NCBI GenBank assembly: GCA_002690915.1
Contig: NZGF01000050.1
Span: 1 to 64,000, forward strand
Direction of reading: 5' to 3'
DNA: 64,000 nt
Source: Crocinitomicaceae bacterium
GTDB lineage: Bacteria > Bacteroidota > Bacteroidia > Flavobacteriales_D > Sanyastnellaceae
A model generated the notes under the pieces. The model did not search any database. It saw only the letters and a program-made list of their open reading frames with translations, and was not told the DNA's origin. How positions within the stretch are numbered: the first letter of the stretch is position 1; every line of letters starts with the position of its first letter. A program made the position numbers and the translations under genes. Positions 1 to 64,000 of the stretch are shown one piece after another.

Positions 1-30
1 CTTCCTCTTCCTCTTCCTCTTCCTCCTCTT
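1..30. repeat. Hexanucleotide microsatellite coding poly-glutamate
   Basis: The first 30 bases are CTTCCT units. On the minus strand they read GAGGAA in frame and encode Glu repeats in the DUF4249-like lipoprotein. The repeat may continue beyond the window. A six-base unit changes length without shifting frame. Confidence 0.8.
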
Positions 31-601
31 GTAATTTGGACAGTTTCAACGCACGCACCAAAAAATAATCTGAATCCGTTGGCCTGTCGGGCAAAGTCAA
101 TGTGAAATCAATTGTTTTGCTCAAAATGGCATAGCCTTCAATTTCATCGCTGACTTCATCTTCTAATTCAGCGGTGTACGAAAAGGCATACGCTCCGATG
201 CTATCGATGTGAGGTGGCATAACCTGCTCGGCCGTGACGCTTTCAAAGTCAGGAGCTTCGACCGTTAGTGTCCAGCTGCCATCCGCCAATTGAACATCGG
301 TGAGGACGTGACCACGTCCTTGAACCCAATCGGCTTGTCCTCCCCAAGTGATGCTCTCCCCAGATTCGTGGACGAGGCTGAACATGGCATCCTCAATTTT
401 GGAGCCACTCAAGGAGTCAAGAATGCCTACCGATGTGTGGGCACGCGCTACAAGCGAATCGGCCACCGGCCGAGCCATGAAGTTCGGAGCGATTCGTGCC
501 TCGTGCTCCGGGAAAGCAATGTCACGAACCACCCCCTCACCTAATTTGGTGCAACCGGTTAAGACCAAAGCGGAGGCGATAAAGAGAAAAACAGGTTTCA
601 T
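1..601 (-). CDS. DUF4249-like outer-membrane lipoprotein (partial, C-terminus beyond window)
   Basis: This reading frame is not in the ORF track because it is open at the window edge. It starts at the ATG at 601 and about 200 residues are visible. The N-terminus is a lipoprotein signal (MKPVFLFIASALVLTGC), so Cys17 is probably lipidated. The rest looks like the beta-rich DUF4249 family, whose members usually sit beside a TonB-dependent receptor and are thought to act as surface accessory proteins. Here the gene begins 5 bp after the stop of such a receptor, which fits a receptor/lipoprotein operon. The visible part ends in a run of eight glutamates made by a GAGGAA repeat at the window edge. 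The substrate is unknown. The family call rests on context and general look rather than a diagnostic motif. Confidence 0.7.
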   Translation of the reverse strand, partial: MKPVFLFIASALVLTGCTKLGEGVVRDIAFPEHEARIAPNFMARPVADSLVARAHTSVGILDSLSGSKIEDAMFSLVHESGESITWGGQADWVQGRGHVLTDVQLADGSWTLTVEAPDFESVTAEQVMPPHIDSIGAYAFSYTAELEDEVSDEIEGYAILSKTIDFTLTLPDRPTDSDYFLVRALKLSKLQEEEEEEEEE

Positions 602-606
602 ATTGA

Positions 607-2988
607 TCAAAATTCAGCGCGCCAAGCGACGGAGGGTATCATGGGAAAGATGCCGTACTCGCGAATGGAACGGGAGCCGTCGTCATTGCGATTCACAAGC
701 GAGAAAAACGGATTCAAATTGTTGTAGAGGTTGTAAACACTGAAGATCCACGAGCGAACGTGATGGGGGCGATTTTTTAGGAACGTCACGGCGACATCTG
801 CCCGGTGGTATGGACTGGTGCGGTAACTGTTTTTCTGGCTTGGAAGCTGTAAGTTAAATCCGTCCAATGCGGGCGTTCCTCCGGTAAAACTGTAGGGGAC
901 GAAAGCACGGTATTGTGATTCTGGAAGGGTCAGCGCACGCCCTGTTCCATAGACCCAAGTTGCCGAAAAGTCAATGCGATCCGAAATGCGGTGCAGCAAC
1001 ACCACCGATGCGTCGTGGCGTCGGTCGTAGGTGTACGGGAACCAGTTGCCACTGTTGATTTCATCAAATTGCCTGTTGGCCCAACTCAAGGTGTAGCCCA
1101 CCCATCCGGTGGTTTTACCTTGCTTCTTTTGCAGGAGAAATTCAAATCCGTAGGCCGTTCCAATGCCCTGTGTCACTTGCGCTTCCCATTCCGAATTCAC
1201 CGCGTTGGTAAAGCTCGCGCCTTCACGGTAAGACAGCAGGCCGTCCATGGATTTGTAGTACCCTTCGATGCTGCACTCAAAAGCGCCATATGTATTGGCC
1301 CAACCGGCAGCCCATTGTTCGCTGGATTGCGGCCTGACCTCGTCGGTGGCAGGAACCCACAGGTCGGTGGGGAGGGAAAGTCCTTCATTCGTGAGCAAGT
1401 GAACGAATTGATTCATTCGCGCATACGAGGCCTTCAAAGCACCACCGGTTGGAAGCTTCCAATTCAGGGCAACTCGGGGCTGCAATGATGAAAATGTGGC
1501 CCCATTTACGCTGAGGTGTGCGGCGTGCAATCCGATGTTCGCTTTAAACTGTTCCCCCAGTTGTATCTCGTCTTCGAGGTACAGGAATTGCTCGATGGAT
1601 TGTACCTGTTGTGATCCCAAGGTGGTATCAAAGTTTTGCAATCCTCCATCACCAGCCTGCCAGGTCGTGGCTCCTGGATTGAAGGCATGCGCCGTTGCGT
1701 TCCAACCAAATCGAAGGTAATTGGCGTTGTTAAGGGCATAGTTGAAGTCAATCCGTCCGGCGTAATCGACGATGCCACTGCTGTAAATGCTTGAAAAGCG
1801 CGAGGTCAACAGGGTGTCTGCGCTGGGTATGGATTCGCTGTAATCAATGCCTGTATTGAAGGCGTATTCACTTCGGGTTAGGGTTACGTTGGAAAACAGC
1901 TTGGGATTCCATTCGTGGTTCCATCGCGCTGCGGCGACATGGTTAAACCAATCCAATCCAAAATCAATTTCCGAGGACGAGGTGTTTTCAATTTCTGTCG
2001 TAGCAATGCCAAAATCATCTCGTCCATTGAAGAAACTCAGGTAGATGCGGTCGCGCTTGCCAATGCGCCAATTGACCTTTCCATTCAGGTCATAGAAAAA
2101 ATACCGCGGGTTGGTTTGGACGTCCGGGTTTTGCTTGTTGATACGGGCGATGATGGGATTGATGAGAAGATCCATGTACGTTCGGCGTCCGCTGATCATG
2201 AAGGAGGCCTTGTCCTTGACGATGGGGCCTTCCAGCATGAATTTTGAAGCCAAGACAGACACGTTGGCAGTGCCATGAAATTCCTTCATGTTGCCGTCCT
2301 TCATGTTGACTTCAAGGACGGAAGACAGGCGTCCGCCGTAGCGCGCGGGAAAACCGCCCTTGGTGATGGTCATTTGCTTCACAGCGTCTGAATTGAAGAC
2401 GGAAAAGAATCCGAACAAGTGGCTAACGCTATACAAGGGTACCCCGTCGAGAACAATGAGATTCTGGTCAGGGCTACCGCCGCGTACGTAAAGTCCGGAC
2501 GTGCCCTCCCCGCCGGACTGAATACCGGGCATGAGTTGCAGGCTTTTTAACAGGTCGACTTCACCGCCGATGGCCGGCAACCGTCGCACCTGGTCCATGG
2601 GGATTTCCACCTTTGACATCTGCACCTGGTCCTCGATGCGGTTGAACCCTTCCCCGGTGACGACCGCTTCATCGATGGCCACCCCAGCATTCAATTCAAA
2701 ATCCAATTTGAGGTTCTTGTTTACGTCGATCTCGTAAGTCTGTGGAGTGTAACCTATGTAGGACACCGTCAGCTGGTGTTTGCCGGCAGGTAAGGCAATG
2801 GAATAAAACCCAAAGGCATTGGTGCCCGTTCCCGCTTGCACTGTTTCGCACCAAAGGGTCGCCCCAAGAAGCATTTCTCCGCTGGCGGCATCTTGGACGT
2901 AGCCGCTGAGTTGAAACGATTGGGCATGGGCACCGACCGGACCGGTGGCAAGAAATGACAAAATAAAGGCGCTGAATAGAAGCTTCAC
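607..2988 (-). CDS. TonB-dependent outer-membrane receptor with carboxypeptidase-like N-terminal domain
   Basis: An outer-membrane transporter that takes up a ligand using energy from the TonB complex. The track starts at ATG 3045, but that overlaps the divergent kelch gene. I prefer GTG 2988, which gives a clean signal peptide (MKLLFSAFILSFLATG) and lies exactly 4 nt after a -7-like box, TACCTTAG. From there the protein is 793 residues: signal peptide, a carboxypeptidase-regulatory-like domain (about 25-110, GYVQDAASGEMLLGATL), a plug domain (about 120-235, with LYVRGGSPDQNLIVLDGVPLY) and a beta-barrel to the end, finishing with an aromatic residue (WRAEF). The next gene, 5 bp away, is a DUF4249-like lipoprotein. 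Together they look like a two-gene uptake unit; the ligand cannot be deduced from sequence. Confidence 0.9.
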   Translation of the reverse strand: MKLLFSAFILSFLATGPVGAHAQSFQLSGYVQDAASGEMLLGATLWCETVQAGTGTNAFGFYSIALPAGKHQLTVSYIGYTPQTYEIDVNKNLKLDFELNAGVAIDEAVVTGEGFNRIEDQVQMSKVEIPMDQVRRLPAIGGEVDLLKSLQLMPGIQSGGEGTSGLYVRGGSPDQNLIVLDGVPLYSVSHLFGFFSVFNSDAVKQMTITKGGFPARYGGRLSSVLEVNMKDGNMKEFHGTANVSVLASKFMLEGPIVKDKASFMISGRRTYMDLLINPIIARINKQNPDVQTNPRYFFYDLNGKVNWRIGKRDRIYLSFFNGRDDFGIATTEIENTSSSEIDFGLDWFNHVAAARWNHEWNPKLFSNVTLTRSEYAFNTGIDYSESIPSADTLLTSRFSSIYSSGIVDYAGRIDFNYALNNANYLRFGWNATAHAFNPGATTWQAGDGGLQNFDTTLGSQQVQSIEQFLYLEDEIQLGEQFKANIGLHAAHLSVNGATFSSLQPRVALNWKLPTGGALKASYARMNQFVHLLTNEGLSLPTDLWVPATDEVRPQSSEQWAAGWANTYGAFECSIEGYYKSMDGLLSYREGASFTNAVNSEWEAQVTQGIGTAYGFEFLLQKKQGKTTGWVGYTLSWANRQFDEINSGNWFPYTYDRRHDASVVLLHRISDRIDFSATWVYGTGRALTLPESQYRAFVPYSFTGGTPALDGFNLQLPSQKNSYRTSPYHRADVAVTFLKNRPHHVRSWIFSVYNLYNNLNPFFSLVNRNDDGSRSIREYGIFPMIPSVAWRAEF

Positions 2989-2992
2989 AGCT

Positions 2993-3000
2993 CTAAGGTA
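2993..3000 (-). promoter_or_regulatory. -7-like box for the TonB receptor
   Basis: TACCTTAG on the minus strand differs from the Bacteroidota TAnnTTTG box at one base and ends 4 nt before the proposed GTG start at 2988. It lies back to back with the box of the divergent kelch gene. Confidence 0.45.
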
Positions 3001-3014
3001 AAGGGAAACTCCAG

Positions 3015-3021
3015 TAACTTG
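3015..3021 (+). promoter_or_regulatory. -7-like box for the kelch protein gene
   Basis: TAACTTG, a shortened form of TAnnTTTG, ends 5 nt before the ATG at 3027. If it is a promoter, the transcript would have almost no leader. Confidence 0.35.
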
Positions 3022-3026
3022 CGCCC

Positions 3027-4916
3027 ATGACCTGTTTGAAACCATTGGCCTTTGGCCTCAGCACACTTTTCTGTGCGCCTGTTTTTTCGCAAGGATGGAC
3101 GGAAGTGGCCTCGCTTCCGGATGGCTTTGTGTCCAACCACAGCTACGGATTTGCCCTGGAGGGTAAAGGCTACCTAGTGGCCGGTGAATCCACCGATGGG
3201 TTCACTGATTCTATGTATGAATACGACCCCACAGCAGATGCATGGACTGCGTTGCCGAACTTCCCTGGCCCGGCGCGTGGCTACACCATCGGAGACCAGT
3301 GGAATGGCCAAGCGTGGATGGGGTTTGGCTTGAGCAATTCAGATTACCTCAACGACTTGTGGATGTTTGACCCGGCGACAGGGGCTTGGACTGAGAAGGC
3401 GTCTTGCCCGTGCACGGCGCGCACGCACCCAGCATTCATTGCGGAGGGCGAAAAAGTGTTTGTCGGGCTGGGTGGAGGTCCTAATGGGGATATGGACGAT
3501 TGGTGGGAATACGACATGGCGTCCGATTCTTGGAGCCAGAAACCAGATTTCCCCGGAGGCGAGAGGCACCATCCATACCAGTTTGGTATCGACGGCATGA
3601 TTTACGTTGGTTTCGGCCACAACGGCCCGAACATCTACAACGAGCTGTATCGGTACGATCCCTCAACTGAGCAGTGGACAGAGGTGGCAACGCTCCCTGC
3701 TGAGGGCCGCGTTGCGGGCACGCAATTCGACTATGCCGGCAAAGGCTATGCGCTGAGCGGAGATGGCGACGACCACAGTTCCATGGATGAAGGTGAGTTA
3801 TGGCAATATGACCCCGCGTCTGATGCCTGGTTCCAGTGGCCCTCGCACCCGGGCATGTCGCGGTGGGCGCCGGCCTCCTTTGTATTAAACGATGAAGTAT
3901 ACCTGGTCAATGGCATGAGCTATGATCCCGGCACATTCGACTACATGGAGACGAATTGGAAACTGCAGATGCAGCCCGCCTCAGCGAACGACTTGGCCAT
4001 AGCAGCTTACCTCGGCGAAACCGATGTCTGTTCAGGCGATGAAACCCCCATTATTGCACAATTGATCAACCTAGGAAGTGAATCGTTTACCGCAAGCAGT
4101 GCCTCCGGATTGACTGTAGTCATGGAAGTGGGAGGTGAAACGGTGTTGAGCTCGGATTGGTCGGGTGAATTGGAGACATACCAGACGGCTGAATTTACAT
4201 TAGGCAATTACGCCTTTGCAGCGGAAACCACGTTTAATGTACGCGTCTTGGCTTCGGATGAAAACGCTGATAATGATGCCGTTGAGGCGACCGTGGGCGT
4301 TTCCGACTCGGTAACATCAGAATGGCTCATTACCCTGCTCACAGACAGCTGGGGCGATGAAACGGGATGGGAAATCCGCAACGCCTTCGGGTTACTTGTC
4401 GCAGTCGCGCTGCCGGGTTCCTATGATGACGAAACGGTGTATGAGATACCTGTTAGCATTCCGAGCGAAGGGTGTCACACCTTCACCCTCACCGATGACT
4501 ACGGCGACGGCATGAACGCCGGCTCCTGGGGCGGTTCTAATGGCTCGTGCACCGTTCAATCATTGGACAACACCGGGTCGCCCATGAACACCTTTTTTGA
4601 TTACGACGGGACGTTTGCGTTTGATGAATTGGAACAATTGGTCGGTGTGGTGTCTACTGTGGATGTTGGCGAATTTGAGGAGGAGTCTCAGGTTTCTGCA
4701 TATCCCAACCCCATTGCCTCAGACGGGCTGACCATAAAGGCTTCAGACCAGTATTCAGAGTGGCAGGTGTTCAATACGCTGGGGGTATGCACTGCTCAAG
4801 GTGCTTGGACGGGGCCGCAGCAATGGTTCGAAACGCACGATTGGCCCAAGGGTGTATGTGTTTTGATTTTGACAGGACCGACAGCGCGAACGGCCATCCC
4901 GCTGCTCAAGCGCTAG
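3027..4916 (+). CDS. Kelch-repeat protein with T9SS type A sorting domain
   Basis: A 629-residue secreted protein. A short signal peptide (to about residue 21, FCAPVFSQG) is followed by about five kelch-type blades (about 22-320). These are recognisable from repeated phrases such as YEYDPTADAWT, WMFDPATGAWTEKA and YRYDPSTEQWTEVA, and should form a beta-propeller. The middle part (about 325-540) is beta-rich, with a CHTFTLTDDYGDGMN segment seen in many Bacteroidota surface proteins. The last 75 residues form a T9SS type A C-terminal domain (VSAYPNPIASDGL to IPLLKR), so the protein is probably exported through T9SS and attached to the cell surface or released. The binding partner is unknown. 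It is transcribed divergently from the TonB receptor and convergently with the lectin-repeat gene, 3 bp apart. Confidence 0.85.
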   Translation: MTCLKPLAFGLSTLFCAPVFSQGWTEVASLPDGFVSNHSYGFALEGKGYLVAGESTDGFTDSMYEYDPTADAWTALPNFPGPARGYTIGDQWNGQAWMGFGLSNSDYLNDLWMFDPATGAWTEKASCPCTARTHPAFIAEGEKVFVGLGGGPNGDMDDWWEYDMASDSWSQKPDFPGGERHHPYQFGIDGMIYVGFGHNGPNIYNELYRYDPSTEQWTEVATLPAEGRVAGTQFDYAGKGYALSGDGDDHSSMDEGELWQYDPASDAWFQWPSHPGMSRWAPASFVLNDEVYLVNGMSYDPGTFDYMETNWKLQMQPASANDLAIAAYLGETDVCSGDETPIIAQLINLGSESFTASSASGLTVVMEVGGETVLSSDWSGELETYQTAEFTLGNYAFAAETTFNVRVLASDENADNDAVEATVGVSDSVTSEWLITLLTDSWGDETGWEIRNAFGLLVAVALPGSYDDETVYEIPVSIPSEGCHTFTLTDDYGDGMNAGSWGGSNGSCTVQSLDNTGSPMNTFFDYDGTFAFDELEQLVGVVSTVDVGEFEEESQVSAYPNPIASDGLTIKASDQYSEWQVFNTLGVCTAQGAWTGPQQWFETHDWPKGVCVLILTGPTARTAIPLLKR

Positions 4917-4919
4917 TCC

Positions 4920-7900
4920 CTAACGAAGCATATGAACGTGCCCTTGGTATTCGAGGCGCGCCGGCGATAGTGGATTCTCTTCATCAGGGAATTCCACAGT
5001 GATTCGCCAATGGTAGACATTGCTTCGTGTGAAATAACCTGTATAGTCTGTGGATGACGGGTTTTCTTCAACCTGACCGAACCAGCCCGCTTCTGGGTCG
5101 TCCGTGGCGAAAATGATTTCCCCCCATGTATTGAAAATTTCGAGCAAGTAGCTGTCGGGCTCACAGCCAAGCACGGGACGGAACAGGTCGTTTGCGCCGT
5201 CGTTATCTGGTGTGAATCCATTGGGAACGTAGACAGGGCATTCGCAAAAGTCCAACGTGACTTCGAATGTTTTTGTGACGGTATCACAGCCATTCGCTGC
5301 TGTCACTTCATAAATGCCCTGGCGATCGATTTGAATCGCAGGAGTCGTCTCTCCGTTGTCCCAGCTGTATCCGACGGGGAACAGATTGGGGGGATTTTCG
5401 GCACTTACTACCATCGATTCTCCTTCGCAGAATGACAGCGGTTCAGTGATGTCGATGAACAGTGGAGCAGCGCGTTCGATGACGACCTCATCGGTCCAGA
5501 GGCATCCGTTCCAATTCACAAGGGCTGTGTACACGCCAGGCGTGGAGGCGGTCAATGCAGGTTGATAGTGGGCGATATTCCAACTGAATGTGGCATCCTC
5601 AGGCAACGGAAAGATGTACATGTAGGCTTCCTCGTCTGGGCACAGTTGCTGATCGGGGCCGAGATCGAAGACGGGCAGGGGTTGAATGGCGATGGTCACG
5701 GCGTCTTCATTCGCACAGCCGTTTTCCGTGACGATGACGCTGAAGGTTCCCGCGCTCGATACCTCGAGGGTCGGTTCACTGGTGCCGTTGGACCAGATGG
5801 TCTCATCTGCTGTTGCCAGACCTGTATTTAAGAGGACGCTCTCGCCGGCACAAAGGGTAACATCTGTACCGAGGTCCAACACCGGAAGCGGCACATTCTG
5901 AATGGTTACAGTGGTGGTATATTCACATCCTTGCACCAGCGTGGTAAGGGTATAGTCTCCCGGGCTGTCGATCCAAATCCCAGAAGCGGTTTCCCCTGAA
6001 CTCCATTGGTAATCAGGTGCGCCCACATTGGATTCCAACCATGTGCTGTCGCCGCTGCACAGGGGCAATGAACTGGGCAAGCCAGTATTGAAAACGGGGG
6101 CATGGTCGATGACCACAGTATCCCGTTCAACACAGGCTCCTACCGTTACCTCTGCGATGACCGTGGCGTCTTCATTAAGTACGGTCCAGCTTGGGCTGTT
6201 GCCTTCCGGACTCCCATTGATCCACCACTCCGTCTCAGCGGCCGTATAACCGCTCGCCAGCACGACCGCCTCGCCATCGCATGCCACAGCGTCTGGGCCG
6301 AGGGAAACTCCAGTATTGGCCGAAGGGTTAACGGCTACTTCATCCACAAATACACAGCCATCAATTTCGGTTTCAACACTGTAAGATCCTGCGGTGTTTA
6401 CCCATTGATCTGGTGTGTCGGCTCCGTTGTTCCACATGTACGTATCGGCTCCGGACTGCGCAATCAATTCCAGGCTGTCATTCAAACACAAATCCAGGGC
6501 ATTGGGCAAGCCTGCATCGAAAAAGGGGACATGTGCCACTTGAACCGTGTCATATTCCACGCACTCCCCAATGCTGACGTTGGCGATTACAGTAGCGTCG
6601 GTACCGGTTACTGTGGTGCTGATGGATTGGGTCCCTTGAGCATCACCACCGCTGACCCATGAGGTAAAGGCGGCGGCGTATCCGCTGGTGAACGTCACTG
6701 ATTCTGCATCGCAGAGCAATACATCCGCTCCCAGGTCAAGGCCTTGGTTGGGGGAATCCTCGACTTCAAGGTCGTAAGTGAAGGTGCAGTTGGGGGTGTA
6801 AATTTCCACCGAATACAGACCGGCTTCACTGATGTTCAAGGCATTGGCATTCGTGCCGTTGTTCCACAACCACGATACGTTGCCTCCGGTCCATGAAGGG
6901 TCAGTGGCGGATGCCGTTTCCACCTCGTCAAAGCACAGTACGATGGGGTCTTCCTCCCAGTCGACTTGATATATGGGATAATGGCTTAACTCAATTTCAT
7001 CGCTAGCCGCGCAAACCGAAAGCCCCCATTCCAAGGTGAGGGTGCCCGTCTGGGTTGTTGAATACGTGGGGGTACTGGGAACGCCGTTCCACGTGAAGAC
7101 AAGGTTGGGATCGTTGCCGCTGAAGTCAAAGCTGACAGCCTCTTCAGGGCAGGTGGTCTGGTCGTCACCCAGGCTTAAATCGGGTAAATTCACGGCCAAT
7201 GCGTCCACGGTTGCCGATGTGGTGCAGCCACTTGTGGTTTCCACCAAAGTCAGGGTGTAGGTCCCGTCGCCAGAGACGGCGTATGCTTCATCGGTGCTTC
7301 CGTCACCCCAGCTGCCTACAATCCCGACAGGCCAGGGGCCATTGTTCAATATCAGGCTGCTTGCATCACACGTCACGGTGTCGGAAGGGAGCCCTGGATC
7401 GGGTAATTCCGCGACTTGCACTTCGACCTCCAAGGCGAATTCCTCTTCGCACACATCTTCGTAAGTGACTGTGTACGTTTGACTGGCCATCAGGGTGGCC
7501 GTAACGGCATTGCCACTCGTGCTAGATAGGCCGTCGGACGGCGACCAAACGGGATTCAAGGCGTAGTCTGAGATGGATAATTCAACGGCCTCGCCTGCAC
7601 ATGCTATTGTCTCTGGCGCTACCACATCTTCTACCATGGTCCACTGTGCATTGCACACGCGGTGTTGGTTGCTGAGGCCACCTGTTGCCGCTGTGAATCC
7701 CCACTTTACTTCGTTGGTTCCGATGATGTCTTCAAGGTCAATAACTTCAGAAAGTCGCTCCACGCAGTTCCAGTATACCTTCATCACTTGGCTGGTAGCG
7801 CTGTAGGTAACGCGCAGAGCGTATTCGGTGTTGTTTTCAATGTTTCCGGAGGAGGTCAGCGCAGCAATTGGGCCGGCCAACGCGTTTGCTGAATTGTGGT

Positions 7901-8369
7901 TGACCGATCCATCCCGATGGATTGCCAGATGATCGTACCAGGGGTCGCCGTGGTTGCCACCTTGGTAGGTGTCCATTTGAACACCTACGCTGGGTTCAAT
8001 TTCGGGGGTCGCGAAATTGCCACCATACCCCATTCGCCCGCCTCCGGCTCCCAGTGTTCCTGCGTCCGGATGCCGCAGTACGAATACCATGCCATCTGCG
8101 CCGTTGTTGCTCGCACCGAGAAAAACATCGGCTGTCATCTCCCAACTCTGTGTGATATCCACTGTGCCTCCGTACCAAACGGCACCGCGCTGGCCGCCGG
8201 ATGCATTGGTCAATCGATAGCATCCACCGCCAAGGTTAATGGCGTCGCCAAAGATGAGGTTAGGTTGCGCCTCGGCTTGGTGCGGCATGGTGAGGACCAA
8301 TGTGCCGCCGGCGATGAGTAAGCCGAACATTCGGTGCTTAAACAACTCTGCAATTTGGCCCAATTTCAT
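4920..8369 (-). CDS. Large lectin / Ig-like-repeat surface protein with gliding-associated (T9SS type B) C-terminus
   Basis: A 1149-residue secreted adhesin-like protein. I kept ATG 8369 because it puts the basic KHR just before the hydrophobic signal core; ATG 8330 is an alternative. Residues about 36-245 resemble a bacterial legume-lectin fold (NNGADGMVFVLRHP, VGVQMDTYQGG). Residues about 250-1040 are tandem PKD/Ig-like modules, each with a paired-cysteine pattern such as LDLGADVLLC...GSYSVETEIDGC. The end (about 1045-1149) is a gliding motility-associated C-terminal domain (VPNGFTPDNDGANDLF, IFNTWGEIIFATDD), the T9SS type B sorting signal. Probable role: carbohydrate or surface adhesion. 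The 175 bp upstream of the start shows no clear promoter. Confidence 0.85.
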   Translation of the reverse strand: MKLGQIAELFKHRMFGLLIAGGTLVLTMPHQAEAQPNLIFGDAINLGGGCYRLTNASGGQRGAVWYGGTVDITQSWEMTADVFLGASNNGADGMVFVLRHPDAGTLGAGGGRMGYGGNFATPEIEPSVGVQMDTYQGGNHGDPWYDHLAIHRDGSVNHNSANALAGPIAALTSSGNIENNTEYALRVTYSATSQVMKVYWNCVERLSEVIDLEDIIGTNEVKWGFTAATGGLSNQHRVCNAQWTMVEDVVAPETIACAGEAVELSISDYALNPVWSPSDGLSSTSGNAVTATLMASQTYTVTYEDVCEEEFALEVEVQVAELPDPGLPSDTVTCDASSLILNNGPWPVGIVGSWGDGSTDEAYAVSGDGTYTLTLVETTSGCTTSATVDALAVNLPDLSLGDDQTTCPEEAVSFDFSGNDPNLVFTWNGVPSTPTYSTTQTGTLTLEWGLSVCAASDEIELSHYPIYQVDWEEDPIVLCFDEVETASATDPSWTGGNVSWLWNNGTNANALNISEAGLYSVEIYTPNCTFTYDLEVEDSPNQGLDLGADVLLCDAESVTFTSGYAAAFTSWVSGGDAQGTQSISTTVTGTDATVIANVSIGECVEYDTVQVAHVPFFDAGLPNALDLCLNDSLELIAQSGADTYMWNNGADTPDQWVNTAGSYSVETEIDGCVFVDEVAVNPSANTGVSLGPDAVACDGEAVVLASGYTAAETEWWINGSPEGNSPSWTVLNEDATVIAEVTVGACVERDTVVIDHAPVFNTGLPSSLPLCSGDSTWLESNVGAPDYQWSSGETASGIWIDSPGDYTLTTLVQGCEYTTTVTIQNVPLPVLDLGTDVTLCAGESVLLNTGLATADETIWSNGTSEPTLEVSSAGTFSVIVTENGCANEDAVTIAIQPLPVFDLGPDQQLCPDEEAYMYIFPLPEDATFSWNIAHYQPALTASTPGVYTALVNWNGCLWTDEVVIERAAPLFIDITEPLSFCEGESMVVSAENPPNLFPVGYSWDNGETTPAIQIDRQGIYEVTAANGCDTVTKTFEVTLDFCECPVYVPNGFTPDNDGANDLFRPVLGCEPDSYLLEIFNTWGEIIFATDDPEAGWFGQVEENPSSTDYTGYFTRSNVYHWRITVEFPDEENPLSPARLEYQGHVHMLR
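5882..6743. repeat. Tandem duplicated two-module unit inside the lectin-repeat protein
   Basis: At protein level, residues about 543-687 and 688-830 align along their length. Both run LG.D...CD.E.V....GY.A, then G.CVE.DTV, then GLP..L.LC..DS, then G.Y...T...GC. This looks like a recent duplication of a pair of Ig-like modules. The DNA identity was not computed. Confidence 0.6.
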
Positions 8370-8531
8370 GCTGCAATTTCGTGATTTTCATGCAATTCCG
8401 CAGTAGGAACCAACATCGGTTTTTTTCAATGCTCTGCAAACCAAATCAACTGCTTCGGCTTTGCGAAGAATTCGCCTCTAACGAAGGGTTGGTATTCTAC
8501 TGCCGAATTCGGATGCCAAATCGGTACAGAC

Positions 8532-8538
8532 TACCTTG
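8532..8538 (+). promoter_or_regulatory. -7-like box for the barrel-like protein gene
   Basis: TACCTTG, a shortened TAnnTTTG box, ends 6 nt before ATG 8545. Confidence 0.35.
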
Positions 8539-8544
8539 CGCGCC

Positions 8545-9588
8545 ATGCGTTTTTTTATTCTACTCCTCGCCGCAACCATAACGGTCAATTTCAGCTCGGC
8601 ACAAACAGCATCCGCTTCAGCCCCTTCAGATCCATCGTACGTCCGACTCGTGATGTTCGACGGAACCTCACGCATGGGGGAAATGCTTGAAAGCACAGAA
8701 AGCGAAATTGTACTCGAAACCATCCAGCTGGGTGTGGTCCGAGTGCCCAAGTACTTGGTGAAAGGCATGGCCACCCTTGCTGCGCGGGAGTACGAGCAGT
8801 TGGTCAAGGCGTTTGAGGGACGCGAACTGGCCTTGAATCCGCAGTCGAGCCGTTACTTCTTCGCGCCTTCAGGCATTCAGCTCCAGCAAGGAGAGGGGTA
8901 TTTTCAATCCAACATCGCCTTGAATTCGGTGAGTTTTGGTGTGACCGAAAACATCACGATTGGTGGACTCCTCTCGGTCTTCGGTGCCGGCGGATCGGTC
9001 AAAATTGGAAAGCAATTGGGCTCAAACACGTATGCGTCTTTTGGAGGCATCGGTTTCATGGATTACTACGGTGAGTTTGAGCGACCCATTGGGTTGGTGT
9101 TCGCCAATATGACGTGGGGAACAGAAGACCGAAACATCACCTTCAACGTAGGTACTGGAACCAAGTTCGAGCGCGGTATCGGAGAGGTGCACGCCTACAC
9201 CACTGACTCTACGGAATACAGTTGGAACCCTGGCCAGTATTCCTACTCTTACATTGTGACAGAATACGATCAGCAATGGGTCCGTCCTTTGCTCGTAAAC
9301 ATCAGCGGAATGAACCGCATTTCAGAAAACCGCTGGTTCATCACAGAGAATTACTTCGTGCGCAATGTGCAGTACACCACTCGTATCACTGGTGCTAGTT
9401 TGGCTTATCCGTATTTGCCTTCCTATAACAATTTCAATCCCCAGTCCGATGGTTTTGCCATTCTGTCCATGGGCATTCGCAACTTGAGCACGCGAAACGG
9501 CTGGCTTTGGGATTATGGAATGGTTGGTGTTCTGGGCGGAGACTTTGGGTTTGCGGCGCCATGGGTGTCAGCCACGTTGGCTTTTTAA
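8545..9588 (+). CDS. Exported protein, probable outer-membrane beta-barrel, function unknown
   Basis: I do not recognise a named family. The track start at 8536 is a TTG; ATG 8545 gives a better signal peptide (MRFFILLLAATITVNFSSAQ) and a 347-residue protein. After the signal, residues about 30-75 form a small domain (VRLVMFDGTSRMGEMLE, VRVPKYLVKGM) of a kind found in Bacteroidota proteins that carry a short beta-rich N-terminal unit. The remainder is rich in Gly and aromatic residues in alternating patterns and ends in a phenylalanine (ATLAF), as outer-membrane barrels often do. It has no T9SS tail. It ends 4 bp from the convergent pirin gene. Confidence 0.6.
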   Translation: MRFFILLLAATITVNFSSAQTASASAPSDPSYVRLVMFDGTSRMGEMLESTESEIVLETIQLGVVRVPKYLVKGMATLAAREYEQLVKAFEGRELALNPQSSRYFFAPSGIQLQQGEGYFQSNIALNSVSFGVTENITIGGLLSVFGAGGSVKIGKQLGSNTYASFGGIGFMDYYGEFERPIGLVFANMTWGTEDRNITFNVGTGTKFERGIGEVHAYTTDSTEYSWNPGQYSYSYIVTEYDQQWVRPLLVNISGMNRISENRWFITENYFVRNVQYTTRITGASLAYPYLPSYNNFNPQSDGFAILSMGIRNLSTRNGWLWDYGMVGVLGGDFGFAAPWVSATLAF

Positions 9589-9592
9589 CGGC

Positions 9593-10540
9593 TCAAAGTT
9601 CACCCATCCGCCCGGCGCGGTAATTCTGGTAGCATTGGTTGATTTGCTCCTGGCTGTTCATGACGAACGGGCCGTACGAAACGACCGGCTCGTTCAGGGG
9701 TTGCCCGCCGAGCAACAGGAATTCGCATCCCGTTTCTGAGTAGTACTGCAGGACATCCCCCTCCCGCTCGTACAGCGCCATTTGCTCGTCCTTGACGGCG
9801 TGTCGGCCTTCGAGTTCCATTTCACCTTGCACCACATAAACAAAGGCATTGTGCCCTGACGTAACCGGAACGTCCAATCGCTCACCCGCTGCTAGGGTAA
9901 TGTGGTAGTAGAACGTGGGCGAATACGTCTCTGTGGGGGAGGTGCCCCCGAACAGGCTTCCGATTAAGATCTTGATTCGGCTTTTGCCTTTTTGGATAAC
10001 TGGGATAACCTCCGGATTGTGGATGGCAGTATTGGGGGGACAAAATTTATCTTTTGCAGGGAGGTTGAGCCATATTTGAAAACCGTGCACTACTCCGCCG
10101 TTGGATCGCAATTGGTCGTCACTTACCTCCTCGTGAATGGCGCCTCGTCCGGAATTAAAGAGCATGTATTGACCTTCGTGGTAGACGATGTCGTTTTTCA
10201 TGCTATCGGTATGCCGACCACTTCCCTGCACGAGGTAGGTGGTCGGGACCACCCCGGCGTGCGGATGCGCTTGGATGTCCATGCCGATGGTGCCCGGATC
10301 CACGTCAAGCGGTCCGAATTCATCGAGCATCACAAAGGGGGAAACGAGATCGTTTTGACCGCCGGCGAAGGCCCGGAGGACCGGCACGTTCTGCACCATA
10401 CTGCGCCGTGCGTTCAGGATTTTTGCAATCCGCCGTTCTCCAGGCAACGCAAACATCCCTGAGGTGGCCTTCAATAGACGAGGTGTTGTCAGCGATGCTC
10501 CGACAATGGCTGAGCTCCGGATGAAATCCAATCGACGCAT
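9593..10540 (-). CDS. Pirin family protein with an apparent export signal
   Basis: A 315-residue bicupin of the pirin family. The N-terminal cupin carries the family signature around IQAHPHAGVVPTTYLVQG (usually HPHRG), the histidines of which bind iron. This is followed by GQYMLFNSGRGAIHEE and HGFQIWLNLP, and a second cupin occupies about residues 195-290. Characterised pirins are cytoplasmic regulators or quercetinases. This one begins with a twin-arginine-like segment (MRRLDFIRSSAIVGASL) that could direct Tat export, although the spacing is not canonical. The gene is divergent from an orphan secreted protein; an 80-bp gap between them contains a 14-bp palindrome. Confidence 0.88.
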   Translation of the reverse strand: MRRLDFIRSSAIVGASLTTPRLLKATSGMFALPGERRIAKILNARRSMVQNVPVLRAFAGGQNDLVSPFVMLDEFGPLDVDPGTIGMDIQAHPHAGVVPTTYLVQGSGRHTDSMKNDIVYHEGQYMLFNSGRGAIHEEVSDDQLRSNGGVVHGFQIWLNLPAKDKFCPPNTAIHNPEVIPVIQKGKSRIKILIGSLFGGTSPTETYSPTFYYHITLAAGERLDVPVTSGHNAFVYVVQGEMELEGRHAVKDEQMALYEREGDVLQYYSETGCEFLLLGGQPLNEPVVSYGPFVMNSQEQINQCYQNYRAGRMGEL

Positions 10541-10593
10541 ACGTTAAGATACAGATTTCCAGCGGGTAAGCAAGCACATGAGGGATTAGCGCC

Positions 10594-10610
10594 TACATTT
10601 AGGCCTAAAT
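10594..10610. promoter_or_regulatory. 14-bp perfect palindrome in a divergent intergenic region, overlapping a -7-like box
   Basis: ATTTAGGCCTAAAT (10597-10610) is its own reverse complement. It overlaps TACATTTA (10594-10601), a one-mismatch -7 box, and ends 10 nt before ATG 10621. Symmetry and position suggest a binding site for a dimeric regulator of the pirin/secreted-protein pair. No regulator gene is adjacent. Confidence 0.4.
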
Positions 10611-10620
10611 CTTTTCTGCA

Positions 10621-11781
10621 ATGAAACACATTACACTTGCCCTTGCAGCGTTGTCTTTTGTTACCGTCAGCGCCCAGAACGTTCAGCGCGAAAGCATTCA
10701 GGTGGACTACATCAGCCGACCCAGTGAACCCCTGCCAGCCGGCGTGAGCACCTACAATGTCGTGGTCAACCAGTCCTATCGCGATCAGTACGAAGCCGAA
10801 TTGACGCAATGGGAAATCGACACCCAATTGGCGCAGGAAACCTATAACGCGGAGATGGAGGCCTACAATGCCAAAGGCACCGGTGCAAAGATTTTGGAAC
10901 GCGCGCTGCTTGACGAGAAGAAGCCGCAACTCATTCTTCCGAGAAAGCCGGTGGCAACGGAGCGCGTTTTTGAACGGGGCATCATCGGTTCCAAGGTTGA
11001 CATGCAGGGTATGACCCGCACCGAAGATGGTGCCACGGTGACCATCGAAATTCAATACTTCGAAGGCTCGGCCCCCGAGGAAGGTAAAAAAGAGATTAAG
11101 GACAAGGAAGGAAACGTTACGTTCAAATACTACCGAACGATGAAATACCGCCAGCCGATCCGCTACATGGTTCAGCTCCCGGACGGTTCTATTGTTGTCG
11201 ATGAGGTGTTGACGTCTTCCGAGGATTTCACGACGTACACCTCTGACAAGTACACAAGCAAGTCCGCTTTGAATAAGGCGTGGAATCTAACGGCGGTCAA
11301 CAACCGATTGAGCCAAATGTCAGTTCAGGCAGGCTGTATCGCTATTAACAGCAACTTGAACGACCGGTTCTGCTTCTCGAAAAAGACCCGTCCCATGACC
11401 ATTTACCATGCCAAGACCAAGAAGAAGGTTGACTACACGGACTTAAACAACGCGGCCTTGGATATGAAAATGGCCATGGAAAAGTACCTGAATCAGCCGG
11501 AAGCCTCAGCAGAAGGCATTCGGGCTTGCGTCGCGGTTTGGGAGCAGGTGCTGACTGAAGCGGACTTTGACAACAAGAAGGCCCGCATCAACCGCAAAAT
11601 GGCGGGGCTGCTGTACCTCAACCTCATCAATGCGAACATCTGGCTCGAGGATTATGACCGCGTCGATGTTCTGTTTGATGAAATGCGTCGGCTCGACACC
11701 AAAAAGAGCGCCGAAGGCACGGCCGACGGTTTGGATACCTTCTCAGAAGACCAGCGCCGCCGGAAGGAAATCAATTCCTGA
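10621..11781 (+). CDS. Secreted or periplasmic protein of unknown function
   Basis: Not recognised. It has 386 residues with a signal peptide (MKHITLALAALSFVTVSAQ). The region at about 60-115 is charged and helical (LTQWEIDTQLAQETYNAEME). A beta-rich domain follows at about 115-205, and a helical C-terminal half (about 275-386) has a TPR-like look (LLYLNLINANIWLEDYDRVDVLF). It has no T9SS tail, no lipobox and only a few cysteines. It is divergent from the pirin gene and convergent with the CotH gene, 13 bp apart. Context gives no function. Confidence 0.65.
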   Translation: MKHITLALAALSFVTVSAQNVQRESIQVDYISRPSEPLPAGVSTYNVVVNQSYRDQYEAELTQWEIDTQLAQETYNAEMEAYNAKGTGAKILERALLDEKKPQLILPRKPVATERVFERGIIGSKVDMQGMTRTEDGATVTIEIQYFEGSAPEEGKKEIKDKEGNVTFKYYRTMKYRQPIRYMVQLPDGSIVVDEVLTSSEDFTTYTSDKYTSKSALNKAWNLTAVNNRLSQMSVQAGCIAINSNLNDRFCFSKKTRPMTIYHAKTKKKVDYTDLNNAALDMKMAMEKYLNQPEASAEGIRACVAVWEQVLTEADFDNKKARINRKMAGLLYLNLINANIWLEDYDRVDVLFDEMRRLDTKKSAEGTADGLDTFSEDQRRRKEINS

Positions 11782-11794
11782 TGCCAGCAATGAT

Positions 11795-11812
11795 TCAGCT
11801 TCCGTGCTGAAC
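11795..11812. terminator. Possible weak bidirectional terminator hairpin
   Basis: TTCAGC-ttccgt-GCTGAA forms a 6-bp stem between two convergent genes and overlaps the stop codon of the CotH gene. A T-rich stretch follows on the plus strand. Weak evidence. Confidence 0.3.
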
Positions 11813-14800
11813 GATTAACTTTTCTCGGATTGGCCCGGAGTGCACAATGTACATGCCTTCGGGCCAATTTCGTGTATCGAGCGATGCGATGCCGTCAGGC
11901 CCAGCGGTTGTGGCGCAGATGAGTCCACCGTGTGCACTGAAGGCGCGCACCATGGCACCAGGCTGGGCCTTGATGAATGCCTGTTCATTGGCCGGGTTCG
12001 GGAAGATCGATGACCGGATGGTGTTAAACGCCTCCACAGTCATACTGCCAAGCCCCTCCACGTAAGTCTCTGCAGCTGTGACGGTGCAGCCATCGAAGAA
12101 TACTGTTGCTGAATAGTTTCCCGAAAACTCCGGCCACCAGCCTGTGCCCATACCCACTGTGACGCCGTCCAGTTGCCATGCGATGGAATCGGCATAGGGC
12201 ACATTGCTTGTGTTGACAGACAATCCCTCATCGCCGGCTTCAACGGTGGCGCTCGCGTCCTCCGGGCAGGGGATGAAATGCGCTTGGTACAAATCGTCTG
12301 TGAACAGCGGGATGGTGTTCAGCTTGATGAATTGCTCCATTTCTCCGCTGGCAATGTGCTGGTTGGTTTCCCATTTTTCAAAAAGGTAGCCGGGCTGGGC
12401 GATAGCTTCAATTTCGACGGGAACGTTTTCGAAATAGATCCCATCCCACGGCAGTGGACCGGGCGTGATCGTGTTGATGCGCACTAAACCTGACATCGCG
12501 GGGACCACATCGAGTGAGCATTCGTAAGGGTTGGGTAAATTAAAACTCTGCATCAGGTGGTTGCGCGACGTATTCACCCTGCTTTGGTTGTGGGTCACCA
12601 TCGCATTGATGCTGTTCAGCCACGACCCCATTGATGGCGGTGAATCCCACCGGTTGATGTGGTGGGGCATGGCCGTTTCGATGGCGTCAACTGCAATGTT
12701 GGTCTCGACGGAAAAGGCCCACGGCTGAAAAATGGTGTTCACGAGGTCAGCATACCGGTTGATGAACCGCCTTCGGAAAGGAGCGTTGTTCAAGACGTGG
12801 TCGAACAACTCACTGTGTACGCTGGAAAATCCGGGGTTACGTGCCGATTCGATGTAATTGTCGTAGATGCTTCCGCCAAAGAAGCCAAACCCTGCATCGG
12901 TGTCGTAAAGTAAATAGGTCCAGCGGCCCTCGGAGGAGGGACGGAAAACCTTGACGTTGTTCAGGCCCCAAGCGATGCCCATCCAATCCATATTTTGGAT
13001 GTACGTCTCGAAAACAAAATAATCAATGTAATTATCGACGTCGAAAAGCGATTCAAACAAAGGCAGGAAGGATAAACTCATCGTCGAGGTGGACTGCAAC
13101 ACGTTAATGTCCGTGTAGAAGGCATCATCGGACCCTGCTAGCGATCCTTGGGGACCGATGAGATCCACGTCATCCGTCGACACGTCATAGTCGTAGGCGA
13201 TACTGTGTTCGTCGTACTTCTCACGTGCACCGTACAACCCCCAGTATTCACCGTTCAAGTAGAGGTGGGCAGGTTGCCAAGCGCCTGCCACATTTTGGGT
13301 TTGCATCGCAATGCGGTTGATCAAGGCATCCTGCATTTTGGTCGCCCAGCTGTGCTGCCCGCCGTTCCGCAAGTTTATGTTGTTGAAGGTGACGCTTTCG
13401 GGCTTGTCGGGAAACAGCGGCCACTCCAGGTTGCCGGTGTATTCGTTTTTGAAATCCAACCGGAACGATCGCTGTGGCTCCGCGCGCGACCAGCCGCCGT
13501 GGATTTCGAGGTCCATGTTTTCCCGCAGCTGCAGCGTGCCGTCGGCATCAAAAAACTGCATGCGGGCGAACCGGGACCAAGGCTCCCAGAAGTTGGCACC
13601 GAAGTGGGGATAATCATTCGCCGCATTGGGTCCCATGACGTAGATGCCGGTATTCCAATCCCAGAGGTCGGCTTCGTTCACGAGGATGGAGAACGTCGGA
13701 ATGTCCGGATCAAATTCATCGATGATGTAGACCTCATCTTGCACATCGCTCGGTAATTCTTCGTTTCCGTCGTGCCAGACCCGAACGCTCAAGCAAGTGG
13801 TCGCATCGAAGAGCAAGCCTCCATCAGGAAAGACCGGGGACAAAGTAGTCGGGAGGTCGCCGTTGGTGGTGTAGCGTGCAGTGTAGCCCGCGGTTGCCCC
13901 CGCAATACTCACCGCGAGTTCACCGTCGTACCAGCCCGAAGGAACGGTTAGACTCGGTGCAGAAGCGATGCCGGTGTAGCACATCGTTCCTTGGTTGGCT
14001 TCACCCGGGGTGGGCGCGTCGAAAATGCACCAGTCCTCGGTCTCGCCCTCGAGGCGTCCCACCGAGTACCCTGCTTCCAGGTCGGGGTGGATCGGCAGGG
14101 CATCGACCACGTCGCCATCGGCATTGCTGAGCACGACGGACTCGCCGGTGCTGAGCTGGTACGGCACGTGGCAGTACCCTTCAAATTCCGGCCACCACGT
14201 TGGCGGCTGCGACCAGGCTTCGAGCTCGCCGTCCTTTCGAGTCAATCCCAAAAACGGACGGATGCTCAAGTCCGATGATTCCGCATTGAAGTTGTGCACT
14301 TGAACCGAAAACACATTGGTGCCCTCGACCAGCCAGGGCTCGAATTCTTCAGCTCTCCAGATGTACTGTTCGGGTTGGCCGCCAGCGTAAAGCACGGCTT
14401 CGGTGTAGGCTGTGGCGAAATCTCCGGCGACGCCTGCGACGCCCGCCATGTTGGACGAACGGGCGATTTCAATGCCATTCAAAAAAGCGATGTACCCATC
14501 GTCGTAGTCGATTGCAAGGGACAAGTAGCCGTAATCTTCGTTGCTCGCTACATCGAATTCCTTCCGCAAGAAGATGCAGTCGGCATTGGGAACGATGGTC
14601 ACATCGTCGTTGTCCCCGTATCCAAAACCACCCACTCCGGTGAACCAGGAGGAGGCATCAAAACCCGGTAACCGCCAGTCGTCGGCAAAGGGGGGCGTCG
14701 GCACGGCGTACTGCCATTGATCGCCTTCGACGGCCGGACAGCGCCAGTTTTCAGGCAGGTAGGTCCGGTCTTCTCCAGAAGCGAGTATGAGCAGCCGCTC

Positions 14801-15046
14801 GCCGGCATCCAAGGTGATGTTCGGCAACGGCACCGCGCCGCCCGTTCCAAAACCGTCATTGAGCGTGAAACCGCCCAATTCGATCCCTTGCCCACCGTCG
14901 TTGCGCAGCTCAATCCAATCCGATGCATCGCCTTGAATGTCGGTGACACCATTGTGGGCAGAAACCTCCGAAATGACCAATTGCGCGCCTGCGGCGTGCG
15001 CCGCCAGCAAGCCAGCAAACGCTAGTAAAGTCCTCAACCATTGCAT
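11795..15046 (-). CDS. Lamin-tail / CotH-kinase-like multidomain secreted protein with T9SS type A domain
   Basis: A 1083-residue protein. I chose ATG 15046 over the track's GTG 15064 because it starts the signal peptide (MQWLRTLLAFAGLLAAHAAG) and follows an exact TATCTTTG box by 4 nt. In order it contains a lamin-tail domain (ISEVSAHNGVTDIQGDASDW), a jelly-roll segment (IDYDDGYIAFLNGIEIARS) interrupting it, a chitobiase-C-like domain (about 355-430), and a CotH spore-coat-kinase-like domain (about 460-800, MDLEIHGGWSRAEPQRSFRL, LYLNGEYWGLYGAREKYDEH, LYDTDAGFGFF). An InlB-repeat-like segment and a T9SS type A domain (IFPNPANEQAFIKAQPG) follow. CotH of Bacillus phosphorylates coat proteins; whether this homologue is an active extracellular kinase is unknown. 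Confidence 0.85.
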   Translation of the reverse strand: MQWLRTLLAFAGLLAAHAAGAQLVISEVSAHNGVTDIQGDASDWIELRNDGGQGIELGGFTLNDGFGTGGAVPLPNITLDAGERLLILASGEDRTYLPENWRCPAVEGDQWQYAVPTPPFADDWRLPGFDASSWFTGVGGFGYGDNDDVTIVPNADCIFLRKEFDVASNEDYGYLSLAIDYDDGYIAFLNGIEIARSSNMAGVAGVAGDFATAYTEAVLYAGGQPEQYIWRAEEFEPWLVEGTNVFSVQVHNFNAESSDLSIRPFLGLTRKDGELEAWSQPPTWWPEFEGYCHVPYQLSTGESVVLSNADGDVVDALPIHPDLEAGYSVGRLEGETEDWCIFDAPTPGEANQGTMCYTGIASAPSLTVPSGWYDGELAVSIAGATAGYTARYTTNGDLPTTLSPVFPDGGLLFDATTCLSVRVWHDGNEELPSDVQDEVYIIDEFDPDIPTFSILVNEADLWDWNTGIYVMGPNAANDYPHFGANFWEPWSRFARMQFFDADGTLQLRENMDLEIHGGWSRAEPQRSFRLDFKNEYTGNLEWPLFPDKPESVTFNNINLRNGGQHSWATKMQDALINRIAMQTQNVAGAWQPAHLYLNGEYWGLYGAREKYDEHSIAYDYDVSTDDVDLIGPQGSLAGSDDAFYTDINVLQSTSTMSLSFLPLFESLFDVDNYIDYFVFETYIQNMDWMGIAWGLNNVKVFRPSSEGRWTYLLYDTDAGFGFFGGSIYDNYIESARNPGFSSVHSELFDHVLNNAPFRRRFINRYADLVNTIFQPWAFSVETNIAVDAIETAMPHHINRWDSPPSMGSWLNSINAMVTHNQSRVNTSRNHLMQSFNLPNPYECSLDVVPAMSGLVRINTITPGPLPWDGIYFENVPVEIEAIAQPGYLFEKWETNQHIASGEMEQFIKLNTIPLFTDDLYQAHFIPCPEDASATVEAGDEGLSVNTSNVPYADSIAWQLDGVTVGMGTGWWPEFSGNYSATVFFDGCTVTAAETYVEGLGSMTVEAFNTIRSSIFPNPANEQAFIKAQPGAMVRAFSAHGGLICATTAGPDGIASLDTRNWPEGMYIVHSGPIREKLIVQHGS

Positions 15047-15050
15047 GCAA

Positions 15051-15058
15051 CAAAGATA
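15051..15058 (-). promoter_or_regulatory. -7 promoter box for the CotH protein gene
   Basis: TATCTTTG on the minus strand is an exact TAnnTTTG match and ends 4 nt before ATG 15046. No good -33 TTG lies at the usual distance. Confidence 0.5.
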
Positions 15059-15145
15059 CGCCACACGTGGACTGGATGGGAGGTGGGAATCAAATTTTGG
15101 GAACAGTCAGGTGTGCAGGGTTGTCACACACGACCATTAACTTGG

Positions 15146-15152
15146 TATTTTC
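15146..15152 (+). promoter_or_regulatory. -7-like box for the PqqB-like lipoprotein gene
   Basis: TATTTTC lies 6 nt before ATG 15159, in the same position as other -7-like boxes in the window. Confidence 0.3.
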
Positions 15153-15158
15153 AGCCCC

Positions 15159-16124
15159 ATGCATCGCTTTCAAATCGTGGTCGTTCTCTCGTTGCTGGCT
15201 TTCAGCCTGGCTGCCTGTTCTGACGGATCAGCAGAACGCCAAGAACACGCCGTCGAAGGGCCGATGCTGCAGGTGTTGGGAACCCTTCAGGACGGGGGCG
15301 CGCCGCACATCGGGTGCAAACGACCGTGTTGCCGCAACCTGTTCTTGCGGCCGGCGACGGACCGGAAGGTCGTTTGCCTGGGCGTGACGGACACAAACTC
15401 CGAAGGCGAACGCGTCGGTGCGCTGTTCGAGGCTACGCCCGACTTTTCAGCCCAGCTTCAGGAGTTCCAATCCAAGTGGGAGGTGCCGTTGGAACGGTTG
15501 TCCGTGTTTTTAACCCATGCCCACATTGGCCACTACAGCGGGTTGATGTTTTTGGGGCGTGAAGCCTTGGGAGCCGAAAACGTGAACGTTTGGGCCATGC
15601 CCCGGCTCCGAGATTTTCTGACTACCAACGGCCCGTGGAGTCAGCTGGTGGCACTCGGAAACATTCGGTTAAACGCGCTCACTGAACTACAGCCCGTTTC
15701 CATCGGTAAGTCCGTGCGTGTCGTGCCCGTTCGTGTCCCGCACCGGGATGAATACTCCGAGACCGTTGGCTTCCGCATCGAGGGACCTAGCAACGCAGCC
15801 CTGTTCGTCCCGGACATCAACAAATGGGATGTGTGGGAGCTTGCACTCGAAGACGAACTGGCAAAGGTGGATTACGCTTTTCTCGATGCGACGTTCTACG
15901 ACGCCGAGGAGGTAGGGTACCGCGACATGGCGGAAATTCCGCATCCTTTCATAGTGGAGACACTGGACCGTTTGAAGGATTTACCTCTATCCGAAAAAGC
16001 CAAGGTGCACTTCATTCACCTCAACCATACCAATCCATGTTTGGATATCACGTCTCAGGCATACCGGTCTGTTGTGGCTTCCGGATACCACGTAGCCCGC
16101 TACGGGCAATCTTTTCCCATGTGA
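15159..16124 (+). CDS. PqqB-like metallo-beta-lactamase-fold lipoprotein
   Basis: A 321-residue protein with a lipoprotein signal (LAFSLAAC, Cys20), so it is probably anchored in the envelope. The body is a metallo-beta-lactamase fold of the PqqB type: an N-terminal cysteine cluster (GGAPHIGCKRPCC), then the metal motif THAHIGHYSGL at about residues 119-129, a late Asp (LFVPDINKW) and a C-terminal His (HLNHTNPC). The usual HxHxDH motif has Gly instead of Asp, so one metal site may be altered. No pqq genes are nearby, and PQQ synthesis in this organism is not implied. The reaction is unknown; a hydrolase or oxygenase is possible. Confidence 0.75.
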   Translation: MHRFQIVVVLSLLAFSLAACSDGSAERQEHAVEGPMLQVLGTLQDGGAPHIGCKRPCCRNLFLRPATDRKVVCLGVTDTNSEGERVGALFEATPDFSAQLQEFQSKWEVPLERLSVFLTHAHIGHYSGLMFLGREALGAENVNVWAMPRLRDFLTTNGPWSQLVALGNIRLNALTELQPVSIGKSVRVVPVRVPHRDEYSETVGFRIEGPSNAALFVPDINKWDVWELALEDELAKVDYAFLDATFYDAEEVGYRDMAEIPHPFIVETLDRLKDLPLSEKAKVHFIHLNHTNPCLDITSQAYRSVVASGYHVARYGQSFPM

Positions 16125-16183
16125 GTCCGACGTTATTAATGGTATTGGATTTTTTTTTATTTTGTCGATAAATTCAATTCGCT

Positions 16184-17695
16184 GTGAATCAAGGTTATAA
16201 TCACATGGTTTTGGGATTCATCGGGATTCTGTTCCTGGGTAATGCGGTGGAATCCCTCGGACAATCCATCAGCGATTGCGAAGGGGCCATCACCTTGTGC
16301 GGCGATTTTTACAACGAGACAGAGGCTTCATTTAACACAGGTGCTGTGTTCGAGTACACCGGCATCTGCAACCAAAGTATTGAGCAGAGCAGCGTTTGGT
16401 ACACCTTCACTGTCCAAGCGGACGGGTTATTGAGTTTCATCATCGATCCCTTGAACCCCATGGATGATTACGATTGGGGCTTGTTCGACATCACTTCTGG
16501 AGGGTGCGAGGGCATCGGTTCGCAATTGCTTTCCCCGGAGGTGGGCTGCAATTCTTACGGTTTGGCACCGCCAGAGCCCAACGGCGCCACGGGTGTCTCT
16601 TCGGCCAACGGCGGAACCGGCAATTCCAATGGTCCGGGCGACTTAAACGGTCCGCCGTTCAATGCAGACCTTCCCGTTGAGGCAGGAGAAACGTATGCGT
16701 TGGTGGTGATGAACTGGACGAACTCGTTGGAGGGCTATGCGATTGACTTTGGCCAATCCACGGCGAGCTTGTACGACGAAGTGTCACCTTCCATTGATAG
16801 CATAGAGGTGATGAATTGCGAGAACACCGCATTGCGGGTTTACCTCAGTGAATTTGTGGACGATGCGACGATATCTACAGAGGATTTTGAGCTCGTTGGA
16901 CCGACTGGGATGGTGCACGAGTTTTTTTCTGTAACGGGCGTCAATACAGTCAACGGATTCAACCAGGTGCTGGAGTTGGATGTGGCTGATCCCATAGAAA
17001 TTTCAGGCTTATACGAATTGCACATCACCGCTGAAGCGGCTTCCATCTCTGATGCCTGCGGAAACTTGGGGGAAGGTTTCATAGGTGTAGACCTCACCGT
17101 ACTGGAGCCACCCTTGGGATGGGATGCCATCGAGGTTCTCGTTTGTCCTGATGATGCCGCCAACCTTTCTGTGAATATGGTAGTTCAGCAGTCAGAAAAC
17201 ACGGACTATACTTACGCTTGGGCTTGGGACATGGCCAGCGCATCCGTCGTCGGCATGGGGCCCGGTTTGGAGAGCTTGGGCGATGGCTACTACGAAGTAG
17301 TCATCACCACGTTACCGGAATGTTTTTCGGCTACGGGGGCGTTCCAAGTTGTTACAGAGGAATGCAGCCTCACCATCCCCAATGTCATCACGCCATTGAA
17401 CGGAGATGCCTTGAACAATTCCTTCTTTGTGGATGGACTGGACGCGTATCCCGGCAGTTCGATTCGCATCTACAACCGGTGGGGCACCGTGCTGTATTCC
17501 TCGAATGACTTCGGTGCCACAGCAGGTTGGGATCCCAGCAATGAAGAAGCTGCCGAAGGCACGTATTACTACGAATTAAGTATTCGCCGCGGTCAGGATG
17601 AACTCAGCGTCATCACCATGCAGAGTGAAACGTTGTACCCGCCAGACGGCAACGCTGCACTCACCTTGACCGGCTCGTTCACGTTGCTTCGTTGA
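16184..17695 (+). CDS. Secreted protein with gliding-associated (T9SS type B) C-terminal domain
   Basis: A 503-residue protein starting at GTG 16184 or ATG 16205; the signal sequence (VLGFIGILFLGNAVESLGQ) is present either way. Residues about 30-190 form a jelly-roll-like domain (SVWYTFTVQADGLLSFII, DYDWGLFD, VEAGETYALVVMNW) frequent at the N-terminus of Bacteroidota surface proteins. A central Ig-like part follows (about 195-395). The last 105 residues are the T9SS type B sorting domain (IPNVITPLNGDALNNSFFV, IYNRWGTVLYSSNDF). Function is likely structural or adhesive. It ends 1 bp from the convergent PLD gene. Confidence 0.82.
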   Translation: MNQGYNHMVLGFIGILFLGNAVESLGQSISDCEGAITLCGDFYNETEASFNTGAVFEYTGICNQSIEQSSVWYTFTVQADGLLSFIIDPLNPMDDYDWGLFDITSGGCEGIGSQLLSPEVGCNSYGLAPPEPNGATGVSSANGGTGNSNGPGDLNGPPFNADLPVEAGETYALVVMNWTNSLEGYAIDFGQSTASLYDEVSPSIDSIEVMNCENTALRVYLSEFVDDATISTEDFELVGPTGMVHEFFSVTGVNTVNGFNQVLELDVADPIEISGLYELHITAEAASISDACGNLGEGFIGVDLTVLEPPLGWDAIEVLVCPDDAANLSVNMVVQQSENTDYTYAWAWDMASASVVGMGPGLESLGDGYYEVVITTLPECFSATGAFQVVTEECSLTIPNVITPLNGDALNNSFFVDGLDAYPGSSIRIYNRWGTVLYSSNDFGATAGWDPSNEEAAEGTYYYELSIRRGQDELSVITMQSETLYPPDGNAALTLTGSFTLLR

Positions 17696-17696
17696 A

Positions 17697-19883
17697 TCAG
17701 CGAATGATCAGTCGAGCAGGGAGGTATTCACCATAATGCACCAGGTAAACACCGGGTTTTAATTGCCCAACATCGAGGCGAGTGGTGCGCGCAGTGATTT
17801 GACGTTCTAGCACCAATCGGCCGCTGGCATCCCGAAGTTTGAGCCATTCGCTCGTCACTTCTTCTACAGCCACGGTCAGTTGGTCTGCTGCGGGATTTGG
17901 ATACAACGTGCACGCTGTTTCCAATGTAGCCGCTTCGGTTATGCCGACACCCATGCCATTCAGCAATCCTGAAAATTCTTGATAGTACAGGTTCGCGACG
18001 CGCTCGTCGTGGATAACCAATGTGTTCTCATCATTGGTCGTCTCCGCCGTGGTGGACCAGTTGTGTGAGCCTGTTACAACCGTTGGATCAGAGAGGGCCT
18101 CGCTGTGATCTACAATGGCATATTTGTGGTGCAACTGACCTGAGATGCCTTGGTGCGAGTAGATTTCAATGCCGGCATCAAGCAACGGTTCGTATTCTGA
18201 GCCGGTGTCGTTTATGTTCTCCATGGCACCCACAGGGTTGATGAACAAGCTCGAACCCGCCTCGATTACTGCTGCGCCGAGGTCGTTTCGCGTGAAGCTC
18301 AGGACGGCAAAATTGAAGTCGTAATTCGTTGATTCGATGGCGCCGAGGATGGCCGAAGTCGTTCCGTCGGTAGGCGAGAAGTACAATTCAACTGGGCTTC
18401 CGCCGATAAGGAAGCGACGGGGGGTATTGATGGACTTGGCCGCGCCGAACTTCGCGTTGTCCGGATCGGGATCCATGCCCGAAGAGCCCCACATCTCCTC
18501 AAATTCTAGGGTGTACGCCCGGGCCAAGCTCTGGTCGCCCAAGATGATGATGTTATTGGGATCGGTGTTGAGGTTGCCGGTCGTGAAGTTGGTGGATCCG
18601 GTGAGAACAAACGCATTCTGTGCATCGTTCCGGTCGCCCACGATAAACTTATTGTGCATGCCACTGCCCATGCCGTCGGTACGGAAGTGCACGGGCATGC
18701 TTTCGTCGATAGCACTCAGGCCCAGGTTGGCATTCTGCCCTTCCGCGATGTAACGCACCTGAACGCCGTTAGCGATAGCCGTGTTGATGGCTTGCTCGAT
18801 GGCGGAGTTGTTGATGTTGTAGGCCGCGATATCCAGCGTGTTTTGCGCTGAAGTGATGTAAGCCGCGATGGTATCGTTGGTGTTGGTACCCAATGCTTGT
18901 GCCTCCTCAATGGTCGCCACATTGTTGTCCACCTGGGTGGTAAAGTACGCGCGGATGTAACCAGGTGATTCCGACACCGTAGCGTACGGACGGATGGTCG
19001 ATGCGGTGGAATCTTCACCTGCAATGGAAATCACGCGGGCGTAATAAATGGTGCCCGGCTCCAGTCCGTCGACCGTTACTTGGTGCTCCAAGACTTGCAT
19101 GTCGTCGACCAACTCCATGCCGAGGTCGGGCGTGAGCCCGTACTCTACATGCGAGTCGCCGAGGACGTCCGTGTTCCACACCAGGTCGAAGCCGTTGGTG
19201 GTGATGTTGATTTGGTCAACCTGCGTGCTCAAATTGATGGCAGATGTGGGGACGAGATCGTCACTGCTACGCGGAAGCAATTGGTAACCACCAACCCCGT
19301 CAAACGTGAATTGCGAAACCACACCGTAGAGGTCCACTTCACCTGCGGGCAGCACCTGCTCGACTAGCTCGTTGTCATTGCGTACGTAGATGATGCCGTC
19401 CTCACCTGCCGCCGCAAAGCTAAACGTGCTGTTGCCGGTGATAACGGTGCCGCCATTTGTGAAGACAACATCAGGGATGTAAGCCAACTCGCCCTCCATG
19501 CTTTCGTTCATGTCGTTGGGTGTGATGGATTGGAAAGCAGGCAGTTCGTTGCCCGTGGAGAGTACGGTGATGTCGGTGATGCCGTCGGGTCCAACTTCGA
19601 GCAATCCGTTGTATTCACTCAGGGCTGCCGTCATGGTTAACTCATCCCCGATTTGCGGATCGGGCCAACCGTTTTGCGTCCATTGTCCGCCAGGGTACAA
19701 GGCGATGCCTGCCGTCTCGTCTTGGAGGTAACGGACAATGCCGAGGTTTCCGTCTGAGGTAACGATACCCGTGACGGTTACGGTTTGGCCCACACTGTAG
19801 TTGGTGCGCGCGTCGAGAATGTCCGTTTGTCCCCAAGCGGTGAATGCTGAGAGGCAGAGGAGGGAGGTAAAGAGGTTTTTCAT
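17697..19883 (-). CDS. OB-fold / fibronectin / phospholipase-D-fold secreted protein, T9SS type A (possible extracellular nuclease)
   Basis: A 728-residue protein with signal peptide, OB-like domain (about 20-205, VTVTGIVTSDGNLGIVRYLQ), FnIII-like domain (about 215-310) and two phospholipase-D half domains. Each half has an HxK motif: H410-N-K412 in GMHNKFIVGD and H585-H-K587 in QLHHKYAIVDH, each followed by a GSxNx-type segment (LTGSTNFTT, VTGSHNWST). A T9SS type A tail ends the protein (LYPNPAADQLTV). The PLD superfamily includes phospholipases and nucleases. The OB-like N-terminus and the organisation resemble secreted nucleases, so I infer a nuclease, but lipase activity is not excluded. 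It is the last gene of a three-gene operon (gaps of 11 bp) behind a TonB receptor and a lamin-tail protein. Confidence 0.85.
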   Translation of the reverse strand: MKNLFTSLLCLSAFTAWGQTDILDARTNYSVGQTVTVTGIVTSDGNLGIVRYLQDETAGIALYPGGQWTQNGWPDPQIGDELTMTAALSEYNGLLEVGPDGITDITVLSTGNELPAFQSITPNDMNESMEGELAYIPDVVFTNGGTVITGNSTFSFAAAGEDGIIYVRNDNELVEQVLPAGEVDLYGVVSQFTFDGVGGYQLLPRSSDDLVPTSAINLSTQVDQINITTNGFDLVWNTDVLGDSHVEYGLTPDLGMELVDDMQVLEHQVTVDGLEPGTIYYARVISIAGEDSTASTIRPYATVSESPGYIRAYFTTQVDNNVATIEEAQALGTNTNDTIAAYITSAQNTLDIAAYNINNSAIEQAINTAIANGVQVRYIAEGQNANLGLSAIDESMPVHFRTDGMGSGMHNKFIVGDRNDAQNAFVLTGSTNFTTGNLNTDPNNIIILGDQSLARAYTLEFEEMWGSSGMDPDPDNAKFGAAKSINTPRRFLIGGSPVELYFSPTDGTTSAILGAIESTNYDFNFAVLSFTRNDLGAAVIEAGSSLFINPVGAMENINDTGSEYEPLLDAGIEIYSHQGISGQLHHKYAIVDHSEALSDPTVVTGSHNWSTTAETTNDENTLVIHDERVANLYYQEFSGLLNGMGVGITEAATLETACTLYPNPAADQLTVAVEEVTSEWLKLRDASGRLVLERQITARTTRLDVGQLKPGVYLVHYGEYLPARLIIR

Positions 19884-19894
19884 TCGGTTGTGCG

Positions 19895-22804
19895 TTAGAA
19901 TCGGATGCGGATACTGAGGTTGGTGCGAAAGCCGTAGCCCATATATACGCTGGCAGATCCGGCATCGAAGTTGTTTTCACTGAAGGCGTATTTGCGGTCA
20001 GGATCTGTGAAATACCATTCGCCGTATGCGTCGTTGTTTTGAGCGTTGCTGAGGTAAATGGTATTCAAAATGTTGAACGCACTCAAGCGCACGTCCATGT
20101 TTGTTTCGTTTACGTTGAAGTTGTAACCGGCGTGGAGGTCCAAAAGTCCGTACGTCGGAATTTGCCACGACTGTCGACCTTCGTTTTCGCCGTTCAAGCT
20201 GAAAGGATCGAAGTCGGCGTAGTGGCGGCTGAAGACTGTGAAGCGCGGTTTGATGTACACGTTCTTATAGCTGTACTTTACAGAGATGCTGTATTGGCTT
20301 TGCGGCGAATCACCGACTGAGACACCCTCCGCATTGTACTGCACAATGGCTGCATTGCCCTCCGCATCAACGTAGGGGAGGTTGCTGTCGTCGTCGAGCA
20401 GCACGAGGCTGTCCTCGGAGCTGGTCCACCGCCAATCCCCTAAGCTGGCATAGCCCTCGATGGTCAAAGAAGGATGCACGCGCCATGCCACATCGGTTTC
20501 CAGTCCCTTGTGCAGCGCACTCATCGAGTTGACGTTGGCACGGACGATGTCGCCCTCGACCGTTTCAAACCGCAGCAACGACTGCAGCGGCCGGTTTTGC
20601 CAATCCGTGTAGTACGCGTTGACGTTGACGCTGAACGGAAACTTGCTGTAGCTGTAGCCCCATTCCACGGAATTGATGCGTTCGTTTTGTGTGTTCTCGA
20701 CGAAGTTGTTGTCAAAGTCCACGACGTTGCGGAAGACCGGCGTTCGGTTCAAGTGACCCAGGTTGACAAACGTGTTGGCGTACTCGCTCAAATTGTAATT
20801 GCCCCCGGTTTTGATAGTGTACCCTGGAATCCATTTCCACCCACTTGTCGTGAACTGACCGTCTTCCTGCAGCTGAGCAAAGTAGTCGACGCTCTTGTAT
20901 CCTTGGGTCACGGCACTGACGTTAAAAAAGGCGTTCCACAAATAGCCTTTGTATTCGAGCAACGCAAAGGCACCGCCCCACCGAACAAACGCGTCGTTGT
21001 GGTAGCCGATCTTGTCCCCGACAAAGCGCATATTCGTCAAGGCATTGCTGTTGCGGGTGTCCACGAAGTAACCCCCGCCGAGCAAGTCGAACACCTCCGC
21101 ATACTTCTCACTTTGGTACGTGCGAAAGTCCAACCCACCGGAGAGGGTGAGCGATTCAGAGGTTTCGTGGCGGAAGGTGGACAGGATACCGTACCAGTAG
21201 TGGTTGTTGAAGAGTTTGCGCAGTATACGACCGGACTTCACGAGAGAATCGCTGTAATTCGGGTCGATCAATGGGCCGAACAGGTCGCCAATGGTGTTGG
21301 TGTTGTAAAACTTCTGGAAGTCGACTTGTCCATCGGGCGTGTAGTCGCCACCGCCTAGGCTGTTTTCCAGCCGTGTTCCCCCGCCGAACCCATAGCTTGC
21401 GTAGGCCATGTTAGAGATGTACAGCTTGTCCGAAACGCGCCAGCTGTGGCGCAGCGAGAAGAGCGGCTTGTGGTATTTGTTCTGGCGCTCGTACAAAACG
21501 TCGTTGTTGAGCATGCCCCAGTGCACATTGTAGTTGTCGCCGTAGCTGACTATTCCCGTGGTATCGATGAAGTCCGTGGCGGAGACTCTAGCTTCAAATT
21601 CATCGGCAGTGCCCGTTCGCCAGTTCCGTCCAAATTTGTGCAAGGGAGAGCTTTGAGCATAACTCCCAGACTGCGAATACCCAAATTCTTCGTTTAATTC
21701 CCAATATGCAGCTCGACGTTCATTCAGACTGAGAGACTCGTCATTAAAAATATTGTCATACCCTTGGCTGTATGCCATCAATTCGGCGTATTCTTCATCC
21801 GTTCCTTCGAACAACGAACGCGCGTACTCCTTGTTATGGGTCGCAATGCGCTGCTGGTAACCGCGGGAGGCGTTTTCAGACGGCGAACCGGTGGCACTGA
21901 TTGAAAGCGTATGGTTCCCAAAGGCCTTCTGAATTTTCACATAGTAGAAGAAGGCCCGGTTGTAATCTTGTTGGAAATAGCCTTGTCGGTTTTGGAAACT
22001 ACCGGCGAGCGTGTAGCCCCACCCTCCGTCGAGTCGTCCTGAGGTGTGACCAAGGGACGTACGGGTGAAGCCGAAGCTGCCCACCTCCTGCTTGACCGAA
22101 GTCTTGCGGGAGGACTCGATTCCAGAGGTGACAATGTTGACGGTGCCACCGATGGCGGGCAAGGCGAGTTTCGAAGCGCCGAGGCCGCGCTGAACCTGCA
22201 TGGTTTGGGTTACCAAGTCCAATCCAAACCAATTGTTCCAGTAGACCGCCCCGCTCTCCATGTCGTTGACAGGGATACCGTCGACCAACACCGAGACGTT
22301 CCGCTGCTTGAAGCCACGTATCGAAATCGAAGGTCCGTTGTCGTCCGATCCTGCTTGGGTGGCATAAACTCCGGGCGTGCTGTTTAAAATCATCGGAATG
22401 GGCTGCGAGCCTAATTCCTCTTGAATCTGAACAGGTTTGATGTTGGAGAAAGCAACTGGCGTCTCGCGCTCGATGGCGACGTCGGCAATGACCTCAGCCT
22501 CTTGCAGTACAATGGTGCTCAGCTTGAAGTTGGCCTGCAACAGATCGCGGTCCACCTGCACTGAGCGGATCTGGCTCTCGTAGCCGATGTACTGCACCGT
22601 GATGTCGTACGTACCATAGGGAAGATCCAATGTGTATGCCCCATCGAAATCGGTCGCCACGCCGGTGCCGTTCACCAATACACTGGCCTGAATCAGGGTC
22701 TCACCCGTGATTGCATCTGACACAACACCGGTAACCTTTCCGGTTTGCGCCCATGCAGCCGAGCTCAGCCAAAGGGCCAAGCCTGCAATCGCCAATCGCT
22801 TCAT
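19895..22804 (-). CDS. TonB-dependent outer-membrane receptor
   Basis: A receptor of 969 residues from ATG 22804; the track start at 22807 is a TTG. Upstream, AAGGAG sits about 10 nt before the ATG and could be one of the few Shine-Dalgarno-like sites here. Domains: signal peptide (MKRLAIAGLALWLSSAAWAQ), a carboxypeptidase-regulatory-like domain (about 22-105, GVVSDAITGETLIQASVLV), a plug (about 115-230, ISIRGFKQRNVSVLVDGIP) and a long barrel ending in an aromatic residue (LSIRIRF). It lies between genes for a lamin-tail T9SS protein and a PLD-fold T9SS protein with 11-bp gaps, so the ligand may be a product of those proteins. No SusD partner is present, which argues against a classical polysaccharide-utilisation locus. 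Confidence 0.92.
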   Translation of the reverse strand: MKRLAIAGLALWLSSAAWAQTGKVTGVVSDAITGETLIQASVLVNGTGVATDFDGAYTLDLPYGTYDITVQYIGYESQIRSVQVDRDLLQANFKLSTIVLQEAEVIADVAIERETPVAFSNIKPVQIQEELGSQPIPMILNSTPGVYATQAGSDDNGPSISIRGFKQRNVSVLVDGIPVNDMESGAVYWNNWFGLDLVTQTMQVQRGLGASKLALPAIGGTVNIVTSGIESSRKTSVKQEVGSFGFTRTSLGHTSGRLDGGWGYTLAGSFQNRQGYFQQDYNRAFFYYVKIQKAFGNHTLSISATGSPSENASRGYQQRIATHNKEYARSLFEGTDEEYAELMAYSQGYDNIFNDESLSLNERRAAYWELNEEFGYSQSGSYAQSSPLHKFGRNWRTGTADEFEARVSATDFIDTTGIVSYGDNYNVHWGMLNNDVLYERQNKYHKPLFSLRHSWRVSDKLYISNMAYASYGFGGGTRLENSLGGGDYTPDGQVDFQKFYNTNTIGDLFGPLIDPNYSDSLVKSGRILRKLFNNHYWYGILSTFRHETSESLTLSGGLDFRTYQSEKYAEVFDLLGGGYFVDTRNSNALTNMRFVGDKIGYHNDAFVRWGGAFALLEYKGYLWNAFFNVSAVTQGYKSVDYFAQLQEDGQFTTSGWKWIPGYTIKTGGNYNLSEYANTFVNLGHLNRTPVFRNVVDFDNNFVENTQNERINSVEWGYSYSKFPFSVNVNAYYTDWQNRPLQSLLRFETVEGDIVRANVNSMSALHKGLETDVAWRVHPSLTIEGYASLGDWRWTSSEDSLVLLDDDSNLPYVDAEGNAAIVQYNAEGVSVGDSPQSQYSISVKYSYKNVYIKPRFTVFSRHYADFDPFSLNGENEGRQSWQIPTYGLLDLHAGYNFNVNETNMDVRLSAFNILNTIYLSNAQNNDAYGEWYFTDPDRKYAFSENNFDAGSASVYMGYGFRTNLSIRIRF

Positions 22805-22815
22805 CAAAAAACTCC

Positions 22816-23739
22816 TTATTGAATGACAACTCGGTGCGCAAAGGTGCGCCCATCAGTGAGGTGGATGTTCACGAAGTAGGTGCCGCTCGCGAGGTCTGTC
22901 AATGCAAATTCGCGCACGGTTTGTGCCACGTTTTCATCACGCAAGAGTTGACCGGCTGTGGTGTAGACGGTGACGCGCTGGATTGCTTCGGTGGCCGAGA
23001 GGGTCAAATTCCCATCGGCGGAAGGGTTGGGGAACACTGCGGTCTCAACCGCAGGCAACTCTTCGAGAGCGTTCGGGCTGCAGGCGCAGCTGTGGATGCC
23101 GAGTCCGTCCCACGTGTTGATTAAAAGGGTGTCCCACTCGAGGAACGTGTTGAAGCTGACCGGAGGGATGGTCACGCCCTGCATCACATCGAACTTGCGG
23201 CGGAGCGTGTGGTTCGAGGTCAACCAGGGGGCGCCGTCGCCAATGTCGATGTAGCCATTTGCTTCGTCATTTGTCCACGCCACCCCTGGGTCTTCACCGG
23301 GCTTCCCGAAAATGTCAATCACGGTGGTTTCGTTCTTGACCAACACCAAAGCATCGTCACCATTCATGTAGGTCGGAGCCGGGTAAGGGTTGTCCAATTG
23401 GTCAGCATATGCCTGCATCGCAGGATCGCATGCGGGCGAAGTGGCGCCGCCACCCAAGTCGACGTCTTCGGTTTGTCCGTTGACGAGCACCCAAGTGCCA
23501 AAGGGTTCAATAGTGCCGATGAGATTGGTCCAATCTGTTGCGGTTCCCTCCCCGTTGCTCCAGCGCTGGAGCTCGTAAGCCGAGAGGTCAATGGCTTCGC
23601 CGGTAGGGTTGTAAAATTCCACGCCCTTGTTGTTGCCTGTGCCTTCGCAGTATTCAGAGATGAAGATCTCGGTGCATTGTGCTTGGACCAATGCCGGCAA
23701 GGTGAATGCCAATGCCAATTGGAGGAAAGTGAATCGCAT
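22816..23739 (-). CDS. Lamin-tail-domain secreted protein with T9SS type A domain
   Basis: The track begins at 24039, but that would overlap the divergent YjbR gene. ATG 23739 starts a clear signal peptide (MRFTFLQLALAFTLPALVQAQ) and yields 307 residues. Residues about 22-200 form a lamin-tail domain (IFISEYCEGTGNNKGVEFYN, AIDLSAYELQRWSNG), a fold found in Bacteroidota on many secreted nucleases and phosphatases. The tail from about 220 is a T9SS type A domain (VFPNPSADGNLTLSA to VVIQ). It has no catalytic domain, so it may bind substrate or surface. It is first in the operon with the TonB receptor and the PLD-fold protein. Confidence 0.83.
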   Translation of the reverse strand: MRFTFLQLALAFTLPALVQAQCTEIFISEYCEGTGNNKGVEFYNPTGEAIDLSAYELQRWSNGEGTATDWTNLIGTIEPFGTWVLVNGQTEDVDLGGGATSPACDPAMQAYADQLDNPYPAPTYMNGDDALVLVKNETTVIDIFGKPGEDPGVAWTNDEANGYIDIGDGAPWLTSNHTLRRKFDVMQGVTIPPVSFNTFLEWDTLLINTWDGLGIHSCACSPNALEELPAVETAVFPNPSADGNLTLSATEAIQRVTVYTTAGQLLRDENVAQTVREFALTDLASGTYFVNIHLTDGRTFAHRVVIQ

Positions 23740-23794
23740 GTGATTTGGTTTTTGTGAAAATCGTCGCAATTTAACCGGGAAATAGCCAAAATCG

Positions 23795-24163
23795 ATGAGA
23801 ACGTTTGAATTTGAGGAAGTGCGAGACCGAAGTCTGTCGAAACCCAAAGTCACAGAGGAATTTCCCTTCGACGCAAATACGTGTGTGTGGAAGGTGGCAA
23901 ACAAGATATTCGCCTTAGCCGATATCGATGCCTTCGACGGCGTGACGCTCAAATGCGATCCGGAATACGCCGTAGAATTGAGGGAGCAGCACACGGGCAT
24001 CATTGGCGGATACCACGCTAACAAAAAACACTGGAACACCGTCCGGTCGGAAGCGGATGTTCCGCGCTCACTGGTCCTCGCCTTGATAGACCACAGCTAC
24101 GAGCGAGTTGTCGCAGGTTTTTCACAAAAACAACGCAAGGCGCTCGGATTGCAAGGGCATTGA
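23795..24163 (+). CDS. YjbR/MmcQ family protein
   Basis: A 122-residue cytoplasmic protein of the YjbR/MmcQ fold, sometimes described as DNA-binding. Typical family phrases are present: VTEEFPFDANTCVWKVANKIFAL near the start, then VTLKCDPEYAVELRE and HWNTVRSEADVP. The exact role of the family is unsettled. It is the first plus-strand gene after the secretome region, divergent from the lamin-tail gene by 55 bp, and is followed 13 bp later by the symporter gene, whose own -7-like box lies in that gap. Confidence 0.85.
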   Translation: MRTFEFEEVRDRSLSKPKVTEEFPFDANTCVWKVANKIFALADIDAFDGVTLKCDPEYAVELREQHTGIIGGYHANKKHWNTVRSEADVPRSLVLALIDHSYERVVAGFSQKQRKALGLQGH

Positions 24164-24164
24164 T

Positions 24165-24172
24165 TATTCTTG
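24165..24172 (+). promoter_or_regulatory. -7-like box before the sugar-salvage operon
   Basis: TATTCTTG has one mismatch to TAnnTTTG and ends 4 nt before ATG 24177. It would let the symporter operon be transcribed separately from the YjbR gene. Confidence 0.4.
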
Positions 24173-24176
24173 TTCC

Positions 24177-25940
24177 ATGGAGATTGCAGCATTGGATTGG
24201 GCCATCATTGGCGCATACTTTTTGTTGGCCCTCGGCGTTGGCATCTGGGCATCGCGGGTCGTAGGGAATTCGGTAACCGGGTTTTTCCTTGCCGGCCGCA
24301 ACATGCCCTGGTGGCTGTTGGGCATAAGTATGGTAGCCACGACGTTTTCCACCGATACCCCCAACTTGGTCACGGGCCTCGTACGCGAGCAAGGAGTCAG
24401 TGGGAACTGGGGGTGGTGGGCCTTCTTGCTGACAGGCATGCTCACCGTCTTTGTTTACGCTCGGCTTTGGCGGCGATCGGGTGTGATGACGGACATCGAG
24501 TTTTATGAGTTGCGTTACGGCGGTAAGCCCGCAGCGGCATTGCGCGGATTTCGGGCGCTGTATTTGGGGCTGGTTTTTAACGTGCTCGTCATGGGCACCG
24601 TTTCGCTCGCTGCTATCAAGTTGGGCGGCATCTTGCTGGGGTGGCCTGGTTGGTTGACTTTGCTCGTTACGGGTGCCATCACATTGTTGTACAGTACGTT
24701 GGGCGGTTTGAGAGCGGTCATTTTGACCGACTTTGTGCAATTCATCTTGGCGATGATTGGCTCGATCTGGGCCTGCTGGTACATTTTGAATCTGGATGCG
24801 GTTGGTGGATTGGATGCGCTGTTGGCCCATGCGGACGTGGCGTCCAAAACGAGCATATTCCCTGCCATGGACGATCCGGCCCAGTGGGTTCCAATTCTAG
24901 TGGTTCCCCTCGCGGTGCAGTGGTGGGCCAGTTACTACCCAGGCGCCGAACCGGGCGGCGGCGGTTACATCGCACAGCGCATGTTCAGCGCCAAAGACGA
25001 AAGCCATGCGGTGGGGGCGACTTTGCTGTTCAATGTGGCACATTACGCGCTGCGTCCGTGGCCTTGGATTTTGATTGCGTTGGCGTCGATTGTGGTATTC
25101 CCCACACTGGCGGATTTACAGGCGGCGTTCCCGAACATCCCGGCGGACAAAATTGGCCACGACTTGGCCTATCCGGCCATGTTGTCATTGTTGCCAGAAG
25201 GGCTCTTGGGCTTGGTCGCGGCATCCTTGTTGGCCGCCTTCATGAGCACCATGTCCACCCAGCTCAACCTCGGCGCGAGCTACCTCGTCAACGATTTTTG
25301 GGTGCGATTCATCCGACCGGATGCGACCGATGCGGAGCAAGTGCGGGCAGGTCGATTGGCGACCGTTGTCTCGTTGATGCTCGGCAGCGGGCTCGGTTTG
25401 CTATTAACCGATGCCGGCCAAGCCTTTAACCTGTTGTTGCTCATCGGGGCTGGAACAGGCGGCCTGTTCATCTTGCGGTGGTTTTGGTGGCGCATCAATG
25501 CCTGGACCGAGTTGGTGGCAATGGCCGGATCGCTCCTCATTGCAGGCTATTTCACCTTTGTTCACGACAATACCGGCCTATTGGAATTGGCGGCGTACGA
25601 GAAGCTTATCTGGGGTTCGTTACTCACCACATTGGTCTGGGTGGTGGCGACTTATGTGACACCCCCAGAATCGGAAGAGACCCTGCGCGCTTTCGTGGAA
25701 AAAGTGAATCCCGGCGGTCCCGGATGGACGCGTTGGGCAACTGCGGAAACGGCTGTTCCTTGGCCGGTGCCTCGGGGTATTTTATCCATGGTATTGGGGT
25801 GTACGGGGGTCTATGCAGCGCTCATTGCAACGGGTTCTTGGTTGTACGGCGATGCCACGACGGCCATGATTTTGGCGTCGGTGACAGCGGGAAGTGCGTG
25901 GGCAGTATTCGTTTTGAACCGAACGCCGGCAAACGCATGA
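24177..25940 (+). CDS. Sodium:solute symporter (SSS family), probable sugar importer
   Basis: A polytopic inner-membrane protein of 587 residues from ATG 24177; the upstream part in the track is an extension over the YjbR gene. It has the LeuT-like symporter layout with about 13-15 membrane helices. Family-typical stretches include FFLAGRNMPWWLLGISMVAT near the start, YSTLGGLRAVILTDFVQF and LAAFMSTMSTQLNLGASYL, the last being close to the sodium-binding region of SSS proteins. The closest relatives in Bacteroidota are annotated as sugar or solute transporters. Its stop overlaps the start of the sugar-kinase gene (ATGA), so the two are translationally coupled. I infer uptake of the sugar that the kinase uses, possibly a hexosamine from the GH20 enzyme downstream. 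Confidence 0.88.
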   Translation: MEIAALDWAIIGAYFLLALGVGIWASRVVGNSVTGFFLAGRNMPWWLLGISMVATTFSTDTPNLVTGLVREQGVSGNWGWWAFLLTGMLTVFVYARLWRRSGVMTDIEFYELRYGGKPAAALRGFRALYLGLVFNVLVMGTVSLAAIKLGGILLGWPGWLTLLVTGAITLLYSTLGGLRAVILTDFVQFILAMIGSIWACWYILNLDAVGGLDALLAHADVASKTSIFPAMDDPAQWVPILVVPLAVQWWASYYPGAEPGGGGYIAQRMFSAKDESHAVGATLLFNVAHYALRPWPWILIALASIVVFPTLADLQAAFPNIPADKIGHDLAYPAMLSLLPEGLLGLVAASLLAAFMSTMSTQLNLGASYLVNDFWVRFIRPDATDAEQVRAGRLATVVSLMLGSGLGLLLTDAGQAFNLLLLIGAGTGGLFILRWFWWRINAWTELVAMAGSLLIAGYFTFVHDNTGLLELAAYEKLIWGSLLTTLVWVVATYVTPPESEETLRAFVEKVNPGGPGWTRWATAETAVPWPVPRGILSMVLGCTGVYAALIATGSWLYGDATTAMILASVTAGSAWAVFVLNRTPANA

Positions 25941-26983
25941 TTGTCAATGCGTCAGCACCGGGCAGAATTTGCCTGTTTGGCGAACATCAGGACTATTTTG
26001 GGTTGCCCGTGGCTGCGGCCGCCATTGACCTGCGCGGCCAATTGCGCAGCACCTCGCGGTCGGATCAGACCGTTGAATTGCACCTTTTGGATTTGGATGA
26101 GGTCCACACGTGGAACCTTAATGAACTGCCTCGGCCCGACCCGCGGGAGTACTGGTTGGCGGCCCTGCACGTGGCTCAGGAGGAGGGTTGGCTTCCGAAA
26201 AGCGGATGGCGTGCGGAAGTGACAAGTGCCATTCCGCAACAAGCCGGTGCGAGCAGTTCGAGTGCGCTCACAGCTGCATGGTGCGCATTGATTGCTACTC
26301 GGGCAGAAAAGACTTTCGATAACGAATGGGTGGCGCATGCAACTTGGCGTGTGGAAGTTGCCTTTTTTGATGAGCCCGGGGGCATGATGGACCAAGTGAT
26401 GTGTGCCATGGGCGGTGTTCGAACGGTCGATTTCCATCCCGAGTTTCATACCCGCCTGCTTCCTCGTCCTCCCGGGGACTGGTTGCTCATCGATTCCGAG
26501 CAGCCGAAGGACACGCTGGGAATTTTGGCTCGCGCCAAGCACCACCGGCTCGACCTTCTCGAAGCTTGGGGTGCTTCCCTGCACGAAGGGTTTTTTCCCG
26601 ACCGACCGTCGGGATGGGGCCCGCACGATCACCGACTCATGGACGCGACCGTAGGCATTCAATCCGTTTCTGACTTCGGCCGGTCCCTGCTTGAACAGCA
26701 AGGCGTTTCGTGTAAAGCCATTGGCCACCAGTTAACGGAGCACCATCGGTGGCTGTCCGAGGGCATCCAAGTTTCGACGAATCGCATCGATGCTTTGCTC
26801 AGGAAGGCGCTTGATCTTGGGGCATGCGGTGGAAAAATTAACGGGTCTGGAGGAGGTGGAACGGCTTTTGCGGTCTTCCCTGAAGGCAGACAACAAACAG
26901 CACTAAAGGAATTAAGAGCAGCAGGGGCACGGGTGATCCCCATTGCGCTGGGTGCCGAAGGTGTTTGCGTAGAGGTCATTTGA
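25937..26983 (+). CDS. GHMP-family sugar kinase (galactokinase-like)
   Basis: A 348-residue kinase from ATG 25937. The track's start at 25478 is an extension inside the symporter gene. Motifs in order: the galactokinase signature GRICLFGEHQDYFG (residues 9-22), the ATP-binding loop PQQAGASSSSALTAAW, a GGMMDQ motif whose Asp is the likely catalytic base, and the C-terminal GGKINGSGGGGTAFAVF. GHMP kinases of this branch phosphorylate the anomeric hydroxyl of sugars. With a nucleotidyltransferase next door, a sugar-1-phosphate product fits. The substrate could be galactose, GalNAc, GlcNAc or another sugar; Q replaces the Thr of classical GEHTDY. It overlaps the symporter stop by 4 bp. Confidence 0.85.
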   Translation: MIVNASAPGRICLFGEHQDYFGLPVAAAAIDLRGQLRSTSRSDQTVELHLLDLDEVHTWNLNELPRPDPREYWLAALHVAQEEGWLPKSGWRAEVTSAIPQQAGASSSSALTAAWCALIATRAEKTFDNEWVAHATWRVEVAFFDEPGGMMDQVMCAMGGVRTVDFHPEFHTRLLPRPPGDWLLIDSEQPKDTLGILARAKHHRLDLLEAWGASLHEGFFPDRPSGWGPHDHRLMDATVGIQSVSDFGRSLLEQQGVSCKAIGHQLTEHHRWLSEGIQVSTNRIDALLRKALDLGACGGKINGSGGGGTAFAVFPEGRQQTALKELRAAGARVIPIALGAEGVCVEVI

Positions 26984-27006
26984 GTCAGATGTGTGAACTT
27001 CGAAGC

Positions 27007-28503
27007 ATGACGTGCAATCGGATTATTGTGTTGGCAGCCGGACGGGCCACACGTATGCGTACCAGTGCCGCATCGGCTGAGTCCACGCGCTTCGTCCAAG
27101 ATGCATTGGAACGGCCCAAGCCCATGATCCGGGTGGGACCCAATAATGAACCCATGCTGCAGCTCATCCTTGAGCAAGCCCTTCGAGCAGGGTTCACAGA
27201 AGCAACCGTGGTCATTGCACCCAACGACACCATCACGTCTTCATTCCTGCAGGAGTGGGGCTGTCAAGGCCGGGGGATGCGCATCAGAACGGCGGTGCAA
27301 TCTGAACCCAAGGGTACAGGCCATGCGGTCCAATGCGCGCTTGAGAGCGACCCGGTGCCGCCCGGAGCCATGTGGGTATTGGCGAACGGAGACAACTTGC
27401 CCACACGATCGGCATTAGCGCGTTTGCGGATAGAGGGCTCAGGTCCGGCTGTGTTGGCTTACGATCGGGATGCGTTGGGCTTAGACCCGAACAAAACAAT
27501 GGCTTTTGCAGTGCTGGAAGGCGATGGTTCCACGGTGCACCGCATCACTGAGAAGCCGGATGCTGCGATTGTAGATCGCTTGGCCGAGAGCGGTTCGGTT
27601 CGCGTTTCAATGAACTACTTCCGCCTTGAAGTCGATCGGCTAAAGGCACACTTGGCGGCCTTGGAGCCGCATCGAGAACGCGGCGAACTCGAGCTGCCCA
27701 CCGCATTGCAAGCGATGATGGATGCCGGTGCAGGACTGACACAGATCAACGTGGCAGAAGAAGTGTTGGATTTGACTCGCATTCAAGACGTTGCGTGGGT
27801 CCAAGCTGGATTGCACCTGCTTGAACCGTACCAGTTGGAGGTGTGTGCGAGTTCTCCGATGGATGTCCGAACGGCCGCAGCGGCCGGTGCTCAGCGTGTT
27901 GAATTGTGCGCGCATTGGGAGTGCGGCGGATTGACTCCCACGGAAGCGGACATTCGCATGGCGAGTGCGGTAGGTTTACCGGTGCACGCGCTCATCCGAA
28001 GCCGCGCCGGCCACTTTGTTTACAGCGCAGAGGAGAAAGAATTGATGACGGCCCAAATCGAGGCTTCATTGGCTGCCGGCGCCGTCCGGGTGGTGGTGGG
28101 CGCCTTGCAGGCCGATGGAACGTGGGATACGCCATTGTTGAGCCGCTGGGTGGAAGCATTTGGTGCCCACCGCATCGTAATCCACCGGGCATTTGATGCC
28201 TGTACGGATTGGGAGGGCGCAGCGACGTCGTTGAAGGCACTCGGTGTGCGCCGATTCTTGACCAGCGGCGGCGAACCCCTTGCTTGGAACGGGCGCGATC
28301 GCATTCGTCATTTGGCAGCGGAAGGTTTTGACGTGACGGTCGGGAGTGGCGTTGTGCCTGAGCAGCTGGCGGATTGGATGGATATTGGCATCACTCAATT
28401 TCATGCCTCATGCAGAGAAGTGGACGATCGTGCGACGGCGTTGTTTGACGGAAAGGCTAGTAAGGTCAGTCCGGCTTCGGTAAGGCGCTGGTTCAATCGG
28501 TGA
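27007..28503 (+). CDS. Sugar nucleotidyltransferase fused to a CutC-family domain
   Basis: A 498-residue bifunctional protein from ATG 27007 (ATG 26989 is also possible; the track's TTG 26965 overlaps the kinase gene). Residues 1 to about 265 form a nucleotidyltransferase: IIVLAAGRATRM, then RPKPMIRV after an insert of about 18 residues, PKGTGHAVQCAL, and NGDN with the metal-binding Asp. Residues about 275-495 form a complete CutC TIM barrel: RVELCAHWECGGLTP, IRSRAGHFVYSAEE, IHRAFDAC, FLTSGGEP and FHASC are all intact. CutC was named for copper homeostasis, but that role is poorly supported. Fusion to a sugar enzyme in a salvage operon points to sugar chemistry. No stop or frameshift separates the domains. 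Confidence 0.85.
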   Translation: MTCNRIIVLAAGRATRMRTSAASAESTRFVQDALERPKPMIRVGPNNEPMLQLILEQALRAGFTEATVVIAPNDTITSSFLQEWGCQGRGMRIRTAVQSEPKGTGHAVQCALESDPVPPGAMWVLANGDNLPTRSALARLRIEGSGPAVLAYDRDALGLDPNKTMAFAVLEGDGSTVHRITEKPDAAIVDRLAESGSVRVSMNYFRLEVDRLKAHLAALEPHRERGELELPTALQAMMDAGAGLTQINVAEEVLDLTRIQDVAWVQAGLHLLEPYQLEVCASSPMDVRTAAAAGAQRVELCAHWECGGLTPTEADIRMASAVGLPVHALIRSRAGHFVYSAEEKELMTAQIEASLAAGAVRVVVGALQADGTWDTPLLSRWVEAFGAHRIVIHRAFDACTDWEGAATSLKALGVRRFLTSGGEPLAWNGRDRIRHLAAEGFDVTVGSGVVPEQLADWMDIGITQFHASCREVDDRATALFDGKASKVSPASVRRWFNR

Positions 28504-28519
28504 TTGGTAGGCGGTATGC

Positions 28520-28526
28520 TATTTTG
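28520..28526 (+). promoter_or_regulatory. -7-like box before the GH20 gene
   Basis: TATTTTG followed by CACC and then ATG 28531. The box lies in the 27-bp gap after the fused CutC gene and may give an internal promoter. Confidence 0.35.
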
Positions 28527-28530
28527 CACC

Positions 28531-30741
28531 ATGGAAAAACCCTTGCTGATATTTGCTCTTGCTCTTCTTCTAGGGGCATGCGCTCCACTTGCAGAGGCAC
28601 CCCCATTGGAACTCATCCCGCATCCGATAAGCTGGAATCCGGGCCAGAGCACTTGTTCCCTCTCCGGTACATGGAACTTGGAAGTGGCGGAAGAATGGAA
28701 GGATGAGCGGGGTTTTTGGTTGGATTGGCTGGTGGCTGATTCCGATGGGAATGAAGGGAAGGCCGTGGTGGTGATCATGGAGCGAGCACACGGCATGGAA
28801 CCCGAGGCGTATGCGCTTGCCATTCGCCCGGAGGGGATCCGCATCGAAGCCGGCTCGGAACACGGGGCGTTTCATGCTTTGACGACGTTGCGTTCCCTCG
28901 TCCTGACAAGTGGAGGTGTCTTGCCGTGCGGCGACCTGGTGGATGCGCCACGGTTCGCGCACCGGGGGTTGCTGCTGGATTGTTGCCGGCATTTTATGGA
29001 ACCGGATTTTGTCAAGCGCATGATTGATTTGCTGGCGTTGCACAAAATGAGCGTTTTGCATTGGCATCTCACGGAAGACCAGGGATGGCGTGTTGAAATT
29101 GATGCTTATCCCGATTTGACCCAAAAGGGCGCATGGCGGACCGAAGCGGATGGCAGCCAACACGGCGGTTTTTACACCAAGGAGGAAATCCGTGACATCG
29201 TCGCCTACGCAGCCCAGCGCCATATTGAAGTCATCCCCGAAATCGAGCTCCCGGGCCACAGCCGAGCGGCATTGGCTGCTTACCCTTGGCTCGGTTGCAC
29301 AGGTGAGGCCATGGAGGTGCCGAACGACTGGGGGGTTTTTAAGGACATTTACTGCGCAGGGCAGGATACGACCTTGGCGTTCTTGAAAACCGTGCTTGAT
29401 GAGGTGATGGAGCTTTTTCCCTCCGAATACATCCACATCGGAGGAGATGAGGCACCCAAGGTGCGCTGGGAGCAATGCCCTAGATGCCAGAAGCGCATTG
29501 CGGATGAAGGCCTGCACGACACGCACGAATTGCAGTCGTGGTTTATTGGTGAAATCGGCCGTTACCTCGAAGCGCATGGCCGAAAGATGATCGGTTGGGA
29601 TGAAATCCTGGAAGGTGGGTTGCCCGCGGATGCCACGGTGCAGTCGTGGCGCGGTATGGACGGCGGCCGCGATGCGGTGGCAATGGGCCACGACGCCATC
29701 ATGTCGCCAACGTCGCACTGTTATTTTGACTACCCAGTGGAGTCCACAGACCTGGAGAAAGTCTATGGGTTTGAACCCGAACCGGAGGGCCTCAACGGCA
29801 GCGGCCAAATCCTTGGAGGGGAGTGCAACATGTGGAGCGAACGGGCCCCACAGCACCTAGTGGAATCTAAAGTATTTCCGCGCCTCGTGGCCATGGCAGA
29901 GGTACTTTGGAGTCCGCCATCAACTAAGAGTTGGCGGGGCTTCCAAGAGCGTATGGAATCTCATTATGGCCGATTGGATGCTTGGGAGGTTGCCTATGGA
30001 TGGGAGACGGTTCCAATGGCGTTGGAATGGAAAAAGGGTCACACTCCAAACAGCCTTCAGGTCCAAATCGTTCCCGCCATGTTCGGCGTGGATGGAATCG
30101 GGGATTTTGTGTTGCGCAGGGGGAGCACAGCAGCAGCGGCCCTGGGTATGGAGGAATTTCATTCCGTTGAAGGAGAGGGGGAGTTGCGGGTCACATTGTC
30201 GCGCAAAGGCGCATCGATGGGAGATCTCTTGGTGTTTCCACTGGCCGGTCACGCCGGCGCATTTCGAGCGGTCGAATTGGACCATGAAATCAATGCTTAC
30301 TACCCCGGGCGAGGGTCACAGGGCCTAGCGGACGGGCGGCTGGGTTCGGATGATTTTCGCGATGGTTCTTGGCAGGCCGCCAATGGCCAGCATATGGGTG
30401 TCACCGTGGAGTTGGATGCCCCAACCCAAATTGATTCATTGAGTATGCAAGTGTACCGGTACCAGGACGCGTGGATTTTCCTGCCGGATTCGGTGCGGTT
30501 CCAGTGGTCCGTAGATGGTGAACATTGGGACGGTGAGTGGCGGGAGCAACCGTTTGGGTCGCCCACCTTTGACCCCAGCGAAGCCCAGGATGTAAATCGC
30601 TTGGTTATCCCTGTTGGTGAAACGGCACGTTGGGTGCGATTCGAAGCCCGCAACCCCGGTCCTTGCCCCGATTGGCATGACGGCGCGAGTTCAGCTACGT
30701 GGCTGTTTCTGGATGAATTGGTGGTGCACAGCCAACCTTAA
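28531..30741 (+). CDS. GH20 beta-N-acetylhexosaminidase lipoprotein
   Basis: A 736-residue exported enzyme that removes terminal beta-linked GlcNAc or GalNAc from glycans. ATG 28531 begins a lipoprotein signal (FALALLLGAC, Cys17), so it is an envelope-anchored enzyme. A GH20b N-terminal domain (about 25-135) precedes the catalytic barrel (about 140-490). The family motif IHIGGDEAPKVRW puts the catalytic Asp-Glu pair at about residues 306-307, and LHWHLTEDQGWRVEI and PEIELPGHSRAAL are also typical. The C-terminal part (about 590-736) looks like an F5/8-type sugar-binding domain (DGSWQAANGQHMGVTVELD). It ends the symporter / kinase / CutC-fusion operon and would supply the sugar for it. Confidence 0.93.
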   Translation: MEKPLLIFALALLLGACAPLAEAPPLELIPHPISWNPGQSTCSLSGTWNLEVAEEWKDERGFWLDWLVADSDGNEGKAVVVIMERAHGMEPEAYALAIRPEGIRIEAGSEHGAFHALTTLRSLVLTSGGVLPCGDLVDAPRFAHRGLLLDCCRHFMEPDFVKRMIDLLALHKMSVLHWHLTEDQGWRVEIDAYPDLTQKGAWRTEADGSQHGGFYTKEEIRDIVAYAAQRHIEVIPEIELPGHSRAALAAYPWLGCTGEAMEVPNDWGVFKDIYCAGQDTTLAFLKTVLDEVMELFPSEYIHIGGDEAPKVRWEQCPRCQKRIADEGLHDTHELQSWFIGEIGRYLEAHGRKMIGWDEILEGGLPADATVQSWRGMDGGRDAVAMGHDAIMSPTSHCYFDYPVESTDLEKVYGFEPEPEGLNGSGQILGGECNMWSERAPQHLVESKVFPRLVAMAEVLWSPPSTKSWRGFQERMESHYGRLDAWEVAYGWETVPMALEWKKGHTPNSLQVQIVPAMFGVDGIGDFVLRRGSTAAAALGMEEFHSVEGEGELRVTLSRKGASMGDLLVFPLAGHAGAFRAVELDHEINAYYPGRGSQGLADGRLGSDDFRDGSWQAANGQHMGVTVELDAPTQIDSLSMQVYRYQDAWIFLPDSVRFQWSVDGEHWDGEWREQPFGSPTFDPSEAQDVNRLVIPVGETARWVRFEARNPGPCPDWHDGASSATWLFLDELVVHSQP

Positions 30742-33700
30742 CACGGCTGCCCCCATACGGTCAACATACCGAGCAAATCGCCAGTGTTGATATCCCCGCT
30801 GCCGTCTAAATCCAACACGGGGGAGGCTCCGTTGCCACCCACGTCTACAGCTTCCCCAAAGTGTACGAGCAACAGAAGCAAATCCGGCAAGTTGCGTAGG
30901 CCGTCGGAGTTGAAGTCACCGGGGCACAAACAGGGGTAGCCACCGGCTTCAAAACAGTCGGTGCCGAGCAAAGGGAAAGCATACTGCTCTGCCAACAAGA
31001 AAGCGTCCATGCCCAGCACCTCTCCCATGGCTCGACCGGGGAAATCATCGATGGGCGGGTGAATGCCACCCCATATGCGCGACAGCGCGCTTTGATCGGC
31101 CGCATCGCGGTAGGTGGCCCATTGCAATTCAAAATCCATAGACGGCCCGTCCTCAAAGACGAGGAATTCGTGGGCTTCCACCGGAAACGCTCCCAGGCCT
31201 CCGGGGAAGTAGGCATCGCCCGTCAAGGCGGTCAGCACCTCAGCTGCCGCTCGACTGAATGTCGAGTGTCCGCTCACGTAGCCGGCGAAAGGTGGCGTGA
31301 CAAAGGTCGGACGCTGGTACGGCCACCACTCGCGGGCACGTATCCAATCCACGCCTGCCCACTGCAGAGCCGGAACCCCAATGTAATCCGGTCCTTTCCA
31401 GCACCGGATTTTCATCTCGTACAGGTGCTCGTTGTTGGGACCGCGGAGTTCTATGGGATCTTCTGGACTGATTTGTTCAATGTGTCCCGGGATGATGGGC
31501 AAGCCCGCTCCGTGGTAGTTTGGAAGCTCCGGGTCCGTGCATTGCCCACGGTCGGCCATCCAGCGCAACGCTGAAACCGGTCGGACGTAGTCGTGCCAGC
31601 CTTTGCAACTCCAAGCGGCAATCGCCGCATCGTGCATGGCGCCGCCCATGGAGAAGTAGGCGATGACGTCCCAGTCTAGGGCATTGAGCGGCTCGCCTAG
31701 GCCGCGCCATTTGCGTTGCAATTCGGGTTGGTCGTTGACGTAGTTCAGGAGGGTAAACCAGTGTCCGGGCGGGGTTTCCGAATCCGGTCCGTCAGCCCAG
31801 TATTCTGCCAGCACCCGGGTGAAGTCTCCACGCAAGACCGGCTGTGCAGCGTAAGGTTCGCCTGATACAGGATTGAACGGGTGCCCGGGTTCCACACCTG
31901 CAGCAACAGGAACGCCATCGACAGCATAATAATCGCGAGCTTCTTCCACACTGCTGGGCAAGAATCCATTCCAGCTGAATGCGCCGGGTCCGATGTCCCA
32001 CACCACGGAATCGGCGGGATCGAGGTGAGAGGCCCACAGGGCAACGAGGGTATGCCCCCATTTGTAATCGCTTTCCAGTCCTGTTTCTTCGTTCGGATTG
32101 ATTTGCGCGGGAGGCCCGGGATCGTGGTACACGGTGTAGGTACTCCCGAGCCGTTCAAATTGAGCCGTATCTGCCGCTGTCATTGCAAAAGGCTGGACGT
32201 CCCCCCATTCCGGGCTCAGGAAGTCTGGTGAGATGTTCGAGCCTTCGTTCCCCGATTGGTCGATGAATTCGGCCAATTGCAGGGGTTGCCAGCGGTTCGG
32301 GAAAAACATGTTGGGGTTGCCTGGTTCGTCCATCACCAGGTTCCAATTCATGGGATTGTAGTAGGTATTTTGGTAGTCGATGACTTCAAACGATCCGTCT
32401 TGGAGTCCGTATGCGATGTAATTTTCGGCGAGGTAATTGCCCAGTGAAGCCGCTCGCTCCATCCACGTTCCATTCGTGTAGTCGGTCTCGTGCCATGCCG
32501 TGTCGTAGCCGAGTGCTTCCATTTGGCTGTCGATGTGTGTGGTGATTCGCTCAGCACGTGGGGCGTTTACAAAGCGGTGCTGGAGCAGCCGGTACACCCC
32601 GTAGCTGATGCTCAATCGGCGTGCCGCTTGCCGATTTTCCGCTTCGATGTCGGGCGAACCATCAAAGGGGCACGTGTAATTTCCTTGTTGGTTGCCCAAG
32701 AGCCATGGCTGAGCGCCCACAATGGTATCCGCACCCCATGCCGCCCACGCGTCGTACATCAGGGCTGAGGTGTGCCAAAGGTTACGCGCATGCACTGTGG
32801 GCCGGGCCCAGTCGTGCCGAATACTGAGCAGCGTAGCTTCGTTCCAGATCCGGGCGACGCTGTGGGTCGCAAGGGTCGGGAAATCCGGAAGGGGACTGCC
32901 TGAACAATCCAATCCAGCCGAGGGGAAGAAGCACGTTCCATCGTCCACCGTCGCAGCCATTTCGTAATTGCACGCATCCGCATTGGTGCAGCCGTTGGTC
33001 AACCAAGGTTCAGCACCCGGCTCAAGTACAGTGTGGATGCTGTCGGCGGCAAACGGTCCGTGCGTGGAGAAGCCGCCGGTGGGCCAGCGAACCACGATAG
33101 AGTCGACGCTGGTCGCAGCGCCCAAACCCATGTGCACATCAAATGAGCTCGAACCGCTGTAGCCCTGCCCGCAATGGATTTCATCGTAGCGGGTTTGGCC
33201 ATCGAAGTGGGCTTCAATGCGCGCTCCGATGGCCGACCGATTGGATGAAGTTCCCTCGAGTCGGAAGCCAATGAAGTGCCCGTTGGTGTTGAGGTTTTCC
33301 AAGATTTGAAATCCCGGCTGGGTGGGAGATCCGGTGGTGGCTATGGCGAGGTCCCAGTCCCCATCTCCATCTAAATCACCCGCTGCCAGTCCGTAATCGC
33401 TGTGGTTGTGTTCCAGCACCGCATCCCCCTCGCTGACCCAGGCGAACGTGCTATCGCCCAGGCCGCGGTACAGACGATTGGACGTTGGGGCAAATGCGTA
33501 GTCGTTCACGATGTACAGGTCGGTTTCGGCATCGTGGTCGTAGTCGAAAAAGATGCATCCCCACGTCATACCGGAATCATCCACGCCTGCATCCTCTGCG
33601 ATGGCGGTGAACGTGCCGTCGCCGTTATTCAAGAACAGCTCGCTCGGGTATAGATCGGTAATGTAGAGGTCCATCCAACCGTCGTGGTTGATGTCCGCTG

Positions 33701-34478
33701 CGTCGACCCCCATGCAGTTGCCCTGGTAATCAAGTCCAACACCTGCTGCATCTTGAGTGAAACTGCCTTGGCCGTCATTCCTGAAAAAGTTGTTGACTTG
33801 GTTGCCATCGTGTGTAGCATACAAATCCACATCTCCATCGTTGTCAGCATCAAAAAATAACGCCCCCATGCCGATTCCGGTATCCACCGTTCCAGAGGGA
33901 AAGGTGACGTTTTGGAAGCCGGTTCCTTCCAGGTTCCGCAGCATGGCGTTGTGGCTATTTATGTTGACTACGTACAAATCCAACCAGCCGTCTCCATCGA
34001 TGTCTGCCGCGTGCAGGCTCCGGCACGGCCCAGCATTCCCAGCATTCCACGTGTCTGTGGCATCGGTGAAGGTGCCGTCCCCGTTGTTTAGAAAGAGCCG
34101 ATTCGGATCTAGGTAATTACCGGTGATCAAATCCAACCATCCGTCATTATTGAAGTCCGCCCATATGACGGCATTGGTCGTTCCCTCATCCGCTACCCCT
34201 GCTGGAATTGCAACTTCTTCGAATTGCATGCCACCGAGGTTCCGGAATAAGCGGTTGGGGGCAAACTTGGTGCCCACGTAGATGTCCTCACGTCCGTCGC
34301 GATCGAAATCTCCGATGGCGACAGCATGGTGCAAGCCATCCACTGCAACCCCCGCTGCTTCAGAAATGTCTTCGAATAGGTCTTGAGCACAGGCCAGGTG
34401 TCCCAGATGCCCCAAAAATAACAGGCACATCATTCTATTGAAAGCAGTCGACAACCGGTGGCGTGGGGTAGGATTCAT
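30738..34478 (-). CDS. FG-GAP/ASPIC repeat protein fused to a vanadium-dependent haloperoxidase, with dockerin-like tail
   Basis: A 1246-residue secreted protein with a signal peptide (to about residue 31). Residues about 33-400 are FG-GAP/VCBS propeller repeats with calcium-loop motifs (DFNNDGWLDL, DIDGDGWLDLYV). Residues about 400-490 are an ASPIC/UnbV domain, and a short cysteine motif follows (GCTNADACNY...DDGTC). Residues about 530-1165 are a vanadium haloperoxidase/PAP2 domain with all expected vanadate ligands: K959 and R966 (CKGWHDYVRP), S1069-G-H1071 (YVSGHST) and R1134 with H1140 (SRIWGGIH). The end has two dockerin-like EF-loop repeats (DFNSDGLRNLPDLLLLL, DLDGSGDINTGDLLGML) instead of a T9SS tail. 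It overlaps the GH20 stop by 4 bp, convergently. Likely role: extracellular halide oxidation. Confidence 0.85.
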   Translation of the reverse strand: MNPTPRHRLSTAFNRMMCLLFLGHLGHLACAQDLFEDISEAAGVAVDGLHHAVAIGDFDRDGREDIYVGTKFAPNRLFRNLGGMQFEEVAIPAGVADEGTTNAVIWADFNNDGWLDLITGNYLDPNRLFLNNGDGTFTDATDTWNAGNAGPCRSLHAADIDGDGWLDLYVVNINSHNAMLRNLEGTGFQNVTFPSGTVDTGIGMGALFFDADNDGDVDLYATHDGNQVNNFFRNDGQGSFTQDAAGVGLDYQGNCMGVDAADINHDGWMDLYITDLYPSELFLNNGDGTFTAIAEDAGVDDSGMTWGCIFFDYDHDAETDLYIVNDYAFAPTSNRLYRGLGDSTFAWVSEGDAVLEHNHSDYGLAAGDLDGDGDWDLAIATTGSPTQPGFQILENLNTNGHFIGFRLEGTSSNRSAIGARIEAHFDGQTRYDEIHCGQGYSGSSSFDVHMGLGAATSVDSIVVRWPTGGFSTHGPFAADSIHTVLEPGAEPWLTNGCTNADACNYEMAATVDDGTCFFPSAGLDCSGSPLPDFPTLATHSVARIWNEATLLSIRHDWARPTVHARNLWHTSALMYDAWAAWGADTIVGAQPWLLGNQQGNYTCPFDGSPDIEAENRQAARRLSISYGVYRLLQHRFVNAPRAERITTHIDSQMEALGYDTAWHETDYTNGTWMERAASLGNYLAENYIAYGLQDGSFEVIDYQNTYYNPMNWNLVMDEPGNPNMFFPNRWQPLQLAEFIDQSGNEGSNISPDFLSPEWGDVQPFAMTAADTAQFERLGSTYTVYHDPGPPAQINPNEETGLESDYKWGHTLVALWASHLDPADSVVWDIGPGAFSWNGFLPSSVEEARDYYAVDGVPVAAGVEPGHPFNPVSGEPYAAQPVLRGDFTRVLAEYWADGPDSETPPGHWFTLLNYVNDQPELQRKWRGLGEPLNALDWDVIAYFSMGGAMHDAAIAAWSCKGWHDYVRPVSALRWMADRGQCTDPELPNYHGAGLPIIPGHIEQISPEDPIELRGPNNEHLYEMKIRCWKGPDYIGVPALQWAGVDWIRAREWWPYQRPTFVTPPFAGYVSGHSTFSRAAAEVLTALTGDAYFPGGLGAFPVEAHEFLVFEDGPSMDFELQWATYRDAADQSALSRIWGGIHPPIDDFPGRAMGEVLGMDAFLLAEQYAFPLLGTDCFEAGGYPCLCPGDFNSDGLRNLPDLLLLLVHFGEAVDVGGNGASPVLDLDGSGDINTGDLLGMLTVWGQPC

Positions 34479-34488
34479 GAACCTCGCT

Positions 34489-34496
34489 CAAAGGTA
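34489..34496 (-). promoter_or_regulatory. -7 promoter box for the haloperoxidase gene
   Basis: TACCTTTG on the minus strand, an exact TAnnTTTG match, 10 nt before ATG 34478. Confidence 0.5.
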
Positions 34497-34697
34497 GGCT
34501 TGCTTGCTTTGATTTTTCGCGCGAAGGGCATGAATGGAGAATCCGGTAAAAAGCCTTACAACCTCCTTTGACTACAAAATAAACATTTTAGTCGACTTAT
34601 TTTGCTGTTAATGGAAAATATTTATGTAATATCGCGTCGTGTTTTGATGCGAGGTTTGCAGGCGTCGTTATCGAAATACGAGTAGATTGTTAGGGTG

Positions 34698-34721
34698 AAA
34701 GGGCGCAGGGGTGCGCCCTTT
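34698..34721 (+). terminator. Strong hairpin, probable terminator of an unannotated transcript
   Basis: AAAGGGCGCA-GGGG-TGCGCCCTTT, a perfect 10-bp stem with a 4-base loop, followed on the plus strand by TCTGTTTCTTT. No plus-strand gene precedes it, so it may end a small RNA. It is unlikely to serve the minus strand, where no T-run follows. Confidence 0.55.
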
Positions 34722-34742
34722 CTGTTTCTTTCCCTGAGGGGC

Positions 34743-34772
34743 TTGTGCACATTGGAATAAATGCTATATTTG
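34743..34772 (+). promoter_or_regulatory. rpsT promoter (-33/-7)
   Basis: TTG at 34743-34745, a 19-base spacer, then TATATTTG at 34765-34772. This is the best full match to the Bacteroidota -33/-7 consensus in the window. The predicted leader to ATG 34807 is about 30 nt. Confidence 0.75.
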
Positions 34773-34806
34773 CACCCCCTTAATGGGATAATACAGACGA
34801 AAGCTT

Positions 34807-35058
34807 ATGGCTCATCACAAATCCTCATTGAAGCGCATCCGCTCTGATCGCAAGAAAGCGGCGCGCAACCGTTACCAACACAAAACAGTGCGAAACGCAG
34901 TCCGCGCACTCCGTGCAACCACCGATGCGAAAAAGGCAGCAGAGATGCTTCCTGTGGTTGCAGCGATGTTGGACAAGTTGGCGAAGAACAACGTGATCCA
35001 CAAGAACAAAGCCTCAAACCTCAAATCCAGCCTCGCCGTACATGTAGCGAAGCTTTGA
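34807..35058 (+). CDS. rpsT: 30S ribosomal protein S20
   Basis: An 83-residue, strongly basic protein that binds 16S rRNA in the small subunit. The N-terminus [21 protein letters not shown] is typical for S20, and length matches the family. It has its own promoter with a TTG-N19-TATATTTG layout and is followed by a clear intrinsic terminator, so it is probably monocistronic. S20 is often autoregulated in other bacteria; I see no obvious leader structure here apart from the hairpin upstream of the promoter. Confidence 0.97.
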
Positions 35059-35082
35059 GTGCATCGACATAGCATTGAAATT

Positions 35083-35108
35083 AGCCCCCTAGATTAGGGG
35101 GCTTTTTT
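35083..35108 (+). terminator. rpsT intrinsic terminator
   Basis: AGCCCCCTA-GAT-TAGGGGGCT, a 9-bp stem with a 3-base loop, followed by TTTTTT, 24 bp after the rpsT stop. Confidence 0.9.
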
Positions 35109-35127
35109 ATGCTCAAAAAAGAAGACG

Positions 35128-35799
35128 ATGGAGCATGAGCGCCAAGTATTGATGCCGAGAGAGAAATTACTGTTGGCCGGACCACAGGAGTTGGGCGTGG
35201 CTGAATTAATTACTGTTTTGCTGGGTTCAGGCGTTCAGGGCCAGCCGGTGCATAAGGCGGCTCAGGATTTACTCGAGCTTGTGCAGGGAGACTTGGCGGT
35301 GCTTTCCTCGATTCCTCCCTTGGGCATGACGGAAGTTCAGGGTATCGGCCGCGCAAAAGCCCTTCAATTGTCAGCGGCATTGGAACTGGGTAGACGTCGG
35401 CAGATGACGGTCCCGCCCAACGGCTCCTTCATCCGTTCGTCAGTTGACGTGTTTGAGCGCTTCGCCATCCGATTGTCGGATTTGGGCCATGAGGAATTTT
35501 GGCTGGTGCTTTTGCGGCGCTCCAATGCGATTATGGCCGAAGTCATGGTCAGCAAGGGAGGGTTGACGGGCACGGTAGCCGATCCCAAGCTTATCTTTTC
35601 CAAGGCCCTCGCGATGCGAGCTGCTGGAATCATTGCCGTGCACAACCACCCGTCTGGCAATGTTCGACCCAGTCGATCCGACCGAGAGCTCACAAAAAAT
35701 CTTCAATGGGCAGGTGAAATGTTGGATTGTCCGTTGCTTGATCACTTGATTGTTTCCCGCAACCGTTACTTTAGCTTCGCTGACGAAGGCGAGCTTTGA
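35128..35799 (+). CDS. radC: RadC family JAB/JAMM-domain protein
   Basis: A 223-residue protein. It has an N-terminal helix-hairpin-helix region (LGVAELITVLLGSG, VQGIGRAKALQLSAALELG) and a C-terminal JAMM metalloprotease-like domain with the metal motif HNHPSGNVRPSRSD at about residues 172-185. The RadC family was once linked to DNA repair, but its function remains unclear. The catalytic ligands of the JAMM motif are all present. It is followed 33 bp later by the epimerase gene. Full length for the family. Confidence 0.93.
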   Translation: MEHERQVLMPREKLLLAGPQELGVAELITVLLGSGVQGQPVHKAAQDLLELVQGDLAVLSSIPPLGMTEVQGIGRAKALQLSAALELGRRRQMTVPPNGSFIRSSVDVFERFAIRLSDLGHEEFWLVLLRRSNAIMAEVMVSKGGLTGTVADPKLIFSKALAMRAAGIIAVHNHPSGNVRPSRSDRELTKNLQWAGEMLDCPLLDHLIVSRNRYFSFADEGEL

Positions 35800-35832
35800 T
35801 TTCGCCGCTGTGTCAGCCATTTATCGATTGAA

Positions 35833-36939
35833 ATGAAACGTGTTCTTACGGTCATCGGGGCTAGGCCCCAATGGATGAAAGCCAGTGCACTGAGCCGTGT
35901 GTTGGAAGAGGCTCATTTGGGCATTGAAGAACGGGTCTTGCACACAGGACAGCATTATTCCCACGACATGGCGGGGCGTTTCGTTGACGAATTAAACCTG
36001 CCAGCTGCGCATCATGTCTTGAACGTTTCAAAGGATCCCGCGTTGCGCATGGGCGAGATGATGGAGGGCGTGATGGCGGCGATTATGAAAGATGCGCCCG
36101 ATGCGGTTATCCTTTTCGGAGATACTGATTCCACGCTCGCTGGAGCGTTGGCGGCAAACCGGACAGGTACGCCGGCGGTCCACATCGAAGCCGGTCTCAG
36201 GTCATTCGATCGCAACATGCCGGAGGAAATCAACCGCATTCTCACGGACGCCATAAGTGATGTGCTGTTTTGCCCCTCGAAGGCTGCTGTTGCATTGCTC
36301 GCGAGAGAAGGAATCGTGAGCGGCGCTCGAGAGGGGCTAATTGTCGAGGTTTCCGGTGATCTCATGCTCGATACCGCGCGGCATTTTGGAGGTGAAGTCC
36401 TACCTGTTTCGGAGGATTCTCGAACCGTTGTCCTTACGCTACATCGGCCATCAAATGTGGACAATCCCGATAGGCTGAGGGCTTGGTTGGAATCTGCTGG
36501 TTCGGCAGCCAAATCGAGGGGGTGGCAATTGCTTTTCCCCGTTCATCCCAGAACTGCTCGGGTAGCGGAACGCATTTACGGCAAAGCTTGGAGCGGTCAG
36601 CTCCTTGACCTTGGCATTGACGCGCAAGAACCAGCGAGCTATCTGCAGATGATCAGCTGGTTGAAAGCAGCGCGACAAGTTTGGACGGATTCTGGTGGTT
36701 TGCAAAAGGAGGCGTATTTCATGGGCCGACCTGCTCTGGTGTTACGCGAAACTACCGAGTGGACGGAGTTAATGGATCACGGTGTTGCCCGTTTGTGCCC
36801 CAAGCCAGATGAAATGGATGCAGCAATCACTGCGTTGGAGGAGGGACATGATAAGATGGATTTCTCCGCTCCATTGTATGGGAATGGAAAGGCGGCGTTG
36901 CACATTGCTCAGACCTTGCGAACATGGCTGAATCGGTAA
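35833..36939 (+). CDS. wecB: UDP-N-acetylglucosamine 2-epimerase (non-hydrolysing)
   Basis: A 368-residue cytoplasmic enzyme converting UDP-GlcNAc and UDP-ManNAc, used for surface polysaccharide precursors. It has the two-Rossmann GT-B-like fold of the family with conserved VIGARPQWMKA at the N-terminus, GDTDST, EAGLRS, MPEEINR and DSGGLQKEAYFMGRP. The usual THREN motif reads LHRPSNVDN, as in one branch of the family. The last 16 bp overlap the start of a polysaccharide-deacetylase-like gene, so the two are coupled. Together they suggest a step in exopolysaccharide or O-antigen synthesis; no glycosyltransferases are nearby. A related 2-epimerase for another UDP-sugar is possible. Confidence 0.85.
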   Translation: MKRVLTVIGARPQWMKASALSRVLEEAHLGIEERVLHTGQHYSHDMAGRFVDELNLPAAHHVLNVSKDPALRMGEMMEGVMAAIMKDAPDAVILFGDTDSTLAGALAANRTGTPAVHIEAGLRSFDRNMPEEINRILTDAISDVLFCPSKAAVALLAREGIVSGAREGLIVEVSGDLMLDTARHFGGEVLPVSEDSRTVVLTLHRPSNVDNPDRLRAWLESAGSAAKSRGWQLLFPVHPRTARVAERIYGKAWSGQLLDLGIDAQEPASYLQMISWLKAARQVWTDSGGLQKEAYFMGRPALVLRETTEWTELMDHGVARLCPKPDEMDAAITALEEGHDKMDFSAPLYGNGKAALHIAQTLRTWLNR

Positions 36940-38270
36940 ACCTATGGGCGGCAGATGGTGCCTTTACTGCACGCCACAAATACGTGGCGTACATCGTCTT
37001 CGACGTGGTGCTTGGCCGGCCTTATCAATGGTGTGATTCTCGTGTCCAGTGGAAGCAAAGCGAAGGCCTGAAAATTCAATACGGAGGCAAACGGGAAACG
37101 GAATTAGCCGCCGCTTGGATTCCCGCCTGTGGACTTCTGGAGGGAACAGGGTTGGATCATCCCGCTCGAAGCACATGGTCCGACATGTCAGGACCGGGAG
37201 TTCCCGGTAAAGGAAGGCTTCCTTTTGGTGTGGCCAATGAATCCGCCGGTCGCATTGATGTGGATTGGTGGAGCTGGGTGTTTTGGATGGTAACCCGATT
37301 GGAAGAATACAATGCTTCTGACGCGGCTTTCGACGGCATGGGTCGTTTTCAAGCAGCAGCTTCCATGGCATACTCGGAGAATTGGTTGCTGCGGCCAGAG
37401 GTGGAGGTGCGCATCCGAGCTTGGGCATCTTCGGTAGGCATCATGCCTCGCTCTTGCTCTTATAAAGTCAATCCGACCATTGACGTGGACAGCGCATATG
37501 CCTACCGGCATCGCAGTGCATTGCGCACCGCAGGTGCCACAGTGAAAGACATCTTGACAGGAAGCAGAATCCGCTTGGCTGAACGCTGGCGTGTCCTTGC
37601 ATTAGGAAAGCCGGATCCTTACGACACTTACGATTGGCTGGAATCTGTTCACGCAGCACATGGCTTGCAGGCCCGGTATTTTTTCTTGCTTGCAAATCGC
37701 GGGCCGAACGACCGGCCAGTGGATTGGCGTCAGCCGGGTATGAAAGCGCTGGTGCATCGCCTCTCCCAATCCGCAAAAGTTGGCATTCATCCTGGTGTTG
37801 CTAGCCACGATTCGAGCCATGCTGAAAAACTGAAAATGGAGATTGTTCGGTTGGAAGAAATTTCAAAGATGCCCGTCCATAATGCTCGGCAGCACTACTT
37901 GCTTCAGCGCTTGCCTGCGAGCTGGAGGCGATTGGCAGAAGTTGGGATCCGACATGACCATAGCTTAGGATATGCCGATAGTATTGGTTTTCGTGCAGGT
38001 ATGTCGCGTCCTTTTCGAGCGTTTGATGCTTCTTCGAATAGGCCGTTGGAACTGACCATTCATCCCGTTTCCGCAATGGATGCTACATTGAATTGCTACA
38101 TGAAGCTTTCTCCGAATCAAGCACTGGATTCCCTGGAGGAGCTGGCGCACGAAGTGAAGGCTGTTGATGGTGAGTTGACCTTGCTTTGGCACAACGAAAC
38201 AGTGAGTGAATGCGAGGAGTGGATAGGGTGGCGTATGGTGTACGAACAAGTATTTGAACGCGTGTGTTAA
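36924..38270 (+). CDS. Polysaccharide-deacetylase-like protein (DUF7033-type N-terminus)
   Basis: A 448-residue protein starting at ATG 36924 inside the end of wecB. The N-terminal half (about 1-180) looks like the uncharacterised DUF7033-type domain (YIVFDVVLGRPYQW, DWWSWVFWMVTRLEEYN). The C-terminal half resembles a NodB deacetylase barrel: NPTIDVDSAYAY supplies the acidic metal site, GIHPGVASHDS the His pair, and GYADSIGFRAGMSRPFRAFD the late Arg motif. Such proteins in Bacteroidota lie in cell-surface sugar clusters, but their substrate is not known. No signal peptide is seen, so it probably acts in the cytoplasm on a precursor. The family name is from memory and moderately certain. Confidence 0.7.
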   Translation: MAESVNLWAADGAFTARHKYVAYIVFDVVLGRPYQWCDSRVQWKQSEGLKIQYGGKRETELAAAWIPACGLLEGTGLDHPARSTWSDMSGPGVPGKGRLPFGVANESAGRIDVDWWSWVFWMVTRLEEYNASDAAFDGMGRFQAAASMAYSENWLLRPEVEVRIRAWASSVGIMPRSCSYKVNPTIDVDSAYAYRHRSALRTAGATVKDILTGSRIRLAERWRVLALGKPDPYDTYDWLESVHAAHGLQARYFFLLANRGPNDRPVDWRQPGMKALVHRLSQSAKVGIHPGVASHDSSHAEKLKMEIVRLEEISKMPVHNARQHYLLQRLPASWRRLAEVGIRHDHSLGYADSIGFRAGMSRPFRAFDASSNRPLELTIHPVSAMDATLNCYMKLSPNQALDSLEELAHEVKAVDGELTLLWHNETVSECEEWIGWRMVYEQVFERVC

Positions 38271-38280
38271 AACAGTGCCC

Positions 38281-38934
38281 ATGATAACGGATTTCTCATC
38301 AACCAACAGCGTAGTCAACGAATTTGTAGCTGAGCTTCGCGATGTAGAGAAACAGCAGGATCCCCTGCGCTTTCGGTTTAATCTGAAGCGATTGGGAAGT
38401 GTCATGGCTGCTGAGATGAGCAAGTCCATGGCGTTTACCTCAGCCCAGGTTCAGACGCCGTTGGGCTCCGTGCCGATAAATCGCCTCGCTGAACAGCCTG
38501 TATTGGCTACCATTCTCCGGGCCGGATTGCCCTTGCACGAGGGAGTGGCTGATGTATTTGATCGTGCTGAGCAAGCCTTTGTGTCAGCATGTCGTAACTA
38601 CGTCGATGAAGCGCACAGCGCCTTCAAAATCGGCATTGATGCCGTAAGCGCCCCCCCGCTGGACGGAAAGGTCTTGGTAGTGTCCGATCCAATGCTCGCC
38701 ACCGGTGAGTCGTTGGTTCAAGTGTTGACGGCGCTCTTCGCATCACACGGTACACCGACGGCGGTGCATGTATTGGTCGCCATCGCGAGTAAGCAAGGAA
38801 TTGCTCACCTTCAAAAGCATCATCCGAATGCTCACCTCTGGGTGGCTGCTGTGGATTCCGAGTTGAACAACAAAGGCTACATTATTCCGGGATTGGGAGA
38901 TGCCGGTGACTTGGCCTTTGGAACAAAGATGTGA
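38281..38934 (+). CDS. upp: Uracil phosphoribosyltransferase
   Basis: A 217-residue enzyme that makes UMP from uracil and PRPP in pyrimidine salvage. ATG 38281 lies 10 bp after the deacetylase stop; the track's earlier TTG start at 38254 overlaps that gene. The PRPP-binding loop region is VLVVSDPMLATGESLVQV, and YIIPGLGDAGDLAFGT is the conserved uracil-binding C-terminus. ILRAGLPLHEGV is another family segment. Its length is normal. The next gene starts 2 bp after the stop. Confidence 0.95.
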   Translation: MITDFSSTNSVVNEFVAELRDVEKQQDPLRFRFNLKRLGSVMAAEMSKSMAFTSAQVQTPLGSVPINRLAEQPVLATILRAGLPLHEGVADVFDRAEQAFVSACRNYVDEAHSAFKIGIDAVSAPPLDGKVLVVSDPMLATGESLVQVLTALFASHGTPTAVHVLVAIASKQGIAHLQKHHPNAHLWVAAVDSELNNKGYIIPGLGDAGDLAFGTKM

Positions 38935-38936
38935 GC

Positions 38937-39377
38937 ATGCCAAGTATCCTTGAAATTTTACTTTGGATGTTTGGAGCGGTGGTCAAATTTTTTGTGACAC
39001 CATCGCTGATGATTGCGCGTGGCTGGGGATTTTGGTCGACTGTCATCATCACCTCAGCAGGCGCGGCGGTAGGGGTATGGATTTTTTATTTCTCGGGCAA
39101 GTGGATCCTGAAGAAGTGGGCTGATTTTCGGGGGGAGAGAGGGCCCAAGCGACCGTTTTTTACACCGCAACGAAGGCGTATGGTTCGGTTTCGTAGGCTC
39201 TATGGCATGTGGGGATTGCTCGCCGTGAGCGGCCTGATTTCCGTTCCTATAGCCTCCATGCTAGCGGCAAAATATTACCAGCGTGACGAGCGTATGCCAT
39301 GGATCTTATTGGCGGCTTTCGTCTCTTGGTCGTTCATCCTGACTGCACTCTCTTTTTGGGTCATTGACATTGGTTGA
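38937..39377 (+). CDS. Small inner-membrane protein of unknown function
   Basis: Not recognised. It has 146 residues from ATG 38937; the GTG at 38931 in the track overlaps the upp stop. There are probably four hydrophobic segments: about 5-25, 31-53, 85-105 and 118-140. Between the second and third is a strongly basic loop (KKWADFRGERGPKRPFFTPQ, RRRMVRFRRL), which should face the cytoplasm. It lies between upp and a nucleotidase gene in the same direction, which suggests co-transcription but gives no function. Confidence 0.7.
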   Translation: MPSILEILLWMFGAVVKFFVTPSLMIARGWGFWSTVIITSAGAAVGVWIFYFSGKWILKKWADFRGERGPKRPFFTPQRRRMVRFRRLYGMWGLLAVSGLISVPIASMLAAKYYQRDERMPWILLAAFVSWSFILTALSFWVIDIG

Positions 39378-39384
39378 GCTGATG

Positions 39385-39392
39385 TACCTTAG
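39385..39392 (+). promoter_or_regulatory. -7-like box before the YjjG-type phosphatase gene
   Basis: TACCTTAG, one mismatch to TAnnTTTG, ends 4 nt before ATG 39397. Confidence 0.4.
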
Positions 39393-39396
39393 GGAC

Positions 39397-40131
39397 ATGT
39401 CCACGCCAAATTCGCTTGTTGACTTGTTTTTTGATTTGGACCGCACATTGTGGGACTTTGACCGCAATTCCCGAGAGGCCTTGGAGGAGATTTTCATCGA
39501 AATTGCTCAGCCCAACTTGCCCCAGCCCAAAACCGCTGGAGAATTCATTACCGTGTATGAGGCGGAAAACGAGAAATGCTGGAAAGCATATCGAGAGGGC
39601 CGTATCACAAAGGAATTGCTCCGGCCATTGCGCTTTCGAAAGGCCATGGAAAGATTGGGTTTTCCAGCATTTGAAGGTATGGAAGCGCTGGCAGAGGCCA
39701 TGGGGACTGCTTATGTCCAACGTGCGCCCTACCGTACCGCCCTCTTTGATGGAGCCATCGAAGTGTGCCAAGCGTTGAAGACGCGCGGGCACCGCATGTT
39801 CATTTTAACCAATGGATTTGAAGAAGTGCAGCACATCAAGGTTAGTCGAAGTGGACTTGAACCGTTTTTTGACGGGGTGTTCACAAGCGATGCTTTGGGA
39901 TTTAAAAAGCCAGATCCGAAGTGCTTCACAAAGTGCTTGGTCTTGGCCGATTCAAGCGCTGACCGTGCTGTTATGATCGGTGATGATTGGGAATGCGATG
40001 TTCAAGGAGCGCTCGAAGCAGGATTGGGGGCCATTCACTTTGACCCCTACCAACGGGAATCCCTGTCTTCCGTGACTCGCCGCATCAGCACGTTGCGTAC
40101 CTTGCTGGAGTTGGACTTCAATCAACGATAA
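39397..40131 (+). CDS. HAD hydrolase, YjjG-type pyrimidine nucleotidase
   Basis: A 244-residue cytoplasmic phosphatase. ATG 39397 was chosen over the track's start at 39364 because motif I then lies near the N-terminus and a -7-like box precedes it. HAD motifs: DLFFDLDRTLWDFDRN (nucleophile Asp and acid Asp), FILTNGFEEVQ (Thr), KKPDPKCF (Lys) and MIGDDWECDVQGA (acidic pair). The WDFDRN ending of motif I and overall length match the YjjG branch, which dephosphorylates non-canonical pyrimidine nucleotides. Proximity to upp fits pyrimidine metabolism. The exact substrate is inferred. Confidence 0.85.
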   Translation: MSTPNSLVDLFFDLDRTLWDFDRNSREALEEIFIEIAQPNLPQPKTAGEFITVYEAENEKCWKAYREGRITKELLRPLRFRKAMERLGFPAFEGMEALAEAMGTAYVQRAPYRTALFDGAIEVCQALKTRGHRMFILTNGFEEVQHIKVSRSGLEPFFDGVFTSDALGFKKPDPKCFTKCLVLADSSADRAVMIGDDWECDVQGALEAGLGAIHFDPYQRESLSSVTRRISTLRTLLELDFNQR

Positions 40132-40150
40132 TCCCTTAACGACTGCTGCC

Positions 40151-40471
40151 ATGTCACAAGAAGAAAAGAAGAAGCAACTGAACATTGATTTGCCGGAGGA
40201 ACTGTCATCGGGTACGTACTCCAACCTGGCCGTGATTACCCACAGTCCCGTAGAGTTTGTGGTGGATTTTGCACAGGTGATGCCCGGGATGAAACAAGCC
40301 CAAGTACGCAGTCGCATTATACTTGCCCCGCATCATGCCAAGCGCCTCCTGCATGCGTTGAGTGAAAATGTCAAGCGGTTTGAGCAACAACAGGGTCCCA
40401 TTCAGCCGCCAAAAGGAAACCAAGACCCGGCCATGCCGCTGACCTTCAGCGGACCGCAGGGTGAGGCGTAA
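40151..40471 (+). CDS. DUF3467 family protein
   Basis: A 106-residue cytoplasmic protein of the DUF3467 family. The core is YSNLAVITHSPVEFVVDFAQ, then QVRSRIILAPHHAKRLLHAL and an N-linked helix ending in FEQQQG. The family is widespread in Bacteroidota and has no established function. It begins 19 bp after the phosphatase gene and ends 6 bp from the convergent dihydroorotase-like gene. Confidence 0.88.
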   Translation: MSQEEKKKQLNIDLPEELSSGTYSNLAVITHSPVEFVVDFAQVMPGMKQAQVRSRIILAPHHAKRLLHALSENVKRFEQQQGPIQPPKGNQDPAMPLTFSGPQGEA

Positions 40472-40477
40472 TCACCC

Positions 40478-41734
40478 TCAACCCAGCACCGTACCCAGCA
40501 CCACTCCTTCACCAATGAAGGCGGTCGAACGGCTTGCGTACTTGGGGTGATTTTCGGCGATTGACACCTTCGCTTCTGCACTCGATTGGGTAGGGTGGTA
40601 CCACGTCAAATTGGCCGCAGCACCTTCTTCGATGTGAGGCACATCCAAGCCCAGTACCGCACGCGGACCGACCGTCAAAGCTCGGATGATAGCTCCGTGT
40701 GCACCAGGGGCATCCGCCAGCCCAGAAAGGGCCACAGGGAATACCGATTCAATACCGGCCATTCCATGGGATGCGAGCATAAACTCCACGTCATGGTGTT
40801 CAAGGTCTTCCGGGCGGTGGTCCGATACCAGCGCGTCAATCGTTCCATCTAAAAGTCCGTCGCACAAGGCCTGCCTGTCAGTGGTTGCCCGGAAGGGCGG
40901 TAGTGTCTTCAGGGTGCCATCAAAGGTGCTGAGGTCTTCATCTACAAAGAAGAGGTGGTGCGCAGAAGTTGCGCAGGTGACGTACAACCCCTCGTCTTTG
41001 GCTTCTCGGATTAGCTTCACAGACTCCGATGAACTGATGCACGAGAAGTGCAGTTTACCCCCTGTGTAGCGCAAGATATCGAGGTCACGTTTCATACGCA
41101 TCGTTTCCGATGCGGTCGGGTTCCCCACGACACCCATGTGCGTGCTGGTGCTGGATTCATGCATCTGTGGATGGGAATTCAGTCCCATTTCAAGGGGGCG
41201 CGTAACGATGGGGTGGGGTAAGCCGTGAGCGTATTCAAGCGCGCGACGCAGCATTTCAACGCTGTTGAGCGGGGCATCGTCCGAGAAGGCTACCGCGCCA
41301 GCTTGCGCGAGGTCGCGCATTTCGGAGAGTTGCTTTCCCTCCCGTCCTTTGGAAACGGTCCCCATCGGAAGAAGATGCGCATCGAGGTTGGCCGAACGGG
41401 AGATGAGGTAGGCAATGTTGGATTTGGTATCCGGTACAGGATATTGGTTCACGTTGAGTACGACGTGGGTAAAACCACCTGCTTGGGCAGCATGTAGTCC
41501 GTTTTCCAGGCCCTCCTTTTGCTCAAATCCAGGATCGGCAAAATCCGCTTGCAGGTCCATCCATCCGATCGATAGGTGAGCACCGGGCTCATTCCACTCG
41601 GTGGCTTCAGGGGATGAAGTAATCGCATCCTGAATGTCAATAATTACACCGTTCCGGACATGCACGTCTTTGGTGGTTCCGTGATGTGGGCCGCCGGGGT
41701 CGGTGATGGTTACGCCTTTGATGATGATTTCCAT
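40478..41734 (-). CDS. Dihydroorotase-like protein lacking the HxH metal motif (PyrC-prime type)
   Basis: A 418-residue amidohydrolase-fold protein related to class I dihydroorotase. At the position of the usual PGFIDLHVHLREPG the sequence is IGWMDLQADFADPG: both metal-binding His residues and the substrate Arg are gone. SDHRPEDLE retains the late Asp, and HLLPMGTVSKGREGKQLSEM is typical. I infer that it cannot perform the standard hydrolysis. Inactive homologues act as structural partners of aspartate carbamoyltransferase in some bacteria, and this could be one; pyrB is not in the window. It begins within the end of the BatA-like gene (25-bp overlap). Confidence 0.83.
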   Translation of the reverse strand: MEIIIKGVTITDPGGPHHGTTKDVHVRNGVIIDIQDAITSSPEATEWNEPGAHLSIGWMDLQADFADPGFEQKEGLENGLHAAQAGGFTHVVLNVNQYPVPDTKSNIAYLISRSANLDAHLLPMGTVSKGREGKQLSEMRDLAQAGAVAFSDDAPLNSVEMLRRALEYAHGLPHPIVTRPLEMGLNSHPQMHESSTSTHMGVVGNPTASETMRMKRDLDILRYTGGKLHFSCISSSESVKLIREAKDEGLYVTCATSAHHLFFVDEDLSTFDGTLKTLPPFRATTDRQALCDGLLDGTIDALVSDHRPEDLEHHDVEFMLASHGMAGIESVFPVALSGLADAPGAHGAIIRALTVGPRAVLGLDVPHIEEGAAANLTWYHPTQSSAEAKVSIAENHPKYASRSTAFIGEGVVLGTVLG

Positions 41735-43791
41735 AATCGGAGGAATAAGGTTTCAGCAGCAAGGGCTGCAACAGCAATGAGGAGCAACGCCTTCCACAAG
41801 GGGAGGCCTTGCTCCATGCGCTGGATGATTTGAGGCAATGTAGAACTGGTTCCGGCGAGAACACGCATCGTCGGCCATGACAGCGCATTCCAAGCAGCTT
41901 CAAAGTCCGAAGCGCTCCAAGCAAGATGGTCTGACTCGGCTCGGTCTTGGTTCAGACCGATGGCGGCAACGGAGGTTGTTCCATCCATTAGAATGTAATG
42001 GCCTGTTTCAAATGGTACACCCGCCAATTTGACCTGTGCACGTTGCCCGAGTTCACGTACTTCCGGGAGCCACTGCATCGCACGCGTCTCCGAAGCGGCT
42101 CCCCATTGTTGTGGGCCTTCCATGGACCACTCACTTTCCCGGCGGAGCGGTGTAGTAACCGCCCATGCTTCGGTGGCACCCAATTCGGCCTGATGAATTA
42201 CATGCAAAGAGGAGCGCTCAGCGATGCGAAGCATGAGCGGTACCCAGAAGGCATGCCGAATCAAATTGGTCGCTTCCACAGCAGCACCTGAATTCAAAAT
42301 GAAGGCTTGACCGCGCCCTCTGGGAATTCTTGAAAAAAAGGTCCGTCCGGATTCCGTGGTGGCCAGTGCCTCTTCTTTCGGAGCTGCGCTGCGGTTCCAA
42401 ATGGATTCAATGGTAGGCAGGTCAATGCGCTCCGGCGATTGTGCAAACATATCCGTGAAGAATGGATGATCAATTTGAAGATCACTCACTCGATCTGTTT
42501 GTTCAACCCACGAGGATGGCTCGGCCACTCCGAACCCCGCTAGCAGTGCGGAGTTGGGATTGCTTTTCGTTGGGATTTTGACCATTGTTCCCCCTTCTTC
42601 GACATACGTTAGAAGTGCGTTGGTAAATCCGGAGCTAGACTCTGGCCAATCGTTTAGGATGACTACCTGCTGTCCTGCGAAATCTCCTGGACTCCACTCG
42701 GTTTGATAAGTGACACGGTACAATCCGCCGGCTGTGTTGTAGGCGCGGCTCAACGCAGCATTGACATCCTCTGAATTGCCAGAGGAGAGTACAAGAATGT
42801 TGATTTGATTCAATACATCAAACCCGAAATGCCAACGGTCATCAAACCGGATGGGTGCATCATCGATTTCTACAGTAGCCGACTGGATACCCGCAATTCC
42901 ATTGGTATAGCGAAGAACAGTATCAGTGGGAATGCCGGGCACAAGGTTGAATGTTCCTATGGCCACCCGTTCGCCATTGATGCGCAGATTCATGGGAATG
43001 CGATCCACTGCTGCCCGTGAATTGTGCTGCATTCGCACACGCAAGGACGCTTGCCTGCCTTCGATTCGAACAGGTTCATCGAACCAGACAGAGTCAACCC
43101 AGATGTTCGGGGCACTGCTTGATAGCTCTGGCACAAAGAACCATTGGATGGAAGAGTCGGGCGGTGCTGCCTCGGCCGGTAAACGATGAGTGGAGGCTTG
43201 CAAATCACTGAATAAGTATGCCGACGTTAAGCGATCGGTGGCTTTTCCGATTTGATTTTCAATGCGCTGAAGAATGGAATTCAAGGGTTGCGACTGGTGC
43301 GTGAGACGAATGCCTTCGATACGTTCCATAGCCTGATCCCGCGTTAGAAATGCCTGGTCCCGTCCCGAAAATTCATTCGTGAGGACTTGAAATTGATCAG
43401 TAGGCTCGTATTGCTCGACCACCAATGAAGCCTTATTGCGAGCGGATTGAAGCAGCTGGCCTTCCTCTCCCATGCCTTCCATTGATAGGCTGTTGTCAAC
43501 GTAAATGGATACGACATGTCCACCCTTAGACGCTGAAGCGGGTTCAGCGCCATCAAACCACGTTGGTTGTGCAAATGCAACGATAAGTGCAGCAAATGCA
43601 ATCAAGCGCATCAGCAACACCCACCAGTGCCGGATTTGTTGCGTTGCCCGCGTGTCGCGCTGGACATCCTTGAGAAAAGCGACTTGAGAAAAGCGAACAC
43701 GCTTGAATCTTCGGAAATGAAGGAGATGTATGGCTATTGGAATAGCCAGTGCACCTAGACCCCAAAGTATTTCTGGATGCACAAATTCCAT
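41710..43791 (-). CDS. BatA-like N-terminal domain / von Willebrand A membrane protein
   Basis: A 693-residue inner-membrane protein. ATG 43791 is preferred over the track start 43812 because of the exact TAAATTTG box 6 nt upstream and the typical MEFVHPEILWGL opening. An N-terminal BatA-type segment carries membrane helices at about 6-25 and 55-78. A von Willebrand A domain follows, with the metal-site motif YVDNSLSMEG (DxSxS), and a long beta-rich periplasmic part. A final helix (KALLLIAVAALAAETLFL) lies near the C-terminus. BatA family proteins were linked to aerotolerance in Bacteroides; the role here is unknown. It overlaps the dihydroorotase-like gene. Confidence 0.85.
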   Translation of the reverse strand: MEFVHPEILWGLGALAIPIAIHLLHFRRFKRVRFSQVAFLKDVQRDTRATQQIRHWWVLLMRLIAFAALIVAFAQPTWFDGAEPASASKGGHVVSIYVDNSLSMEGMGEEGQLLQSARNKASLVVEQYEPTDQFQVLTNEFSGRDQAFLTRDQAMERIEGIRLTHQSQPLNSILQRIENQIGKATDRLTSAYLFSDLQASTHRLPAEAAPPDSSIQWFFVPELSSSAPNIWVDSVWFDEPVRIEGRQASLRVRMQHNSRAAVDRIPMNLRINGERVAIGTFNLVPGIPTDTVLRYTNGIAGIQSATVEIDDAPIRFDDRWHFGFDVLNQINILVLSSGNSEDVNAALSRAYNTAGGLYRVTYQTEWSPGDFAGQQVVILNDWPESSSGFTNALLTYVEEGGTMVKIPTKSNPNSALLAGFGVAEPSSWVEQTDRVSDLQIDHPFFTDMFAQSPERIDLPTIESIWNRSAAPKEEALATTESGRTFFSRIPRGRGQAFILNSGAAVEATNLIRHAFWVPLMLRIAERSSLHVIHQAELGATEAWAVTTPLRRESEWSMEGPQQWGAASETRAMQWLPEVRELGQRAQVKLAGVPFETGHYILMDGTTSVAAIGLNQDRAESDHLAWSASDFEAAWNALSWPTMRVLAGTSSTLPQIIQRMEQGLPLWKALLLIAVAALAAETLFLRLWKSSSKA

Positions 43792-43797
43792 TCTCTG

Positions 43798-43805
43798 CAA
43801 ATTTA
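43798..43805 (-). promoter_or_regulatory. -7 promoter box for the BatA-like gene
   Basis: TAAATTTG on the minus strand, exact TAnnTTTG match, 6 nt before ATG 43791. The divergent TIGR02757 gene starts at 43824, so both promoters lie within 32 bp; AATTTTG at 43811-43817 may serve the other strand. Confidence 0.5.
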
Positions 43806-43823
43806 GCTCCAATTTTGTGCGCG

Positions 43824-44639
43824 ATGGCGAAGCAAGTAACGAAGGATTTAAAAATACGCGTGTCGGTTGATCTCCGGGACTTCTTGCTGGAAAAAGCAGC
43901 CGCTTACGAGCGGCCAGATTTTATCCCCCACGATCCCATTGCGATTCCCCATCGGTTCTCCGATAAGGCAGACATCGAGCTCTCTGGATTCATCGCCGCG
44001 ACCCTTGCTTGGGGGCAGCGCAAAACCATTCTCGCCAGTGCTGGCGCATTCATGGACCGCTTGGAAGGGGCCCCTCGCGATTTCATGGAACATGCGACCC
44101 AAGAAGATATTCGCGCGGCTGCGAAGGGGTTTGTTCACCGCACGTTTCAGCCTCGCGATGCTGAGGTTTTCTTGAATGCACTTCAAGTCATAGTCAAAAC
44201 CTACGGAGGGCTTGAATACGCCTTTGTACCGTCGGACAGAGAAGTGCATGCTGAGGCGTGTCTCACTGTCTTCCACAATCGGTTTTTTGAAGCAGCTGCG
44301 CAGCGCGGGTACGAAGCAGACCGCACCCGTAAACATGTGGCAACGCCTGTTCGCGGTTCTGCCGCCAAACGCTTGAACATGTTTCTCCGGTGGATGGTGC
44401 GCCCGAATCGGCTGGGGGTGGACTTCGGAGTTTGGAGCCAAATCACACCAAAGCAGTTGATGTTGCCGTTGGATGTGCACACCGGGAACGTAGGACGTAA
44501 ACTTGGGTTGTTAACGCGAAAACAAAATGATTGGAAGGCCGTTGAATTGCTCACAACTGCCCTGCGGCAGGTGGATGAGGAGGATCCAGTCCGCTTGGAC
44601 TTTGCGTTGTTCGGGCTTGGCGCTATCGAGCACTTTTAA
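43824..44639 (+). CDS. TIGR02757 (DUF2400) family protein
   Basis: A 271-residue cytoplasmic protein of the TIGR02757/DUF2400 family. I chose ATG 43824 (MAKQVTKDLK); the track start at 43749 runs back through the divergent BatA-like gene. Conserved phrases include DFIPHDPIAIPHRFSDKADI, EIAGFIAAT-like SGFIAATLAWGQRKTI, LNMFLRWMVRPNRLGVDFG and MLPLDVHTGNVGRKLGLL. The fold resembles DNA glycosylase helical repeats, but no activity is established. The stop TAA is followed 12 bp later, in the same reading frame, by the MnmD-Nudix gene. Confidence 0.88.
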   Translation: MAKQVTKDLKIRVSVDLRDFLLEKAAAYERPDFIPHDPIAIPHRFSDKADIELSGFIAATLAWGQRKTILASAGAFMDRLEGAPRDFMEHATQEDIRAAAKGFVHRTFQPRDAEVFLNALQVIVKTYGGLEYAFVPSDREVHAEACLTVFHNRFFEAAAQRGYEADRTRKHVATPVRGSAAKRLNMFLRWMVRPNRLGVDFGVWSQITPKQLMLPLDVHTGNVGRKLGLLTRKQNDWKAVELLTTALRQVDEEDPVRLDFALFGLGAIEHF

Positions 44640-44651
44640 AGAAGCAATCCA

Positions 44652-45830
44652 TTGAACCCCTCTCGCCGCACATGGAGCCGTCGCCTCACGACAACAAAGG
44701 ACGGATCGCCCACCTTGGAAGTTGCGGAATGGGGCGTCGCATACCACAGCATTTACGGTGCGCTAACCGAGTCTGAACACGTATTCATCGACCATGGTTT
44801 GGAACTTTGGTGGTCGGAAAATCAGGAGGTATCTGGGCGCATACGCGTGCTCGAGGTGGGCTTCGGTACAGGGCTAAATGCGGCACTAGCCTGGCAATGG
44901 GCAGAGCGCCAGGGCATCCATCTGGAATACATTGGCTTGGAGCCATACCCGCTGGAACCGCATGAGGTCATAACATGGACTTCTTCAGGCCTTTCGAAGG
45001 ACTTGGAATGGCGCATGAGCGCACTTCACGAGCAGGCCGTTGAGCCCAATGGTTTCTCGGCCGATGGCTTTTCAGCTCAAATCTTGCACACTACCCTTCA
45101 AGGCTGGAAAGGATCAGGGACTTTTGATGTATGCTTTTTCGATGCCTTCGCGCCTGCCCAGCAGCCTGAGCTTTGGCATATAGGAATCTTCGAGTCGTTG
45201 TTGTCTTGGATGAATCCGGGTGCGGTTCTGGCCACTTACTGTGCTAAAGGACAGGTGCGGCGTAACATGGAACGCGCAGGATGGAAGGCTGAACGGTACC
45301 CGGGCCCTCCTGGCAAACGGGAAATGCTGGTGGCGCGCAGCATTCCGGTATCTCGATGGAATGTGCGGTGTTACGCTTTGATCTTGAATCCAGCACGCAC
45401 CCACATCCTTGTGGCGCGCGAGAGGTTTCCCGATGGCTCTGTGGGATGTAAATTCCCGGGGGGAGGTTTAGAAACTGGCGAGGCGCTGGTGGATACACTT
45501 TGGAGGGAGTGCACCGAAGAGTTGGGATCATCGGATGGCCTCACATGGCTGGGGCACGCCTACACCAATGATTTTTTCGTTCGCAGTGCCTTCCGGGATG
45601 ACGAGCAAATTCTCGCGGTCTACCATTGGATGCAGGCAGATCACGACGGCGTGGCGTGGTGGGATGAGAGGCCAGCCACCGTAGCCGCTACGGAGCCACT
45701 GCTCGAAATGAATTGGCAGGCTGTGGATAGTCTGACACCGGATGCCATGCGTTTTCCCATCGACCGGCTGGTGGTGGGAAACTTGAAGGCGTGGATGGTG
45801 ACTATCCAATCAGACCCAAGCGCTGGTTGA
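44652..45830 (+). CDS. MnmD-like tRNA methyltransferase fused to a Nudix hydrolase domain
   Basis: A 392-residue protein. Start TTG 44652 is the only plausible in-frame start before the conserved TKDGSPTLEV motif; no ATG lies in frame for 120 residues. Residues 1 to about 230 are MnmD (DUF752): SAM loop VLEVGFGTGLNAAL, DAFAPAQQPELW and YCAKGQVRRNMERAGW with PGPPGKREML. MnmD methylates the wobble uridine derivative of certain tRNAs. Residues about 235-392 contain a complete Nudix box (GGLETGEALVDTLWREC then TEELG), which fits Gx5Ex7REUxEExGU. In most bacteria MnmD is alone or fused to the oxidase MnmC; a Nudix partner is unusual. It ends convergent with the next gene (29-bp overlap). Confidence 0.86.
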   Translation: MNPSRRTWSRRLTTTKDGSPTLEVAEWGVAYHSIYGALTESEHVFIDHGLELWWSENQEVSGRIRVLEVGFGTGLNAALAWQWAERQGIHLEYIGLEPYPLEPHEVITWTSSGLSKDLEWRMSALHEQAVEPNGFSADGFSAQILHTTLQGWKGSGTFDVCFFDAFAPAQQPELWHIGIFESLLSWMNPGAVLATYCAKGQVRRNMERAGWKAERYPGPPGKREMLVARSIPVSRWNVRCYALILNPARTHILVARERFPDGSVGCKFPGGGLETGEALVDTLWRECTEELGSSDGLTWLGHAYTNDFFVRSAFRDDEQILAVYHWMQADHDGVAWWDERPATVAATEPLLEMNWQAVDSLTPDAMRFPIDRLVVGNLKAWMVTIQSDPSAG

Positions 45831-46383
45831 CGCAATCGTCGATGCGCTGGTAGAGGTTCGCCGGAGAAAACGTCCGCCATCCGAGTTCGCTCAATTCGCC
45901 ACCCAAGACGAAATAGCTGTCAAGGTCGATGGCCTTCATGTCATCAATTACGTGCTCTCGAAAATTCAATAAGGCGATCCACCCGTCTTCTTCGGTTACT
46001 TCATCGAACCACTCTTCGTAGTAGCAATCGTCACTGAAGTGAAAATTCAAGACGTTTTCACCAATCAGGATGTAGCGGTAGATTCCCTCCGCAATGAGCA
46101 CGTCAATGACTTCGCGTTTGAGCTGCATGATGTCGTTGTACAAGCAATCGTTCCACTCCCCGATGAATTCGATAATTGCGAAATGCTCGTCGTAGTCAAC
46201 GAATAAAATTTTACAGAATAACGTGGGCGAGTGGATGGAGTCCCACTGGGGATGGATGAAATAGTTGTAGACTTTGGTTGAGTATTCAAACTCGCTGTAT
46301 GTCCGGTCATAAAAGGGACTACGCGGGTCGTTGCTCGCGACGTAGTGGTTGCGCCATGCGTAATAGGGTTCCAGTGTATGCAT
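45802..46383 (-). CDS. Conserved hypothetical protein of Bacteroidota type
   Basis: I do not recognise a characterised family. It has 193 residues with no signal peptide or membrane helix. It is rich in aromatic and acidic residues (FIGEWNDCLYNDIMQLKREV, NFHFSDDCYYEEWFDEVTEE) and is probably a compact alpha/beta cytoplasmic protein. It starts 8 bp downstream of the murQ stop and so lies at the end of the minus-strand operon. Its 3' end overlaps the convergent MnmD-Nudix gene by 29 bp, so the two transcripts would be complementary there. Confidence 0.7.
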   Translation of the reverse strand: MHTLEPYYAWRNHYVASNDPRSPFYDRTYSEFEYSTKVYNYFIHPQWDSIHSPTLFCKILFVDYDEHFAIIEFIGEWNDCLYNDIMQLKREVIDVLIAEGIYRYILIGENVLNFHFSDDCYYEEWFDEVTEEDGWIALLNFREHVIDDMKAIDLDSYFVLGGELSELGWRTFSPANLYQRIDDCVNQRLGLIG

Positions 46384-46391
46384 GGTACTTT

Positions 46392-47222
46392 TTATCCTTG
46401 TCCTTTCAGTTGCTCAATTGATGCGCGCACATCACGGGTTAACCGGAGTGATTCCGCTGCCGCCTTCGAAGACACACCTGTGGCGTCTTGGATCATCCGA
46501 ATGCCCCGTTCTTCAAGCTTGGTATTGGAGGGCTTCATATCTACCATCCTAGAGCCCACGACGTGACCGAGTTGGATCATGGCCGTCGTGCTGATTAAGT
46601 TGAGGATCAGCTTGGTGGCTGTCCCGGCGTTCAAGCGCGTGCTACCTGTTACGAATTCGGGGCCTGTGACCGCGACCATGGCGTGTTCTGCTGCTTCGAC
46701 GACGGCCGAATCGGGATTGCACGTGATGCAGGCCGTCAGGAGGCCGGCCTCCCGCGCAGCTTTCAAGCCTCCGATTACGTATGGCGTTCTTCCCGAAGCG
46801 GCGATTCCTACTAAGGTGTCTAGCTTATCGGGTAGTGCGGGGGACAGGTCATCCCAAGCCCCATTGGGATTGTCCTCAGCGCCTTCTACCGCTACTCGGA
46901 GTGCTCCATCGCCTCCTGCGATCCAACCTTGCACCTGAGTGGGGTTCACCCCAAATGTCGGAGGGCATTCACTGGCATCCAATACGCCCAATCTGCCGCT
47001 CGTTCCCGCGCCTATGTAAAAGAGCCGACCGCCGTTTTTCATGCGTGCTACCAAAGCTTCAATGAAGTGCTCAACGCTGTCAAGGCTTCCGCCGACCGCA
47101 TCGAAGGCAGCTTGTGTCTGGCCGTGCATGGCACAGACCAATTCCGAAATGGACTTGTATTCCAACCCCTGGTGAGGCCCTGATTGTTCGGTTGGAGGGA
47201 GGTGGGATTCGTCAGCGTGCAT
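46392..47222 (-). CDS. murQ: N-acetylmuramic acid 6-phosphate etherase
   Basis: A 276-residue cytoplasmic enzyme that splits the lactyl ether of MurNAc-6-phosphate to GlcNAc-6-phosphate, in peptidoglycan recycling. I chose ATG 47222 over the track start 47282, which runs into aroE. The SIS domain shows FYIGAGTSGRLGVLDASECP and GSTRLNAGTATKLILN, both strongly typical of MurQ. The acid-base and sugar-phosphate residues are in these stretches. It follows aroE by 32 bp in the same operon. No MurNAc transporter or kinase (anmK) is present in the window. Confidence 0.95.
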   Translation of the reverse strand: MHADESHLPPTEQSGPHQGLEYKSISELVCAMHGQTQAAFDAVGGSLDSVEHFIEALVARMKNGGRLFYIGAGTSGRLGVLDASECPPTFGVNPTQVQGWIAGGDGALRVAVEGAEDNPNGAWDDLSPALPDKLDTLVGIAASGRTPYVIGGLKAAREAGLLTACITCNPDSAVVEAAEHAMVAVTGPEFVTGSTRLNAGTATKLILNLISTTAMIQLGHVVGSRMVDMKPSNTKLEERGIRMIQDATGVSSKAAAESLRLTRDVRASIEQLKGQG

Positions 47223-47254
47223 GCAACTGTAAAAATAAGTGGGTACTGCCGAAG

Positions 47255-48016
47255 TCAGGTGCCATTGTTCCACCAATCCCAAGCCGCTTCCGCTTGAGCA
47301 ATTAACATGGATTTACCGTTCATTGTTTGCGCCCCAGCTGCCTCGGCGCGGCTGAGGAACGCAGTCTGCGCTGGGTTGTATACCAGGTCCACGACGAGGT
47401 GCTCAGGTGTGAGACCATCCCATGGGAGTTCGATTCTTGCCTCTGTATCCGGATAGGTACCCACAGGGGTGCATTGCACAACAAGTTTGCAATGCCTGAG
47501 GTAGGCCGAATTCAGGGTCTCATAGCGCATCGCCTCCCATGCGATGGGTGATCGGGTGACGTGGATTACATCGATACCCAGTGATTGCAATCCGTGTCGG
47601 ACGGCAGCAGCGGCGCCTCCATTGCCCAAAATCAGGGCACGTTCTTGCGACGATGTCAGGAAGGGACGGAGTGATTTCATGAAGCCCTCCGCATCTGTGT
47701 TGTGTCCGATCCATCCGTTGGCTGTCCGCTTGATGGCATTTACTGCACCAATGGCCCGAGCTGTGGGCGTCAAGTCCTGCAAGAACGGGATGATGGATTG
47801 CTTGTATGGAATTGTAATGTTCAATCCTTTTAATGCTGGCGAGGCATGTGCTTCGGTTTCGAGCCAATTCTCAAGCCCTTCCAAGTCAGCGCGTTCAAAC
47901 CGCTCGTACGAGGTGTCGATGACGCCCCAAGCGGTGAACCGATCTGCGAACAGAGCCGGAGAGTGGCTGTGAGAGAGGGATCGCCCCAAGACTCCAAACC
48001 TTCGCGTGATACTCAT
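47255..48016 (-). CDS. aroE: Shikimate dehydrogenase
   Basis: A 253-residue NADPH-dependent enzyme that reduces 3-dehydroshikimate to shikimate in aromatic amino-acid synthesis. The substrate-binding part has SLSHSHSPALF and LNITIPYKQSIIPFL (catalytic Lys). IGAVNAIKR and GHNTDAEGFMKSL are typical, and ALILGNGGAAAAVRHGL is the nucleotide loop. The start ATG overlaps the DUF368 stop (ATGA), so the genes are coupled. Full length. Confidence 0.96.
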   Translation of the reverse strand: MSITRRFGVLGRSLSHSHSPALFADRFTAWGVIDTSYERFERADLEGLENWLETEAHASPALKGLNITIPYKQSIIPFLQDLTPTARAIGAVNAIKRTANGWIGHNTDAEGFMKSLRPFLTSSQERALILGNGGAAAAVRHGLQSLGIDVIHVTRSPIAWEAMRYETLNSAYLRHCKLVVQCTPVGTYPDTEARIELPWDGLTPEHLVVDLVYNPAQTAFLSRAEAAGAQTMNGKSMLIAQAEAAWDWWNNGT

Positions 48017-48912
48017 GCAGCCAGCCGGTTACCAAGCCATTGCAGAGCAACGACCAAACCTATACCTGCCGCAGCACAAGCGAGGCAAAAGAATAAATCA
48101 CCTGAGTCGGGCCATGCATTCGTTTGGAGCCAGGTTTCCCTGCCGTCGCTATGGGTGTGGAGCAGCAATGCGTTTTCCTTCCAGGGCCATAGGGCTTGCA
48201 AGGAGCCAAGCAGAAAGCCCGTTAGGGTCGCCATGACCCGACTTCTAGCGCTTGCGAGCAGGGCCTTAAGCCCTTTGCTGAACCCCAAGAGTCCGGTGAC
48301 GACTCCAGCACCTACTGTGACAATCACCATCAGATCCAACTCCTTGAGTGCCCCAATGACGGCGCTGTACACACCCAATAACAACAAGATGAAGCTGCCA
48401 GAAATGCCGGGCAAAATCATCGCACATGCGGCAACTGCCCCGCAAACAAACAGATAAACCAAGCTCGGTTCAACCTCAAGCGGTGGCAAGGAGCCCACAA
48501 TAAATGTGATGGCTGCACCAGCAATAAACAGAATCGTATGAGCTGCATTGCGCTGGCTTATTTCGCGACCAACCAAAGGGATGGAAGCCGCTACAAGGCC
48601 AAAGAAAAAGGCGAACAAAGGGGCCTTGTGGTATTCAAGTAAATGGTGGAGGAGACCGGACAATGCGACAATGCTGGCGCCAATTCCAGCCACCAAGGCA
48701 ATCAGAAAGGGAGCGTTTAGCGTATGCATTACCCCGCGTAATCCTTTATCTCTCCACGTTTGAACGAGTCCCCAAGACACGGCTGAGATGGATTGCAGGA
48801 GTTCGTCGTAGATGCCTGTAATCAACGCGACGGTGCCTCCGGAAACACCTGGAACAAGATCCGCAGCCCCCATGGCCATGCCGCGCAGAAAAATCCCAAG
48901 GTGGCGTTTCAT
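48013..48912 (-). CDS. DUF368 membrane protein, probable polyprenyl-phosphate transporter
   Basis: A 299-residue polytopic inner-membrane protein with about nine helices. ATG 48912 fits better than the track start 48948 and overlaps the rhodanese stop (ATGA). The family signature is at the N-terminus (GMAMGAADLVPGVSGGTVAL) with a related second motif inside (CAMILPGISGSFILLLLG), an inverted-repeat arrangement. Members of DUF368 (PopT) have been reported to recycle undecaprenyl phosphate across the membrane. This fits an operon with aroE and murQ only loosely; recycling of wall carrier and wall sugar is the common theme. Confidence 0.88.
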   Translation of the reverse strand: MKRHLGIFLRGMAMGAADLVPGVSGGTVALITGIYDELLQSISAVSWGLVQTWRDKGLRGVMHTLNAPFLIALVAGIGASIVALSGLLHHLLEYHKAPLFAFFFGLVAASIPLVGREISQRNAAHTILFIAGAAITFIVGSLPPLEVEPSLVYLFVCGAVAACAMILPGISGSFILLLLGVYSAVIGALKELDLMVIVTVGAGVVTGLLGFSKGLKALLASARSRVMATLTGFLLGSLQALWPWKENALLLHTHSDGRETWLQTNAWPDSGDLFFCLACAAAGIGLVVALQWLGNRLAA

Positions 48913-49238
48913 CCCACTTCTTTTTCGGGACAGAAGACAGCGCACCACTGCGTAATTCCGCCTTCCAAGCTGTACAGGTTGTCAAAGTTGTATTTGGTCA
49001 TGAGTGCACTTACGGTTGCTGCTGATCGTGCTCCGGAGCGGCAGTATACCACTACCGCGTGGGTTCGGGGGATCTCTGCTTGTCGGCTGAGGCAAAACGC
49101 CATGGGGATGTGCGATTGCGTCAAAGTACTCACAGTTACTTCATGGATTTCTCGGATGTCCAAGAACGAAAAACCTTTACCGTCCGCCTGCCATTGTTGG
49201 ACTTCATGAGGCGTGATGGTTGGGACGGGAGGCTGCAT
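48909..49238 (-). CDS. Single-domain rhodanese-like protein
   Basis: A 109-residue cytoplasmic rhodanese fold. The active-site loop is YCRSGARSAATVSAL with Cys at about residue 66, capable of carrying a persulfide. FLDIREIHEV is the conserved N-terminal motif. It lacks a signal peptide. Coupled to DUF368 (overlap of 4 bp) and 16 bp after the ComA-like gene, whose reaction uses sulfite, so a sulfur-relay role is conceivable. Confidence 0.9.
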   Translation of the reverse strand: MQPPVPTITPHEVQQWQADGKGFSFLDIREIHEVTVSTLTQSHIPMAFCLSRQAEIPRTHAVVVYCRSGARSAATVSALMTKYNFDNLYSLEGGITQWCAVFCPEKEVG

Positions 49239-49254
49239 CGGTCAAGTGTTGGGA

Positions 49255-50061
49255 TTAGTCTTCCTCAACGGTCTCGCTCACGAGGCGTTTGCCCTCAGCC
49301 AGCGCTTCAGGCAGATGTTCGAAGAACGTATCTCCCCGAAGTCCGAGCCGTAGGCATTCCAGAGGAATCAAATCGTTTGGTCCGATATTTCCCAAGTTGA
49401 CATTCGCTCCGAATTGGCGGAGGAACCAAACCTGTTGGGGCTTCTTAGGGGCTTCCCAGAGGATGTCTTCCAGTGCGACATTGGCAAGGATTCGCTTAAC
49501 AAGTTGCACGTGAGCGCTGCCATTCGGACGGTAAATTCCGACATTTCCGCTCTCACGGGCTTCAGCAATGACCTTGAAACTCCCGGCTTGGAGTTCGTTG
49601 CTCATCATGCGAATCCATTTAGCCGGGCTGATGAGGATTCCTTCTTCCTTGGATCCAACTTCGGAAAGGACCTTGTAGTTTTTGCTCAGCCGGCTGATGA
49701 GCTCACATTTTTCGTCGTGGGGAATGACCATCGAACCGTCACTGACTTCTAAGCACGTGATGCCCAGGCTGTCGATGAACCGGAGGTAGTTTTCGATTTC
49801 ATTGCGGACGTAAAACGCCTCGAATAAGGTGCCGCCGCAGTAGACGTCAAATCCAGCTTCGTGATATCGCTTCACCTTGTCTACGACATTGTTCGTGACT
49901 AAGGAGGTTCCAAAGCCCAGCTTCAGAAAGTCGACCAGCTCGCCACCTGTCTCAATGAGATCTTCTGCTTGCCGCAGGCTTAGCCCTTTGTCCATCACCA
50001 TGGTCAAGCCATTGGTGCGGGGGCGTACAGGGCGTTCGGGTAGATGCGAAATTTCGAACAT
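49255..50061 (-). CDS. Phosphosulfolactate synthase (ComA family)
   Basis: A 268-residue TIM-barrel enzyme of the ComA family. Known members add sulfite to phosphoenolpyruvate to make (2R)-phosphosulfolactate, the first step of coenzyme M synthesis in methanogens. Family segments: RTNGLTMVMDKGLSLRQ, VDFLKLGFGTSLV, VYCGGTLFEAF, LEVSDGSMVIP and LSEVGSKEEG. Bacteroidota do not make coenzyme M, so here it may lead to sulfolactate or cysteate, possibly for sulfonolipids; that is inference. It follows the TPR gene by 3 bp and precedes the rhodanese gene. Confidence 0.88.
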   Translation of the reverse strand: MFEISHLPERPVRPRTNGLTMVMDKGLSLRQAEDLIETGGELVDFLKLGFGTSLVTNNVVDKVKRYHEAGFDVYCGGTLFEAFYVRNEIENYLRFIDSLGITCLEVSDGSMVIPHDEKCELISRLSKNYKVLSEVGSKEEGILISPAKWIRMMSNELQAGSFKVIAEARESGNVGIYRPNGSAHVQLVKRILANVALEDILWEAPKKPQQVWFLRQFGANVNLGNIGPNDLIPLECLRLGLRGDTFFEHLPEALAEGKRLVSETVEED

Positions 50062-50064
50062 GGT

Positions 50065-51558
50065 TTAAGGTTTAAATCGTTCAATCCGTTCGATGTAGCG
50101 CGCATCATTGGCAAGCGCAGGTAAGAAATTCAGGAGAATTTCGGACTGATCATAATGGTGTGTCAAAAGAAATTCAAGCAGGTCGAAAGCTGCTTTTTGT
50201 TGGCCCAGAACATACAGGCTGATGAATCGTCGGTAGCGCAAGTTGGGCGCTTCACGAAGTGCAGCCAGCGCATCGTCAATAACGAGCAATGCGTCCTCGT
50301 GCCTTAGGGCCAGTTGCATGTTATCCACGCGTTCGAGCCATAGCTCTTCGTGTTGTATGTCAAGCAGTAAACCTTGGGTGTAGACTTCTTCTGCTCTGTC
50401 GTGCTCCTCCCGTTTTTTGAGACTGGTTGCAAGTAGCAAATGGTAGTCGGCGTGTTTGGGCTCAATTTCCAAGGCTTGCTCAAAATGGGAGCAAGCTTCG
50501 CCGAGTCGGCCTTGCATGTCTGCGAGTACCCCCAAACCGACAAAGGCATCGGCAAACCGTGGATCCAACTTCAAACTTTCGCGGTAATAGGTTTCGGCGC
50601 GTTTCAAATCTCCAATCCGCTCCAGGCATTCGCCCATGTAACACCGTGTACTGGGCGAGGGGTCTTCGAACGAAAGGGTCTCCTCATAAGTATACAAGGC
50701 ATCTTGGTAGCGCTCCATGGCGACTAGGGCTTCAGCTTTTTGATGATAAGCTGGGCCAAAGGCGCTCTCAATCGCGATTGCGAAGTCGTAGGCATCGATG
50801 GCTTGGGTATACCGGCCGGAATGTTGCAGCGCATTGCCCATGCTGTACCAAGCGGCAAAGGAGTACGGCTGCTTTTCGAGGAATTGCTCGTAGAAGGAAG
50901 CCGCTTGTTTGAACTGTCCTGTTCGCTCATAACAAAATGCCAGTTCGTAGACGGCTGTTTCATTCAACGGGTCTTCCTCCAAAGCGTCGTGTAGGTTTCG
51001 AATGGCTTCTTGCCAGGCGCCCATGTTTTCGAATTCCAACGCAATATCGATGCGGATTTCCCGCTTGGCTTCCTTGTCCGCAAAAACCAGTGCGCGCTTG
51101 AAACAATCAATGGATAGTTTGTGCTCCGACATCTGGCTGTAGACGGCTCCAAGGGTAACGAGGACTTCTTCGTTGAGTGGCTCAATGTCGAGCAATTCCT
51201 TCAATAAGGGCACGGCTTTTACGCCTTGACCGGAGGCAATGCGAATCTGAGCTTGCTTCAGTTTGAGAGCGAGGTTCGCTGGATAAAGCTGACCGGCATA
51301 GAGAGCAACTGCGTGGGCTTTGCGAATGGATTTCTGTTCGAGGTAGTGCTCAATCAGACCTTCCAATTCATCCACGTCGAAGAAGGCTTGCTCGCTGTGT
51401 TCGACCATCGCCTCGAACTTCTGAACGAGTCCTTTCAGTGCAGGCTCACCACGGTACGCGCGTCCTTCTTCATTCATCATATCAAATCTACTAAGGGAAG
51501 AGGTTCCCGAGTGCATTTCGAACACTCCTTTTTTCACATCCAAGGTTATTTCTTTCAC
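50065..51558 (-). CDS. Tetratricopeptide-repeat protein
   Basis: A 497-residue cytoplasmic protein made almost entirely of TPR motifs (about ten, residues 70-480), for example AWYSMGNALQHSGRYTQAID and AFVGLGVLADMQGRLGEACS. It lacks a signal peptide and membrane helix, so it is probably a scaffold. The start is uncertain: GTG 51558 in the track, or ATG 51516 or 51480, of which the last begins MMNEEGRAYRGEPALKG. It is the first gene of the minus-strand operon with comA, rhodanese, DUF368, aroE and murQ and is divergent from glmM. Confidence 0.85.
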   Translation of the reverse strand: MKEITLDVKKGVFEMHSGTSSLSRFDMMNEEGRAYRGEPALKGLVQKFEAMVEHSEQAFFDVDELEGLIEHYLEQKSIRKAHAVALYAGQLYPANLALKLKQAQIRIASGQGVKAVPLLKELLDIEPLNEEVLVTLGAVYSQMSEHKLSIDCFKRALVFADKEAKREIRIDIALEFENMGAWQEAIRNLHDALEEDPLNETAVYELAFCYERTGQFKQAASFYEQFLEKQPYSFAAWYSMGNALQHSGRYTQAIDAYDFAIAIESAFGPAYHQKAEALVAMERYQDALYTYEETLSFEDPSPSTRCYMGECLERIGDLKRAETYYRESLKLDPRFADAFVGLGVLADMQGRLGEACSHFEQALEIEPKHADYHLLLATSLKKREEHDRAEEVYTQGLLLDIQHEELWLERVDNMQLALRHEDALLVIDDALAALREAPNLRYRRFISLYVLGQQKAAFDLLEFLLTHHYDQSEILLNFLPALANDARYIERIERFKP

Positions 51559-51577
51559 GACTCATGCTCAGCCATGG

Positions 51578-51585
51578 TATTTTTG
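51578..51585 (+). promoter_or_regulatory. -7 promoter box for glmM
   Basis: TATTTTTG, an exact TAnnTTTG match, ends 4 nt before ATG 51590. A leaderless transcript would result. Confidence 0.5.
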
Positions 51586-51589
51586 GCCT

Positions 51590-52978
51590 ATGCTCATCAC
51601 ATCTATTTCTGGTATCCGTGGAACTATTGGAGGTTCTCCCGGAGAAGGCCTAACCCCCCCTGATGTCGTCAAATTTGCCACTGGATATGCACGCTGGATT
51701 CGAGAAGCGACTGGGCAGCCTCGACCTAAGGTGGTCGTAGGGCGAGATGCGCGTTTGAGTGGAGAACTAGTGCGCGATTTGCTAGTGGGTACACTGAACG
51801 CTGCAGGCGTCGATGTGATTGATCTGGGCCTCAGCACTACGCCGACGGTCGAATTGGCCGTTCCGCAAGAGCGGGCTGATGGCGGCATCATCTTGACGGC
51901 TAGTCACAACCCGCGGCAATGGAATGCCTTGAAGCTGCTGGACGCCTCCGGTGAGTTTTTAAGCGCCGCTGCTGGCGAGCGGGTGTTAGAGCTTTCCGAC
52001 GCCCCTGGGCAGTATTCGGAAGTGGATGCTATTGGAAGGGTGAGTCGTCGGACGGATTGGATGGAAAAGCACGTTGAGCAAGCTTTGGCGTTGGACTTGG
52101 TTGACGCAGAAGCGGTGCGCGCTAATCGTTTCAAGGTGGCTGTGGATGCAGTAAACTCCAGCGGTGGAATCATACTGCCGATGCTGCTCGAAGCTATGGG
52201 GTGTGAGGTCGTCCAGGTCCATTGCGAGCCAACGGGACAGTTTGCTCACAATCCCGAGCCTTTACCCGCTCATCTAAAAGACCTATGTGAGGCTGTTGTC
52301 GCCCAGGGCTGTGACCTCGGCATCAGTGTGGATCCCGATGTGGATCGGTTGGCATTTGTGGGGGAGGATGGAAGTTGGTTTGGCGAGGAATACACGTTGG
52401 TAGCTGTTGCCGACTACGTTTTGAGCAAAACCCCGGGAAACACGGTGAGCAATATGAGTTCAACACGTGCCCTTCGCCAGGTGACTGAATCCCGGGGTGG
52501 ACGATACGTGGCAAGTGCAGTGGGAGAGGTGAATGTGGTCAAGGCCATAAAGGAAACAGACGCGGTCATAGGTGGTGAAGGCAACGGGGGGATTATTTAC
52601 CCTGCATCTCATTGCGGGCGAGACGCCGTTGTCGGAACGGCGTTGTTTTTGACGCATCTGGCTGCCTCCGGTGTTCGAGTCAGTGCGCTGCGGCGTTCTT
52701 ATCCAGACTGGTTCATGTCGAAAGACAAACTGGACTTGCCGGCAGTTGATGTAGAACAAGCGTTGAAGCAATTGATGATGGCGCATCCCGAGGCCGATGT
52801 GAATACGCTGGATGGGGTGAAATTCGATTTGGACGAAGGCTGGGTCCACCTGCGGAAATCGAACACGGAGCCCATTATTCGTGTCTACGCTGAGGCCTCT
52901 TCACCCGAAGCGGCATCGGCATTGGGCAGCCGGTTCAAGAGTGAACTGCAAGGCTTGCTGAGCGCTTTGGAGGATTAA
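51590..52978 (+). CDS. glmM: Phosphoglucosamine mutase (phosphohexomutase family)
   Basis: A 462-residue cytoplasmic enzyme that converts glucosamine-6-phosphate to glucosamine-1-phosphate for UDP-GlcNAc synthesis. It has the four-domain phosphohexomutase layout: SISGIRGTIGG at the N-terminus, the phosphoserine loop ILTASHNPRQWNALKL (about residue 100-115), the metal loop DPDVDRLAFV, the sugar loop GGEGNGGIIYP and the phosphate loop RKSNTEPIIRVYAEA. In Bacteroidota this form is usually annotated GlmM; a phosphomannomutase role cannot be excluded. It is divergent from the TPR gene by 31 bp. Confidence 0.9.
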   Translation: MLITSISGIRGTIGGSPGEGLTPPDVVKFATGYARWIREATGQPRPKVVVGRDARLSGELVRDLLVGTLNAAGVDVIDLGLSTTPTVELAVPQERADGGIILTASHNPRQWNALKLLDASGEFLSAAAGERVLELSDAPGQYSEVDAIGRVSRRTDWMEKHVEQALALDLVDAEAVRANRFKVAVDAVNSSGGIILPMLLEAMGCEVVQVHCEPTGQFAHNPEPLPAHLKDLCEAVVAQGCDLGISVDPDVDRLAFVGEDGSWFGEEYTLVAVADYVLSKTPGNTVSNMSSTRALRQVTESRGGRYVASAVGEVNVVKAIKETDAVIGGEGNGGIIYPASHCGRDAVVGTALFLTHLAASGVRVSALRRSYPDWFMSKDKLDLPAVDVEQALKQLMMAHPEADVNTLDGVKFDLDEGWVHLRKSNTEPIIRVYAEASSPEAASALGSRFKSELQGLLSALED

Positions 52979-52991
52979 ACCAAAAAAGGTG

Positions 52992-52999
52992 CATTTTTG
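52992..52999 (+). promoter_or_regulatory. -7-like box before the cysteine desulfurase gene
   Basis: CATTTTTG has one mismatch to TAnnTTTG and ends 18 nt before ATG 53018. Confidence 0.35.
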
Positions 53000-53017
53000 C
53001 GTGACGGACACTGAGTG

Positions 53018-54148
53018 ATGAACGTTTACCTCGATAATGCCGCGACGACAGCAGTCGCACCGGAAGTGGTGAAAGCCATGGTGCCTGTTTTGCAGGAAAG
53101 CTTTGGAAACCCTTCCTCAAGCCACGCCGTTGGTCGTAAATCTCGGGTGCTTATTGAGCAGAGTCGTCGCCGGGTTGCCAAGCACCTCAATTGCCACCCG
53201 AGTTGCATCTATTTCACATCGGGTGGGACGGAAGCCGATAACCTTGCCTTGCGCAGTGCCGTCAGGGACTTAAGGTGCACACGCATCATTACTTCGGAAG
53301 CGGAACACAGCGCCGTTATCAAAACCGCTGAATCCCTCCAACGCAATGAAGGCACGGAGCTTGAACTGGTTCGTCACCTGCCGGACGGTAAAGTGGACTT
53401 CGAACACCTTGAATCGTTGCTGTCCAAGGGAGGCAAGACGATTGTTAGCTTGATGCACGCGAACAACGAGGTGGCCGTGATTCAGGACCTGGACCGCATT
53501 GGCGCATTGTGTCGGGAGGCCGGTGCGCTGTTTCATACGGATACGGTGCAGACAATGTGCCATTACGAATTTGATTTGGAGGCATTGCCTGTGGATTTCA
53601 TCACGTGTTCAGCACACAAGTTTCATGGCCCCAAGGGGGTTGGATTTCTGTACATCCGCAAAGGCCTGCATCTAAAAGGCCAAATCGAGGGCGGTAGTCA
53701 AGAACGCGCTGTGCGTGGCGGTACCGAGAGCACCCACAACATCGTTGGACTCGCGACGGCGATGGACTTGGCTTATGATGACCTCGCTTCGCATCAGGAC
53801 CACGTGCGCGCTCTGAAAGCGCGTATGGTCAATGGGCTGACGGAGGCGATTCCTGGCGTGCGATTCAACGGAGACTCGGACAGTCCAGAGGGCTTGTACA
53901 CGGTATTGAATGTGTCGTTTCCGCCCCACCCTAAGTCGGGAATGGCATTGTTTCTTTTGGACTTGGAAGGCGTTGCATGCTCAGGGGGTAGTGCCTGTTC
54001 GAGCGGCGCGACATTGGGATCGCACGTGCTGCGGGCGTTGGAATTCCACGACCCTCAACGGGCGAGTTTGCGGTTTTCCTTTGGCCGTTACAACACCGCA
54101 GAAGAGGTGGACTATGCCCTCGCCGCCATCCGCAGGGTGTTCGCCTAA
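53018..54148 (+). CDS. Cysteine desulfurase (NifS/IscS family)
   Basis: A 376-residue PLP enzyme that takes sulfur from cysteine as a persulfide, for Fe-S clusters or tRNA thiolation. YLDNAATTAVAPEVV at the N-terminus, TSGGTEADNLAL, the PLP lysine in CSAHKFHGPKGVGFLY, and the catalytic Cys in CSGGSACSSGA are all intact. It begins at ATG 53018; the GTG 53015 in the track is directly before it. IscU, IscA or SufE genes are not adjacent, so the acceptor is unknown. The MnmD-type tRNA gene elsewhere in the window makes a tRNA-thiolation role worth considering, but nothing links them directly. Confidence 0.94.
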   Translation: MNVYLDNAATTAVAPEVVKAMVPVLQESFGNPSSSHAVGRKSRVLIEQSRRRVAKHLNCHPSCIYFTSGGTEADNLALRSAVRDLRCTRIITSEAEHSAVIKTAESLQRNEGTELELVRHLPDGKVDFEHLESLLSKGGKTIVSLMHANNEVAVIQDLDRIGALCREAGALFHTDTVQTMCHYEFDLEALPVDFITCSAHKFHGPKGVGFLYIRKGLHLKGQIEGGSQERAVRGGTESTHNIVGLATAMDLAYDDLASHQDHVRALKARMVNGLTEAIPGVRFNGDSDSPEGLYTVLNVSFPPHPKSGMALFLLDLEGVACSGGSACSSGATLGSHVLRALEFHDPQRASLRFSFGRYNTAEEVDYALAAIRRVFA

Positions 54149-54240
54149 ACCCCCTGAAATCAGATTTTCTAATCGGTTTCCTGTTCAAGTGCTTTTTTCG
54201 TCTTGCTCTGCGGATTAAATTCGGACTTCGACCACATCGC

Positions 54241-55782
54241 ATGGCACTTAACGCTGCATTTCGTTGGTTCATCAGCAAGCGCATGATGAATATTGAGCAA
54301 GTCCGTTCGCGGCCGGTTGAATTGCAGCGTCATCTTTTCAGCCACCTGCTGTTTGAAGGTGGTAGCACCTCCTTTGGTGCGGAACACGGTTTCGGGAGTG
54401 TACGGACACTGCGGGAATTTCAACGCCAAGTTCCCATCCGAACGTATGATGAATTTAAACCGTACATCCAACGTGCTCAGAAAGGAGAGTTGGGTGTGTT
54501 GTGGCCTGGCGAAACCCGCTGGTTTGCCAAGAGTTCAGGGACGAGTTCCGACCGCAGCAAGTTTTTGCCGGTCACAGAGGCGTCGTTGCTGGGTTGCCAC
54601 TACAAAGGAGGCAAGGACCTCTTGGCTCTTTTTTGCGATCAACGGCCCCAGGCGGAGTTGTACGATGGTAAGCATCTTATCCTTGGGGGGTCTTCGGCCC
54701 TACAAGAAAGCCATTCTGGTGGCTTCACCGGCGACCTCAGTGCGATCATCGTTCGAAATCTGCCGTTCTGGGTAGAGGCCCGCCGCACACCGAGCCGTGA
54801 CATCGCGCTCATGGAGAATTGGGAAGAGAAGGTGGATGCACTTGCGCATGCTACCCTTAACGAGGATGTTCGAATTCTTGCGGGCATCCCGAGCTGGATG
54901 CTTGTGGTGGCAAAGCGGGTGTTGGAGATGTCTCAGGCTGAGGCCCTGGGCGAGGTCTGGCCAAATTTGCAATTGTACATGCACGGAGGGGTGAGCTTTG
55001 AACCTTATCGAGCGGAATTTGATGCCTTGATTGGTGAGACGCGCCTGCCGTTTGATTGCCTCGAAACCTATAATGCTTCGGAAGGCTTCTTCGGATTGCA
55101 GGATCGATTGGACGGTGACGACATGCTGATGATGTTGGATTATGGCATTTTCTTTGAATTTGTCCCGATGTCCGAGTGGGATACCGAGCATCCACGAGCA
55201 TTGGAATTGCGTGAATTGGAAGTGGGCGAGGAGTATGCCCTTGTCATTTCGACCAATGCGGGTCTCTGGCGGTATGCATTGGGTGATGTGGTACGCATAA
55301 CGGAGGTCCACCCTTTTCGCATGCGCGTGGTCGGACGCACCACGTCCTATTTAAACGCGTTTGGTGAGGAGGTGATGGTCGATCAGGTAGAACGCGCCAT
55401 TGCAGAGGCGAGCATGTTGGCCGCTGCGCACGTTCGCGATTATACCGTGGCCCCTGTGTTCATGAACTTGGAGCAAACCGGGGCGCACGAATGGTGCATT
55501 GAATTCAGCAAGCCTCCCGCAGGGGGGATGCCGTTGTTTATGGAATGCTTGGATGCTTCACTGCGTCGTCAGAATTCCGATTATGATGCCAAACGAACGG
55601 CAGAGTTGGCTTTGAGGTTCCCCATTGGACACAGTGTGGCGACAGGGACGTTTGATGGTTGGTTGCTGGCCAAAGGAAAACTGGGTGGACAGCACAAGGT
55701 GCCGCGATTGGCGAGCGACCGCTCTATCGTGGATGCGCTGCTCGACATGCAGTTGGAAACTGATCGGCGCGAATTGGCCTAA
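54241..55782 (+). CDS. GH3-family acyl-amide synthetase-like protein
   Basis: A 513-residue cytoplasmic protein of the GH3 family, named after plant auxin-conjugating enzymes. It has the adenylating-enzyme layout: an ATP loop WFAKSSGTSSDRSKFLPV near residue 95-112, LETYNASEGFFGLQ in the acyl-binding region, GLWRYALGDVVRI, and a late C-terminal lobe. In plants GH3 proteins join amino acids to auxin or jasmonate; bacterial GH3 members have no known substrate. A TAAATTCG box at 54216-54223 (one mismatch) lies 17 nt before the ATG. No hormone-related genes are nearby. Confidence 0.9.
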   Translation: MALNAAFRWFISKRMMNIEQVRSRPVELQRHLFSHLLFEGGSTSFGAEHGFGSVRTLREFQRQVPIRTYDEFKPYIQRAQKGELGVLWPGETRWFAKSSGTSSDRSKFLPVTEASLLGCHYKGGKDLLALFCDQRPQAELYDGKHLILGGSSALQESHSGGFTGDLSAIIVRNLPFWVEARRTPSRDIALMENWEEKVDALAHATLNEDVRILAGIPSWMLVVAKRVLEMSQAEALGEVWPNLQLYMHGGVSFEPYRAEFDALIGETRLPFDCLETYNASEGFFGLQDRLDGDDMLMMLDYGIFFEFVPMSEWDTEHPRALELRELEVGEEYALVISTNAGLWRYALGDVVRITEVHPFRMRVVGRTTSYLNAFGEEVMVDQVERAIAEASMLAAAHVRDYTVAPVFMNLEQTGAHEWCIEFSKPPAGGMPLFMECLDASLRRQNSDYDAKRTAELALRFPIGHSVATGTFDGWLLAKGKLGGQHKVPRLASDRSIVDALLDMQLETDRRELA

Positions 55783-55850
55783 CAATTCACCGTTGATTCC
55801 GTGTGAGGGACCTGTTGAAAACCCGGTTTTCGTTCCGATGTAAATGGGCC

Positions 55851-55857
55851 TATTTTG
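55851..55857 (+). promoter_or_regulatory. -7-like box before the deoxynucleoside kinase gene
   Basis: TATTTTG followed by CACC, as before the GH20 gene, 22 nt before ATG 55880. A TTTTCG lies about 20 nt upstream of it. Confidence 0.35.
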
Positions 55858-55879
55858 CACCTTCAACGAAGCCAAAATT

Positions 55880-56497
55880 ATGCACATTGCCATCGCCGGA
55901 AACATCGGGTCGGGTAAGACCACGCTGACCACGCTCCTCGCAAAACACTACCGCTACGAGCCACATTTTGAGCAAGTGGATGACAACCCGTACTTGAATG
56001 ATTTCTACAAGGACATGCAACGCTGGTCGTTCAACTTGCAGGTATTTTTCTTGCGGTCACGGTTTGCCCAATTGGCCGAATTGCAGGAAAGCGGAAAGAA
56101 GGTTATCCAGGACCGAACCATTTACGAGGACGCACACATTTTCGCCCCGAATTTACACGCGATGGGGCTGATGAGCTCGCGCGATTTTCAGAATTACCTC
56201 GACCTGTTTCAGCTGATGGAGCGGTTCATCTCCCCACCTGACTTGATGATTTACCTGCGTGCATCGGTGCCGAAGCTTGTAGAGAACATCCAAAAGCGCG
56301 GACGGGATTACGAGGAGGCCATTCGGTTGGACTACCTCAATCGCCTCAATGAACGCTACGAAGCGTGGATTAGCACGTACAGTGCCGGTAAGTTGCTTGT
56401 CATCGATGTGGACAACAACCGCTTCCACGAAAACAAGGAGGACCTCGGTGCGGTTATCGAGGGTGTTGATGCTGAATTGCACGGCCTGTTTGTCTGA
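55880..56497 (+). CDS. Deoxynucleoside kinase
   Basis: A 205-residue cytoplasmic kinase that phosphorylates deoxynucleosides at the 5' position. ATG 55880 is preferred to the track start 55844 because the P-loop (IAGNIGSGKTTL) then starts the protein. Other motifs are VIQDRTIYEDAHIFA (the DR motif), LMIYLRASVPKLVENIQKRG (lid region) and LRDYLNRLNERYEAW-like RLDYLNRLNERYEAW. The family includes deoxyadenosine and deoxyguanosine kinases; specificity is not clear. A strong bidirectional terminator follows. Confidence 0.9.
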   Translation: MHIAIAGNIGSGKTTLTTLLAKHYRYEPHFEQVDDNPYLNDFYKDMQRWSFNLQVFFLRSRFAQLAELQESGKKVIQDRTIYEDAHIFAPNLHAMGLMSSRDFQNYLDLFQLMERFISPPDLMIYLRASVPKLVENIQKRGRDYEEAIRLDYLNRLNERYEAWISTYSAGKLLVIDVDNNRFHENKEDLGAVIEGVDAELHGLFV

Positions 56498-56545
56498 CCC
56501 AAGTCAACTCTCCCTCATTGCATATGAATGGGGCTGCATAGGGCA

Positions 56546-56581
56546 TGAAAAAAGGGACTCCAACTGGAGTCCCTTTTTTCA
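56546..56581. terminator. Strong bidirectional terminator between convergent genes
   Basis: TGAAAAAAGGGACTCC-AACT-GGAGTCCCTTTTTTCA: a perfect 16-bp stem with a 4-base loop and a run of T on each strand. It serves the deoxynucleoside kinase and the pyrophosphatase gene. Confidence 0.95.
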
Positions 56582-56597
56582 TTCGTTGAATGGATGG

Positions 56598-58877
56598 TTA
56601 GTGTGCTGAACCTTCCGCGTCGATTTCAACGACATATGCGGTTGGATTCACTTCCATTTCCGACTGAGCTTCGATAGCCTCAGCGCGGCTGCTGTCGGCC
56701 TCGCTGCCGTGATCACCAAGAATGGGGGCAATCACGAGACCAATGAGGCACGTCAATTTTATCAATATGTTCATAGAAGGTCCGCTTGTATCCTTAAATG
56801 GATCACCTACCGTATCCCCAGTAACAGCTGCTTTGTGGGCGTCAGAACCTTTGAAGGTCATTTTGCCGTCGATTTCAACGCCTGCCTCGAATGACTTTTT
56901 GGCATTATCCCATGCGCCGCCTGCGTTGTTCTGGAAGATGGCCCACAGCACACCCGAAACGGTCACGCCAGCCATATAGCCTCCCAGCGTCTCGGCTGCC
57001 CATGCGTTGGGCATTCCTAACAAGAGCGGAAGTAAGCCAATCACCAAGGGGAAGATGATGGTCATCGCGCCAGGAAGCATCATCTCACGCAACGCTGCCT
57101 GCGTAGAGATATCTACACATTTTCCGTATTCTGGAGTGCCAGTACCTTCCATGATTCCTGGAATTTCTTTGAACTGACGTCGGACTTCTTTGACCATTTC
57201 CATAGCCGCCTTGCCGACACTGTTCATCGCCAACGCAGAGAACACAACGGGAACCATACCGCCGATGAAAAGGGCGGCAAGCACGTTCGCTTTGAAGATG
57301 TTGATGCCATCAATCCCAGTGAATTCGACATAAGCAGCGAACAAGGCGAGGGCGGTGAGTGCAGCCGAAGCGATTGCAAAGCCTTTACCGATGGCTGCTG
57401 TTGTGTTACCTACAGAATCTAAAATGTCAGTCCGCTCACGCACTTCATCAGGGAGTTCACTCATCTCAGCGATCCCGCCTGCATTGTCTGCAATCGGTCC
57501 GAAGGCGTCAATGGCAAGTTGCATTGCGGTTGTCGCCATCATGGCAGAAGCAGCGATAGCTACACCGTAGAAGCCAGCGAAAGCGTAAGCAGTGTAGATG
57601 GCTGTTGCAAATAGGAGAATGGGGCCAAACGTTGAGATCATGCCGGTAGCAAGACCAGCGATAATGTTTGTAGCCGCTCCGGTCGAAGACTTCTGGACGA
57701 TATCCAGGACTGGCTTCTTGCCCAAGCCTGTGAAGTGTTCGGTCATGTAGCTGATGACACCTCCAACGATAAGTCCAACAATGACGGCACAGAAAACGTC
57801 CATTGGTGTAAAGACGATGGCGTCTGCACCTCCAATTTCACTCATTTGCATCGTCGCAGGAAGCATCCAGGTGATGAGTGCGTAGGAAGCGACTGCCGTC
57901 ATCAGAATGGACCCCCAGTTACCACGATTAAGTGCGGACTGAACATCGCTCTCTTTGGCACCTTCTTTGACACGAATCATCATGCCTCCAAGAATGGAGA
58001 AGATGATGCCCAAAGCAGCAATAATTAATGGAAGCAAAATTGTCGACTGACCACCAAAGTTGTCGTCCAAGCCTCCGGTACCACGAATGACGGCATTACC
58101 CAATACCATCGCAGCGAGTACGGTGGCTACATACGAACCAAACAAGTCCGCTCCCATACCGGCCACGTCACCTACGTTGTCACCTACGTTGTCTGCAATG
58201 GTAGCAGGATTACGGGGATCATCCTCCGGAATGCCGGCTTCAACCTTACCCACCAAATCCGCACCAACATCGGCTGCTTTGGTGTAAATACCGCCGCCAA
58301 CACGAGCGAACAAGGCAATGGATTCCGCTCCGAGCGAGAAACCGGCCAGGGCCTCAAGCACAACGGTCATTTGGTCAACACTCGAAGTGGTTTCGGGCGC
58401 CAAATTCATTCCCAGTAACAAAATGAAGAGCACACTCAATCCGAACACTGCTAGCCCCGCAACACCGAGACCCATGACCATTCCTCCCGTGAAGGAGACT
58501 TTCAATCCTTGGGCAAGCGATGTACGAGCCGCTTGTGTCGTGCGAACATTCGCTTGGGTTGCAATGCGCATGCCTACATTTCCAGCAAACGCAGAAAAGA
58601 CCGCGCCAATGACGAACGCAACAACGATGAACCAATGCGTAGTTGGCACAATGGTCGATACGAATCCGAGCAAGGCACCCGCGATGACCACAAAAATTGC
58701 GAGTATCCGGTACTCAGCGTGTAAGAAGGCCAATGCACCTTCGTGAATGTGGTTGGCAATTTCAGCCATTCGGGCTTCACCGGCATCTTGCTTGCGAACC
58801 CAAGCAGCCTGCACGGCCATGACGAGCAATCCCAAGATGGCGATTGCCGGTACTGAATAAAGCAGCATTTGATCCAT
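56598..58877 (-). CDS. hppA: Membrane-bound ion-translocating pyrophosphatase
   Basis: A 759-residue integral membrane pump with about 16 helices that uses pyrophosphate hydrolysis to move H+ or Na+. Active-site loops are intact: DVGADLVGKVEAGIPEDDPR with DNVGDNVGDVAGMGADLFGS, GPIADNAGGIAEM, and late GGAWDNAKK with TGDTVGDPFKDTSG. The GNTTAAIGKGFAIASAA segment has Ala where K+-independent enzymes have Lys, so it is probably K+-dependent. Whether H+ or Na+ is transported cannot be decided by eye. Terminated by the strong hairpin downstream. Confidence 0.95.
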   Translation of the reverse strand: MDQMLLYSVPAIAILGLLVMAVQAAWVRKQDAGEARMAEIANHIHEGALAFLHAEYRILAIFVVIAGALLGFVSTIVPTTHWFIVVAFVIGAVFSAFAGNVGMRIATQANVRTTQAARTSLAQGLKVSFTGGMVMGLGVAGLAVFGLSVLFILLLGMNLAPETTSSVDQMTVVLEALAGFSLGAESIALFARVGGGIYTKAADVGADLVGKVEAGIPEDDPRNPATIADNVGDNVGDVAGMGADLFGSYVATVLAAMVLGNAVIRGTGGLDDNFGGQSTILLPLIIAALGIIFSILGGMMIRVKEGAKESDVQSALNRGNWGSILMTAVASYALITWMLPATMQMSEIGGADAIVFTPMDVFCAVIVGLIVGGVISYMTEHFTGLGKKPVLDIVQKSSTGAATNIIAGLATGMISTFGPILLFATAIYTAYAFAGFYGVAIAASAMMATTAMQLAIDAFGPIADNAGGIAEMSELPDEVRERTDILDSVGNTTAAIGKGFAIASAALTALALFAAYVEFTGIDGINIFKANVLAALFIGGMVPVVFSALAMNSVGKAAMEMVKEVRRQFKEIPGIMEGTGTPEYGKCVDISTQAALREMMLPGAMTIIFPLVIGLLPLLLGMPNAWAAETLGGYMAGVTVSGVLWAIFQNNAGGAWDNAKKSFEAGVEIDGKMTFKGSDAHKAAVTGDTVGDPFKDTSGPSMNILIKLTCLIGLVIAPILGDHGSEADSSRAEAIEAQSEMEVNPTAYVVEIDAEGSAH

Positions 58878-58930
58878 AGTTCTTTGTGTATGCGCGTATT
58901 CGCGCTGTTATTTCGGGTTAATTTATCGGC

Positions 58931-59911
58931 TTACGCGACGTAAGCTACGCCTTTTACGGCCTCTATGATGTCCTTAACTTGAGGAAGGGCCTCATCAATG
59001 AGAGGAGGTGAGAATGCAAAAGGGGTGTCGGATTGACATAACCGCAAGACGGGTGCGTCGAGGTAATCGAACGCGTTCCGCTGCACTCGGTAAGCAACCT
59101 CTGAACTGATGCTTGCAACCGGAAAGCTTTCTTCAACAATCACCAATCGATTGGTCTTTTTGATGCTCTCGATTACCGTATCTAGATCAAGGGGACGGAT
59201 GGTCACCAAGTCTATGATTTCCACTTCGATACCTTCTTTGGCTAATTCGTCCGCGGCAGCGTGCACCGTCTTCAGGATTTTCCCGAAAGAGACGATGGTG
59301 ACTGCATCGCCTTTGCGGCGGATGTTCGCTTTTCCGATGGGTACAAGGAATTCCCCTTCAGGGATTAGCCCTTTGTCGCCGTACATCTTCTCGCTCTCCA
59401 TGACAAGGACCGGATCGTCATCGCGAATGGCGGACTTCAGCAAGCCTTTCGCTTCAAAGGGAGTGAACGGAGTAACCACTTTCAACCCCGGGATGGAGGC
59501 ATACATGGATTCGAACGATTGACTGTGGGTGGCAGCTAACTGGCCTGCGGTGCCGTTTGGCCCACGGAAAACAATCGGAACGTTGTATTGTCCACCGCTC
59601 ATCTGCAGCATTTTGGCTGCGTGGTTGATGATCTGGTCTGCGGCCAAAACCGCGAAGTTCCACGTCATGAACTCGACGATGGGGCGTAGGCCGTTCATGG
59701 CAGCTCCAACAGCGATGCTGGTAAAGCCAAGCTCTGCTATGGGCGTGTCAATGACGCGTTCTGGTCCGAACTCATCAAGCATACCCTTGGATGCTTTGTA
59801 CGCACCGTTGTATTCAGCTACTTCTTCCCCCATCAAAAAGACGTTCTTATCCCTTCGCATTTCCTCGCTCATGGCTTCTGCCACGGCTTCTCTGAATTGT
59901 ACCTCGCGCAT
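58931..59911 (-). CDS. pdhB: Pyruvate dehydrogenase E1 component, beta subunit
   Basis: A 326-residue subunit of the thiamine-diphosphate E1 component. ATG 59911 (MREVQFREAVAEAMSEEM) replaces the track start at 59950. Typical segments: MGEEVAEYNGAYKASKGM, IDTPIAELGFTSIAVGAAM, GPNGTAGQLAATHSQSFE, YGDKGLIPEGEF and VIVEESFPVASISSEVAYRV. The alpha subunit and the E2 and E3 genes are not in the window, so the complex is encoded in more than one place. A branched-chain E1 beta is the alternative but fits less well. An exact TATCTTTG box lies 22 nt upstream. Confidence 0.92.
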   Translation of the reverse strand: MREVQFREAVAEAMSEEMRRDKNVFLMGEEVAEYNGAYKASKGMLDEFGPERVIDTPIAELGFTSIAVGAAMNGLRPIVEFMTWNFAVLAADQIINHAAKMLQMSGGQYNVPIVFRGPNGTAGQLAATHSQSFESMYASIPGLKVVTPFTPFEAKGLLKSAIRDDDPVLVMESEKMYGDKGLIPEGEFLVPIGKANIRRKGDAVTIVSFGKILKTVHAAADELAKEGIEVEIIDLVTIRPLDLDTVIESIKKTNRLVIVEESFPVASISSEVAYRVQRNAFDYLDAPVLRLCQSDTPFAFSPPLIDEALPQVKDIIEAVKGVAYVA

Positions 59912-59933
59912 GCGTCTATCTTGAATTGGTCGG

Positions 59934-59941
59934 CAAAGATA
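59934..59941 (-). promoter_or_regulatory. -7 promoter box for pdhB
   Basis: TATCTTTG on the minus strand, exact TAnnTTTG match, 22 nt before ATG 59911. The divergent etfB box is about 100 bp away. Confidence 0.55.
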
Positions 59942-60038
59942 AGCCAACAAATAAAGGAATGAAACCTTCGCTTGCAGCAGTAAAAAAAAACGGATGCACG
60001 CACGGGGAAAAGCTATCGATATTTGGTCGGCAACTTCC

Positions 60039-60046
60039 TACCTTTG
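60039..60046 (+). promoter_or_regulatory. -7 promoter box for etfBA
   Basis: TACCTTTG, exact TAnnTTTG match, ends 4 nt before ATG 60051. Confidence 0.55.
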
Positions 60047-60050
60047 AGTC

Positions 60051-60788
60051 ATGAAATTACTTGTTTGCATCAGTCAAGCGCCCGATACGACAAGTCGCAT
60101 CGCGTTTACCAACGATGACCGTGAATTCGACTCCAACGGGGTGCAATATATCGTCAACCCATACGATGAATGGTATGCTTTGGTGCGCGCCATTGAATTG
60201 AAGGAACAGCAGGGTGGCTCCGTCACTACCATCACAGTTGGTGGCGCTCAATGCGATCCCACCATCAGGAAGTCCTTGGCCATTGGGGCCGATGATGCAG
60301 TGCGCATCGATAGCGAGCCAACGGATGCCATGCAGGTAGCCCGCCTGATTGCAGAATACGCCGACGGAAAAGGCTACGATATTATTTTTTGTGGCAAAGA
60401 GACCATCGATCACAATGGCGCAGTCGTTCCTGCCATGTTGGCTGAAATGCTGGACTGTGGATTTGTTGCCAATGCAACCCAATTGGACGTAAATGGCGCT
60501 GAGGCGACGGTTGCACGCGAAGCGGCCGGAGGCGAGGAGAAAGTCACCGTGACGCTTCCGCTGGTCTTGAGCGCAGCCAAAGGGATGGCCGAGCAGCGCA
60601 TTCCCAACATGCGCGGCATCATGTCCGCACGAACCAAGCCGCTTGCGGTCGAATCCGCCAGCGCGGAGGGAGGTTCGCGCATCGAACGTTTCGCCCTTCC
60701 TCCGGAAAAGGGAGCTTGTAAAATCATTGATGCGGAAAACGCAGCCGAACTCATTCGTTTGCTTCGTGAAGAAGCCAAAGTCATCTAA
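60051..60788 (+). CDS. etfB: Electron transfer flavoprotein, beta subunit
   Basis: A 245-residue subunit of the cytoplasmic electron carrier that takes electrons from acyl-CoA and other dehydrogenases. Typical stretches: MKLLVCISQAPDTTSRIAF, VNPYDEWYALVRAIELKE, YDIIFCGKETIDHNGAVVP and GMAEQRIPNMRGIMSARTKP. The alpha subunit gene starts 3 bp after its stop. A perfect -7 box 4 nt upstream of the ATG suggests the operon starts here. Confidence 0.96.
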   Translation: MKLLVCISQAPDTTSRIAFTNDDREFDSNGVQYIVNPYDEWYALVRAIELKEQQGGSVTTITVGGAQCDPTIRKSLAIGADDAVRIDSEPTDAMQVARLIAEYADGKGYDIIFCGKETIDHNGAVVPAMLAEMLDCGFVANATQLDVNGAEATVAREAAGGEEKVTVTLPLVLSAAKGMAEQRIPNMRGIMSARTKPLAVESASAEGGSRIERFALPPEKGACKIIDAENAAELIRLLREEAKVI

Positions 60789-60791
60789 GCC

Positions 60792-61736
60792 ATGTCAGTT
60801 TTAGCTATCATCAACACTCAAAACGGATTCGCCACCAAGAGCGGACTGGAATCAGCGAGTTACGCCGCAGGCCTTGCAGCACAAATTGGAACAGATGCAG
60901 TTAGCATTGTCGCAGGACCGTTGAGCGGTACGGAGGCCATTGGTGCCGCAGGCATTGCCCGAATCTTACACCACGAAGCCGCAGTTCAGGACAGCGGTCA
61001 ATGGGCCAAGCTTGCGTCTGCTGCAGCAGATTCTGCAGGAGCAACACATGTTGTTTGCGGTCATGATCACTTCGGTCGAGCTGTGGCGCCTCGGGTCGCT
61101 GTTCGCTTGAATGCTGGACTCGTCGCCGGGGTAACCCAATTGCCTGAAGGCAGTACTGTGCGCAAAAATGTATTCTCCGGTAAGGCCATGGCTGACGTAG
61201 TTGTTACTACAGAAAAAGCCGTTTATACAGTTACTCCCAACGCTTTCGGAATAGCAACGGACGAATCGAAAGCTACCGTTGAAGCCTTCAGCGCCGATAT
61301 CGGTGCGGCGCGTGAGACGGTTGCCGCCTTTGAACCTGCGAGTGGGGACGGACAAGTCCCACTCCCAGAAGCGGAGCTGGTTGTCAGTGCAGGACGCGGA
61401 CTGAAAGGACCAGAGAATTGGGGCATTGTTGAAGAACTAGCAACGGCACTTCGCGCCACCACAGCATGTTCCCGCCCGGTATCCGACATCGGATGGCGTC
61501 CTCACCACGAGCACGTTGGACAGACCGGTATCACCATTCGACCTAACCTCTACATCGCTGCAGGTATTTCCGGGGCTATCCAGCACCTCGCTGGAGTCAA
61601 TCAATCCAAGACGATTGTTGTCATCAATACGGATCCAGAAGCCCCGTTCTTCAAGGCCGCAGATTATGGTATTGTCGGCGATGCGTTCGAAGTGTTGCCT
61701 AAGCTCACAGCTGCGGTGCATGCGCTTGATAGCTGA
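60792..61736 (+). CDS. etfA: Electron transfer flavoprotein, alpha subunit
   Basis: A 314-residue subunit that binds FAD. The C-terminal FAD domain has VVSAGRGLKGPENWGIVEEL, PVSDIGWRPHHEHVGQTG and IAAGISGAIQHLAGV, which are the classical ETF-alpha motifs, and VINTDPEAPFFKAADYGIVGD. The N-terminal domain (about 1-185) is more variable. Coupled with etfB. A short gap (39 bp) separates it from the DUF151 gene, which has its own -7 box. Confidence 0.96.
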   Translation: MSVLAIINTQNGFATKSGLESASYAAGLAAQIGTDAVSIVAGPLSGTEAIGAAGIARILHHEAAVQDSGQWAKLASAAADSAGATHVVCGHDHFGRAVAPRVAVRLNAGLVAGVTQLPEGSTVRKNVFSGKAMADVVVTTEKAVYTVTPNAFGIATDESKATVEAFSADIGAARETVAAFEPASGDGQVPLPEAELVVSAGRGLKGPENWGIVEELATALRATTACSRPVSDIGWRPHHEHVGQTGITIRPNLYIAAGISGAIQHLAGVNQSKTIVVINTDPEAPFFKAADYGIVGDAFEVLPKLTAAVHALDS

Positions 61737-61751
61737 AGCTTATTCCGTGCC

Positions 61752-61759
61752 TACCTTTG
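61752..61759 (+). promoter_or_regulatory. -7 promoter box for the DUF151 gene
   Basis: TACCTTTG, exact TAnnTTTG match, 16 nt before ATG 61776. An upstream ATG at 61771 opens a two-codon frame (ATG GGA TGA) overlapping the start. Confidence 0.45.
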
Positions 61760-61775
61760 TCGTAATTCCTATGGG

Positions 61776-62375
61776 ATGAAAAAGGTAGAAGTCGAAGTGT
61801 CGGATATTGCCCTGAGCGGTTCCTCATCGGGAGCATACGCTATGGTCTTAAGTGAGGTGGAAGGTAACCGCAAATTACCCATCGTAATTGGCGGTGCGGA
61901 AGCCCAGGCCATTGCCATCGAGATTGAGAAAATGAAGGCCTCTCGCCCTTTAACGCATGATTTGTTAAAGTCGGCGTTCGAATCTTTTGGAATTCGCGTT
62001 CTGGAGGTCGTCATCTACAACATGGTCGAAGGAATCTTTTACGCCAAAATGCTGTGCGTCTCGGAAGAAAAAACAGAAGAAATTGACTGCCGTCCGAGCG
62101 ATGCTGTTGCCATTGCGTACCGCTTTAGATGTCCGATTTATTGTGCGGAGTCAGTCATGAAAATGGCCGGGATAGGACCAGAGGAAATGGAACGGGTTGA
62201 GCGAGCGGAAGCTGCTGCAGAGGCCGCTGTAGATGACGCTGAAGATGCCCCGGACAAAGAAAGGAGTATTAGGGATTTGAAGAAAGAGTTAACGCAAGCC
62301 ATTGCCCGTGAGGACTATGAACTCGCCAGTCGCTTACGGGATGAAATTGATTCTCGAGAGAAATCCAATCCATAG
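61776..62375 (+). CDS. Bifunctional nuclease domain (DUF151) protein with UvrB/UvrC motif
   Basis: A 199-residue protein. Residues about 1-125 are the DUF151 (bifunctional nuclease) domain with LPIVIGGAEAQAIAIEIEKM, RPLTHDLLKSAFESFG and the strongly conserved IDCRPSDAVAIAYRF. A stretch of Ala/Glu/Asp linker (about 135-160) leads to a UVR motif (about 160-195, LKKELTQAIAREDYELASRLRDE), a helical hairpin also found in UvrB and ClpC. Plant DUF151 proteins have nuclease activity; bacterial ones are not well studied. Common arrangement in Bacteroidota, here after etfA. Confidence 0.9.
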   Translation: MKKVEVEVSDIALSGSSSGAYAMVLSEVEGNRKLPIVIGGAEAQAIAIEIEKMKASRPLTHDLLKSAFESFGIRVLEVVIYNMVEGIFYAKMLCVSEEKTEEIDCRPSDAVAIAYRFRCPIYCAESVMKMAGIGPEEMERVERAEAAAEAAVDDAEDAPDKERSIRDLKKELTQAIAREDYELASRLRDEIDSREKSNP

Positions 62376-62387
62376 AACCATACCACC

Positions 62388-62885
62388 ATGTCAAGACCTG
62401 TAGTAAGCATCATCATGGGGTCCGCCAGTGACCTCTCCGTCATGGAAAAAGCGGGTGAAGTTTTGAAGGAATTGAACGTGCCATTCGAGATGACGGTGGT
62501 TTCTGCGCATCGGACGCCCGAGCGAATGGTGTCCCACGCTGCTGAGGCAGCAGGCCGCGGCATCAAGGTGATTGTTGCTGGCGCTGGAGGTGCTGCTCAT
62601 TTACCCGGTATGACCGCGTCTTTGACCGCACTTCCCGTCATTGGTGTCCCCATCCACAGCAGCAACTCAATCGATGGCTGGGATTCGGTTCTGAGCATTC
62701 TCCAGATGCCCTCTGGAGTTCCAGTTGCAACGGTTGCTTTAGATGGAGGCTACAATGCGGGCATCCTTGCTGCACAAATCGCAGCTACCAGCGACAAAAA
62801 CTTGGCTGCACGCCTGGTAGTTTTCAAGGAGGAGCTGAAAAATAAGGTCTTGAATTCCATCGACACCGTGGAAAAAAGATTTTGA
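62388..62885 (+). CDS. purE: N5-carboxyaminoimidazole ribonucleotide mutase
   Basis: A 165-residue cytoplasmic enzyme of purine biosynthesis (class I PurE), converting N5-CAIR to CAIR. Typical: [43 protein letters not shown] and [20 protein letters not shown]. Length is normal. The partner purK is not in the window. The next gene begins 1 bp after its stop, so the two are likely co-transcribed. Confidence 0.96.
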
Positions 62886-62886
62886 G

Positions 62887-63798
62887 ATGGTGGAATACGT
62901 CTACGCCTCGTTTAATCCTGCGGACTTAGAGGGAAGAAATCTGCATGGGAAACTGCTCGGGGGCATCGCTCCACGCCCCATCGCATTTGCCAGCACGGTG
63001 GACAAAGAAGGCCAAGACAACCTTGCTCCGTTCAGTTACTTCAATGTTTTCTCAGCCAATCCACCGGTGGTCATCTTCAGCCCAGCCCGTCGGATGAAGG
63101 ACAATACAACCAAGCATACCTTGGAGAACGTTCTTTCGGTTCCCGAAGTGGTTATAAATTTGGTGGACTACAACATGGTACACGCCTGTTCATTGGCCAG
63201 TGCTGATTTTGAGCGCGGTGTTAGTGAGTTTGAAAAAGCCGGTCTCAGCGCATTACCCTCAGATACGGTGCAGCCGAAACGCGTTGCGGAAAGTCCCTTG
63301 GCATTGGAATGCAGGGTTCTTCGTGTGGACTCACTCGGAGATGAGGGAGGTGCAGGGCAATTGGTCGTCTGCGAAATTCAACGCATGCACTTTCGGTCGG
63401 ATGTGTTAAACGAAGCAGGCCAGCCTGTTCCTGACTTGCTCGACCTCGTGGGACGGTGCGGAGGCAATGCATACGTTCGAGCGTCCGGTGATGCCTTGTT
63501 TGAGGTGCCGAAACCCCTTATTGCTCCCGGCATCGGTGTAGACTCCCTCCCGCAAGAGGTTAGGGAAAGCAAGGTTTTGACGGGGAACGATTTGGCACAG
63601 CTTGGCGCCTTGCTCCAAATACCGAACGAGACGGATGTAAACGACTTTAAGCTGATGGAATTATCCGAGCTCTTCATTGAACATGAGAGCGACGGGAAGG
63701 CGTTGGAACATGCCGTTCATTCGTTTGCTGCGCAGTGTATCGCCGATGGAAATGCGCAGGATGCGCTGAAGGCTGTGATGGCATTTAATCTGGGTTGA
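62887..63798 (+). CDS. Flavin reductase family protein (FMN-binding split barrel)
   Basis: A 303-residue protein. Residues about 10-205 form the flavin-reductase-like FMN-binding split barrel, with GGIAPRPIAFASTVDKEGQ and NLAPFSYFNVFSANPPVVIF typical of the family. The C-terminal extension (about 205-303) is helical. Such proteins reduce flavin or bind FMN for another enzyme; the partner is not identified. It follows purE by 1 bp. Confidence 0.88.
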   Translation: MVEYVYASFNPADLEGRNLHGKLLGGIAPRPIAFASTVDKEGQDNLAPFSYFNVFSANPPVVIFSPARRMKDNTTKHTLENVLSVPEVVINLVDYNMVHACSLASADFERGVSEFEKAGLSALPSDTVQPKRVAESPLALECRVLRVDSLGDEGGAGQLVVCEIQRMHFRSDVLNEAGQPVPDLLDLVGRCGGNAYVRASGDALFEVPKPLIAPGIGVDSLPQEVRESKVLTGNDLAQLGALLQIPNETDVNDFKLMELSELFIEHESDGKALEHAVHSFAAQCIADGNAQDALKAVMAFNLG

Positions 63799-63842
63799 TA
63801 AAAAAGGCGGAAGCCTTGCCACGGTTTTCAAATCGGCGTGAA

Positions 63843-63850
63843 TACCTTCG
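63843..63850 (+). promoter_or_regulatory. -7-like box before the DUF3127 gene
   Basis: TACCTTCG, one mismatch to TAnnTTTG, ends 4 nt before ATG 63855. Confidence 0.4.
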
Positions 63851-63854
63851 CACT

Positions 63855-64000
63855 ATGAGTTTCGAAATGAAAGGGAAGATCAAAAAGATCTTCGATCAGC
63901 AGGATTTTCCAAGTGGATTTTATAAGCGTGATTTCGTCATCACAACGGAAGATCAATACCCACAGGACGTCAAGTTCACGGCAACAAAAGAACGAACAGA
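63855..64000 (+). CDS. DUF3127 family protein (partial, C-terminus beyond window)
   Basis: This gene is not in the ORF track because it runs off the window end. Forty-eight residues are visible from ATG 63855: MSFEMKGKIKKIFDQQDF, then KRDFVITTEDQYPQDVKFTATKE. This is the typical beginning of DUF3127, a small OB-fold-like family common in Bacteroidota and thought to be related to single-strand nucleic-acid-binding folds. Function is unknown. A one-mismatch -7 box stands 4 nt before the start. Confidence 0.8.
   Translation, partial: MSFEMKGKIKKIFDQQDFPSGFYKRDFVITTEDQYPQDVKFTATKERT

Follow-up and report, generated by a model that had tools for sequence, protein, structure and literature searches.

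A putative N-acetylhexosamine salvage operon with a GHMP-family kinase and a nucleotidyltransferase-CutC fusion in a Crocinitomicaceae bacterium

A cassette of four genes in the window (the whole 64,000-nucleotide stretch analyzed, from contig NZGF01000050.1 of an uncultured member of the Flavobacteriales) probably constitutes an N-acetylhexosamine (HexNAc) salvage operon, whose products would convert HexNAc to HexNAc-1-phosphate and then to UDP-HexNAc. This route had been proposed in a preliminary description of the DNA and was supported by comparative genomics, the substrate, the nucleotide and the catalytic steps being predicted. The features of the cassette are as follows.

24177–25940, + strand: SSF-family sodium:solute symporter, 587 aa, putative HexNAc importer
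25937–26983, + strand: GHMP sugar kinase, 348 aa, putative HexNAc 1-kinase
27007–27825, + strand: nucleotidyltransferase domain, ~273 aa, putative HexNAc-1-phosphate uridylyltransferase
27826–28503, + strand: CutC domain (Pfam CutC), C-terminal on the nucleotidyltransferase
28531–30741, + strand: GH20 beta-N-acetylhexosaminidase lipoprotein, 736 aa (Pfam GH20, lipobox, GGDE motif)

The head-to-tail arrangement with an ATGA overlap that had been described earlier was confirmed, with all genes on the + strand and Pfam domains present. The end of the symporter gene and the start of the kinase gene share 4 bp (ATGA, 25937–25940), the kinase is followed after 23 bp by the nucleotidyltransferase-CutC fusion, which is one gene (27007–28503), and a gap of 27 bp separates the fusion from GH20.

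In the proposed pathway, the GH20 lipoprotein would free terminal beta-linked GalNAc or GlcNAc at the cell envelope, and the SSF symporter would import the free sugar together with sodium. Phosphorylation at C1 by the GHMP kinase is predicted to yield HexNAc-1-phosphate, from which the nucleotidyltransferase domain, probably with UTP, would form UDP-HexNAc that could feed directly into envelope and glycan biosynthesis.

Predicted products of the cassette

The kinase matched GHMP-type Pfam families only (GHMP_N, 6e-11; GHMP_C, 6e-10; GalKase_gal_bdg, 6.5e-9), which places it outside the APH family (PF01636) of NahK and BT4240. Its GEHQDY, SSS and GGxMD motifs were invariant or almost so among relatives, and the top fold matches of its predicted structure (pLDDT 92.5) were galactokinases (TM 0.87–0.88, 23% identity). 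With both N and C domains, these motifs and a galactokinase-like model, the protein is a member of the GHMP kinase superfamily. Its structure matches included 2a2c, a structure of human GALK2; by sequence and fold, the closest solved structures were galactokinases, not GALK2. Activity as a HexNAc 1-kinase, with phosphorylation of O1, is suggested by gene neighborhoods. Literature searches found no assayed enzyme of this kinase's family.

The nucleotidyltransferase domain matched Pfam NTP_transferase (5e-8) as well as NTP_transf_3, and its fold resembles those of UDP-glucose pyrophosphorylases, RmlA and GlmU. By Pfam and fold it is a sugar-1-phosphate nucleotidyltransferase of the GlmU/RmlA/UGP type, with its NCBIfam matches to Arch_glmU, RmlA, UDPGP and GlmU all under cut-off and no equivalog cut-off reached. 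The fused C-terminal domain belongs to the CutC family, as given by Pfam CutC (PF03932, 1e-41) and by a fold that matches the solved CutC proteins of human and Shigella (TMt ~0.8).

The symporter matched Pfam SSF (4e-34), and its best solved relatives were sodium/galactose and sodium/glucose cotransporters (1e-32). Of the cassette's products it shows the strongest conservation, with 78–94% identity in the genus and 76% in a second genus (G029). Membership of the GH20 beta-N-acetylhexosaminidases was established for the last product by its domain (Pfam GH20, 1e-111, plus GH20b) and by the catalytic Asp-Glu retained in its HIGGDE motif (GGDE). Consistent with this assignment, it matched the solved GH20 beta-hexosaminidase 6q63 at 3e-136. 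Its N-terminus, MEKPLLIFALALLLGACAP, contains the lipobox LGAC.

Conservation of the cassette and recurrence of its core

When the same gene order was sought in related genomes, as had been suggested in the preliminary description, it proved not to be peculiar to this one. The order was intact in all genus contigs long enough to show the whole stretch. The series symporter, kinase, nucleotidyltransferase and CutC, with or without GH20, recurred among genus members with kinase identity as low as 50%, as well as in G029, and the nucleotidyltransferase-CutC fusion was kept in both genera. The kinase was not found in two genus genomes (G004 and G007). A triple fusion of kinase, nucleotidyltransferase and CutC in G029 was considered and rejected; the kinase is read in a different frame, and the ORF of 746 aa results from upstream extension of the nucleotidyltransferase-CutC frame. 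The flanking genes (PLD, TonB, LTD, FG-GAP/VCPO-like and RadC) were likewise syntenic across the genus.

The kinase and nucleotidyltransferase recurred as a core in several phyla, as neighbors or as a single fused protein. Fusions in one ORF were found at loci L048/L152 and L154, the last of which is adjoined by GH20 and by CutC as a separate gene. In other lineages GH20 does not belong to this core but is an accessory to it. In Marinimicrobia, close homologues of the symporter (E 1e-240 to 1e-280) lie directly 5′ of the kinase, and the nucleotidyltransferases are only weakly similar to that of the window (E ~1e-9 to 1e-11).

Of 68 loci, 24 had GH109 near the kinase, as had 4 of the 20 loci from a sample drawn evenly across the phylum. 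Most of the genomes with this arrangement carried a single GH109, and the kinase-adjoining GH109 matched a solved alpha-N-acetylgalactosaminidase at 4e-146. One stretch in Flavobacterium (L150) held a NagP-like protein, NagB (above cut-off), an epimerase, the nucleotidyltransferase, LacI, the kinase, GlmM (above cut-off) and a sulfatase. Kinase and nucleotidyltransferase were accompanied by NagP and NagB at L193/L194, by GH20, GH35 and GH109 at L175, and by an epimerase, SSF and a NagB-like protein at L190. The last is a divergent NagB-like protein (TIGR00502 match, 1e-22). The neighboring SDR, a UDP-HexNAc 4-epimerase-like protein, resembles WbgU/WbpP. These HexNAc-type neighbors (GH109, GH20, NagB, NagP and epimerase) in independent lineages support an N-acetylhexosamine as the predicted substrate. 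GalNAc appears the likelier one for the family overall, and GlcNAc may be used in the genus of the window. In relatives, the 4-epimerase-like enzyme would extend the route, and in Flavobacterium GlmM and NagB might carry GalNAc towards fructose-6-phosphate. In Aminicenantes the kinase mostly lacked an adjoining nucleotidyltransferase, SSF or glycosidase, and its function thus need not be common to all relatives.

The earlier proposal that the cassette bypasses the 6-phosphate route was strengthened. Family searches of 22 genus genomes, in which positive controls worked, found NagB in none, NagA above cut-off in none and a ROK sugar kinase in none, and the 6-phosphate route therefore looks absent. 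A protein similar to the NagB-like protein of L190, given its match to TIGR00502, would be detectable in the NagB search. As none of the genus genomes yielded the usual enzymes, the cassette is apparently the main route for such sugars in the genus, and the sugar is probably recycled, not burnt. No genus genome had a GlmU over the curated cut-off, and GlmU-like proteins of ~337 aa were present. A 4-epimerase was not found in the window cassette, and SDR relatives occurred in the genus at 28–37% only.

Substrate and competing readings

A GlcNAc version of HexNAc salvage, compatible with the general reading, is a tentative possibility. GH20 and an unlinked glycosylasparaginase would free GlcNAc from N-glycans, CutC would handle an N-glycan-derived form, and the kinase and nucleotidyltransferase would make UDP-GlcNAc directly for peptidoglycan. 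Indeed, a glycosylasparaginase homologue (54–66% identity) was present in most genus genomes, 18 of 30 CutC loci in the phylum had glycosylasparaginase, GH2 or GH20 next to the CutC gene, and the cassette carries no epimerase, which GlcNAc would not require. However, the glycosylasparaginase gene is not linked to the cassette, and the GH109 and epimerase neighbors of the kinase family elsewhere indicate GalNAc.

The neighbors of CutC in those 18 loci point to N-glycan/HexNAc metabolism, not copper, and CutC perhaps handles a glycosylamine or another N-glycan-derived form of HexNAc. The fusion and the CutC-glycosylasparaginase neighborhood together suggest a role that can be tested in this widespread family, for which a function in copper handling is doubtful. 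It is rather doubtful that GHMP-kinase salvage, as a route occurring in several phyla, is the only HexNAc route of the genus, which would lack the 6-phosphate pathway, with the fused CutC as a catalytic member, in which case CutC might act on the 1-amino sugar from glycosylasparaginase. If CutC were catalytic, its family would gain a function in N-glycan catabolism instead of copper handling.

In one unlikely explanation, the cassette activates galactose by means of a divergent galactokinase: the sugar would be converted to Gal-1-phosphate and then by a pyrophosphorylase to UDP-Gal in a Leloir route without GalT, GH20 merely exposing galactose. The top sequence and structure matches of the kinase, the resemblance of the symporter to sodium/galactose and sodium/glucose cotransporters, GH36-like proteins adjoining the kinase in 8 relatives, the GH35 at L175 and the lack of a galactokinase above curated cut-off in 21 of 22 genus genomes are consistent with this model. 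However, the kinase scored 68.1 bits against the galactokinase model TIGR00131 (cut-off 226.65) and 59–88 bits across the curated galactokinase models (cut-offs 227–509); it was also far under the curated mevalonate kinase cut-offs. In addition, G010 carries a true galactokinase over cut-off as a separate gene alongside the cassette kinase, and the recurrent neighbors GH109, GH20, NagB, NagP and GlmM are proteins of HexNAc metabolism. Mere synteny, with the four genes adjacent only as part of a stretch that the genus keeps, flanks included, is highly improbable given the ATGA overlap and 23–27 bp gaps, the kinase-nucleotidyltransferase and nucleotidyltransferase-CutC fusions, and the recurrence with other flanks of symporter-kinase, kinase-nucleotidyltransferase and kinase-nucleotidyltransferase-GH20 pairings, and for the kinase and nucleotidyltransferase it is already largely refuted.

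Relation to known pathways

The chemistry of HexNAc salvage through the 1-phosphate is known elsewhere (Bifidobacterium, human GALK2/AGX1 and B. theta BT4240), and the cassette is a new variation on it in its set of enzymes and its CutC fusion. No description of the gene set was found in the open-access literature, which is weak evidence. If correct, the proposed route would be a second, GHMP-based solution for bacterial HexNAc 1-phosphate salvage, would account for the use of glycoprotein and chitin amino sugars in a genus where NagA, NagB and ROK kinases were not detected, and would be a basis for renaming many proteins now resembling 'galactokinase', 'mevalonate kinase' or 'GHMP kinase'.

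In the lacto-N-biose/galacto-N-biose pathway of Bifidobacterium, NahK acts first, followed by uridylylation and 4-epimerization. A HexNAc 1-kinase leading to a UDP-sugar, a 4-epimerase and the lack of a 6-phosphate route are common to that pathway and the proposed one. NahK, however, is an APH-family kinase that acts on a sugar freed intracellularly by a phosphorylase, whereas the window cassette has a GHMP kinase, an SSF importer, GH20 and the CutC fusion.

In peptidoglycan recycling, AmgK, which is not a GHMP kinase, and MurU form an anomeric kinase and uridylyltransferase that lead directly to a UDP-amino sugar, a pairing shared with the proposed route. MurNAc recycling of this type was rejected for the cassette, in or beside which no peptidoglycan-recycling gene was identified and whose kinase is of a different family.

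Human GalNAc salvage proceeds through GALK2 and then AGX1/UAP1. It has in common with the proposed route a GHMP-family kinase, the HexNAc activity of which is predicted here, followed by a UDP-HexNAc pyrophosphorylase. The differences are that the window kinase lies no nearer to GALK2 than to galactokinases, and that the bacterial nucleotidyltransferase is of the GlmU/RmlA/UGP type.

In the B. theta BT4240-50 locus, an APH-family GalNAc 1-kinase beside GH109 was shown experimentally (PMC11992087); the paper also cites NahK. This locus differs from the cassette in its kinase family and its MFS transporter (PMC11992087), and no mention of a nucleotidyltransferase for it was found in that paper. 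The GH109 alpha-N-acetylgalactosaminidase that adjoins the GalNAc 1-kinase at the BT4240 locus also adjoins the predicted GalNAc 1-kinase in many relatives of the cassette.

Organization of the cassette and the predicted route

According to the preliminary description, four genes lie head to tail, encoding a symporter, a galactokinase-like GHMP kinase, a nucleotidyltransferase fused to CutC and a GH20 hexosaminidase lipoprotein. This arrangement was borne out in the window (G000:C51; assembly of 2.39 Mb, 85% complete), where the symporter belongs to the SSF family; its gene overlaps that of the kinase at an ATGA, and the two following intergenic gaps measure 23 and 27 bp. The flanking features were as follows.

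17697-24039, minus strand: PLD-domain T9SS protein, TonB receptor and lamin-tail-domain (LTD) protein, a divergent block upstream of the cassette
30738-34478, minus strand: FG-GAP/VCPO-like protein of 1246 aa, which carries FG-GAP repeats and ASPIC/UnbV and weakly matches the second domain of vanadium chloroperoxidase
35833-36939, plus strand: UDP-N-acetylglucosamine 2-epimerase, ~5 kb downstream of the cassette

Sequence comparisons supported the route proposed earlier, in which GH20 would free N-acetylhexosamine (HexNAc), which would be imported, phosphorylated at C1 and activated to UDP-HexNAc; the 2-epimerase is a possible consumer of this predicted product. The kinase model (pLDDT 92.5) best matched archaeal galactokinases (TM 0.87-0.88, 23% identity), and the model of the fusion separates into two parts, one folded like UDP-sugar pyrophosphorylases and the other like CutC. 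The same chemistry is known from Bifidobacterium and human GALK2/AGX1. It is also known from B. theta (PMC11992087). Combining a GHMP kinase with an SSF symporter and a nucleotidyltransferase, together with the fusion to CutC, is a new variation on this chemistry, and no description of such a set was found in the open-access papers searched.

The classical 6-phosphate route was searched for across the window's genus in 22 genomes, of which 11 reach a completeness of 90% or more, using the ROK family for the kinase step. In these 22 genomes NagB gave zero matches, NagA none over the cut-off and ROK-family proteins none; the same searches recovered all three families in control genomes, including Bacteroides. 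A divergent NagB-like protein in the genus should also have been detected, because the NagB model picks up those of relatives at 1e-22.

Substrate of the kinase family

The substrate of the family is more likely GalNAc. GH109 occurred near the kinase in 24 of 68 loci, and the GH109 neighbor matched the solved alpha-N-acetylgalactosaminidase at 4e-146. A single GH109 gene was found in 17 of 20 genomes with GH109 near the kinase or related to these, a set mostly picked for that proximity and thus showing copy number, not frequency. Epimerase neighbors resembled, among others, WbgU and WbpP, which are UDP-HexNAc 4-epimerases. In one stretch of Flavobacterium (L150), a NagP-like transporter, NagB (244.8 bits, cut-off 236.9), epimerase, nucleotidyltransferase, LacI-type regulator, kinase, GlmM (503 bits, cut-off 439) and sulfatase were encoded; this would be most of a route from GalNAc to fructose-6-phosphate. 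Kinase, nucleotidyltransferase, NagP and NagB were grouped in L193 and L194, and kinase, nucleotidyltransferase, GH20, GH35 and GH109 in L175. The symporter and kinase of L190 and L093 had a divergent NagB-like protein nearby. Proteins of this type, ~780 aa long and encoded next to the kinase or close by in Marinimicrobia and one other lineage, were as follows; two of the group were tested, and both hit NagB families with scores well under the cut-offs.

L093:5941-8277: divergent NagB-like protein
L190:5157-7502: divergent NagB-like protein
L118:6463-8811: divergent NagB-like protein

Within the window's genus, GlcNAc is a serious alternative; the kinase model fits a C1 sugar kinase and makes no choice between galactose, GalNAc and GlcNAc. 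A divergent galactose pathway, to which the archaeal matches might point, is improbable. In a tree of 101 rows the single curated-type galactokinase fell on a separate, very long branch, and the window clade was joined to two kinase-nucleotidyltransferase fusion proteins. Among the 22 genus genomes, L171 (G010:C15:22179-23300) was the sole curated-type galactokinase, and G010 also carries the cassette kinase.

Conservation in the family and in other lineages

The cassette kinase was matched in 19 of 21 other genus genomes, some matches being fragments at contig ends only, and in four further genera of the family. The gene order was found intact, from symporter to GH20, on every genus contig of sufficient length. 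G029, of another genus, had the same order and most of the same flanks (kinase identity 39%, symporter 76%). The symporter is the best-conserved member of the cassette. The FG-GAP/VCPO-like gene, convergent with the GH20 end, was kept with GH20 in the genus and G029.

Since flank synteny alone could account for the genus data, other lineages weigh more. The kinase family was present in Marinimicrobia, Ignavibacteria, Calditrichota, KSB1, Aminicenantes, Cytophagales and Flavobacteriaceae. Among 20 kinase loci retrieved from an even phylum sample of 396 genomes, 16 had a nucleotidyltransferase, 8 had GH109, GH20, NagB-type or NagP-type genes and 5 further had the epimerase. Kinase and nucleotidyltransferase formed one polypeptide in L048/L152 and L154, the last followed by a separate CutC and then GH20. 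That mere synteny holds the cassette together is very improbable.

Homologues of the PLD, TonB receptor and LTD genes all adjoin the L154 genes too, in a different orientation, and the block may therefore be functionally linked to the cassette. Eight Aminicenantes loci (L097, L099, L101, L104, L119, L136, L143, L144) had a conserved but different neighborhood, a kinase relative with an amidohydrolase and an RNase Z-like protein and with no symporter, nucleotidyltransferase or glycosidase.

Neighborhoods of CutC

Among 30 CutC loci of the phylum (L199-L228), a glycosylasparaginase relative adjoined CutC in 15 (one tested, 2e-129 to the solved enzyme) and GH2 or GH20 in three further. Together these 18 of 30 neighborhoods argue against a simple copper role. 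The window genus encodes a glycosylasparaginase homologue elsewhere in the genome; given this homologue and the neighborhoods, CutC is here most reasonably taken as a putative part of N-glycan/HexNAc handling. That it acts on a glycosylamine is a guess.
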